A DNA stretch of 36,406 nt, from assembly GCF_009696275.1 (NCBI RefSeq), contig NZ_VUMI01000055.1:1-36406 (forward strand), in the 5' to 3' direction. This DNA is from Eisenbergiella porci (GTDB lineage: Bacteria > Bacillota > Clostridia > Lachnospirales > Lachnospiraceae). This document shows, one piece after another, positions 1-36,406 of this stretch; the first letter of the stretch is position 1; each line of letters begins with the position of its first letter. The translations under genes and the position numbers were made by a program. Under the pieces are notes generated by a model. It searched no databases and had not been told where the DNA came from. It saw only the letters and a program-made list of their open reading frames with translations.

Positions 1-190
1 CTGACAGTCATTTTGGTATTGACTACTAACATCTGGAAAATGATAAAAATCCAATTGTGTAAAATTTTCAAGGTACTATATGGTAGGTCAGAGAGTTTTT
101 ACAAACTCTTTTGACCCCAACATCATATTTAGTAGCTATAATTTTTATTTGTTTATTGAAAAAGAATAGTAAGAGTAAGTACTATAAATA
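1..190. other. Intergenic, no gene seen
   Basis: This AT-rich stretch has no convincing reading frame on either strand. It holds an imperfect hairpin at 86-116 (GGTCA with TGACC, inner AGAGTTT with AAACTCT) without a following U-tract. It may be the 3' flank of a gene left of the window. Confidence 0.4.
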
Positions 191-225
191 AAAAAGAGCT
201 GTCATTTTTTCTACAGCTCTTTTTT
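191..225. terminator. Bidirectional intrinsic terminator
   Basis: A perfect 12-bp stem (191-202 with 213-224) has a 10-base loop, with A-tracts on one side and T-tracts on the other. It sits just past the stop of the leftward hydrolase gene and can end transcription from both sides. Confidence 0.8.
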
Positions 226-242
226 ATAAATTACATACAAAC

Positions 243-1187
243 TTATAAAAGAATATTAATCTGTTCTATAACTGAATTAGGTGATTCCAGATGACATAGC
301 TGTTTAGTATCAGGAATACTAAAAGTCTCAATTGACTGGTTAAAGTAAACATAATTATCAACTATTGTATCTATATCATCTTTCATTTCACCATATAAAA
401 TATACATACTATGATCTATTTCTTTTAATGCATGAATTATATTTGCATTCATATATCTACATACATAGCTCGCAAAAGAAAATTTTGCATTGAAATCTGG
501 AACATGCGAAGCCTCTACATAGTTAGACAATATTTCGTCAGTAACAGCAGATGAATTATAAAAGCATTCTTCTTCAAAATTCTTCCTAAAATATTCTTTG
601 CGTGTAAGCATATTATATAGAAAAGTTCCAATGATGGGAGTGTCAATTAAGAACTTCAATAGCTTAGTTTGTTTACTTGGCACCTGGTTTAACTTATTTA
701 TACTTTGCGGATTAATGAAAAGCATTTTGTCAATAACTTCACCATCATTATGGCAAGCCATAACAGCTATTGGGGCAGCATCGCCTGTTGCAATAATACT
801 TGTCTTTTTACCTATTACATTCTTAATAAAATCTATAATAGACTGTACATAAAGGTAATTGGTATAAGTAATATTAGGTTTGTCTGATAAACCATAACCA
901 AGAAAATCTATTGTATATACTTCATGCTTCTCAGCTAAAGAATCAACTATAGCGGAAAATTCAAAGCCTGAACTGCCGGCTGTAAGGTCATGGAGGAGGA
1001 GAAGAGGGGTACCCGTCCCCTTTTTAGTATATCGTATCTTACCAAACCGCCACTCATAATATTTATTATTAGGGCAACCTAAATTATTCTTTACAGTACT
1101 GACAGAAAATTGTACTCTGTTTATCATGTGAATAGTAAAAGTAGCGATACCTGTGAGGGCAATTACAGTTCCAAGCTTTTTATTCAT
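243..1187 (-). CDS. Membrane-anchored alpha/beta-hydrolase-like protein
   Basis: A 314-residue protein of the alpha/beta-hydrolase fold. Residues about 5-22 form a hydrophobic N-terminal anchor, so the enzyme domain probably sits outside the membrane. The oxyanion-side strand (TPLLLLHDLTAGSSGF), the strand with DFLGYGLSDKP and the C-terminal CHLESPNSV histidine region are all recognisable. The nucleophile elbow reads ATGDAAPIA instead of G-x-S-x-G, so Asp occupies the position of the catalytic Ser. Asp nucleophiles occur in haloalkane dehalogenases, but the flanking glycines are also absent, so the protein could be inactive or have another role. The start is set by AGGAGGT six bases upstream of the ATG. 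The gene stands alone, is read away from parA and ends at the terminator at 191-225. The substrate is unknown. Confidence 0.8.
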   Translation of the reverse strand: MNKKLGTVIALTGIATFTIHMINRVQFSVSTVKNNLGCPNNKYYEWRFGKIRYTKKGTGTPLLLLHDLTAGSSGFEFSAIVDSLAEKHEVYTIDFLGYGLSDKPNITYTNYLYVQSIIDFIKNVIGKKTSIIATGDAAPIAVMACHNDGEVIDKMLFINPQSINKLNQVPSKQTKLLKFLIDTPIIGTFLYNMLTRKEYFRKNFEEECFYNSSAVTDEILSNYVEASHVPDFNAKFSFASYVCRYMNANIIHALKEIDHSMYILYGEMKDDIDTIVDNYVYFNQSIETFSIPDTKQLCHLESPNSVIEQINILL

Positions 1188-1303
1188 AGTAATACCTCCT
1201 GTATTTATTTATTATAAACCATCACATGTTATCTTACAAGTTAATGATTTGTAGTTTTGTGGCAGTTTTTGCATGGTTTCTACTTTTGTTTTTATATTGA
1301 TAA

Positions 1304-1319
1304 TATTTCACGTGAAATA
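1304..1319. promoter_or_regulatory. parS-like site (degenerate)
   Basis: TATTTCACGTGAAATA differs from the parS consensus TGTTTCACGTGAAACA at two symmetric positions. The surrounding palindrome is perfect over 24 bases (1300-1323). It is probably bound by the ParB encoded at 2504-3388, with lower affinity than the consensus site 100 bases away. Confidence 0.75.
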
Positions 1320-1420
1320 TTATTAGATTATAATTAACATAGGATTGTATAAAACATATTGCCAGAAACTATATTTTATATAGCTTTTAATATAGCTGCT
1401 TTAAACTTTACTTACAATTA

Positions 1421-1436
1421 TGTTTCACGTGAAACA
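1421..1436. promoter_or_regulatory. parS site (exact consensus)
   Basis: TGTTTCACGTGAAACA is an exact match to the bacterial chromosomal parS consensus. It lies about 300 bases upstream of parA. ParB loads here, spreads along DNA and recruits SMC. The site marks an origin-proximal location. Confidence 0.95.
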
Positions 1437-1733
1437 TAACTCATTATATAAATAAAATACTCTAAAATTTATATAATGAAAAATAACACAATAAAATTAA
1501 TAAACATTTTCTTCAATAACTTATATTTTAAAATCAAAACTTCCTTTTTAAATACAAAACCAACAATAATATAAGAAAAGAAAGTCCAAATTCTAATATT
1601 TCCTTATAGAATATCAACCAGAAAAGTGATATAATCGATAAAGTACTTATTTGGGTGAGAAAGTAATATATAGTGTTGACAGAAGAATGACTCTATCTTG
1701 TTTTGTCCAATTGCACACGAAAGGAAAAATGTA

Positions 1734-2501
1734 ATGGGAAGAATTATCGCAATTGCAAACCAGAAGGGCGGTGTTGGTAAAACAACCACAGCGATTAATT
1801 TATCGGCTGCTCTCGCTGCAAAAGGGAAGAAGGTATTAGTCATAGATACGGATCCGCAGGGAAATACAACAAGCGGATTTAATATTGATAAGAATAATCT
1901 TGACAATACAATCTATGAACTGATGCTGGGGGAATGTACAATTCAGGACTGCCTGATTAAAGAAGTAGTTCCGAATGTTACTGTATTACCGTCCAATGTC
2001 AACCTGGCTGCGGCAGAAATAGAGTTAATTGGTGTAGATAAGAAAGAATTTATATTAAAAAATGAGGTGGATTGGGTAAGAGATCAGTATGATTTTGTGG
2101 TAATTGATTGCCCGCCCTCCTTGAATATGCTGACGGTTAATGCAATGACAACTGCGAATACGGTTCTGGTTCCAATACAATGTGAGTATTATGCACTGGA
2201 AGGACTGAGCCAGTTAATTCACACAGTTAATCTTGTGAGAGAAAGATTAAATCCTCAGTTGCAGATTGAGGGAATACTGTTTACTATGTATGATTCCAGG
2301 ACAAACCTTTCAACACAGGTAGTTGATAATGTAAAGAAGAATCTGAATCAGAAAATATATAAAACAGTAATACCCAGAAACATAAGGCTGGCCGAGGCGC
2401 CGAGCTATGGCCTGCCGATAACAATGTATGATCCGAAATCAGCTGGTGCAGAGAGCTACATGGCATTGGCAAATGAAGTTATAAAGAGAAAGGATTTATG
2501 A
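1734..2501 (+). CDS. parA: Chromosome partitioning ATPase ParA (Soj)
   Basis: A 255-residue ParA/MinD-type ATPase that works with ParB and parS in origin segregation and, in Firmicutes, control of DnaA. The deviant Walker A motif KGGVGKTTTA lies at residues about 10-20, followed by DTDPQGN near 37 and the Walker B VIDCPPS near 124. An upstream in-frame TTG at 1698 is also open, but the ATG at 1734 is preferred because AAAGGA precedes it at normal spacing and the protein then begins MGRIIAIANQKGG, as in relatives. The gene overlaps parB and belongs to the parA-parB-DUF4446-serS cluster. Confidence 0.97.
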   Translation: MGRIIAIANQKGGVGKTTTAINLSAALAAKGKKVLVIDTDPQGNTTSGFNIDKNNLDNTIYELMLGECTIQDCLIKEVVPNVTVLPSNVNLAAAEIELIGVDKKEFILKNEVDWVRDQYDFVVIDCPPSLNMLTVNAMTTANTVLVPIQCEYYALEGLSQLIHTVNLVRERLNPQLQIEGILFTMYDSRTNLSTQVVDNVKKNLNQKIYKTVIPRNIRLAEAPSYGLPITMYDPKSAGAESYMALANEVIKRKDL

Positions 2502-2503
2502 TA

Positions 2504-3388
2504 ATGGCTGCAAGAGGACTGGGGAAAGGCCTTGATTCTTTGATCCCGAATACTATTGGGGAAGCAAAAGAAAAAAAGGAAAGTAAAGAAAAAGTAGAAA
2601 ATAAAAACCCGGAAACCATGGTAAAGCTGTCAATGGTTGAACCAAACGGGGAACAGCCCAGAAAGAATTTCGATGAGGACTCACTGTTGGAGCTGGCGGA
2701 ATCAATAAAACAGTTTGGTCTGCTGCAGCCCATTATTGTGCAGGACAGGAAGAATCATTATGAGATAATTGCCGGAGAAAGAAGATGGCGTGCGGCAAAG
2801 ATGGCGGGATTAAAAGAGATTCCCGTTATTATTAAGAATCTTACAAATCAGGAAATTGTAGAAATTTCATTGATTGAAAATATCCAGAGAGAAGATCTGA
2901 ATCCGATTGAAGAAGCACAGGCCTATAAAAGACTTCTGGAAGAGTTTAATCTGAAGCAGGATGAGGTGGCAGAGAGAGTATCCAAGAGCAGGACAGCGGT
3001 TACCAACTCCATGCGTCTGCTCAAGCTTTGTGATGAAGTACAACAGATGGTCGTAAATGAAATGATCAGTACGGGCCATGCCAGAGCTTTGCTTTCCATT
3101 GAAGATCCGGAAGAGCAGTATATGATCGCCCAGAAGGTTTTTGATGAAAAGATGAGCGTACGGGAAGTGGAAAAGCTGGTAAAGGATCTTCATAAACCCG
3201 AAAAGGCGCCAAAGAAAGAAAACAAGTCTCTGGAAGTAATCTATCAGAACATTGAAAACAGACTGAAAGAATCATTAGGCACAAAGGTTTCCATTTCACC
3301 TAAGAATAATGGAGCAGGTAAAATAGAAATAGAATTCTATAACCATGATGATTTGGACAGGCTTATGGAACAGTTAATGAGAGTCTGA
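2504..3388 (+). CDS. parB: Chromosome partitioning protein ParB (Spo0J)
   Basis: A 294-residue ParB/Spo0J DNA-binding CTPase. The N-terminal RGLGKGLDSLI stimulates ParA ATPase in the family. The CTP-binding region contains GERRWRA near residue 91 and ENIQREDLNP near 126, followed by a helix-turn-helix (LKQDEVAERVSKSRTAV) that reads parS and a C-terminal dimerisation domain. An ATG at 2498 overlaps the parA stop codon. The ATG at 2504 is preferred because AGGA at 2491-2494 is then nine bases away rather than three, and the protein starts MAARGLGKG. Its targets are the two parS sites just upstream of parA. Confidence 0.96.
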   Translation: MAARGLGKGLDSLIPNTIGEAKEKKESKEKVENKNPETMVKLSMVEPNGEQPRKNFDEDSLLELAESIKQFGLLQPIIVQDRKNHYEIIAGERRWRAAKMAGLKEIPVIIKNLTNQEIVEISLIENIQREDLNPIEEAQAYKRLLEEFNLKQDEVAERVSKSRTAVTNSMRLLKLCDEVQQMVVNEMISTGHARALLSIEDPEEQYMIAQKVFDEKMSVREVEKLVKDLHKPEKAPKKENKSLEVIYQNIENRLKESLGTKVSISPKNNGAGKIEIEFYNHDDLDRLMEQLMRV

Positions 3389-3448
3389 TTGTTATAACAG
3401 GAAGAGGAGTTTCCTGTACTCAGGATAAAAAATATAAAGGAGAAAAAG

Positions 3449-3958
3449 ATGTCAAGCAGCTTTCTGGAGAGTATTGGATTAGGCGGATTGGATATTGCGT
3501 ACTTGCTTATAGGCCTGTTGGTTTTTATAATAATACTTTTGATTCTGATAATTATCCAGTTCAATAAGTTGAATAAAATACAGAAAAAACTATCAAAGTT
3601 TATGAAGGGGAAGGATGCCGGGAGTCTGGAAGAAGATATTACAGGACTATATGAGGACAACGACTTCATAAAGAAGGAATCTGATAAAAACAGAAAAGAA
3701 ATTAAAGATATTCAGAAAAGATTAGAGTATTGTTATCAAAAAATGGGAATGGTAAAATATGATGCCTTCAGTCAGATGGGCGGACAGCTCAGCTTTTGTT
3801 TATGTCTGCTGAATGAAAAGGATGACGGTTTTATACTGAATTCCGTGCAGAGCAGCGATGGCTGTTATACATACACAAAAGAAGTAAAGAAGGGTGAGTG
3901 TGCAATTACACTTGGCGCTGAAGAAAAAGAAGCATTAGATAAAGCCATTGGCTATTAA
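3449..3958 (+). CDS. DUF4446 membrane protein
   Basis: A 169-residue protein of the DUF4446 type, a family regularly found between parB and serS in Clostridia. One strong transmembrane helix lies at residues about 10-33, followed by a basic and coiled-coil stretch (about 35-95) and a small C-terminal domain with YDAFSQMGGQLSFCLCLLNE, which is the most conserved part. The topology suggests an N-terminal anchor with a cytoplasmic domain. AAAGGAG precedes the ATG. The function is unknown; the context suggests a link to origin segregation or the envelope, which is inference. Confidence 0.88.
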   Translation: MSSSFLESIGLGGLDIAYLLIGLLVFIIILLILIIIQFNKLNKIQKKLSKFMKGKDAGSLEEDITGLYEDNDFIKKESDKNRKEIKDIQKRLEYCYQKMGMVKYDAFSQMGGQLSFCLCLLNEKDDGFILNSVQSSDGCYTYTKEVKKGECAITLGAEEKEALDKAIGY

Positions 3959-3985
3959 TTATAAAATGAGGAGAGGAGCCTTATC

Positions 3986-5263
3986 ATGATTGACATTAAG
4001 TTTTTAAGAGAAAATCCGGAAGCAGTAAAAGAAAATATCAGAAAGAAATTCCAGGATTCCAAACTTCCGTTAGTTGATGAAGTAATTGAGTTGGACAAAG
4101 AAAGCAGAAAGACACAGCAGGAGGCTGATGACCTGCGTGCCAATAGAAATAAAATTTCCAAGGAAATCGGCGGACTGATGAAGGCCGGTAAGAAGGAAGA
4201 AGCGGAAGCAAAGAAAGCTGAAGTGGCTGCCGGAGCAAAGAAGCTGGAAGAACTGGAAGCGAAAGAAGCTCAGCTGCAGGAAAAGATCCTGAAAAATATG
4301 ATGGTAATTCCTAATATTATTGATCCGACTGTTCCCATTGGTAAGGATGATACGGAAAATGTGGAAATCACAAAATATGGCAAACCTGTTGTTCCTGATT
4401 TCGAAATTCCTTATCATACGGAAATTATGGAAAAGTTCAATGGAATTGATCTTGACAGTGCCAGAAAGGTAGCAGGTAACGGATTCTATTATCTGATGGG
4501 CGATATCGCCAGACTGCATTCCGCAGTTATTTCTTATGCAAGAGATTTTATGATTAACAGAGGTTTTACCTATTGTGTACCTCCCTTTATGATCAGAAGC
4601 AATGTGGTAACAGGCGTAATGAGCTTTGCAGAAATGGATGCCATGATGTATAAGATTGAAGGAGAGGATTTATACCTTATCGGTACAAGCGAACACTCCA
4701 TGATAGGTAAATTTATTGATACTATCATACAGGAAGAAGAGCTTCCCAAGACACTTACCAGCTATTCACCCTGCTTCCGTAAGGAGAAGGGTGCTCATGG
4801 TCTGGAGGAAAGAGGCGTATACCGCATTCATCAGTTTGAAAAGCAGGAAATGATCGTTGTATGTAAACCGGAGGATTCTGCTATGTGGTTTGAGAAGCTG
4901 TGGCAGAATACGGTTGATCTTTTCCGGTCCATGGATATTCCTGTAAGAACCATTGAATGCTGCTCCGGTGATCTGGCAGATCTTAAAGTGAAGTCTTATG
5001 ATGTAGAAGCATGGTCACCCAGACAGAAAAAATATTTTGAGGTAGGAAGCTGCTCCAATTTGGGAGATGCACAGGCAAGAAGACTTAAAATACGTGTAAA
5101 TGGGGAAAATGGGAAATACTTTGCGCATACACTAAATAATACGGTAGTTGCTCCGCCGAGAATGCTGATTGCTTTCCTTGAAAATAATCTTCAGGCAGAC
5201 GGCTCCGTCAGGATTCCTGCAGTGCTTCAGCCTTACATGGGCGGCATGACTGAAATCAAATAA
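3986..5263 (+). CDS. serS: Seryl-tRNA synthetase
   Basis: A 425-residue class II aminoacyl-tRNA synthetase that charges tRNA-Ser with serine in the cytoplasm. The N-terminal arm (residues about 1-110) is a long antiparallel coiled coil that grips the long variable arm of tRNA-Ser. The catalytic core shows TSEHSMIG near 233, motif 2 (FRKEKGAHG...GVYRIHQFEKQE) from about 263 and motif 3 (APPRMLIAFLENN) near 388. The length is normal for the family. GAGGAG lies upstream of the ATG, and only 27 bases separate it from the DUF4446 gene, so the two may be cotranscribed. No T-box leader fits in that gap. Confidence 0.98.
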   Translation: MIDIKFLRENPEAVKENIRKKFQDSKLPLVDEVIELDKESRKTQQEADDLRANRNKISKEIGGLMKAGKKEEAEAKKAEVAAGAKKLEELEAKEAQLQEKILKNMMVIPNIIDPTVPIGKDDTENVEITKYGKPVVPDFEIPYHTEIMEKFNGIDLDSARKVAGNGFYYLMGDIARLHSAVISYARDFMINRGFTYCVPPFMIRSNVVTGVMSFAEMDAMMYKIEGEDLYLIGTSEHSMIGKFIDTIIQEEELPKTLTSYSPCFRKEKGAHGLEERGVYRIHQFEKQEMIVVCKPEDSAMWFEKLWQNTVDLFRSMDIPVRTIECCSGDLADLKVKSYDVEAWSPRQKKYFEVGSCSNLGDAQARRLKIRVNGENGKYFAHTLNNTVVAPPRMLIAFLENNLQADGSVRIPAVLQPYMGGMTEIK

Positions 5264-5270
5264 GACAGGA

Positions 5271-5304
5271 TTGAGTTACTGATCAATATTGATCAGTAAC
5301 TCAA
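5271..5304. terminator. Perfect hairpin after serS
   Basis: A perfect 34-base palindrome with two 17-base arms lies eight bases after the serS stop. It lacks a clean U-tract, so it may be a weak terminator or an RNA 3'-end stabiliser between serS and the next gene. Confidence 0.6.
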
Positions 5305-5336
5305 TTGCACAATAATCAAAAAGTGAGGTGAGATTC

Positions 5337-6224
5337 TTGCATAAATTTTTAAAATCAGTGGGGTTTAGTGAGTATACATCAACTAAGAAAATTCAGGAGC
5401 TGGTAAAGGATGTGATCCTGAATGCGGAAACCAGAAACTATACCACTCTTGATGGAAAAGAAGATACGGTCCTGGTAGAGTTTTGCAAGGATTTCGCAGA
5501 GAACATGGGAATTGCAGTTTGCGGGGAATTTGATGAAAGTGATAATTTCATTTTCTACTATTATTATCCCTACCTGCGAGGAACCGGCATCAGTTCCATG
5601 GAGGATGTGAGCGTGGAACGTCATGCGGCAGTGGAATCCTATGCAGGTGTGTGTGATGATATTAAGGTAGGAGTAACTTTGATCTTTTACCTGCAGAACA
5701 TGATCCCCTATATAAAATACAAAAATGCAGATAAGCTTCCGGTCAGAGGTACCAGCCTGACCTTGTCTGCCCTAGCAAGTCAGGGATCAATTATGATGCC
5801 TATCATAAAAAGTGAAAACCAGAAGAAAAAGATCAAGCAGTCCACAATTACAAGGAATCAGCTTATTGAGGCCGCCAGACGGGGAGATGAAGACGCTATT
5901 GAAAGCCTGACGCTGGAGGATATGGATACCTACACAACTATCTCCAAAAGAATTCAGAAGGAAGACGTATTCAGCCTTGTTGACACGTATTTTATGCCTT
6001 ATGGTGTGGAGTGCGATCAATATTCTGTATTAGGAGAAATTTCAGAATACCATACGGTAATGAATAAGCTGACAAAAGAAAAGATCTGCTTTATGACGAT
6101 TAACTGCAATGAATTAACCTTTGATGTATGTATTAATGAAAAAGATCTTTATGGCGAACCTAAAATCGGCCGAAGATTCAAAGGGGTAGTCTGGCTCCAG
6201 GGAGCAGTAAATTATCCTGAATAA
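5337..6224 (+). CDS. DUF3881-like protein
   Basis: A 295-residue soluble protein resembling the DUF3881 family, known to me mainly from Lachnospiraceae and without an assigned function. No signal peptide or membrane segment is visible. Conserved-looking parts are the N-terminal HKFLKSVGF, an acidic region with YYYYPYLRGTG, and a C-terminal half with CFMTINCNELTFDVCIN. The start chosen is TTG at 5337, because GAGGTG sits six bases upstream and the protein then begins M-HKFLK. A GTG at 5328 lies inside that ribosome binding site. It is separated from serS by the hairpin at 5271-5304. Confidence 0.75.
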   Translation: MHKFLKSVGFSEYTSTKKIQELVKDVILNAETRNYTTLDGKEDTVLVEFCKDFAENMGIAVCGEFDESDNFIFYYYYPYLRGTGISSMEDVSVERHAAVESYAGVCDDIKVGVTLIFYLQNMIPYIKYKNADKLPVRGTSLTLSALASQGSIMMPIIKSENQKKKIKQSTITRNQLIEAARRGDEDAIESLTLEDMDTYTTISKRIQKEDVFSLVDTYFMPYGVECDQYSVLGEISEYHTVMNKLTKEKICFMTINCNELTFDVCINEKDLYGEPKIGRRFKGVVWLQGAVNYPE

Positions 6225-6466
6225 TTCAAAAAAAGGCAGAAAAATAAAATATGTTTTGTGCGTTTCAATAATTTGAAAAACAGAGAACCCTGGAATAAAG
6301 ATACCTGGAAAAGAGATATCTGAAACGGAGATGCCTCCTGCAACTGAAATCCCAAGAAAAAAAGGATTATCAATGAAAAGGAGCCAAAATCAGTTGATGA
6401 AACGCACAATAACCATATATTATAAAACCGTGAAAAAAAATATAATAATTAATATTATAAAAAGAG
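6225..6466. other. Intergenic with inverted and 15-base repeats
   Basis: No gene is seen. A 12-base inverted repeat (TTGTGCGTTTCA at 6256-6267, its complement at 6398-6409) encloses about 130 bases. Inside it, from about 6282, are four imperfect 15-base units of the pattern AGAGAnACCTGGAAn. No target-site duplication or coding potential is evident. Confidence 0.5.
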
Positions 6467-6495
6467 TAGACTTTTTCTTTAAAATATAGTATTAT
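6467..6495 (+). promoter_or_regulatory. Promoter of first tRNA-Arg remnant
   Basis: TAGACT (6467-6472), 17 bases and TATTAT (6490-6495) form a sigma-A-type promoter. Transcription would start about ten bases before the first tRNA-Arg 5' half. Confidence 0.7.
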
Positions 6496-6504
6496 ACTAG
6501 ATGT

Positions 6505-6543
6505 GTTTCCTTAGTTAAATGGATATAACAGCCCCCTCCTAAG
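6505..6543 (+). pseudogene. tRNA-Arg(CCU) 5' half, remnant 1
   Basis: This is the 5' half of a tRNA-Arg. The acceptor strand GTTTCCT (6505-6511), D-arm GTTA/TAAC (6514-6517 with 6526-6529), anticodon stem GCCCC (6531-6535) and loop CTCCTAA with anticodon CCT (6538-6540) are all recognisable. After the loop only two bases of the anticodon stem still pair (GGTTG instead of GGGGC). No T-arm or acceptor partner follows. The gene is cut at the anticodon loop. Confidence 0.75.
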
Positions 6544-6585
6544 GTTGCGTTACAACGGCCACCTCAAAAAAAACTAAATAAGGGA

Positions 6586-6614
6586 TTGCAGTTCGACTTT
6601 GATCGGGCTATAAT
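6586..6614 (+). promoter_or_regulatory. Promoter of second tRNA-Arg remnant
   Basis: TTGCAG (6586-6591), 17 bases and a perfect TATAAT (6609-6614) lie just upstream of the second tRNA half. The second copy was therefore a separate transcription unit. Confidence 0.7.
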
Positions 6615-6628
6615 CATATATCAGACAC

Positions 6629-6668
6629 GTCCATATAGCTCAGCTGGATAGAGCACACGCCTCCTAAG
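6629..6668 (+). pseudogene. tRNA-Arg(CCU) 5' half, remnant 2
   Basis: This is a second, different tRNA-Arg 5' half. The acceptor strand is GTCCATA (6629-6635), the D-arm GCTC/GAGC (6638-6641 with 6651-6654), the anticodon stem CACGC (6656-6660) and the loop CTCCTAA (6661-6667, anticodon CCT at 6663-6665). The expected GCGTG and TATGGAC 3' partners are absent. As in remnant 1, similarity ends right after the loop. Confidence 0.75.
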
Positions 6669-6722
6669 AGAACGAGGAGCGGACACCTTTTGGGGAGGAC
6701 CCCACCTTAAAATTTCATATAC

Positions 6723-6799
6723 GTCTCCGTAGCTCAGCAGGATAGAGCATCCGCCTCCTAAGCGGAAGGCCGCGCGTTCGAATCGCGCCGGGGACGCCA
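6723..6799 (+). tRNA. tRNA-Arg (anticodon CCU)
   Basis: A complete cloverleaf: acceptor GTCTCCG (6723-6729) with CGGGGAC (6789-6795), D-stem GCTC/GAGC, anticodon stem TCCGC/GCGGA, loop CTCCTAA with CCT at 6757-6759, T-stem GCGCG/CGCGC around TTCGAAT, discriminator G6796 and encoded CCA (6797-6799). It reads AGG codons. A TAAAAT at 6708-6713 could be its -10 box, but no good -35 is seen. The promoters at 6467 and 6586 could also read through into it. It is the only intact copy of three and stands next to the integrase gene. Confidence 0.95.
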
Positions 6800-6807
6800 G
6801 GAATCAC

Positions 6808-6850
6808 GCCGAAAGCCTTGATTTATCAGGGTTTTCGGCTTTCTTTTACT
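6808..6850 (+). terminator. Terminator after tRNA-Arg
   Basis: GCCGAAAGCCTTGA pairs with TCAGGGTTTTCGGC (one G-U pair, loop TTTA), followed by TTTCTTTTACTTTT. It is a good intrinsic terminator for the tRNA transcript. Confidence 0.85.
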
Positions 6851-6877
6851 TTTCCGGTTTGTTCACCTTTGCGGATT

Positions 6878-7079
6878 TGCTAATAAAACCTGCTAATAAA
6901 CGGCTGGAAATTCGCTGCCGCTAATAGAAAGCGCATGGTCTGCATCAGTAGCCGGAAGAATCTTTTCTGCTAATAGAAGCCGGATTTTCCGACCCGAAAA
7001 GCCGGTTTTGAGAAGCCCTTTGCTAATAGGCGTTTTTGACCTCCCAGCGTGACTGCTAATAAAATCATCCATTATTAGC
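6878..7079 (+). repeat. Six direct TGCTAATA repeats, likely integrase arm sites
   Basis: Copies at 6878, 6891, 6919 (CGCTAATA), 6968, 7021 and 7054 share TGCTAATA followed by A or G, mostly in a TGCTAATARAA context. A reversed GCTAATA (7073-7079) contains the int stop codon. Tyrosine integrases with an N-terminal arm-binding domain use short direct repeats of this kind beside the crossover site. Confidence 0.65.
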
Positions 7080-8456
7080 CGTCTGGATAGACTGAAGAAC
7101 TTTTGTTAGCAGTTCCGGGTTGCTGGTCAGCAGCGCAGCCAGGGCATTTGCGTCCATCGCGGACGCTTTCTCTGTTGCTGCTGGCTGTATGGTTGCGCCG
7201 CCCTGCTGATAGAACTGCTGCTCCATCTCAGAAGCCAGCATTCTCCGATCCTCATCCAGAATATGCGCATAGCGTTTCGTGACCATATCCGGTGTACTCC
7301 AACCACCATCGCCCTGTACCGCCTTCAGATCACCGCCGGACAAGCGGAGCTTTACACCCGCGCTGGTATGGCGGATACTGTGAAAGACGATCTCGCTGGG
7401 ATCAATGGTGGGATCACCCATTGCTTCGAGGACTTCCTTAAAGCGTTTGTTCAGGTGTTCCGTCATGATTGGCCTGCCGTTTGCCTGACAGATGATAAGC
7501 CCGTAATCCATATACCCATCATCACCCAACTCGACCTTGAGCTTGTCCTGCATTTGCTTCAGGACCTTCAGCTTTTGAGCAACTGTCTCCGGAATGTAAA
7601 CATTTCGGACGCTGCCCTCAGTCTTGGGCTGTTTCAGGACGATCAGGGTTCTGGTTCCGGGATACAGGTTCGGAAACCGGAACATGATGTCCATTTTGGT
7701 AAGGGTATCTGCCAGCTTTTTGTCTACACGGTCAATCACCCTGTCGATATAGAGCATCCGGTTCGCGGGGTCGTATCTGTCCCACTGTGCGCCGCCGACC
7801 TCGCCGCCGCGCATACTGCAGGCAAAGGCCAGATGAATCGCACAGTGGATCAGATAATAGTCATAGATATCCGGTCTGTCCGTAAACTCCATGACCTTCT
7901 GGAGCTGCTCCGGCGTCAATGCGGCACGCTTTTTCTCTTTGTGTTCCGGGAGTGTCGCGTTCAAGAACGGGTTCTTCGCGATGTACTCCCACTTCACAGC
8001 CTGATTAAAGGCGCAGCGCAAAACCTTGTGAATATCATGGATAATCGAAGTCGTGAGATGCTCACGCTTTGGTTTTCCAGGGTTGGTCACAGGTTCTGCT
8101 TCAAAGAGCAGGAAGTGATAGTAGTCATCCACGGTCTTGGTGCGGATGCTGCGGAGCTTTTTGTCTCCAAGGTACGGGTACACATAGTTCTCCAGCAGGC
8201 CAACATTCCCGTCATAGGTAGATGCTACCCACCGCTTCTCTCCGTATTTCTGAACGAATTCATGGAGAAATTCGCTGACGGTCATATCATTCTGTTCGAT
8301 ATGGATATTCTGAGATACCTCATACTCCAACTGAGCTTTTCTGGACTTTGCTGCGTTATAGCTGAGGCCGGATTCCCATACCTGATGTTTGTTTTTGCCT
8401 TCGCCTTCGTAATACACCACGGCGTAGGCTTTTCCTCTTTTTACGATAGATGCCAT
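7065..8456 (-). CDS. int: Tyrosine recombinase, ICE integrase
   Basis: A 463-residue site-specific tyrosine recombinase that integrates and excises the element. Residues 1-50 form an AP2-like arm-binding domain, about 58-170 the SAM-like core-binding domain and 180-405 the catalytic domain. The catalytic set is visible: R216 (SMRGGE), K278 (LKQPKTEG), H359 and R362 (FHSIRH), W386 in the H/W position (GDGGW) and nucleophile Y396 (KRYAHI). A Gln-rich 50-residue tail follows. The gene starts two bases after the xis stop with GGAGGG upstream, so the two form an xis-int unit. It faces the tRNA-Arg gene, which is the usual position next to the attachment site. Confidence 0.96.
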   Translation of the reverse strand: MASIVKRGKAYAVVYYEGEGKNKHQVWESGLSYNAAKSRKAQLEYEVSQNIHIEQNDMTVSEFLHEFVQKYGEKRWVASTYDGNVGLLENYVYPYLGDKKLRSIRTKTVDDYYHFLLFEAEPVTNPGKPKREHLTTSIIHDIHKVLRCAFNQAVKWEYIAKNPFLNATLPEHKEKKRAALTPEQLQKVMEFTDRPDIYDYYLIHCAIHLAFACSMRGGEVGGAQWDRYDPANRMLYIDRVIDRVDKKLADTLTKMDIMFRFPNLYPGTRTLIVLKQPKTEGSVRNVYIPETVAQKLKVLKQMQDKLKVELGDDGYMDYGLIICQANGRPIMTEHLNKRFKEVLEAMGDPTIDPSEIVFHSIRHTSAGVKLRLSGGDLKAVQGDGGWSTPDMVTKRYAHILDEDRRMLASEMEQQFYQQGGATIQPAATEKASAMDANALAALLTSNPELLTKVLQSIQTANNG

Positions 8457-8458
8457 GT

Positions 8459-8668
8459 TTATTGCCCTCCGATCTGATTGAAATTATCCAACCAGTTGTC
8501 GAAAGAGACTTTGGAGATCCGCAGGACCCTGCCCACGCGAACCACCTTGAAGCAGTCAGAATTACACAGCTCATAAGCCTTCCTCCTGCTGATACCGAGG
8601 ATTTCTCGTACCTCATCCACGGAATATGTTCTTTTGCCAACTGATGATGTTGTAGTTACAGCTCCGAT
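8459..8668 (-). CDS. xis: Excisionase (winged helix-turn-helix), likely ATC start
   Basis: A 69-residue basic DNA-binding protein that bends DNA at the attachment site to favour excision. The core KRTYSVDEVREILGIS, RRKAYELCN and VVRVGRVLRISK match the excisionase/helix-turn-helix family of Gram-positive ICEs. The stop is two bases before int. No ATG, GTG or TTG occurs in frame between the ribosome binding site (AAAGGAGG, about 8676-8683) and the domain. The codon at the right distance, eight bases away, is ATC (8668-8666), giving MGAVTTTSSVGKR. The next standard start, the GTG of SVDEV, would remove the first part of the fold. The ATC start is inferred. Confidence 0.85.
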   Translation of the reverse strand: MGAVTTTSSVGKRTYSVDEVREILGISRRKAYELCNSDCFKVVRVGRVLRISKVSFDNWLDNFNQIGGQ

Positions 8669-9352
8669 TGCAAAGACCTCCTTTCACCGCAATCGGATTG
8701 ATCGGATGCATCACAACGTACTTGTATTATATCTGCTGCGGAACATCCAAGCAATCTTGCGGCCTATGTAGTATTTGACGCCTTTCTCATGATGGCGTTT
8801 GATTGTCTCGATCCATGTGGGATGAAACACCATGCGCCGCAAACAAGTCTGCTTGTGGCGACAGGTCTTGCATCTCACAAGACAGCCGCACCGAACAGAT
8901 TGAAGCCGTCATAACATAACGGTAAAGTTTCGGTGCGGCTGTATTAGTTGTTGCAAGATATTTTTATTCGCCACTTTTGCCACGCGCCCCTGACGATAGG
9001 GATATTACAGGTCGCCCCTGGCAGGGCTGTCATAACTCCGCAGGCGTCGTTTTACTCGTGCGCCGCAGGGTTCCCCCTCAGTCTTTGGGAGGTCGTGAGA
9101 AAGTATCGTTAGCCCCCGCGCTGTCATCGCGCCCGGATTGCCACATCCGGGTCTAAGACTTCCGTTCATCGCTCTGGAGCTTGTCTGCTTCACCTCCTTG
9201 CAAGCTGCCGTCATCGCGCCGGGTCTTATGCCGCTACTCACGCGGGTTTCGTACCTGTAATACCGTATATTCAATTTTCAAAGAGCTTCAGGTCACGAGG
9301 ATAGCGTGTCCTTCTAATCACCATGAGGCTTTGAGCCTTTGTTTCAGGGGTG
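8669..9352 (-). other. Structured untranslated region between sigma gene and xis
   Basis: About 680 bases between the sigma-like gene and xis, all in the direction of transcription. On the minus strand it opens with AGCTCTTTGAAAATT (9289-9275), close to the rRNA boxA antitermination sequence. GCYGTCAT (plus strand) recurs at 8905, 9026, 9120 and 9207, two of the copies extending into TCGCGCC. Hairpins include CCCGGAT/ATCCGGG (9132-9138 with 9145-9151) and a 14-bp stem (8882-8895 with 8929-8942). No protein is convincing except a small ORF at 8711-8878. It may be a regulatory leader or a noncoding RNA of the element. Confidence 0.5.
8711..8878 (-). CDS. Possible Cys-rich small protein
   Basis: A 55-residue frame starting with GTG, directly after the 14-bp stem-loop and ending just before the xis ribosome binding site. 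It begins MRCKTCRHKQTC, a C-x2-C-x5-C pattern that could bind metal, and continues with a basic and aromatic stretch (HPTWIETIKRHH, GRKIAWMFRSRY). No clear ribosome binding site precedes the GTG, and no family is recognised. It could equally be part of the untranslated leader. Confidence 0.3.
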   Translation of the reverse strand: MRCKTCRHKQTCLRRMVFHPTWIETIKRHHEKGVKYYIGRKIAWMFRSRYNTSTL

Positions 9353-9778
9353 TTACAGGCGATTTTTCAGGAAAGTCTCCATGTTCCGAAGACCGCGCTG
9401 GATGGATTCGCTGACCGATGCAACGCTCACTCCTTCACTCTTGGCAATCGCTGATTCTGTCAGCTCCAGGAAGTAATGAGCGTAGATGCGCTTGGCCTGC
9501 TTGTCCGGCAGAGCGGCAATCGCAGCGTGAAGCTGCTCCATCGTCACTTTGCGCTCATACAGCTCACAAGGGGTCATGGAAACGAAAAGGGCATCATACT
9601 CAATGCCGTCTCCGCGATCCAGAGAATAATACGCCTTGTGGTAATATGTACGGCGGCGGTATGCGGCCTCCAGGCGGTCATGCTCTTTCATAACAGCGGC
9701 TACTTCATCAGGAACCTCAATAATGTAATCGGTCTTATAAAAATCGGGATACTGTTCCCGCAGATTGATCTTGGTCAT
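9353..9778 (-). CDS. Sigma-70 region 4-like regulator
   Basis: A 141-residue protein of the kind found next to xis/int in Tn916- and Tn1549-type elements (Orf7-like). Residues about 85-140 resemble sigma region 4: LPDKQAKRIYAHYFLEL, ESAIAKSEGVSVASVS, ESIQRGLRNME. Region 2 is lacking, so it probably acts as an accessory regulator rather than a full sigma factor. The N-terminal YIIEVPDEVAA and YSLDRGDGIEYDAL are family hallmarks. GGAGGT precedes the ATG. Transcription continues leftward through the structured leader into xis and int, so it probably controls excision. Confidence 0.88.
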   Translation of the reverse strand: MTKINLREQYPDFYKTDYIIEVPDEVAAVMKEHDRLEAAYRRRTYYHKAYYSLDRGDGIEYDALFVSMTPCELYERKVTMEQLHAAIAALPDKQAKRIYAHYFLELTESAIAKSEGVSVASVSESIQRGLRNMETFLKNRL

Positions 9779-9956
9779 AATTTACCTCCATTTCAGTTGT
9801 CAGGGACAAAGGGAAACCGAAATGGAAGCGGCGGGGAACGACACCCACAGGAGCCGACATGAACTCCCTGTTTTCGACAATGAAAAGCGCCGGACACTCG
9901 TATAGAGCATCCGGCGTAAAAACACCTGTCAGACGGATTGTTCTGTTTTACATACG

Positions 9957-10070
9957 CTAATCGTTCTGGTTCATAGGCATAAAGGGGTGGAGCGCAGCCT
10001 GGGATTTTTTTCGCAGTTCACCAAAAAGGTGAGCTATGAGAACGATGAAGATATGGGGTAAAAAGATCAT
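9957..10070 (-). CDS. Small hydrophobic peptide, 37 residues
   Basis: A short frame upstream of the sigma-like gene and on the same strand. GGAGG lies five bases before the ATG, inside the loop and 3' arm of the 10071-10090 hairpin, so that hairpin could hide the ribosome binding site. The peptide starts MIFLPHIFIVLIAHLFGEL, which could be a membrane-seeking helix, and ends with a polar tail (RKKSQAALHPFMPMNQND). Its family is unknown. It may be a leader peptide or a small membrane protein. Confidence 0.4.
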   Translation of the reverse strand: MIFLPHIFIVLIAHLFGELRKKSQAALHPFMPMNQND

Positions 10071-10109
10071 AGCCGCCTCCAACGGCGGCTACTTGAATTT
10101 GAGCGCACA

Positions 10110-10160
10110 AAATCGTCCCAGATAGCTGCCGTTTTTTTTAACGGCTGTCTGGGATGATTT
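10110..10160. terminator. Long imperfect hairpin, possible terminator
   Basis: Arms of more than 20 bases (10110-10133 with 10140-10160) pair with a few mismatches and an all-T loop. The following ATTTTTAG on the plus strand is a weak U-tract. It could insulate the divergent units or act as an attenuator. Confidence 0.45.
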
Positions 10161-10244
10161 TTAGAATATCATCCACTCAAAACCGGAATAATAATGCTGG
10201 TTTACCCGTCTGATAGGGTGATTAAATTCCTCCTTCCAGAACGA

Positions 10245-10250
10245 TATAAT
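10245..10250 (+). promoter_or_regulatory. -10 box of XRE gene
   Basis: A perfect TATAAT lies 20 bases before the ATG of the XRE regulator, with GAGGTG in between as ribosome binding site. No good -35 box is present at the normal distance, so an activator or an extended contact may be needed. Confidence 0.55.
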
Positions 10251-10269
10251 ACTATTGAGGTGAACGATT

Positions 10270-10629
10270 ATGCCGGAAAGTGATTTTACAAGACTTGGCA
10301 ATGCTATGAGAAATGCCCGGAAAAGCCGGGGCTTTACTCAAGAGCGATTGTCTGATGTGTCCGGCGTTTCTGTCCGTCATATCGCCAAAATTGAAAAAGG
10401 GGATGTCAATCCGTCCTTTGATATAATGGAAAAGCTAATTACAGCCCTTGGAACATCCTTTGATGCTTTCTACAATCCAGCGTCTGACAAGGAAACCAAA
10501 GATCTTCAGGAAATCATAGGGCTATATAAGGCTTGTCCGTCCAGCGGGAAGCGGCTGATCGCAGCTACCGCGCGGGCCTTGGCAAATGAATTGATGGACA
10601 CAAACCTGGAAACAGAATCTAACAAGTGA
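10270..10629 (+). CDS. XRE-family transcriptional regulator
   Basis: A 119-residue Cro/CI-type DNA-binding protein. The helix-turn-helix spans residues about 7-62 (LGNAMRNARKSRGFTQERLSDVSGVSVRHIAKIEKG, then NPSFDIMEKLITALG). A C-terminal helical part of about 50 residues (ETKDLQEIIGLYKACP) may serve dimerisation. It is the only rightward gene in the ICE part of the window and stands divergent from the sigma-like regulator. This fits a repressor of the excision and transfer genes, as in other ICEs, by inference. It is followed at once by a strong terminator. Confidence 0.88.
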   Translation: MPESDFTRLGNAMRNARKSRGFTQERLSDVSGVSVRHIAKIEKGDVNPSFDIMEKLITALGTSFDAFYNPASDKETKDLQEIIGLYKACPSSGKRLIAATARALANELMDTNLETESNK

Positions 10630-10673
10630 AGCCAGCCGGTGAGGAATAACCTTGCCCGCTGGCTTCGCTTTTT
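10628..10673 (+). terminator. Terminator of XRE gene
   Basis: GAAGCCAGC-CGG pairs with CC-GCTGGCTTC, followed by GCTTTTT. The hairpin starts on the XRE stop codon. It also separates the ICE regulator from the end of the cargo operon. Confidence 0.85.
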
Positions 10674-10698
10674 CTGTGTTAAACGGGCATATCTTTTC

Positions 10699-11919
10699 TC
10701 AAGCAATCCAATTAAGAACTTCTTGCTTTATCAGCTCCAATATGTATTGTCCTGCTTTTTCTCCATCAGCAGATCCCTGCAACGTACAATTCAAAGTACA
10801 TCTATTCTTGAACGTACTGATCGTTAACTGAAAATCAGGTGGTAGCCGGTATGTTCCTGTCAAAAAGCAGTTTTGAATGGTACAGTCTGTGAAGCAGAGC
10901 TTCTCATGGCTGATAATTCCAAAATTCGTATATGATACAGGTGTTAATCGGTAGGTGGCTTTTACGGCTTGTCCCAACAGGAGCCGCGGGGCTTTATGAA
11001 AAATTCTATCTAAGGCTTTTATGCCTACAAAACAACGATACCGGGATTTTTGAAGTGCCAGTTCAATATGCACTTGTTGCAAGGTCATACCAAATGAACA
11101 TCCAGGGGGAATTTCAACTGTTATCCTCCGATATATCCCGGTCATATTTGCAATAGTCAAAGTGTCTAATTCTGGATAAAATCTCCGCAGATCAGCAGGA
11201 CATGGAAGAATTACCGTATTTATATTTTGAAGTTGGGCAATCACACGGGCATAAGCTGTCATAAAAACATCATTCATAGTTGTGCCGGATGCCCTTGCTT
11301 TTTGGTGAATAAGCTCCATATCACAGGATGATATTTGGCTGGTTAAGCACAAAAATTGATTGCCCGTTTCTGCTGGCCGTAATGGAGAAATGGACAGGTG
11401 TTTATGACGTTTGGCCTGCTCCGTTGGAGCAAGAACATGGATGTTCTTCAACAGAGGGGAAATGTCGCGGTGATTTTCGATGTTCTTATTCAGTCGTTTC
11501 CCATTGTAAAGCGCCGCCAGCAAATAAAGGTATTGTAAAAATCCCTCCCCATCAGCAAGAATATGGCTCATTACAGCAATTACAAGTTCATGGTTCCTTT
11601 GAGAGATAATAAAAATCTGGAATTGTGGGTGACTATCTAAATCCTGCTGCAATACAGAAGTCATATTCTCTGCTGTGTATCGTACTACGTCATTAGCCGT
11701 ATATCCTAAATCGACAAAGCAGTTCTTTTTGAAATCATAAGCGCACAGAATTTCTGGCACAATTTCACTTGAAAGGGAAACAGACTGTTTCAAACGCTCA
11801 ATGTCAAGATGGCCTATGATCTCCATGTGGCAATACATGAGAGGATATACACGGTGACGGTGGGATGCTTCTACAAAATCCAAACTTTCGCAAGGTATTC
11901 TATTCGGTTGTTTCTCCAT
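10699..11919 (-). CDS. Condensation-type acyltransferase-like protein
   Basis: A 406-residue protein of the CoA-dependent acyltransferase/condensation-domain fold. The catalytic motif HxxxDG is intact as SHILADGEG (H119, D123, G124), and a second half-domain follows, as in free-standing acyltransferases of the PapA/alcohol acetyltransferase type. No carrier-protein or adenylation domain is attached, so it probably joins an acyl group to a small alcohol, amine or lipid. The start chosen is the ATG at 11919, with GGAG nine bases upstream. Its codons overlap the stop of the preceding gene. ATGs at 11934 and 11955 are alternatives. It is the last gene of the TetR-controlled operon. The substrate is unknown. 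Confidence 0.72.
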   Translation of the reverse strand: MEKQPNRIPCESLDFVEASHRHRVYPLMYCHMEIIGHLDIERLKQSVSLSSEIVPEILCAYDFKKNCFVDLGYTANDVVRYTAENMTSVLQQDLDSHPQFQIFIISQRNHELVIAVMSHILADGEGFLQYLYLLAALYNGKRLNKNIENHRDISPLLKNIHVLAPTEQAKRHKHLSISPLRPAETGNQFLCLTSQISSCDMELIHQKARASGTTMNDVFMTAYARVIAQLQNINTVILPCPADLRRFYPELDTLTIANMTGIYRRITVEIPPGCSFGMTLQQVHIELALQKSRYRCFVGIKALDRIFHKAPRLLLGQAVKATYRLTPVSYTNFGIISHEKLCFTDCTIQNCFLTGTYRLPPDFQLTISTFKNRCTLNCTLQGSADGEKAGQYILELIKQEVLNWIA

Positions 11920-13021
11920 ACGCTTGATCTCCATTATCGGGGTTAGCCTTATCAAAAGTTATCTCTGTTACATATTCAAGGTTCCTGTAATAGTCCAATT
12001 CAATAAAATCTGTTGGTTGAACATGGGTTGCTGCTTTTTCAAAATAGTTCAAGCCCGCCAGCTCCAACATGGTATAAGTAAATTGAGAGCAAAACATAAT
12101 GTTCGGCTGGTATGACGCTTTGAAAAGCAGACCCAACAGGTTATAGGCGCTGCCCTCGCTGTTGATTTCATGTACCTTATTCAATATTATCTTCTTTTGA
12201 GCGGGGGTAGCCGAAAGTCGGTAAAGCAGAACCGTTGAACCGTTTCGCCTTGTTAATCCTTTTACAATTTCTGAATTAAGGCCGGGAGGTTCCAGCTTAT
12301 CGCCTCCGTTGTAGCTGATAATTGTTTGCAGCTCACGATCAAAAGAAATGGAAACGTGATTGTATGCTCTGTTTGTAAAAAGGCCGATTACTTCACTGGA
12401 CGGGCTTTTGGATTTTGTGATTACCAAATAGAGGTAGCCATTGTCCAGAGATGCTTTTGCGGTATTGAAATATTCGTTTGTCAGAGTTCCGTCATTGGTA
12501 TAGGCAAATGAATTATAGCGCGGTAAATCTTCGATAATTTCCCGCAGGCATCCTTTCGATAAGATTTTTCTGGCCTGCTTTGCCTTTGCAATCTTTTCCG
12601 TGATAAGTTCCTGATCTTGAAGTAGCTGTGAATAGGACAGCACAGCCCAATCATTTACCGAGGGGGCAATACAGTTGTCCGTATGATGGAAGAAACATAT
12701 TTGCCGGGTAAGAAAGGGAGCAAGAACAATCAGAACCCCCAGCAAGCGGTATAAATGAAAATGTAATTCCGTACTGTCGGCAGGGCGTATAACCAAAACT
12801 GCAAACAAAATTTGTGCCGCTAAAACGAGAGCGTATATAATTACCTGAACGATCTTTTCTAATATGATAGACGCTGCAAAAATCGCATAGCAGAGCAGGA
12901 ACACAAAGGAAAAAATGTATGCGAGTATATAAACCACATAATTTCCGTTCCAATACAGTACGACACCAATTAGAGTGATCATTGCCAGCATCAGGCTCAT
13001 GGGAAAAATGCGATGTTTCAT
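11900..13021 (-). CDS. Membrane protein with YiiX/YebB-like papain-fold domain
   Basis: A 373-residue protein. Residues about 5-110 hold four hydrophobic segments. The rest is a soluble domain resembling permuted papain-like (YiiX/YebB, NlpC/P60 superfamily) enzymes: NHVSISFD with H222, then FCSQFTYTMLELAGL with C311, in the His-before-Cys order of permuted members. Such enzymes cleave or form amide or ester bonds to lipids or peptides; the reaction here is unknown. The ATG overlaps the TGA of the YjdF-like gene (ATGA), which implies translational coupling, and the 3' end overlaps the acyltransferase gene. Confidence 0.7.
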   Translation of the reverse strand: MKHRIFPMSLMLAMITLIGVVLYWNGNYVVYILAYIFSFVFLLCYAIFAASIILEKIVQVIIYALVLAAQILFAVLVIRPADSTELHFHLYRLLGVLIVLAPFLTRQICFFHHTDNCIAPSVNDWAVLSYSQLLQDQELITEKIAKAKQARKILSKGCLREIIEDLPRYNSFAYTNDGTLTNEYFNTAKASLDNGYLYLVITKSKSPSSEVIGLFTNRAYNHVSISFDRELQTIISYNGGDKLEPPGLNSEIVKGLTRRNGSTVLLYRLSATPAQKKIILNKVHEINSEGSAYNLLGLLFKASYQPNIMFCSQFTYTMLELAGLNYFEKAATHVQPTDFIELDYYRNLEYVTEITFDKANPDNGDQAYGETTE

Positions 13022-13734
13022 TGCGCTACCTCCTGACTGGCTGCTTTGTTCTTCGCTGTTACAGGAATATAAACAAATCTCCCATACAGAGATTTTCCCA
13101 GCTTGTTTTTACAAAAACTATCAATGAGCAGGCTAATATAAAATATAGCAATCCCCGCTATGGCCACGATTATATCCATCATGGTGTCGTAAACAGGCGT
13201 GTGACCCATTGCAATAGATTCCATTACTCGCTGTGCATCAATATTCAATATCTGATCGCAGGTAAATTCAAAGATTTCCCATATTGCGGCACACCCCATC
13301 GTTGAGAGAAAAATGAGTACAAAGAAACCGAAGCGCTTTAGATTTCTCCCATTCCATTTCAGAAGCAAAATATAGAAACTCATGCTTGCAATTAAACCGA
13401 AACAGCCATGCATCAGCATATCCCACCAATAAAACCGATCATAAAATGACATAGCACATCCCAGGTCAACAGCAAGGACAATATGTATGGAAAACAATAA
13501 ATTCAAGACCAAAGGAAAAATCTCTTTCGTGGCATAAGACACTATCGGCAATATTGCAGGAATCAATGCCGCAGAAATCACCTGTAAAAAAACAACATAA
13601 TCGTTCTGGCCTACGCAGAATATATAGATCAACAACGTGACGGCTGCACAACACAGTGTTATGAGCAATGGCAACCACTGTAAATTTTTCTCGTTATCCA
13701 TACAGACCGCCGCTTTTTTATCTGCTTGCTTCAT
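13018..13734 (-). CDS. YjdF/DUF2238-like integral membrane protein
   Basis: A 238-residue protein with about six hydrophobic helices. The pattern YDRFYWWDMLMHGCFG, then AAIWEIFEFTCDQ and VYDTMMDIIVAIAG, resembles the YjdF (DUF2238) membrane family, in which Asp, His and Glu residues lie inside helices. The biochemical function of that family is not known to me. It is linked by ATGA overlaps to both neighbours, so it is made together with the lipoprotein and the YiiX-like protein. Confidence 0.68.
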   Translation of the reverse strand: MKQADKKAAVCMDNEKNLQWLPLLITLCCAAVTLLIYIFCVGQNDYVVFLQVISAALIPAILPIVSYATKEIFPLVLNLLFSIHIVLAVDLGCAMSFYDRFYWWDMLMHGCFGLIASMSFYILLLKWNGRNLKRFGFFVLIFLSTMGCAAIWEIFEFTCDQILNIDAQRVMESIAMGHTPVYDTMMDIIVAIAGIAIFYISLLIDSFCKNKLGKSLYGRFVYIPVTAKNKAASQEVAQ

Positions 13735-14645
13735 TGTGTTACCTCTATATCCCCGTTATTTGTTTCCACTTTGACTGTTACCGTTGGATGTTCGCCCACA
13801 GTTCCGCTTGTTGTCCTGCCATCCATAGAAATGCTTTCTTGAAAATTGGTTGAAACAGACCCATTCTTTGTTGTGGCCTGGAACTCAAATTCCAAATCGA
13901 CGGGCAACGTAACATGGATGCTATCATTTTTGTTATAGAATGAGAGGTCGCCGGTCACTTCGGTATAGACCACATTCAATTCGCCTGAATTGTTCGCCTT
14001 ATAGTTACCTGAGCCAATGGCGGACTGAATGTTTGCATTGCCGCTGGTGCTGGTATAGGCCACATTTCCATTCAGCGTATGACAAGAGAAGCTGCCGCTG
14101 GTTGTATCAACCCTGATCGTGTCGGCTTCCAGCCGGTTCACATCTAAAACGCCGCTGGTGGTGGACAGATGGATATTTTGCGCCGCCACGATGTTGAGCT
14201 TGACTGCTCCGGCGGTGCTGTCAATGCGGAGCGCATTTAAGGTCATTTCAAGAGCTGAAATATTAATATCCCCGTCAGTAGTTGTAACTGTCAGGCTCTC
14301 ATGGTAGGACGCTGGTAAATAAACCTCAACATAGCGGGAAAAATCATCTTTGAAAAAAGGCTTGCCGCCCTCGCTGATTTGAATACTGTTGCTGCTTTGG
14401 TTTACCTTTGCATAATAGCTGCTCTTGTTTTCTGTCATGTACTCTTTGATTGTCAGCTCATTATTTTCGCTTTCATAAAATGTCACTTTTTCCTCGTCAT
14501 ACGATATAGTCACTTCCGATATATCATCTAAGGAAAAAGTAAGCTCATTCGCCAGCGTGGATGATTGCTTATTGGAACAGCCGGTTAAAATCAGCAGCCC
14601 CACAGCGGCAACGAAACACGCCTTCAGAAGTTTTTTCATTTTCAT
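13731..14645 (-). CDS. DUF4097-type lipoprotein
   Basis: A 304-residue exported lipoprotein. The signal peptide ends in a lipobox (LILTGCSNK, Cys near residue 23). The mature part is a repetitive beta-helix of the DUF4097 kind, with strands such as LTVTTTDGDINIS, LRIDSTAGAVKL and IRVDTTSGSFSCHTL, recurring about every 18-20 residues. It would sit on the outer face of the membrane. It is the first gene of the four-gene operon. A TetR-type operator lies 31 bases upstream of its start, just downstream of the -10 box. GAGG precedes the ATG. Confidence 0.8.
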   Translation of the reverse strand: MKMKKLLKACFVAAVGLLILTGCSNKQSSTLANELTFSLDDISEVTISYDEEKVTFYESENNELTIKEYMTENKSSYYAKVNQSSNSIQISEGGKPFFKDDFSRYVEVYLPASYHESLTVTTTDGDINISALEMTLNALRIDSTAGAVKLNIVAAQNIHLSTTSGVLDVNRLEADTIRVDTTSGSFSCHTLNGNVAYTSTSGNANIQSAIGSGNYKANNSGELNVVYTEVTGDLSFYNKNDSIHVTLPVDLEFEFQATTKNGSVSTNFQESISMDGRTTSGTVGEHPTVTVKVETNNGDIEVTQ

Positions 14646-14675
14646 AATGTTGTCCTCGCTTTCTCAAAATAGCTA

Positions 14676-14690
14676 AATGAACAATTCATT
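14676..14690. promoter_or_regulatory. TetR operator copy 1 (operon)
   Basis: AATGAACAATTCATT is palindromic except at its centre and differs at only two central positions from the site at 15417-15431. It lies directly downstream of the -10 box of the lipoprotein operon, a position suited to repression. Confidence 0.75.
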
Positions 14691-14691
14691 C

Positions 14692-14720
14692 ATATTAAGG
14701 GGAAAAATTAGAGGGCGCAA
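14692..14720 (-). promoter_or_regulatory. Promoter of lipoprotein operon
   Basis: On the minus strand TTGCGC (14720-14715), 17 bases and TAATAT (14697-14692). The -35 box overlaps the tetR terminator hairpin, and the operator follows the -10. Confidence 0.6.
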
Positions 14721-14726
14721 GGCCCT
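14703..14726 (-). terminator. Terminator of tetR
   Basis: AGGGC/GCCCT around a 5-base loop (14712-14726), followed on the minus strand by CTAATTTTT. It is short but well placed, six bases past the tetR stop. Confidence 0.6.
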
Positions 14727-14732
14727 GCTAAT

Positions 14733-15395
14733 TTATCGCTTGTATGCGGCCACGATATTATCCATGCAGATCTGTTTCGCCAAATCCATAGGAATATCTT
14801 TCGTTTCAAAAGACGTATAACGAATATCCATTGCCCACCATGAGAGTATTTCAATGATCAATGTCGTGGATAACTCAAGATGCTCCAGCGGGCGAACCGT
14901 TCCCTGTTCAATAAACGCGCGAATATAACCCATCATGGTATCCAGGAATTTTCTTCTGTATGTCATGTAATGCTGTGCCAGATTCTTAAAATCAAACTGG
15001 TTTTTTTCAATGAACAGGCAGCCAACCGCATACCGGGCGAGAATATCAAAGGCGTCACTAATTAGGGTTTCAAAATCATAATCAGCAATGCCATTTTGAA
15101 GATGTGCAGCAAATTCATTTCCCGATTTTTCAAAGAGAGCTATAATCTCATCTTCTAATCCTGTAAATAGGTCGTCTGTTATAGGCCGCTCAAACTCACG
15201 CTCCATAAAGCCGGGGTCAACGGTGCATTTCAGAATAAAGTGCATGATCTCCTTTTTCCCCGTGAAATCGAGATAAATCGTACCGACAGAAACACCTACC
15301 GCTTTTGCAATATGGCTGATTTGTGTTTTCGCATAACCTTGTTGCAGGAATAGCCGAGTGGCAGCGTCTGCTATGTCCTTAATCCGTTGATTCAA
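14733..15395 (-). CDS. TetR/AcrR-family repressor of the cargo operon
   Basis: A 220-residue TetR-type regulator. The N-terminal helix-turn-helix is clear (IKDIADAATRLFLQQGY, then TQISHIAKAVGVSVGTIYLDF). The rest is a ligand-binding helical domain without recognisable specificity. The start is TTG at 15395: GAGAGGGG stands seven bases upstream and the length then matches the family. The frame stays open upstream but that part has no TetR similarity and crosses the promoter. Matching palindromes at its own promoter (15417-15431) and at the downstream operon (14676-14690) point to autoregulation and control of the four genes. Confidence 0.88.
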   Translation of the reverse strand: MNQRIKDIADAATRLFLQQGYAKTQISHIAKAVGVSVGTIYLDFTGKKEIMHFILKCTVDPGFMEREFERPITDDLFTGLEDEIIALFEKSGNEFAAHLQNGIADYDFETLISDAFDILARYAVGCLFIEKNQFDFKNLAQHYMTYRRKFLDTMMGYIRAFIEQGTVRPLEHLELSTTLIIEILSWWAMDIRYTSFETKDIPMDLAKQICMDNIVAAYKR

Positions 15396-15416
15396 ATTTA
15401 TCGCCCCTCTCCATTG

Positions 15417-15431
15417 AATGAACTGTTCATT
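15417..15431. promoter_or_regulatory. TetR operator copy 2 (autoregulation)
   Basis: AATGAACTGTTCATT is a palindrome with 7-base arms around one central base. It lies between the -10 box and the ribosome binding site of tetR. Confidence 0.78.
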
Positions 15432-15434
15432 TAT

Positions 15435-15463
15435 ATTATAGGCATCTTCGTGTGAAAAGTCAA
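15435..15463 (-). promoter_or_regulatory. Promoter of tetR
   Basis: On the minus strand TTGACT (15463-15458), exactly 17 bases and TATAAT (15440-15435). It is nearly consensus, so tetR should be strongly expressed unless its product binds the operator just downstream. Confidence 0.85.
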
Positions 15464-15704
15464 TTATATTTCGCCACCAAGGGAATTTTCTCCGTACAAC
15501 AAAACTGGCAAGCAATGCAGAGTGGTACACACTCTGCATTTTTGCTCTGCAAAATTGCTTGTTGGGGAGGTCCCCAATCCCCCAAAACAGCTCCTTGGCG
15601 GAGCTGGCTGCGCGTTCCGTTGGAACGCTTTTCCGGGCAGAAGCCCGATAGGTTGCCGGAGAAAAAACCAGGTGCTTTTCTCTGGGCAACCATAGGCAAG
15701 AAGG
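15464..15704. other. Hairpin-rich seam between relaxase gene and cargo
   Basis: No gene is supported. Consecutive short palindromes occur: ATGCAGAGTG/CACTCTGCAT (10-bp stem, about 15515-15540), an imperfect GCATTTTTGC/GCAAAATTGC pair, AGCTCC/GGAGCT, GTTCC/GGAAC and CGGGC/GCCCG. This density is unusual for a 3' flank. It could include an origin of transfer or be the junction where cargo was inserted. Confidence 0.45.
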
Positions 15705-17120
15705 TCAGCGTTGTTCTTTGCGCTGAGCCTCTTTTTCTTTCTCCGAATCTTTTTCATCATACCCAAGCAGCCGGGCAACATTGGCCTTTGCCATCTGCAA
15801 ATCGCGCATTTCCTGGCGAATGCCGGAGTATACAGGGTAGAGTTTTTTCTTCTCGGTCAACAGACCGGCATATTCGGCCTGGAGGCTTTTGATGGTGGGC
15901 ATTTTCTTGATTCCCATTTCGTCAAAAGCCTTTTTTGCTGCCTTGTGAAGCAGAATCTCCGCCTCATGTTCGGCCAGAAACTTTTTGGAGTATCCGGCTT
16001 TCCGATAGGCCACATATACCTCACGGGTCTTGGCATAGTTGATGATGTGCTTACGGAGTTCGGTGATCTCTGCCATGCGCGTCTCCACAGCCTTGATCTG
16101 ATCGGACAGCTCATGGTATCGGACGGTAACTTCATCCGTTTTCTTACAGAGCGTTCCGTAGTCCAGCAGCTTTCGCTCAGTCAGGAAATTCAGCGTTTGC
16201 GCCATCTGCTTCAGGTTGAAGCTCTGCGCCCACCGCGCATATCCGGCACCTTTACCCTCGGCCAGTTTGGCCTGGATGTCCACCAGCAGATTGACGCGCT
16301 GGGACTGGATTTTCTTTGCGTTCTTCCGGACCGGGGAAAGCTCCTTTTCTCCAACAATGATTGAGAGAATATCTCCCTCGGAGTAACCGTCCTTCAGAGA
16401 GCGGAGCCGGGTAAACTTCTTCTGGCCCGGGCCTCGAAAAGCAGGCTGCTTTCCAGGCTTATACTCATAACCGGCCTCCCGCATCAGCTTCAGGAACGCA
16501 TCAAAGTCCTTCGGCTTTTCAGCAAGAGCCGCGTCAATCGCCTGCCGGAGCTTATCCTGAAAGGACAGTTTCTTTTGGTCGCCCAGCCACTTGCCGTAAT
16601 GCGTATTGCCGGACTTCGGATTTTCAATGACAGAGAGACCGTTTTCCAGACACAGACGGTCACTGGCCCGGCGTAGAGCGAAGCTGGAGCCGAGGAAGTT
16701 CCGGTACTTGTGCTGCCCATCCATCCGGGTGGAATTGAAGATGATATGCGTATGGATATGCGCGTGGTCGATGTGCGTGGCCACAACGAATTGATGCTTG
16801 CCTTTTGTCCAGCTCATGGCTAACTCGTAGCCGATCTGCTGGGCCTGCTCCGGCGTCACTTCGCCGGGCTTGAAGGACTGCCGGATCTGATACAGCAGCA
16901 CATCCGACTGTGAAATTTCTTTTCCAGTAAAGTCCGCATAGGCCCGCTTGGTCAGCAGCATTTCATTGGCGGCGGTGGCAGGGTCGCAGCCAAAGGCTGT
17001 TACCAGCTCTCCTCCCAGGGTCTTGTTCGGATTGATGGCATAGTCAATCCGCTCATGGACTGTATAAGAAATGGATTGATTTTTGATTTTGTGCATGGGG
17101 ATCAGGCGTGTTGTTGCCAC
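15705..17120 (-). CDS. Relaxase (MobA/MobL type)
   Basis: A 471-residue relaxase that would nick the element at oriT and stay bound to the 5' end during transfer. The HUH-type metal motif is plain: HIDHAHIHTH with histidines 116, 119, 121, 123 and 125. Upstream lie the ATTRLIPMH start typical of the family and the likely catalytic Tyr region (ISYTVHERIDYAINP). The C-terminal half is helical and highly charged. The start is GTG at 17120, with GGAGG eight bases upstream. MobC is encoded about 800 bases upstream on the same strand, giving a relaxosome module. Confidence 0.92.
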   Translation of the reverse strand: MATTRLIPMHKIKNQSISYTVHERIDYAINPNKTLGGELVTAFGCDPATAANEMLLTKRAYADFTGKEISQSDVLLYQIRQSFKPGEVTPEQAQQIGYELAMSWTKGKHQFVVATHIDHAHIHTHIIFNSTRMDGQHKYRNFLGSSFALRRASDRLCLENGLSVIENPKSGNTHYGKWLGDQKKLSFQDKLRQAIDAALAEKPKDFDAFLKLMREAGYEYKPGKQPAFRGPGQKKFTRLRSLKDGYSEGDILSIIVGEKELSPVRKNAKKIQSQRVNLLVDIQAKLAEGKGAGYARWAQSFNLKQMAQTLNFLTERKLLDYGTLCKKTDEVTVRYHELSDQIKAVETRMAEITELRKHIINYAKTREVYVAYRKAGYSKKFLAEHEAEILLHKAAKKAFDEMGIKKMPTIKSLQAEYAGLLTEKKKLYPVYSGIRQEMRDLQMAKANVARLLGYDEKDSEKEKEAQRKEQR

Positions 17121-17153
17121 AGTAAAAACCTCCTTCCCTGATGGCATGAGAAA

Positions 17154-17175
17154 GGCCAGCCCTTTCGAGCTGGCC
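17154..17175 (-). terminator. Hairpin between CD1845-type gene and relaxase gene
   Basis: GGCCAGC/GCTGGCC with an 8-base loop, followed on the minus strand by TTTCTC. It is a weak terminator or attenuator ahead of the relaxase gene. Confidence 0.45.
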
Positions 17176-17183
17176 CCATGTTG

Positions 17184-17474
17184 TTATGCTTTTATAAAAT
17201 CCCGCAGTGTGTAATTGGCGTCCTGCAAGAAACCCAGCAGCCGGACGGCCAGCATGGGAAGTCCGAATGGACTGACCAGAAACGCAATCACCAGCAGAAT
17301 GATACCGTTCTGAACCGAGTAAGTAACCAGCACCGCCAGTCCTAAAAAGCCCACTACCATTCCGGCAAGGCCGAACACAAACGCAGAGAGATTTATGAGC
17401 AGAGCGCACAGCCAAACAAATACCGTCAGCAGCACAACGATTGGCGCTGCCAACACCTTCAGAAGTAATCTCAT
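17184..17474 (-). CDS. CD1845-type membrane protein
   Basis: A 96-residue protein with two to three hydrophobic helices covering residues about 5-75 (APIVVLLTVFVWLCALLIN, FGLAGMVVGFLGLAVLV, GIILLVIAFLVSPFG) and a short polar tail. It resembles the CD1845-type proteins of clostridial conjugative transposons, whose role is not known. GGAGG precedes the ATG at 17474. The ATG overlaps the stop of the next upstream gene (ATGA), so the two are coupled. Confidence 0.75.
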   Translation of the reverse strand: MRLLLKVLAAPIVVLLTVFVWLCALLINLSAFVFGLAGMVVGFLGLAVLVTYSVQNGIILLVIAFLVSPFGLPMLAVRLLGFLQDANYTLRDFIKA

Positions 17475-17791
17475 TTTGTTTCTGCCTCCTTTCGTTTCTC
17501 CAGATATGGCAGGCACATTTCCTGAATTTGCGCCCTTTCCGCTTCGCTGATTTCACCCTTACTGTCGCTCTTGTCCCGGATCATCAGAAACTCCTGATAC
17601 AAGGCATAGGAACCCAGCAGCTTATCAAACAGGGCCTCCGGGGTTTGGCAGCACACCACATCCGACCAGTCCCGATGGGCAAAGTCCCAAAGCATCACCG
17701 CATATCCCCGTCTTGTGGAGAGAATATCCAGGGCTTCATCTGCATCTATATAGTCCTTAAAAATTTCCAATACCTTTTCGTTTGTCAGCAC
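17471..17791 (-). CDS. Small conserved ICE protein, unknown function
   Basis: A 106-residue acidic soluble protein (LEIFKDYIDADEALDILSTRRGYAVMLWD). No family with known function is recognised. It is probably a backbone protein, because it sits between MobC and the CD1845-type protein on the same strand. It starts with GTG, with AAGGAG ten bases upstream, and overlaps the following gene by four bases. Confidence 0.6.
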   Translation of the reverse strand: MLTNEKVLEIFKDYIDADEALDILSTRRGYAVMLWDFAHRDWSDVVCCQTPEALFDKLLGSYALYQEFLMIRDKSDSKGEISEAERAQIQEMCLPYLEKRKEAETK

Positions 17792-17943
17792 GATTGTTCA
17801 GCTCCTTGCCATTTAACTTTTGCTGTTCTTATTGTACCCAGACATCCCATAGAAACGCAAGGATGCGGACATAAAAGAAAAGCGGAGGGAGCGCAGCCTG
17901 TTTCTGGCCGTTCTCCCTCTGCAATCAGGGGAACAGTCCCCAT
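17792..17943. other. Spacer after mobC, oriT candidate
   Basis: 150 bases between mobC and the small gene. On the minus strand it contains CGCATCCTTGCG, a short palindrome around ATCCTTG that loosely resembles the nick region of MOBP relaxases (ATCCTG). A 13-base block GGAGCGCAGCCTG (plus strand, 17888-17900) recurs at 9989-10001. A 52-codon frame from 17943 is open, but no family is recognised. Confidence 0.3.
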
Positions 17944-18282
17944 TCACGAAACCTCATTCAGCCGGGCCAATATCTCATTCACCCCGGCCCAGATTGCTTC
18001 CTGTTTTTGGAGAATATCCTCCAAATCCGTATCGTAAACATTCCCGGTCTGATGCACCCGGCGGGCCACCTGATTGATGTTGTTGCTGGTACGCCGCAGA
18101 AGGGAAAGCAATTCACGCAGCTCCGGCAAATCCAGCTTGACAATATAGCCGTCCACCGCCATCTTGCGGAGATAAACACCCAGGTTGTTGGTGCCGAGCT
18201 GTTCCATCTTCTGACGAATCAGCTCCCGCTCGTGTTCCGTCACCATGAAGTGGAGCTGAACCGTCCGTTTCCGGTGCGCCAT
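17944..18282 (-). CDS. mobC: MobC-type relaxosome protein
   Basis: A 112-residue DNA-binding accessory protein that helps the relaxase open oriT. The N-terminal ribbon-helix-helix (RTVQLHFMVTEHERELIRQKM, LGTNNLGVYLRKMAVDG) and the C-terminal MobC signature (ELLSLLRRTSNNINQVARRVHQTG) are both present. The ATG at 18282 is chosen because GGAGG lies seven bases upstream; a GTG three bases earlier is possible. It overlaps the stop of the DUF3848/DUF3849 gene. The relaxase is encoded downstream. Confidence 0.92.
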   Translation of the reverse strand: MAHRKRTVQLHFMVTEHERELIRQKMEQLGTNNLGVYLRKMAVDGYIVKLDLPELRELLSLLRRTSNNINQVARRVHQTGNVYDTDLEDILQKQEAIWAGVNEILARLNEVS

Positions 18283-19379
18283 CACCGGGCCTCCCGTTCC
18301 TGCTTATGCTTTTTAGAAGCCGCAGGGGCTGACTTAGCGGAGGTTTTCTGGAGGTCCTTCCGCACAGAACGGCGGAGCTTTCTGAGCGGCTGGCTCCGGT
18401 CCTCGTCTTTGGTAATCAGGACAAAATACCCCTTGCGGTCATTCAGGCCGGAGAAGGTGGTGGAGCGAAACGGCAGCGTTGCCATGAGCCGGTCCGTATC
18501 CTTGGTGGAAGCCCGTGCCAGAAAGTCCGGTGAAACCTGCGCCATGAAGTGTGTGCCATTGGGGCTGTTGGGTTCCTTTGGCGCTCGAAGCACCGTAATC
18601 AGCCGTTGGGCCTCCCTCTGGATTTCTTCATCGGTCAGCGGCGTCCGCAGAAGCTGTTCCCGGCGCGCCTGATCTACAAAGAGGTCCGTCAGACCAGGAT
18701 GCGATTTGTCAACCACAAATTCCGTGTTGCGGTCATGGCCCCACGAATCAGTATCCTCAAAAACCGGAATCGTCATGGCCCACCTCTTATTGCCTTGGGA
18801 GATTCGCCCATCCCAGTCCTTATGCCGAACAGTATTGGCCAGAACATACATGGTGCGCTCCATGCCAAAGGCTTCGATCACCTTCAGCGCAGCCTCCTTG
18901 CCCAACCGGTTATCGCTGTAATGGGCGGAAATCGCTGCTTCGATGGCCTCCTTGCAAGCCACATTTGCTTTGTGAGAGGCCCGGTATTGTTCCAGTTCAT
19001 CATGCTCACGGGCATAGCTCGCGGGATAACGATAAACCGGTGTCTCCCGCAGGATGCGCCGCTGTTTTTTCTCCGCCTCCAGTACATCGTCTGCCCATTC
19101 CTCCATCGCATAGAAAATCTGATCCATGTGATCAGTTTCCCTATGGTCAAATTCCTTGAACACATCTGCCAGCGGAGAGGGCAATTTCAAAAGCGCAGCA
19201 GCCTGAGCGTCCGTCAGGTCATGGTATTCCAGCGACAGCAGAATGTCCTCCCGGATGGTGTATTCATAGGTGTGATTCAATATTTCTTCCGGGGGCTGCG
19301 TGAGCAGCCACTTCCGGTAGGCTTCCTGCTCGGCAAACATCTTCTCATAGAGCGCCGTATTCAGTTCCTGATTGTTCAT
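18282..19379 (-). CDS. DUF3848/DUF3849 fusion protein
   Basis: A 365-residue backbone protein. Residues about 3-100 resemble DUF3848 (LYEKMFAEQEAYRKWLL, PPEEILNHTYEYTIREDILLS). About 115-240 resemble DUF3849 (VYRYPASYAREHDELEQYRAS, FGMERTMYVLANTVRHKDWDGR). A basic C-terminal tail follows (about 325-365). The functions of both domains are unknown; they are common in clostridial conjugative elements. GGAGGT precedes the ATG, which lies one base after the stop of the giant helicase gene. It overlaps mobC. Confidence 0.78.
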   Translation of the reverse strand: MNNQELNTALYEKMFAEQEAYRKWLLTQPPEEILNHTYEYTIREDILLSLEYHDLTDAQAAALLKLPSPLADVFKEFDHRETDHMDQIFYAMEEWADDVLEAEKKQRRILRETPVYRYPASYAREHDELEQYRASHKANVACKEAIEAAISAHYSDNRLGKEAALKVIEAFGMERTMYVLANTVRHKDWDGRISQGNKRWAMTIPVFEDTDSWGHDRNTEFVVDKSHPGLTDLFVDQARREQLLRTPLTDEEIQREAQRLITVLRAPKEPNSPNGTHFMAQVSPDFLARASTKDTDRLMATLPFRSTTFSGLNDRKGYFVLITKDEDRSQPLRKLRRSVRKDLQKTSAKSAPAASKKHKQEREAR

Positions 19380-19380
19380 C

Positions 19381-22300
19381 TTATCTTACCTCCATTTCTT
19401 TTTTGTGTGGCCGGTCTGGTGTTCCGTGAACCGGCGGCGTTTTCAGCCTGTCCAGAACCGAGGGTCGTTCACTTTTGGCAATGGCAGACGGTTCCGGCTG
19501 TGAACGTCCTCTGCCGTCTATGTTCAGTGCCATATCCAAAGCCGCCAGCCTTGCGGATTTTTCCTGAAGCTCCTGTTCGTGGGGAAACGGCTTGCCAACT
19601 TCGGCTCTGGCCGCCTCCTGTTGCTGGTACAGGTTGTCCATCTGAGCCTGCACACTGGCCATACGCCCAGGCATCTGTGCCAGTGCGTTGTCGATACGGA
19701 TCAGATTTCCGCGCGGGTCAGATCCCAGGGTCGTTTTATGGCTCATTTCTCCGCGCAGCGTCAGCTCATACTGCTTCTCGAAAGCGTTGAAGCTGACGAA
19801 CATGGTAAAGCCCCGATAGCTGCCAATCTGCACCGGCTCGGAGCTTTTTACTTCTTTACAGGCATCCAAGAGCGCGGCACCGGCATTTTCTTTGTCAACC
19901 AGCGTATCACCCCGGATTTCCATTCCGGCAAATCCGTCCTCTGGGTGCGGATGAGCAGCGAGAGTTTGCATATCTGCCTGAAGCCCGGCGATGAAGCCCT
20001 TGTCCTTTTCGATCTGTTCCGGGAAGTATTTCAGCAGATTGTCCTCCAGACGGAACTGCTTGCTTTGGTGGTCAGCCTTCATCAGCTTCAGACGGGATAC
20101 ATCCACTTCCAAATCCATACGCTCTTTGATGCGGGGATCACCGGCACACAGGGCCTTGATTTCTGCAAAGGACAGCGCCGTTTCATCCACATCGTCACAG
20201 GAGCGCACCGGGGATTTGCTGGTCATGATCTGTGAAATGAACTTCTGTTTGTTCTCCACGGTCTGCCAGAGATAGGCATCAAATGTACCCTCTGTCACAT
20301 AACGGAACACATGGACACGCTCATTCTGGTTGCCCTGGCGCTCAATACGGCCTTTACGCTGTTCCAGGTCGCCGGGCCGCCAAGGACAATCCAGGTCATG
20401 GAGTGCCACAAGGCGATCCTGCACGTTGGTTCCGGCTCCCATTTTGGATGTGCTGCCGATCAGAACACGCACTTGGCCGGTGCGTACTTTGCTGAACAGC
20501 TCCTTTTTCCGCACCTCGGTGTTGGCCTCATGGATAAAAGCAATCTGCTCTGGTGGTACACCCCCGGCAATCAGCTTTTGGCGGATGTCCTCATAGACGG
20601 AAAATTCCGGTTCCGGCTCCGGCATGGGGATGGCAGTTTCTAAAGCGTGAATCTCCGGGCTATCCAGATTTCCGCTGACGGCTTTAGCAACCTTTTTGGA
20701 TGGTGCCGGTTTCGGTGTGGAAATGTCGCAGAATACCAGCTGGGTCAGCTTCTCAGCCTGCCCGTCCCGCCAAATCTGCATAATGTTTGCAACACACTGG
20801 TTGACTTTCGTCCCTGTTTCATCGGGCAGCAGCGGGTTTATGATTCGCTGGTCAAGGCCCAGTTTTCGGCCATCCGAGGTGATTTTGAGCATATTATCGG
20901 TGGAAGGGTCTACTGATCCTCCATGTACCAGGGCAGCGCGTTCAGACAGGGCCTGCACCATTTCCTGCTGATGCTCTGTGGGTTTTGCCACAACCGTGTG
21001 ATACTCCACCTCCGGTGTCGGCAGATGCAGCTGATCGGAGGTTTTAATATCCGCGACTTCTTTGAACAAGGTCATTAACTCCGGCAGGTTAAAGAACTTG
21101 GAGAAGCGGGTTCTTGCCCGGTAGCCCGTGCCTTCCGGGGCCAGCTCCAGGGCGGTGACGGTTTCTCCAAACCGGGAAGCCCAGCAGTCAAAGTGTGTCA
21201 TGCCCAGCTCTTGCAGCCGGTCATACTGTAAATACCGCTGCATGGTATATAGCTCGGTCATAGAATTGCTAACCGGGGTGCCGGTAGCAAAGACCACGCC
21301 ACGGCTCCCGGTGATCTCATCCATGTAGCGGCATTTGGCGAACATATCGGAGGATTTCTGGGCATCCGTGGTGGATAGGCCAGCCACATTTCTCATCTTT
21401 GTGTAGAGGAACAAATTCTTGTAATTGTGCGCCTCATCTACAAACAGCCGGTCAACGCCCAGCTGTTCAAAAGTAATCACATCATCCTTTCTGTGATCGG
21501 CTTGCAGCTTTTCAAGCCGTGCTTCCAGCCCGCGCTTGGTACGCTCCAACTGCTTGACGGTAAACCGTTCGCCGCCGCTGGATTCCACCTCGGAAATGCC
21601 CTCGGTGATTTCTGCAATCTGCTCCTGCAACAGCCGCTCCTGACGCTCCTTGCTGATAGGAATACGCTCAAACTGGGAGTGGCCAATGATGATTGCATCA
21701 TAGTCGCCGGTGGCGATCCTGGCGCAGAACTTCTTGCGCCGGTGGGCCTCAAAGTCCTTTTTAGTGGTGACGAGAATATTTGCAGATGGGTACAGCCGCA
21801 GGAACTCTGAGGCCCATTGCTCGGTCAGATGGTTCGGCACCACAAAGATGGATTTCTGGCACAGGCCCAGCCGCTTGGATTCCATGGCAGCGGCAACCAT
21901 TTCAAAGGTTTTGCCCGCGCCTACTTCATGGGCCAGCAGCGTATTCCCGCCGTACAGCACATGGGCGATAGCACTTTTCTGATGCTCCCGCAGGGTGATT
22001 TCCGGGTTCATACCGGAGAAAACGATATGGCTTCCGTCATACTCGCGGGGGCGGGTGCTGTTCATTTCCTCGTTGTACTGGCGTACCAGGGCCTGCCGCC
22101 GTTCCGGGTCTCTCCAAATCCAGTCCTTGAAGGCATCCCGAATGGCCTGCTGTTTCTGTGCGGCCAGGGTGGTTTCCTTGGCATTCAGCACCCGGCGCTC
22201 CCTGCCGTCTGCGTCCTCCACAGTGTCATAAATGCGAACATCCCGGAGATTCAGAGAATCCTCCAGGATACGGTAAGCGTTGGCGCGGTCTGTGCCATAG

Positions 22301-25300
22301 GTGGTATAGGCCGCGATGTTGTTGTAGGGTATCTGCGTCTTGCCGGTGATCTGCCACTCGGCGGTGTAAGCGGAATAGTTCACATCAATGGAGCCGCGTA
22401 GATACCGGGGCGTGTCAAAGGTTTCGTACATGAACTGACGGATATATTCCTTATCAATCCAGGTAGCACCCAGGCGAACTTCGATCTCCGATGCGTCCAG
22501 GTCCTTGGGCTGAGCGGCTTTCAGGGCTTCCACATTGACGGCAAAAGCCGGATCGCGTTCAGCTGCCCGCTGTGCGGCCCGGAGCTTCTGTCGGACATTG
22601 CCGGACAGATATTCGTCTGCGGTCTGCCAGCCGGAAAGCGGATCGCTGCCATAGGCCGGGTCTTTGAAGATTACGCCGGTCAGCTCGGCCGCAATTTCCT
22701 CGGTGGGTTTACCGGTCAGCTGGGACATATACTCCATATCCACCCTGGCTTTTTCCGCAATGGAAACGGCAAGGGCTTCGCTGGCGGTGTCCACCGTGGT
22801 CACAGCCTTGTGGGGCTTGATAGTACGTTTGGTGAACATATCCGCCTTGCGCTCCAGCTTCCCGTCCTCGTCCAGCACTTCCAGCGCACACAGGAGATAG
22901 TAAGAAGAATCGTCCGAAAAGGCCAGCCGGTTTCCTCGGTCATTGATAAGCCCATATTTGGCGGAAAACGCATCATAAAGCCGTTTCAATTCCTCCTGCT
23001 TTTCCCGAATGGACGAATCCGGCGTGTACTCGTCCATCTGAAGGTCAATAAGCTGATGCACACAGTCGCGGAGAGCAACCATTCCTTTGACGCGGGCCTC
23101 GGCGGTGGCGTTCAGGTCCGGTTTTACCATGCGGCTGTTTTCCCGGAAGTACACCTCCCCATCCACCACAGCATAGGAGTAGTTTTTCACGTTGGGGTCT
23201 GCTGGGATGGAGGTGTCGATTTCTTCACCCTCGCCCAGCTCCGGCAGCTCAGCTTCCTGATAGGTGCCGCGAATGTATTTCACAGCGTCATGGAGCTGAT
23301 CGGCCAGCTCCAGCCCCTCAATCGGTGCAACCGTGAAGTCCTGCCTGCCATATTGGGTGCTTTCGGAGGTCTGTCTGCCTAAGATCATCTCCGGGTGGTC
23401 CACAAAGTAGCTGTTGATCGCAAAGCCATCCTCGTTTTGCCCCAAATGCACCCAGTCCGGCTCAATGTCGATGGGCCGGTCACGCTTTTGCAGAAAGATA
23501 ATATCGGAGACCACATCCGTACCGGCATTGGCCCTGAACGCATTGTTGGGCAGTCGGATGGCTCCCAGCAGCTCGGCACGCTGTGCAATGTACCGGCGTA
23601 CCTCCGGGGACTGCTTATCCATGGTGTAACGGGAGGTCACGAAAGCGATCACGCCGCCCGGTCGCACCTGATCCAGCGCCTTGGCAAAGAAGTAGTCATG
23701 GATGGAAAACCCCAGCTTGTCATAGGCCCGGTCAGATACTTTGTACTGTCCAAACGGCACGTTGCCGATGGCAAGATCGTAGAAATCTCGCCGGTCCGTG
23801 GTTTCAAAACCGGCTACCGTAATATCCGCTTTGGGGTAGAGCTGCTTTGCGATGCGTCCGCTGACGGAATCCAGCTCTACACCGTACAGCCGGGAGCCGG
23901 TCATTTCCTCCGGCAGCATACCGAAGAAGTTGCCGACACCGCAGGCTGGTTCCAGAATATTGCCAGCGGTAAAACCCATGTTGCCGACAGCTTCATAAAT
24001 GGCGCGGATGACCGTGGGGCTGGTGTAGTGGGCGTTCAGGGTAGACGCTCTGGCTGAGGCGTATTCCTCCGGGGTCAGAAGGGTAAGAAGCTCCTGGTAC
24101 TCATTGGCCCAACCCGGCTTGCTTTCATCAAAGGCATCGGCAAGGCCGCCCCAGCCCACATACCGGGACAAGACCTCCTGCTCGGCAGGGGTAGCGCTGC
24201 GTCCTTGTGCTTCAATTTCTTGTAAGGTGCGGATAGCGTCCACATTCATACGGAACTTCGCTTTTGAGCCGCCCTCACCCAGATGATCGTCTGTGATACG
24301 GAAGTTTTCTGTGGGAACCTGGCTTGGTGGGTCATGCTCAGGTTCCTCTACATGAAGCCGTTCAATGACCACATCATAGGGCAGGCCGTTCTTGTATCCC
24401 GGATAAACCGTAACAGTTTCAGAGGAAAATTCCATTCTTTCATCTTTTGCTGGTTCTGGTGCAAACAATCTGGCGTTGCGCTCGTCCTGACGCAGCCGTT
24501 CCTCGAAGATTTCCCGATTGAAGGTTTCATGGCTCCAGGAATAGGGGCCGGTGTCAATGCGGACATCCATATCCCCGATGTAACCGATGGTACCGGAGAT
24601 CTCCCGGTCTGCGAAAGGCAGCTTGACGGTATCGCCCACCTTATAAGTTGGAACACCCTCTAAATGGGCGGGTGCCGGGAGCTTTGTTTCAGGAGAAAGG
24701 CCGTCAAGTCCCTGCTGATACAGGGCGCGGAGCAGCCGCGCAGTCTCATCCCAGGAGATGCCCAGCTTGGTATCGTACTTGTCCTGTATTTCTACCTCCA
24801 TGCCGGTGGTGGAAGTGGAAAAGTCAGCCGTGTCGCCGGTGACAAGTTCCATTGTCTCGGTCCGGCCCGCAAAGGTTTCGGAAAGTCGCTGAGAAATACG
24901 CTTATTGCCCTCACCGGAGCGCAGCCAGCCGGAAATATAGGCTTTATCCCGGTCTGTTAACAACCCAGAGGTAAGCACCTCCCGCAGATCATCGTTTGCT
25001 TTGGACGAATCCGCAGAGAGAAATTCCGTGATGGAGCCGTTTCGGAGGTCTTTCTGCAAGAGCTGCTCAAACCGTTCCTTGCTTTCTGCCCGGAAAATGG
25101 GGATAGAGAGCGCCGGGTCACGGAGCTGCACATCAAACAGACCAATGCTGGTAATCTCAAATGCGGTATCATCCAGATAGACAGTATCGCCTACATGGTA
25201 GGGCGGGACTTGCTGGCTGCGACCTGCTGTGTCGGGAAGCGCATCCTGAATCTGCTGCCATTCCTCATCGGATACGGTTATATCAACCTCATGGGTGGTT

Positions 25301-27030
25301 TCGCCGTCCCCGATGGTAATGGTATCGCCTTGACGGGTAATGGGCTGGCCGGACAGATCGGGAGCCTGGGCCTGTTCCTCTTGAGCAACGCGCTCCACAT
25401 CTGCGGTCACTTGCTGGATGAACGGGTCCTGATCCAACTTTTCGGGGTCAACTACCTGACCGCCCACGATCCCGCGCTGTTCCAGGGCTTCCCGGATAGC
25501 AATAGGGTCAATATCATCAAAGCGGTTCTGTTCTTCTTCTGTAAAAAACCGATCCTCCTTGATGAGCTGGGCAATCCGGCGCTGTACCTTTGCCCACGGC
25601 AAATCCGTGGCAGCAGCCGGAACCGGAAAGGCCGGAAGATCATCGCCATACTCTTGCTTCAGCCATGCCGCCGTATCCTTATCGCGGGCATGATTTTTCA
25701 TATAACGGACAACGGCCTGCTTGCTTCTGATGTCGCCATTCCATTCCTGGAGTGCTGCATCAATAGCGGCCTGGGTATCCACGGGCCGCGCCAGTTCCGG
25801 GGCCGGTTTTGCAGGCTCCGGTTGGGGCATAGAAAAAGCGGAGGGCTGTCGGCTCTCCGCTTGCTGGATATTCTGGATTTGCCCCTGCTCAGACAGGAAC
25901 AGGTTTAATGTCAGTTGTTGATAAGCTCCGTCAGGATAATCTCCTCCGCCTGGGCCTTGCAGTTGTTCATCAGGCCCACCCAGCGCATCGGGTGGCTGTA
26001 TTTCAGGCTCTCCGTTGCGCCCGCCGCTTTCGCCAGCTCTGGGATCATCTGCTCCAGACGGCTGTTCGCTGCCTCGTCTATCTCCTGCAGGTGCGCTGTC
26101 AGCTTCCCGGTCAGAAGAAGGTTGTTGTAAAGCACCGTCCGATGTTCCTTCAGATAGGTTTTCCGCATCCTGCCATACTTGCCCAGAGGCTTCTGCGGAG
26201 GCTGTTCCTCCAAGATAAGTGTGGGAATCTGATAATCCCCGTTCTGGATATAATGCAGTTCGTTCATTTGCCTGGCTCCTTTCATATTCGTAGTGTTTGA
26301 TGGTTGCGCCAATCTGCCGCAGCACTTCCTGGCTGGACTGGCTGACCGCTGTACCCAAAGCTGTGACCACGGCGGGGGTATTGAAATCAAAAATACTCAG
26401 GAAATCCTCATGCTCGAAATAGGCTTCCGGCTCCAGTCCGCAGCGGGACATCAGCGCGTAAGTGATGCTGACGGTGGCGGCACTTCGGAAGGCTACTCCG
26501 ATGTTGAAATCATCATATTCCTCCAGGAAGGAACCGTCAACGATGTGGAGAATGTCACGCTGGTTCTCTGACCAATATTCATCAGCAAGCTGGGCAGCCA
26601 CCTTTTCCAGTTGGTCGGCAAGGCCGTGTTCTGCTGGAATATCATAGGCTTTTTCCAGCGTCTCCGTCACCGGGGCTTCATGTTCCGGGCGATACTGCCA
26701 GAGATAAAGTTGACGGGCGTTTTCACGCCCGCCGGTATCGGAAACATCAAACACATAGCGCAGTTTCGGTCGGTCGCCGCTGTCATCCAGGAGAGCAATT
26801 CCCTTGGAACCACGCCGCACATAACGGCCCATTGTATTGTTCCAGAGGTCATATTCTGCACAGGCGGTAGCATCGGGCCGCTGGGCAAAAATCATCATCT
26901 GCTCCGGGAACGGATACTTATAAAGCCGGGCTGCGGTGGTAAGAAAAGCCGTCCATCGCTGGAAGCTGCCGGTCAGCCCGGCGGCTACCTGTTCGGCCAT
27001 CTGTGCATAGCTTTGCAGTTTACTCGGCAT
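19381..27030 (-). CDS. Giant DarB-like methylase/SNF2 helicase
   Basis: A 2549-residue protein of the DarB-like class, thought to protect transferred DNA from restriction. In order: an N-terminal ArdC-like part (about 20-80), a low-complexity polar region (about 255-375), two related KVGDTV-type beta domains near 610 and 797, an N6-adenine methylase core (EPACGVGN near 1024, NVPFG near 1088 in place of NPPY), and a superfamily 2 helicase with Walker A HEVGAGKT near 1700, DEAH near 1864 and GRIERQGN near 2228. The ATG at 27030 has AGGAGG six bases upstream and overlaps the TTRAP-type gene. The low-complexity region coincides with a tnpV gene in another frame. It is intact despite its size. Confidence 0.9.
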   Translation of the reverse strand: MPSKLQSYAQMAEQVAAGLTGSFQRWTAFLTTAARLYKYPFPEQMMIFAQRPDATACAEYDLWNNTMGRYVRRGSKGIALLDDSGDRPKLRYVFDVSDTGGRENARQLYLWQYRPEHEAPVTETLEKAYDIPAEHGLADQLEKVAAQLADEYWSENQRDILHIVDGSFLEEYDDFNIGVAFRSAATVSITYALMSRCGLEPEAYFEHEDFLSIFDFNTPAVVTALGTAVSQSSQEVLRQIGATIKHYEYERSQANERTALYPERGLSDSHTYLGGTASAEASGQVWQDAENLSEGTSDGALQQPSSDREADSAPAGDRRGSEQPSGADDPRAGESGGRNGEPEIQPPDALGGPDEQLQGPGGGDYPDGAYQQLTLNLFLSEQGQIQNIQQAESRQPSAFSMPQPEPAKPAPELARPVDTQAAIDAALQEWNGDIRSKQAVVRYMKNHARDKDTAAWLKQEYGDDLPAFPVPAAATDLPWAKVQRRIAQLIKEDRFFTEEEQNRFDDIDPIAIREALEQRGIVGGQVVDPEKLDQDPFIQQVTADVERVAQEEQAQAPDLSGQPITRQGDTITIGDGETTHEVDITVSDEEWQQIQDALPDTAGRSQQVPPYHVGDTVYLDDTAFEITSIGLFDVQLRDPALSIPIFRAESKERFEQLLQKDLRNGSITEFLSADSSKANDDLREVLTSGLLTDRDKAYISGWLRSGEGNKRISQRLSETFAGRTETMELVTGDTADFSTSTTGMEVEIQDKYDTKLGISWDETARLLRALYQQGLDGLSPETKLPAPAHLEGVPTYKVGDTVKLPFADREISGTIGYIGDMDVRIDTGPYSWSHETFNREIFEERLRQDERNARLFAPEPAKDERMEFSSETVTVYPGYKNGLPYDVVIERLHVEEPEHDPPSQVPTENFRITDDHLGEGGSKAKFRMNVDAIRTLQEIEAQGRSATPAEQEVLSRYVGWGGLADAFDESKPGWANEYQELLTLLTPEEYASARASTLNAHYTSPTVIRAIYEAVGNMGFTAGNILEPACGVGNFFGMLPEEMTGSRLYGVELDSVSGRIAKQLYPKADITVAGFETTDRRDFYDLAIGNVPFGQYKVSDRAYDKLGFSIHDYFFAKALDQVRPGGVIAFVTSRYTMDKQSPEVRRYIAQRAELLGAIRLPNNAFRANAGTDVVSDIIFLQKRDRPIDIEPDWVHLGQNEDGFAINSYFVDHPEMILGRQTSESTQYGRQDFTVAPIEGLELADQLHDAVKYIRGTYQEAELPELGEGEEIDTSIPADPNVKNYSYAVVDGEVYFRENSRMVKPDLNATAEARVKGMVALRDCVHQLIDLQMDEYTPDSSIREKQEELKRLYDAFSAKYGLINDRGNRLAFSDDSSYYLLCALEVLDEDGKLERKADMFTKRTIKPHKAVTTVDTASEALAVSIAEKARVDMEYMSQLTGKPTEEIAAELTGVIFKDPAYGSDPLSGWQTADEYLSGNVRQKLRAAQRAAERDPAFAVNVEALKAAQPKDLDASEIEVRLGATWIDKEYIRQFMYETFDTPRYLRGSIDVNYSAYTAEWQITGKTQIPYNNIAAYTTYGTDRANAYRILEDSLNLRDVRIYDTVEDADGRERRVLNAKETTLAAQKQQAIRDAFKDWIWRDPERRQALVRQYNEEMNSTRPREYDGSHIVFSGMNPEITLREHQKSAIAHVLYGGNTLLAHEVGAGKTFEMVAAAMESKRLGLCQKSIFVVPNHLTEQWASEFLRLYPSANILVTTKKDFEAHRRKKFCARIATGDYDAIIIGHSQFERIPISKERQERLLQEQIAEITEGISEVESSGGERFTVKQLERTKRGLEARLEKLQADHRKDDVITFEQLGVDRLFVDEAHNYKNLFLYTKMRNVAGLSTTDAQKSSDMFAKCRYMDEITGSRGVVFATGTPVSNSMTELYTMQRYLQYDRLQELGMTHFDCWASRFGETVTALELAPEGTGYRARTRFSKFFNLPELMTLFKEVADIKTSDQLHLPTPEVEYHTVVAKPTEHQQEMVQALSERAALVHGGSVDPSTDNMLKITSDGRKLGLDQRIINPLLPDETGTKVNQCVANIMQIWRDGQAEKLTQLVFCDISTPKPAPSKKVAKAVSGNLDSPEIHALETAIPMPEPEPEFSVYEDIRQKLIAGGVPPEQIAFIHEANTEVRKKELFSKVRTGQVRVLIGSTSKMGAGTNVQDRLVALHDLDCPWRPGDLEQRKGRIERQGNQNERVHVFRYVTEGTFDAYLWQTVENKQKFISQIMTSKSPVRSCDDVDETALSFAEIKALCAGDPRIKERMDLEVDVSRLKLMKADHQSKQFRLEDNLLKYFPEQIEKDKGFIAGLQADMQTLAAHPHPEDGFAGMEIRGDTLVDKENAGAALLDACKEVKSSEPVQIGSYRGFTMFVSFNAFEKQYELTLRGEMSHKTTLGSDPRGNLIRIDNALAQMPGRMASVQAQMDNLYQQQEAARAEVGKPFPHEQELQEKSARLAALDMALNIDGRGRSQPEPSAIAKSERPSVLDRLKTPPVHGTPDRPHKKEMEVR
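25911..26267 (-). CDS. tnpV: TnpV-like protein encoded inside the giant helicase gene
   Basis: A 118-residue protein resembling transposon-encoded TnpV. It starts MNELHYIQNGDYQIPTL, continues with LGKYGRMRKTYLKEHR and a long helical part (LTGKLTAHLQEIDEAANSRL), and ends PMRWVGLMNNCKAQAEEI. AAAGGAG stands eight bases before the ATG at 26267. The whole gene lies on the same strand as the giant helicase gene, in another frame, over its low-complexity region. The composition (aromatics, ordered helices) looks like real protein, whereas the host frame here is rich in Gly, Asp, Ser and Pro. The role of TnpV is not established. Confidence 0.75.
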   Translation of the reverse strand: MNELHYIQNGDYQIPTLILEEQPPQKPLGKYGRMRKTYLKEHRTVLYNNLLLTGKLTAHLQEIDEAANSRLEQMIPELAKAAGATESLKYSHPMRWVGLMNNCKAQAEEIILTELINN

Positions 27031-27256
27031 CCGCGTCCTCCTTGTCATCGAAGTCCGGGTACAGCTCCAGTGCCGCAAAGTCCGCATCCGTCATGGCAGA
27101 GAGCTTTTCCAGCGTGGAATCGGTGATAGCTGTCAGCTCCATTTCGTCCGGTTCCAGGTATTCCCGCATCTCCTTTAAGGCGTCCATCAGGCCCTGGCGC
27201 GTACCGGTGTTGTAAATGCACATCAGATTGATCTCGTCAAAAGTAAAGTTTCCCAT
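27020..27256 (-). CDS. TTRAP-type transposon-transfer assisting protein
   Basis: A 78-residue acidic protein matching the TTRAP family (putative transposon-transfer assisting protein): FDEINLMCIYNTGTRQGL, MREYLEPDEMEL, DFAALELYPDFDD. The molecular role is unknown. It starts two bases after the stop of the ArdC-like gene and its end overlaps the giant helicase gene by 11 bases, so the three form one antirestriction-like unit. Confidence 0.82.
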   Translation of the reverse strand: MGNFTFDEINLMCIYNTGTRQGLMDALKEMREYLEPDEMELTAITDSTLEKLSAMTDADFAALELYPDFDDKEDADAE

Positions 27257-27257
27257 A

Positions 27258-29453
27258 TCAAATCTCCCTTTCCGCGCTCTTTTTGGGCGCTGTCTTTTTG
27301 TGTTCCTGTTTCGGCTGGCTGTGAAGCTGCTCCATCACGGACTTTTTCTTTTCCCGGTCCTCCCGGTGGACAGCCTCGGCCAAATCCATCAGTGAAATAG
27401 GCTGCCCGGAACGGGCCTGCTGTTCCAGCTCGGCCACGGTCTGCCGGGGACCGTTATTGATGATGCCGTCAATCATGCCGTAATCGTCCTCCACAGACAT
27501 CTCTGCATTTTTTAACGGATTATCTTGGGGCAGAAAGCCAGGAAGCTCCTGAAATCCAACGCTGTCGCAGTAGTGACAAGATACCACGCCGTTTTGCTTG
27601 ACGGCAACGATGTCGCTGACGCTAAGAGAGGCGCTGTGATAGTCTGCCGGATGATGGAGATTGAATGTCTCATAAAGCATTTCCAGTTTTTGTTCCGTAG
27701 TTCCTTTTTCCGTAAGCTGTCCGGTATAGATCAGATCGTAATTACCGCGCTCAATGGCCAATCCGTGAGACTGCATCCAGTCCACATTCATAAACCGCAC
27801 GTTGTTCGGGTCCTCACGGCTTACCTGATAAATAGCAAAACAGTCGCCTGTGTGGGCCAGGAAAGCGGCTTCCCGTTCTTCCTGATGCTGCTGACGCTCC
27901 ATGATTTTTTCATGGAACATGGAGCTTTGCTCCCATTCCTCGCGGGAAATAGCAAAGACGGTGCCTGGAGCCTGGGTTTCAAATTCCTCCTGGTCAAACA
28001 GCATTTCCGCGCTACCTCCGCTCACTATGGCATAGACAGTCAAATCCATATCGTACAGCTCCAAGGCCCTTTCTTTAGAGAGGGGAAGCATATCACCGTC
28101 CATGTAGCCGCAGGCTTCCAGATCGGCCGCTTGCAGGACTTCATCCGGCATGGGATATTCGTCCAGCGCCTGCTCCGGTGCATCCGGCAACATGGAGGTA
28201 GGCGGAACCTGGCTTTCCGGGAAGGGTGTTTTCTGCTCAATGGAAGCTTCAACTGTCTGGACGGAAACGGAAACATCCTGCACTTGATCTTCCTCGCACG
28301 GAGCCACCTCACTTTGCATCTGCTGGCTGGCAGGCTGCGGCTCGGCAGCCTCCGCCGTCAGGTCAATGCCACGTTCCTTGCAAATCTCTGCAAAATGGCG
28401 GTCAATGTCCGTAATCAGACCATTGGCCGTCTTATTGATGGTTTCCAGACTGGCCCGGAGTTCCGACAGTTCCTTGCCCTTGCTCCAGGAGGCGATATAG
28501 CCGAAGCTGTTCTCGCCGGTCTGGATGCCATAATACTGGCAGACGGCGTAGGAGACGCTTTCGGCCTCCACTTCCTCGGTATTCCGGCTTTTGATTGCGT
28601 CCTGTACCACAGAGGTATCTTCCTCAACTTCAAGCCGCCATTCAAACTGGTTCTCATCCACATACCGCCAACCGGCGTCAGCCGCAAAAGCCTCCGCAGC
28701 AGCTCCCGTTTCAAAGCCCTGGCTGTAATCGTGCCGGGTGCTGCCCTCACTCACCATAACCACTTTCCATGATGGAACAGCCTCAGTTTTCTCCGGGTTG
28801 TGGAGCTTCGCGTGGGTGATCTCATGAATTGCAGCTGAGATTGTCTGAACCTCGCTCATGCCTGTGCGGATGGCAATGCGCTGGTTTTCCGTATCAAAAT
28901 AGCCGTCCATATTGGCGGCCATCGGCTCCATTTCTATCGGAACCGGGGAAGAACGGCGCAGGGCCTCCATGAAAATCTCATAGTGCTGCACATTTCCGGT
29001 CAGGTCGCTGGCAAGCTGGGGCAACGGCCTGCCCTCCGTCTGTGATACATCAAATACGGACACCACCTTGAACATGGGTATCTGGACTTCTTTTTCCTCC
29101 ACAATGGCATTGCCGTCCTTGTCCAGAAGCGGGGCCTTGGTGTCGGGATCGCGCTTGATTTCCTCCACCTTTTTCTTATAGGGCGTGGGCGCAATAATCT
29201 TGATACCCTTTTCACCGCGTTTCACATGGCGGCCAAACTGATCGCGCCACTTGTTGAAACCGGCCACTTGAGTGGCGTCCGGTTTTTGCATATGAATGAG
29301 CATTACGTTGTTGACGGAATAATGATGGAATCGGGACATGACGCGGAGGTACTGCATATATTTGTCGCTCTGAAACAGGTCTTTGATGCCCTGCTCAATG
29401 CCCTCGGTGATCTCCCGTAATCGTTCTTTATTGGTAACTTTCTGCTCTGGCAT
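27258..29453 (-). CDS. ArdC-like/metallopeptidase/YodL/DUF4316 protein
   Basis: A 731-residue multidomain backbone protein. The N-terminal ArdC-like part (about 1-170: YSVNNVMLIHMQKPDATQVAG, RGEKGIKIIAPTPYKKK) binds single-stranded DNA in characterised relatives. A zincin-like HEITHAKLH follows near residue 215. After a variable linker (about 375-455) come YodL-like repeats (FAIYQVSREDPNNVRFMNVDW) and a DUF4316 C-terminus with basic tail. By analogy with ArdC it may shield incoming DNA from restriction. GGAAGGAG precedes the ATG. The cargo gene at 29541 separates it from the topoisomerase group. Confidence 0.85.
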   Translation of the reverse strand: MPEQKVTNKERLREITEGIEQGIKDLFQSDKYMQYLRVMSRFHHYSVNNVMLIHMQKPDATQVAGFNKWRDQFGRHVKRGEKGIKIIAPTPYKKKVEEIKRDPDTKAPLLDKDGNAIVEEKEVQIPMFKVVSVFDVSQTEGRPLPQLASDLTGNVQHYEIFMEALRRSSPVPIEMEPMAANMDGYFDTENQRIAIRTGMSEVQTISAAIHEITHAKLHNPEKTEAVPSWKVVMVSEGSTRHDYSQGFETGAAAEAFAADAGWRYVDENQFEWRLEVEEDTSVVQDAIKSRNTEEVEAESVSYAVCQYYGIQTGENSFGYIASWSKGKELSELRASLETINKTANGLITDIDRHFAEICKERGIDLTAEAAEPQPASQQMQSEVAPCEEDQVQDVSVSVQTVEASIEQKTPFPESQVPPTSMLPDAPEQALDEYPMPDEVLQAADLEACGYMDGDMLPLSKERALELYDMDLTVYAIVSGGSAEMLFDQEEFETQAPGTVFAISREEWEQSSMFHEKIMERQQHQEEREAAFLAHTGDCFAIYQVSREDPNNVRFMNVDWMQSHGLAIERGNYDLIYTGQLTEKGTTEQKLEMLYETFNLHHPADYHSASLSVSDIVAVKQNGVVSCHYCDSVGFQELPGFLPQDNPLKNAEMSVEDDYGMIDGIINNGPRQTVAELEQQARSGQPISLMDLAEAVHREDREKKKSVMEQLHSQPKQEHKKTAPKKSAEREI

Positions 29454-29488
29454 AGTTAGTCAGCTCCTTCCTGAATCAAGTTTTAGGC

Positions 29489-29521
29489 AAAAAAGGAGCA
29501 ACCGCTTCCGGTTGCTCCTTT
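29489..29521 (-). terminator. Strong terminator of cargo gene 2
   Basis: A perfect 13-bp stem (29492-29504 with 29509-29521) with a CTTC (plus strand) tetraloop, followed on the minus strand by six T. It ends the transcript of the gene at 29541-30377 and would interrupt ICE backbone transcription here. Confidence 0.9.
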
Positions 29522-29540
29522 GAGTGTTTTACCACTTATA

Positions 29541-30377
29541 TTAATAATAATATCTTTGATGATTAAATCGAACGCTATCTAAAGCCTTTTGTAATTCAGA
29601 AGAAATCCGCCCTTTTTCGTCACATAGCCCATAGGATCTGGCTAAGCGGTATGTTTTGTGCGAACTTTGAATGCGACCACCACATCGTAATAAGTAGCTA
29701 ACATCTTTTTCGTTGAGTTTTGCAAAGAAACTTAACACCCGATCCGAAAAGTTGTTAGGCAATAAAGACTGGATTGTCTTAATATAGTGAGATGTTTCTT
29801 GTGCCTCTTGGCGCATCTCTTGAAGGTTTTCGACTAGGAGATTGTATTCCGAGCTTTTTTCAGCTAATTCAGAACGATATTTTTGAAGCTCTGCTAATAA
29901 CTCTTCCGTTTTTCCTGACTTCGCATGCGCATCAAGGGTTGTTATTAAATTTTCTATAATATCAGAAATTTCATCTGTTTTTCCATGAAGTTCAGTCTCT
30001 TTTTCTGCCTGTCCAGAATCCAAATGATCTATACGAGAAAAAAGATTTTCAAATTTTTCGCCAAAGCGTTCTTCAATCCGTCCCAGTAGAACAGACTGAT
30101 CTTTCATAAAATCATATGAACTGTCATAAAACTTGCTGCTTGTCTCATCTGCCTTGAAGTAGAAAAAGATAGAGATAAAAATTGAAAAAAACGCAAGTAA
30201 CGTTGAGAGTATGCTATCTACAGTAAAGCCTGTACGATAAATTGAAAAACAGATGAGAACGGTAAAAATGATAGAAATAAGCGCAATTGTGACGGATATA
30301 ATAATTTTCACGATATCCTTAACAGTGCATTTTTTACCGCAGCCTGATTCATTATCTTTATTTTCTTGTTGACTCAC
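29541..30377 (-). CDS. Two-helix membrane protein with coiled coil (cargo gene 2)
   Basis: A 278-residue protein of unknown family. A short cytoplasmic N-terminus (Cys and Lys rich) is followed by two hydrophobic helices (about 23-48 and 58-75), a long coiled coil (about 80-205, heptads such as EERFGEKFENLFSRIDHL and LQKYRSELAEKSSEYNLLVENL) and a small C-terminal domain (FFAKLNEKDVSYLLRCGGRIQ...RLARSYGLCDEKGRISSEL) that looks like a winged helix. The GTG at 30377 is chosen because GGAGGGG lies five bases upstream. It is far more AT-rich than its neighbours and has its own terminator, so it is an insertion between backbone genes. Defence or entry exclusion is possible but unproven. Confidence 0.65.
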   Translation of the reverse strand: MSQQENKDNESGCGKKCTVKDIVKIIISVTIALISIIFTVLICFSIYRTGFTVDSILSTLLAFFSIFISIFFYFKADETSSKFYDSSYDFMKDQSVLLGRIEERFGEKFENLFSRIDHLDSGQAEKETELHGKTDEISDIIENLITTLDAHAKSGKTEELLAELQKYRSELAEKSSEYNLLVENLQEMRQEAQETSHYIKTIQSLLPNNFSDRVLSFFAKLNEKDVSYLLRCGGRIQSSHKTYRLARSYGLCDEKGRISSELQKALDSVRFNHQRYYY

Positions 30378-30439
30378 AAGCACCCCTCCATTCATGGCAT
30401 ATTATAGCATAAATTGTCATAATCAGATAGAATGATTTT

Positions 30440-30715
30440 TTATTTTTTGAAGTTTCTTGGCGGTGCACATCCAGCCATTTTAGCACGTGCACTAGCTGCT
30501 TTGCGGCGTTCTTCGCTGTACGGCTCCCGGACCAGCACACAGCCCTTGGGAACAATGTAACGGTTCGGGCCGTCCGGCTGGATCTGCTGCGGATATTTCT
30601 CAGACAGCCGGGCCAGCTTCTCCAGCAGCTTGGGGTCATGGGTATAAACGCTGGCTGTCAGTTCGGCCTGATTGTAGAGGATAATGGTTTCCTGTTCGTA
30701 TTTGGACAGCTTCAT
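30440..30715 (-). CDS. Small conserved ICE protein upstream of cargo gene 2
   Basis: A 91-residue basic soluble protein (YEQETIILYNQAELTASVYTH, then EKYPQQI, RYIVPKGCVLVREPYSEERRK). No functional family is recognised. The KxxxVREPYSEERR pattern recurs in small proteins beside topoisomerase genes of Tn1549-like elements, as I recall, so it is probably backbone. It begins six bases after the topoisomerase stop. Confidence 0.6.
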   Translation of the reverse strand: MKLSKYEQETIILYNQAELTASVYTHDPKLLEKLARLSEKYPQQIQPDGPNRYIVPKGCVLVREPYSEERRKAASARAKMAGCAPPRNFKK

Positions 30716-30721
30716 AGACTA

Positions 30722-32824
30722 TTACCTCTGCTTCGGACCGGCTGCGTCAAACTCCAGCTTGAAGCTCACATATTTGCCGCCGGTATCATCCAGCACCACC
30801 GTAGCGTCATAGGTCTTTCCGGTTTTTTCAGAGTAGCAGCCGGTGAGCCTTGCCCGTCCGTTGGACAGCAGCTCCGTCACCAGTGCCTTGGTCGGCTTCT
30901 TTCTCTTGGCCGTGAAAAACTTGTTTTCTTTCCAGATAGCAAAGCCGCAGTCCCGGTTTTCACAGACGAATCCCTTGCTGATCTCCACCACGGAGGCCCC
31001 GCAGCGGGGACATTTACCCAGACTCTCTTTATCGCTGGGAAACAGTGCAGCAGCATCTTTTACCGCCTCATAGCGGCCGGTTAATTCTGTGAGCATAGCA
31101 GAGATCTCAGAAAGAAACGCATCAGGCTCCGCACCGCCGCGCTCGATCTCTTTCAGGCGATGCTCCCACTCGGCAGTCATGGAGGGGGACTGTATCTGGT
31201 CCGGCAGTACCGTGATCAAGGCCACGCCCTCATGGGTAGGCATCAGATGGGTAGCCTTTTTGACCTTTTTTCGCTCTACAAAGCCCACCTTAATGAGCTT
31301 TTCCAGAATCCCGGCACGGGTGGCCGGTGTTCCCAGTCCTTTTCGCTCCGCATCCTCCGGCATTTCTCCGGCACCGGCAGTCTCCATCGCAGAAAGCAGC
31401 GTGTCCTCCGTAAAATGGGCCGGTGGAGAGGTTTTTCCCTCTTTCACGGCAGCAGTTACCACAGAGAGGGTGTCACCTTCAGAAAGAATCGGCAAAGCCT
31501 TGGCCTCCTTTTCCGGATCCGGCTTGTTTTTCAGAGTGTCTTTGTAATGCCCGTCCAGCTCCCGCCATCCGGGATTTAAGATAGCACGGCCTTTGGCCTT
31601 AAATTCCTGACCGGCACATTCTACCACAACAGAAGTTTCTGCATAGGCATGGGGCTGGCCCACAGCACACAGCAGCCGGGCAGAAATGAGCTGTAAAAGG
31701 GCCAGCTCTCCGGCAGGCAGGGCCGAAAGATCCGTTTCCCGGATACCCTGCGTGGGAATGATTGCGTGATGGTCGCTGACCTTGGAATCGTCAACAACCT
31801 GGGCGGAATTACAGCGAATGGTCAACTTCTCCGCAAACGGCATGGTTTCGGCAGTGTTATTGACCAGCATCGGCAGGCTTCCGGCCATATCCGAAGTCAG
31901 ATACCGGCTGTCGGTACGGGGGTAGGTTGCCAGCTTCTTTTCATAGAGGCTCTGTAAATAGTCCAGCGTCTGCTGGGCGGTGAATCCCAACAGCCGGTTG
32001 GCTTCTCGCTGAAGGGTCGTCAAATCATAGAGGGCAGGCGGCTTTTCTGCCTTTTCTTTGCGCTCCACGGATTTGACCGTGGCATGAGCTGCCGTGAGGC
32101 AAGCCGCTTGAAGGGCCTCCGCCTGGGTCTTGTCCGTGATCCGCTCCGATGCAGCCGTAAAATCAGGGAACGCCACTGTCACTGTATAAAACGGGGTCGG
32201 CTTGAAAGCGTCAATGGCCGCTTCCCGCTGAACGATCAGCGCAAGGGTTGGGGTCATCACTCGTCCAATGTTCAAGGTGCGGTGATACAAGGTGGAAAAA
32301 AGACGGGTGGCATTGATACCTACCAGCCAGTCTGCCCGCGCCCGGCACAGGGCCGCCTCATAAAGCCGGTCATAGTCCGCCGAGGGTTTCAAGTGGGCAA
32401 AACCGTCCCGAATGGCACTATCCTCCATTGAAGAAATCCAGAGCCGTTCCACCGGCTTTTTACAATTCGCCTGTTCATAGACCAGCCGGAAGATCAGCTC
32501 ACCTTCGCGCCCGGCATCAGTGGCGCACACCAGAGAGGCCACATCCGGACGTTCCATGAGCTTTTTCAGGGTATCAAACTGTTTTCTGCTGTCCGGGAGA
32601 ATGGTGTAGGCCCAATGCTCCGGCAGAATCGGCAGGTCGGCCAGCGTCCATTTGGCGTAGTTTTCTCCGTAGGCGGAGGCATCGGCCAATTCCACCAGAT
32701 GGCCCACGCACCAGGAGACAAGAAAACCGCCGCCCTCCAGATAGCCCTCCTTCCGGATATTCGCGCCGAGAACCGCAGCGATGGATTTTGCCACAGAGGG
32801 CTTTTCCGCAATGACCAGCTTCAT
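30722..32824 (-). CDS. topB: DNA topoisomerase III (type IA)
   Basis: A 700-residue type IA topoisomerase. The N-terminal TOPRIM domain (MKLVIAEKPSVAKSIA, ATDAGREGELIFR), the gate domains (IGRVMTPTLALI) and the active-site tyrosine near residue 301 (ATYPRTDSRYL) are intact. The C-terminal part has one zinc-ribbon-like unit (CPRCG...CENRDCGFAIW, about 605-635). It would relieve topological strain during single-strand transfer of the element. The ATG overlaps the stop of the Cys-rich peptide gene (ATGA), and GGAAGGAGG precedes it. Confidence 0.95.
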   Translation of the reverse strand: MKLVIAEKPSVAKSIAAVLGANIRKEGYLEGGGFLVSWCVGHLVELADASAYGENYAKWTLADLPILPEHWAYTILPDSRKQFDTLKKLMERPDVASLVCATDAGREGELIFRLVYEQANCKKPVERLWISSMEDSAIRDGFAHLKPSADYDRLYEAALCRARADWLVGINATRLFSTLYHRTLNIGRVMTPTLALIVQREAAIDAFKPTPFYTVTVAFPDFTAASERITDKTQAEALQAACLTAAHATVKSVERKEKAEKPPALYDLTTLQREANRLLGFTAQQTLDYLQSLYEKKLATYPRTDSRYLTSDMAGSLPMLVNNTAETMPFAEKLTIRCNSAQVVDDSKVSDHHAIIPTQGIRETDLSALPAGELALLQLISARLLCAVGQPHAYAETSVVVECAGQEFKAKGRAILNPGWRELDGHYKDTLKNKPDPEKEAKALPILSEGDTLSVVTAAVKEGKTSPPAHFTEDTLLSAMETAGAGEMPEDAERKGLGTPATRAGILEKLIKVGFVERKKVKKATHLMPTHEGVALITVLPDQIQSPSMTAEWEHRLKEIERGGAEPDAFLSEISAMLTELTGRYEAVKDAAALFPSDKESLGKCPRCGASVVEISKGFVCENRDCGFAIWKENKFFTAKRKKPTKALVTELLSNGRARLTGCYSEKTGKTYDATVVLDDTGGKYVSFKLEFDAAGPKQR

Positions 32825-33018
32825 TTCGTGGTTCCTCCTTCCTTGGGTTTGGGCTTGATGATAAGGTCACGATGACACAGGCCGAAACAAGCCCGTCCAT
32901 AGCTGGAGCAGCCATAGCAGCGGTGGTTTTTCGGCAGCGCCGAAGGGCAGGTTTCCCGCCCGCCCATCGGCTTCTGCTGCATCATGCGTTCAAAGGGACT
33001 GTTGGTGAAGTAGGTCAT
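32821..33018 (-). CDS. Cys-rich small ICE protein
   Basis: A 65-residue protein with ETCPSALPKNHRCYGCSSYGRACFGLCHRD. Five Cys and two His in a short span could bind a metal. The family is not recognised. It is linked by ATGA overlaps to the DUF4366 gene upstream and to topB downstream, so it is a genuine part of the backbone operon. No signal peptide is seen. Confidence 0.65.
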   Translation of the reverse strand: MTYFTNSPFERMMQQKPMGGRETCPSALPKNHRCYGCSSYGRACFGLCHRDLIIKPKPKEGGTTK

Positions 33019-33761
33019 TTACCCTCACTTCCCGCGCCGTCCTCCTCATCGTCCAGTTCATCCTCCGGCACTTCCGCATCATCCTCCTCGTCCTCAAAGT
33101 CATAATCATCCAGATCAGGGGAGGTCTTGGTTTTCGACTTGTTTTTGATGAACTTGATGTAGGCAAAGGCACCGCCGCCACCCAGGGCTGCAATCAGCAG
33201 CAATGCCAGCAGACCGGCAGCCGAATTGCTCTTTTCCGGCTCCGGCTCTGGTTCCGTAGTGGGTTCCGGCTCCGGTTCAGCAGGCTTGGTTTCCTTACCG
33301 GCGCACTCGGTCATATTGGTGGCGCAGACGGGGCAGCTCGTATTGACTGCGCCTGCCGCGCATTTTTCTGAACAGGTGCAGACCACGGGCGATGTTTCTT
33401 CTTCCTCGGCCAGCGCCGCCAGATCGTCCGTATCCACCGGATTCAGAAAGTAGGTCTTGAACTGTTCCTCGTCCTCATTTACCGGCGCATCATAGTCGAT
33501 CACCAGATAGAAGATATTGCCGTCCCGGTCCTCAATGGTGATGAATTGCTTATTGGTGGCCTTGTCATAAAGCAGGTCGCGGGTCACGATGTCCGTTCCC
33601 TCGGACAGTGGTTCGCCGCATTCCGGCTCCGACACAGTTTCAATGGGTTCCGTTTCCTCAAATTCCGGGCCGCCGCCCGCAAAGGCCGTGACAGAAAAGG
33701 CGCTCATGCAGAGAACACATACAGCCAGACAGGTCAGGAAACGCAGCTTAGATTTCTTCAT
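33015..33761 (-). CDS. DUF4366 (CD1107-type) surface protein
   Basis: A 248-residue exported membrane protein. A signal peptide covers residues 1-28 (LTCLAVCVLCMSAFSVTAFAGG). The extracellular part holds TNKQFITIEDRDGNIFYLVIDY and a Cys cluster (CTCSEKC...CPVCATNMTEC). A Pro-Glu stalk leads to a transmembrane helix near 187-207, and a very acidic cytoplasmic tail ends the protein. It belongs to the CD1107/DUF4366 group of clostridial conjugative elements and is probably part of the mating channel at the surface. GGAGG precedes the ATG, which lies inside the end of the DUF4315 gene. Confidence 0.85.
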   Translation of the reverse strand: MKKSKLRFLTCLAVCVLCMSAFSVTAFAGGGPEFEETEPIETVSEPECGEPLSEGTDIVTRDLLYDKATNKQFITIEDRDGNIFYLVIDYDAPVNEDEEQFKTYFLNPVDTDDLAALAEEEETSPVVCTCSEKCAAGAVNTSCPVCATNMTECAGKETKPAEPEPEPTTEPEPEPEKSNSAAGLLALLLIAALGGGGAFAYIKFIKNKSKTKTSPDLDDYDFEDEEDDAEVPEDELDDEEDGAGSEGK

Positions 33762-33996
33762 GGTCAGATTCCTCCATTTCTCCCCGCATGACAGCGGCAG
33801 GGTCGGTTTTCATGGTCTGGATCAGCGCGGCAAGCTGGGTAATATCCAGACTGTGCGCGTGAATCAGCTCCAGAATGTCGTTGTTCTCCAGCTCTGTAAT
33901 CTGCCGCTCAATTTCCCGGTTGCGGCTCTGAAGCTCGGAGATTTTGTTCTTGTTTTTATCCAGCTCACTGCGGAGCTTGTTGATCTTGGCGTTCAT
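33748..33996 (-). CDS. DUF4315 coiled-coil protein
   Basis: An 82-residue protein. Residues 1-45 are a coiled coil (INKLRSELDKNKNKISELQ, REIERQITELENN), followed by a helical region (HSLDITQLAALIQTM) and an acidic tail. It matches the DUF4315 family, always seen in this position of Tn1549-like elements. It may be an adaptor in the transfer complex. AAGGAGGG precedes the ATG. Confidence 0.85.
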   Translation of the reverse strand: MNAKINKLRSELDKNKNKISELQSRNREIERQITELENNDILELIHAHSLDITQLAALIQTMKTDPAAVMRGEMEESDHEEI

Positions 33997-34011
33997 GGTA
34001 AAATCCCTCCT

Positions 34012-35724
34012 TTACGGCAAACGGCCAAAGGTGTAAAAGTGTTGCTGCCAGTACGATGTATTGATGCTGGCGTAAGAGATGGGATTTCCGCAGTGGATCA
34101 TCATCCCATCGCCCACATAGATACCCACATGGCTGACGCCCGGCGTATCATAGGTCCCCTTGAAGAAAATCAGATCGCCGGGGCGTGCGTTGGAGGAGGA
34201 CACCGGGGTACAGATGTCGCAAAGTCCCTGTGCGCCCAGCCTGCCCATGTTCCAGCCGGAGTGGTTGATGACCCAGCTCACAAAACCGGAGCAGTCAAAA
34301 GAAGTGCTGGGGTTGGAACCGCCCCACACATAGGGGTAGCCCAGGTATTTCTCCGCTTCCTTTAACATGGCGGCAAAGACTTCATCCTCCAGCGCCTCCG
34401 GCGGTACATCGTAATCCAGATAGTCCTCTCTGGTGGAGGCATTGGGATTGCCTGCGAACAAGTCCGGCCGGTTGCCCAGGGTCGCCATATACACGGCGTA
34501 CATACTGACCTGTTCCTCACCCATGATATAGACTGGCAGATGGGACAGATCGAAGTTTTCCAGGGTTACATAGCAGATGTAATAGTCATAGGGGACTTCT
34601 TCACTGGTTTCTTCTCCGGTTTCCGGGTCCGTGGAGGTTTCGGTGCGGTAGCGGGTTTCCACCACCACATTTTCAGTGAGCATGTACTGACGGTCAAAAA
34701 GCATGGCAAGCGTTCCCTGTACCTCAGAAAGCGTCCATTCTCCCTGATGGTAGGCGGTGAGAATGGAAATCAGCACATAGGGGTCGTGCTTGATCTCATC
34801 CAGGTCATAGTGATACTCGTCATATCCGCTGTGCAGGCTCTCATAATGGTCGATCTCATACTGAAGTTCAGCCTCCATCTGTGCATAGGCAGCTTCCGCA
34901 CCCAGCATATCCTCATCACGGGAGGGATAGGTGGAACCAGCGAGGCCGGACATTCCGCCCTCCAGCAGAATCGAACAGGAGGAAAGGCTGTTCAGGAAAA
35001 AGCACAGAATGAGAAACAGCGCGATGGCAATACCGAATCCGCGCCGGTGCCGCCAGACAAAGCTGCCTGCCTTTTTTGTCTCCTCGGCAGTCTTTTTGGC
35101 GGCCTTGGCCGTATTGTCCGCAGCTTTTGCCGCAGTACCGGCAGTCTGTCCAGTACGTTTGGCGGCGGCATACTGCTTTTTGATAGCCTGCTTTTGCTGC
35201 CAACGGGAAAGCGGGTTGCTGAAGCTGGCCGGATCGTCCTGCATAGCTTTCTGATACAAGGCATTGACATTGGCCTTTTCCAGCTTTTTCTCTGCCCTCG
35301 CCGCAGCCCGGTAGGGCCGCAGCTTTTGGGAACGGTGGGCAGAAGCGGCCAGATGTGCGCCGCCCTCGGCAGTTTCCTCCAGACGGTGGGCGCTTTCCAC
35401 GCCCACATTGTCCTCCTCGGTCTCTCCGATTTTGCGATGCATCTGAACGACAAGCGCCTGACCGGGTGCCGCTGTAACAGCATGGGTCAGTTTAGAGGCC
35501 GGTGCAGGCTGATCCACTTCCTCAAAACGAAGGCGCGCCGTTTTCTTCCCGGTGGCCGGGTCAACAGTGCGCTTTTTGACTTTCTTCTTTTTCTTGGGAA
35601 TTTTGGCCCGCGCCTCCTCCGCTTTGTCAGCGGCCTTATCTGCCTTGCGGATATGTTCTTTCAGCCGGGAATCCTCGCGCTCGGCATCGGTAAACTGGAG
35701 GCGGGGATTGTTCTGCTTACTCAA
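34012..35724 (-). CDS. NlpC/P60 cell-wall hydrolase of transfer system (CD1108-type)
   Basis: A 570-residue membrane-tethered peptidoglycan hydrolase that would open the wall for the mating channel. The N-terminal cytoplasmic part (about 1-225) is basic and Ala/Lys rich. A transmembrane helix lies near 226-247 (IAIALFLILCFFLNSL). The middle domain (about 280-420) contains AYHQGEWTLSEVQGTLAMLF. The C-terminal NlpC/P60 domain has its catalytic Cys near 476 (FDCSGFVSW) and His near 531 (GVSHVGIYVG). The start is taken as TTG at 35724, where the protein begins MSKQNNPRLQFT. The frame stays open upstream but overlaps the preceding gene. Confidence 0.88.
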   Translation of the reverse strand: MSKQNNPRLQFTDAEREDSRLKEHIRKADKAADKAEEARAKIPKKKKKVKKRTVDPATGKKTARLRFEEVDQPAPASKLTHAVTAAPGQALVVQMHRKIGETEEDNVGVESAHRLEETAEGGAHLAASAHRSQKLRPYRAAARAEKKLEKANVNALYQKAMQDDPASFSNPLSRWQQKQAIKKQYAAAKRTGQTAGTAAKAADNTAKAAKKTAEETKKAGSFVWRHRRGFGIAIALFLILCFFLNSLSSCSILLEGGMSGLAGSTYPSRDEDMLGAEAAYAQMEAELQYEIDHYESLHSGYDEYHYDLDEIKHDPYVLISILTAYHQGEWTLSEVQGTLAMLFDRQYMLTENVVVETRYRTETSTDPETGEETSEEVPYDYYICYVTLENFDLSHLPVYIMGEEQVSMYAVYMATLGNRPDLFAGNPNASTREDYLDYDVPPEALEDEVFAAMLKEAEKYLGYPYVWGGSNPSTSFDCSGFVSWVINHSGWNMGRLGAQGLCDICTPVSSSNARPGDLIFFKGTYDTPGVSHVGIYVGDGMMIHCGNPISYASINTSYWQQHFYTFGRLP

Positions 35725-36055
35725 ACCACTCACCGTCAGCGATTTCTTCCAGCATGGACTCCAGCTCGCCATAGACAGCCAGATCGCCGGGAACGCTGGA
35801 CACATTCAGCATCAGCTCCGTCAGAAGGGAGCAGAGAATGAACAGTGCCTTTCCGTCAAAGTGGTTCTTGTCCCAATCCGGGACAAGCTGGGATTGCAGC
35901 TCGGCCAGACGCAGAATCCCGGCAAGTCCGCGCTCATTGAGCCTTGCGCCCACGCGCTGGGCCTGAACAAAGGTGGACAGAGCCTGCGTGGTATCTGCCA
36001 GCACCGACACTTTTTTCTTTGCCAGTGCGTCCTGTTTGAAGATAGAAGTATCCAT
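35717..36055 (-). CDS. Small conserved ICE protein, unknown function
   Basis: A 112-residue soluble helical protein (ALSTFVQAQRVGARLNERGLAGILRLAEL, then LFILCSLLTELMLNV). No functional family is recognised. Its place between virB4 and the NlpC/P60 gene, with a good AAGGAGG before its ATG, makes it part of the transfer operon. Its stop overlaps the start of the hydrolase gene by eight bases. Confidence 0.65.
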   Translation of the reverse strand: MDTSIFKQDALAKKKVSVLADTTQALSTFVQAQRVGARLNERGLAGILRLAELQSQLVPDWDKNHFDGKALFILCSLLTELMLNVSSVPGDLAVYGELESMLEEIADGEWFE

Positions 36056-36059
36056 AAAT

Positions 36060-36292
36060 TTACGCCTCCTTTTTGATTTCGTTGGGTTTGGTGGTCATTA
36101 CGGCGTACAGCTCGGTATCCTTCGGGAACCGGTCAATGAACGGCAGAATGACATTTCCGTAAAACAAAAGCCCCTCGCCCTCGCCGGAATGGGTCACATA
36201 GGAGAGCTGGTGGGGGCTGATGTTGAGCTGCTTGGCCAGAATCTGCCGGTCACCGCCAGCCTGGTTGAGCATATACACAAAGTCGCTGTTCT
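36060..36292 (-). CDS. VirB4/TraE-type ATPase, 3' exon (interrupted)
   Basis: The last 77 codons or so of a VirB4-like conjugation ATPase: NSDFVYMLNQAGGDRQIL, then ISPHQLSYVTHSGEGEG and FPKDTELYAVMTTKP. This is the C-terminal end of the ATPase that powers the type IV transfer channel. The frame runs back through AAC AGC GAC to 36292 and then meets the 3' end of a group II intron. The 5' exon lies beyond the window, so the full gene would be made only after splicing. The stop is four bases before the next gene. Confidence 0.85.
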
Positions 36293-36406
36293 ATAGTGAT
36301 AGGTAAGCCCCTGATATCATCTCAGGCTTTTCCCCCACTTCACACCGTGCATGCGACTTTCACCGCACACGGCGTTCCATCGGTTAGTAGATTTCGTTGT
36401 CTAAAC
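36293..36406 (-). mobile_element. Group II intron, 3' end
   Basis: On the minus strand, domain V occupies 36374-36341: 34 bases with CGCCGTGTGCGG, GAAA tetraloop-type turn and CGCATGCACGGTGTG. Domain VI follows (AAGCCTGA...TCAGGGGCTT with unpaired A residues), and the intron ends in CACTAT at 36293. The intron-encoded reverse transcriptase must lie right of the window. The insertion splits the VirB4 gene in the sense orientation, as needed for splicing. Confidence 0.88.

Follow-up and report, generated by a model that had tools for sequence, protein, structure and literature searches.

The analyzed window comprised 36,406 nucleotides, the whole of contig C101 of the 6.1-Mb draft genome of Eisenbergiella porci (G000; estimated contamination of the assembly, 4.92%). 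Its left part was chromosomal, with genes for a seryl-tRNA synthetase and a DUF3881 protein (5328..6224, + strand), the latter being the chromosomal left neighbour of the site described here and the anchor by which the same site was located in other genomes. To its right, three tRNA-Arg(CCU) 5′ halves lay in tandem on the + strand, each containing the 9-mer CCTCCTAAG, whose only exact matches in the window were at 6535, 6660, and 6754 (expected matches, 0.28; three matches were reached in 0 of 100 shuffles). Remnant 1 (R1, 6505..6542; acceptor strand, GTTTCCT) and remnant 2 (R2, 6629..6667; GTCCATA) were proper 5′ halves, each with acceptor strand, D arm, anticodon stem, and loop, and both broke directly after the anticodon loop CTCCTAA. 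Past the loop, two of the five anticodon-stem pairs formed in R1 (GCCCC/GGTTG) and in R2 (CACGC/GAGAA), and no T arm with an acceptor was found downstream of either loop. The third copy, T (6723..6799; GTCTCCG), was complete, with five of five anticodon-stem pairs and seven of seven acceptor pairs; it was the sole tRNA called by ARAGORN in the window (tRNA-Arg(CCT), 6723-6799) and scored 66.5 bits against the Rfam tRNA model. With the pairing broken in R1 and R2 and T called alone, the two tRNAs that had been entered were left unreconstructed upon integration. The first-pass annotation had described three 5′ halves with an identical core, of which only the third continued into a matching 3′ half, and this description was exact.

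R1 was assigned to the tRNA-Arg(CCU) native to the chromosome, as its 5′ half, and marks the left junction of an older element (element A); R2 was assigned as the 5′ half of the tRNA-Arg(CCU) brought by element A and the left junction of the present element (element B), which carries T. The left arm of element A, from the crossover site to its carried tRNA, measured 86 nt (6543..6628, + strand) and resembled the arms at loci L179 and L182 (arm cluster 7); the 55-nt left arm of the present element (6668..6722, + strand), of the GAGAAC type, fell into arm cluster 6 (the window, L170, L171, and L172). An intrinsic-terminator-like hairpin (6808..6839, + strand) lay directly 3′ of T. A consensus promoter scan of the + strand reported no promoter directly upstream of T or R2; a TATAAT motif, read by eye and absent from the output of that scan, was located 14 nt upstream of the tRNA carried by element A.

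Beyond T, the genes of the present element were encoded on the − strand. A tyrosine integrase of 463 aa (7065..8456; Phage_integrase PF00589, 1.4e-15; phrog_1 integrase, 1.8e-53) was accompanied by a MobA/VirD2-like relaxase (15705..17147), a DUF3848/DUF3849 protein (18282..19379), a 2568-aa protein with SNF2/helicase domains (19381..27087), a protein with ArdC N-terminal and YodL-like domains (27258..29453), DNA topoisomerase III (30722..32824), a CD1107-like mobile element protein (33015..33761), and a CD1108-family mobile element protein with an NlpC/P60 domain (34012..35805). Judged from this gene content, which joins an integrase to a relaxase and conjugation-associated genes, the DNA from T to the contig end is an integrative and conjugative element (ICE); its relaxase, CD1107/CD1108, topoisomerase III, and ArdC genes set it apart from temperate phages. 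The integrase family itself is nevertheless represented in phages; related integrases in phage records (296 matches) and plasmid records (43 matches) were all below 60% identity. The contig closed with the end of a group II intron (36293-36377, − strand) that seemed to break up an ICE ORF; such an intron would account for the assembly break at this position.

The present ICE thus ran off its contig, and its right end was assigned in a draft assembly by matching tRNA halves rather than along continuous sequence. For R2, an orphan 3′ half containing GCGTG and ending in TATGGAC had been predicted, and this half (R2′, GCGTG...TATGGAC) was present at G000:C11:3207, pairing with R2 at 5/5 anticodon-stem and 7/7 acceptor positions; a genome search for the R2 3′ half matched this single place (C11:3209), reading CTCCTAAGCGTGGGGTCGGAGGTTCAAATCCTCTTATGGACGCCA. 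The corresponding prediction for R1, GGGGC with an AGGAAAC-like end, was borne out by GGGGC...AGGGAAC (R1′) at G000:C136:11626-11665, which likewise paired with R1 at 5/5 and 7/7 positions and was the only match to the R1 3′ half (C136:11628). A search for any 3′ half following TCCTA returned R1′, R2′, T, and two matches that were not tRNA-like, and a stricter search of the draft genome returned exactly three, namely T, R2′, and R1′. The 3′ halves recovered from the draft genome included no orphan copy of T's own; the first-pass annotation had named a right-end repeat of the intact tRNA's 3′ end as a finding that would speak against its reading.

Rejoining the halves of R1 and R2 within each of three genomes restored the 5/5 anticodon stem and the 7/7 acceptor in all six cases, and all six were called tRNA-Arg(CCT) by ARAGORN, in contrast to the R1-R2 cross-pairs, of which 0 of 18 were called tRNA-Arg (tRNA-Pyl, 6; nothing, 12). 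The R2 halves of different genomes resembled each other, and swapped pairs were still called tRNA-Arg, but a genome's own R2 with the R2′ of the others formed only 3/5 anticodon-stem and 5/7 acceptor pairs. With a strict 3′-half pattern applied to mostly draft genomes, a perfect reciprocal 3′ half was found in the same genome for only 24 of the 44 remnants tested, compared with 198 perfect fits in 2,419 comparisons with the 3′ halves of other genomes. The 20 remnants lacking a reciprocal half may reflect decay, draft gaps, the strictness of the pattern, or lost right ends. Of 12 control genomes with a single tRNA, 10 had exactly one 3′ half and two had none, the acceptors of the latter starting with GC, a case outside the search pattern.

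The part common to element and target was CTCCTAAG, 8 bp consisting of the 7-nt anticodon loop plus G39, which forms the left junction of the present ICE at 6661..6668 (+ strand) and constitutes a short attP/attB core inside the host tRNA gene. The 9-mer core proposed earlier is one base longer; its first C is a stem base and was absent from the shared part at the element right ends examined, with the exception of a 10.4-kb element that has a C from its own arm. In two insertions of element A, identity ended on the last base of CTCCTAAG, and the 3′ halves differed beyond it. Of the nine GCTAATA sites in the window, seven were concentrated between T and the end of the integrase gene (6879..7079) and are plausibly candidate arm-type integrase sites; GCTAAT also occurred at 3043-3054 on C11, close to the right junction.

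The nearest named relatives by DUF3881 were Lachnospiraceae bacterium CE91-St56 (90% identity) and Eisenbergiella tayi DSM 26961 (88%). Both carried the order R1-R2-T-R2′-R1′, in a complete single-contig assembly (CE91-St56; core-to-core distances, 10,413 bp inner and 115,610 bp outer) and on a 2-Mb scaffold (E. tayi; 106,786 bp inner and 185,631 bp outer), in agreement with the nested successive integrations in the anticodon loop that had been proposed from the window. Their R1 was that of the window and their R2 and T differed from the window's, indicating that the same host gene has been taken over more than once. In both genomes an integrase of the window family followed R2′, as expected if R2 is the outer element's own carried tRNA, and the outer elements encoded relatives of the conjugation-type proteins of the window ICE; in the window genome, the integrase of the outer element sits at its right end instead (C136:9465-10838). 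Beyond R1′, five + strand ORFs were common to CE91-St56 and E. tayi (80-95% identity), and relatives of these flank proteins were found in L082 alone of 24 single-tRNA loci (44-50% identity). The R1′ flank of the window genome resembled that of CE91-St56 over about the first 45 nt and weakly past that. Two empty sites, in the relatives L093 and L100 (the latter Lachnospiraceae A4), contained a whole 72-nt R1 tRNA identical, letter for letter, to the window's rejoined R1 halves, as relatives without the element should. Truncated halves, which at an empty site would have contradicted the proposal, were absent from all 55 loci that had one intact tRNA only.

To characterize the DNA that accompanies the intact copy, 69 units, each a left arm with the tRNA that follows it, were cut from 51 stacked loci (49 distinct, given the duplicate pairs L026/L162 and L083/L159). 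The left arms were 43-130 nt long and formed 24 clusters at 75% identity. Carried 5′ halves were 96.5% identical within arm clusters (113 pairs) and 87.0% identical between clusters, whereas disrupted 5′ halves were 81.7% identical within clusters (the same number of pairs, 113) and 81.8% between; across the 113 within-cluster pairs, the identity of the carried half was higher than that of the disrupted half in 101, equal in 7, and lower in 5. Arm cluster 0, for example, comprised eight loci with eight different disrupted halves and two carried halves, and arm cluster 4 comprised five loci with five disrupted halves and one carried half. An arm and its carried tRNA were therefore conserved over loci whose disrupted genes differ. 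Whole elements behaved alike: the 10.4-kb element (integrase, helix-turn-helix regulator, TraX, and AAA ATPase genes), its whole tRNA included, was 99.53% identical over 10,458 bp between CE91-St56 and another genus (G184), while its right neighbours were GCGAA...CAGGGAC in one genome and GCGGA...CAGGAAC in the other, and its left neighbours a tRNA half and a non-tRNA arm, respectively. Of six inspected phage and plasmid records with related integrases, the human fecal scaffold MT836186, an unverified, unannotated record labelled Bacteriophage sp., supplied a second insertion of element A, to whose right end it was 99.986% identical over 7,169 bp. The arm clusters and the 10.4-kb element demonstrate, on related elements, that the tRNA travels with its element. 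Since related elements carry tRNAs and no other origin for T was apparent, T is attributed to the present ICE. That T belongs to the ICE and offers a new target, implied but unstated in the first-pass annotation, is our main addition to it. Another of the six inspected records, OY725843, examined over its whole length, contained one remnant and an intact tRNA, and no reciprocal 3′ half was found in it. Some arms retained apparent relics of a tRNA 3′ half, with TTCRW situated 8-13 nt past the loop in 22 of the 69 units, a count in which related arms recur (500 mononucleotide shuffles: mean, 2.1; maximum, 8); these relics suggest that elements restoring the 3′ half may have preceded the whole-tRNA carriers.

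DUF3881 gave a less biased route to 68 named loci, of which 16 had at least two halves in tandem, 41 had a single intact tRNA, and 11 had neither. As L158-L189 were chosen by their tandem pattern, the 51 stacked and 55 single loci do not represent prevalence. The largest stacks had three remnants ahead of the intact copy (L161 and L182). Exactly one called intact tRNA, in last place, was present in 46 of the 51 stacked loci, and no contrary case was encountered: four of the remaining five stop within 122 nt of a sequence end, and the fifth (L158) has a tRNA-like 3′ half overlooked by the test. In 24 of the 35 stacks with enough flanking sequence, the strand opposite the intact tRNA encoded an integrase of the window family no more than 2 kb away; in the other 11, an integrase of this family was absent within that distance. 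At family level the strict tandem pattern matched 27 of 397 genomes, where the reversed control had 0 matches; at phylum level it matched 3 of 398, all of the same class as the window (the window genome counted at both levels).

Taken together, the sequence comparisons establish the anatomy of the array, the nesting order, and the travel of a tRNA with its element, and make it highly probable that the array arose by nested integrations in which each element split a tRNA-Arg(CCU) and brought a whole one. In the proposed mechanism, integrative elements of a large group attach at the tRNA-Arg(CCU) gene beside DUF3881, and the tyrosine integrase, presumably the one encoded next to the intact tRNA, would exchange strands inside the anticodon loop within the roughly 8 bp common to element and target. 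The target tRNA is split and not rebuilt, its 5′ half staying at the left and its 3′ half being displaced to the right end, and the complete tRNA-Arg(CCU) just inside the element's left end would, if expressed, take over its function while presenting an intact loop as a possible site for the next element. Element A would accordingly have entered the host's own tRNA (R1), and the present ICE would then have entered element A's tRNA (R2), leaving the ICE's T as the complete copy today. Since a match in the loop alone is needed, one element could enter hosts with dissimilar tRNA arms and acceptors. T was the only complete tRNA with the loop CTCCTAA found in the draft genome; it is likely to be the site for a further element, with its intact CCTCCTAAG (6754..6762, + strand) as the putative renewed target. 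We consider it likely, with less assurance than for the nesting itself, that the attachment site is self-renewing, in that a carried tRNA replaces the broken one, offers a fresh loop, and is passed from element to element as a gene.

An ICE entering the 3′ part of T and rebuilding it, with R1 and R2 as unrelated old pseudogenes, would correspond to canonical tRNA integration. An integrase next to an intact tRNA is the usual picture of such integration, and many islands described in the available part of the Islander report use anticodon-centred sites with restoration (PMC4383910). This course of events would predict an orphan T 3′ half at the right end, but the only 3′ halves found were T's own, R2′, and R1′; C11 joins the element end to R2′ and not to a T fragment, and carried tRNAs move together with related elements, all of which leave canonical integration very improbable. 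The likeness to tDNA islands is nonetheless close, with a tyrosine integrase at a tRNA gene, commonly anticodon-centred sites, and a displaced fragment marking the far end (PMC4383910). The difference lies in restoration: in Islander islands, a tRNA fragment of the element restores the target, whereas here a whole gene is carried, the target stays broken, and no element fragment restores the entered tRNA. Local tandem duplication of a tRNA with decay of two copies, involving no mobile elements, could account for three similar 5′ halves within 300 bp; it is refuted by the two assemblies spanning the site, where matching 3′ halves are displaced by 10-186 kb and nested in their order, and neither the break at the same base every time nor the differing acceptors would be expected, so that we give this explanation practically no credence.

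A different question is whether each remnant records one integration. The number of remnants may not always equal that of integrations, with recombination between 5′ halves or tandem insertion at right ends also shaping arrays, a possibility that we hold with considerable doubt. In G184 (C1:133148-143562, L268), the 10.4-kb element adjoins a non-tRNA arm, having been inserted in tandem rather than nested, and the contig has two intact tRNA-Arg(CCU) genes. In G082, a GTTTCTG 5′ half stands directly ahead of the arm of the 10.4-kb element, whose right end there adjoins the 3′ half of another tRNA; this array (L270-L272) looks collapsed via recombination between near-identical 5′ halves. Stacks can thus probably collapse, as in G082, or grow in tandem, as in G184, and remnants are not a strict event count. 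For the window, CE91-St56, and E. tayi, on the other hand, a pair of 5′ halves with a reciprocal pair of 3′ halves corresponds to exactly two events.

If nested integration with tRNA replacement and a self-renewing site is correct, the cell's only loop-type tRNA-Arg(CCU) gene is mobile DNA, precise excision of any layer would restore the previous tRNA, and the need to match only the near-universal loop, whatever the tRNA arms of the host, would widen the host range. T as the sole tRNA-Arg(CCU) was a reading weakened by a second ARAGORN call of tRNA-Arg(CCT) at G000:C110:12217-12291 (L215), with the loop CTCCTTA and an Rfam score of 55.1 bits, lower than that of T; similar sequences were present in 6 of 20 relatives. 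A tRNA-Arg(TCT) gene (anticodon UCU) was also present in the window genome. Given these two genes, T may be dispensable rather than essential, and with tRNA-Arg(TCT) present, any selective need for the carried tRNA may be partial.

Among published systems, the nearest is tRNA-dependent lysogeny, which follows the same principle in temperate phages (Guerrero-Bustamante and Hatfull 2024, PMC10865867), chiefly of Actinobacteria, with one Lactobacillus prophage mentioned in the part of the report available; it involves tRNA-Lys, -Ile2, and -Leu, the tRNA requirement was shown by experiment, and the tRNA of phage Fionnbharth overlaps gene 37 on the opposite strand. The present case differs in its hosts, Clostridia, in its tRNA, tRNA-Arg(CCU), in the presence of conjugation genes on at least three of the elements, and in the placement of the carried tRNA at the left junction, where it is a possible next site and gives rise to nested stacks; neither ICEs nor nesting is described in that part of the report (PMC10865867). 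Substitution of a host tRNA gene by an element's foreign tRNA gene is likewise reported for Sinorhizobium meliloti (PMC11476347), there for prophages and with no nested stacks in the portion available. The Pasteurellaceae elements ICEMh1 and ICEPmu1 resemble the window element as ICEs in a tRNA anticodon loop, with a short repeat of 11-13 bp and mention of a third, disrupted tRNA-Leu copy, but differ, in the accessible text, in that attL keeps the T-loop part and a complete tRNA is described for one end (PMC6861422). A literature search, with most subscription journals outside its coverage, retrieved no report of ICEs carrying a whole replacement tRNA or of nested tRNA stacks. What is new here is the occurrence in conjugative elements and in Clostridia, and the position of the carried tRNA as a possible next attachment site. 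The phage phenomenon of 2024 would thereby extend to conjugative elements of gut Clostridia (69 carried tRNAs and 24 kinds of left arm), which would explain how one element uses hosts with different tRNA sequences. The stacks would form a readable stratigraphy of integrations in which a translation gene has been repeatedly replaced by mobile DNA, and annotation tools built around a restored tRNA with a matching fragment can overlook these elements or put their ends in the wrong place.

Circular forms were sought in IMG/VR: the integrase query, which as a single protein detects close relatives only, gave four stretches matching the peptide pattern and 0 relatives, and four arm-plus-core patterns gave none. 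Element A was at one stage labelled an ICE, a label that was dropped. Nine further ORFs of C136, which holds its right end, comprised regulators, excisionase-like and MazF-like proteins, a transposase, a second integrase, and an rRNA adenine dimethylase, with neither conjugation nor phage structural genes among them. The transposase, the rRNA adenine dimethylase, and a second tyrosine integrase lay at 485-4176 of that contig (L221), near the element's right end; the dimethylase family is that of Erm-type resistance enzymes. Within the present ICE, a LiaG-like DUF4097 protein (13731-14645, − strand) and a TetR-type regulator (14733-15689, − strand) are possible cargo. Beside the right junction of the ICE, C11 (393-2925, L152) encoded two proteins that are likely anti-phage cargo, one of the Fic family (PADLOC SoFic, 1.2e-43) and the other a reverse transcriptase of the Drt8 type (3e-161).
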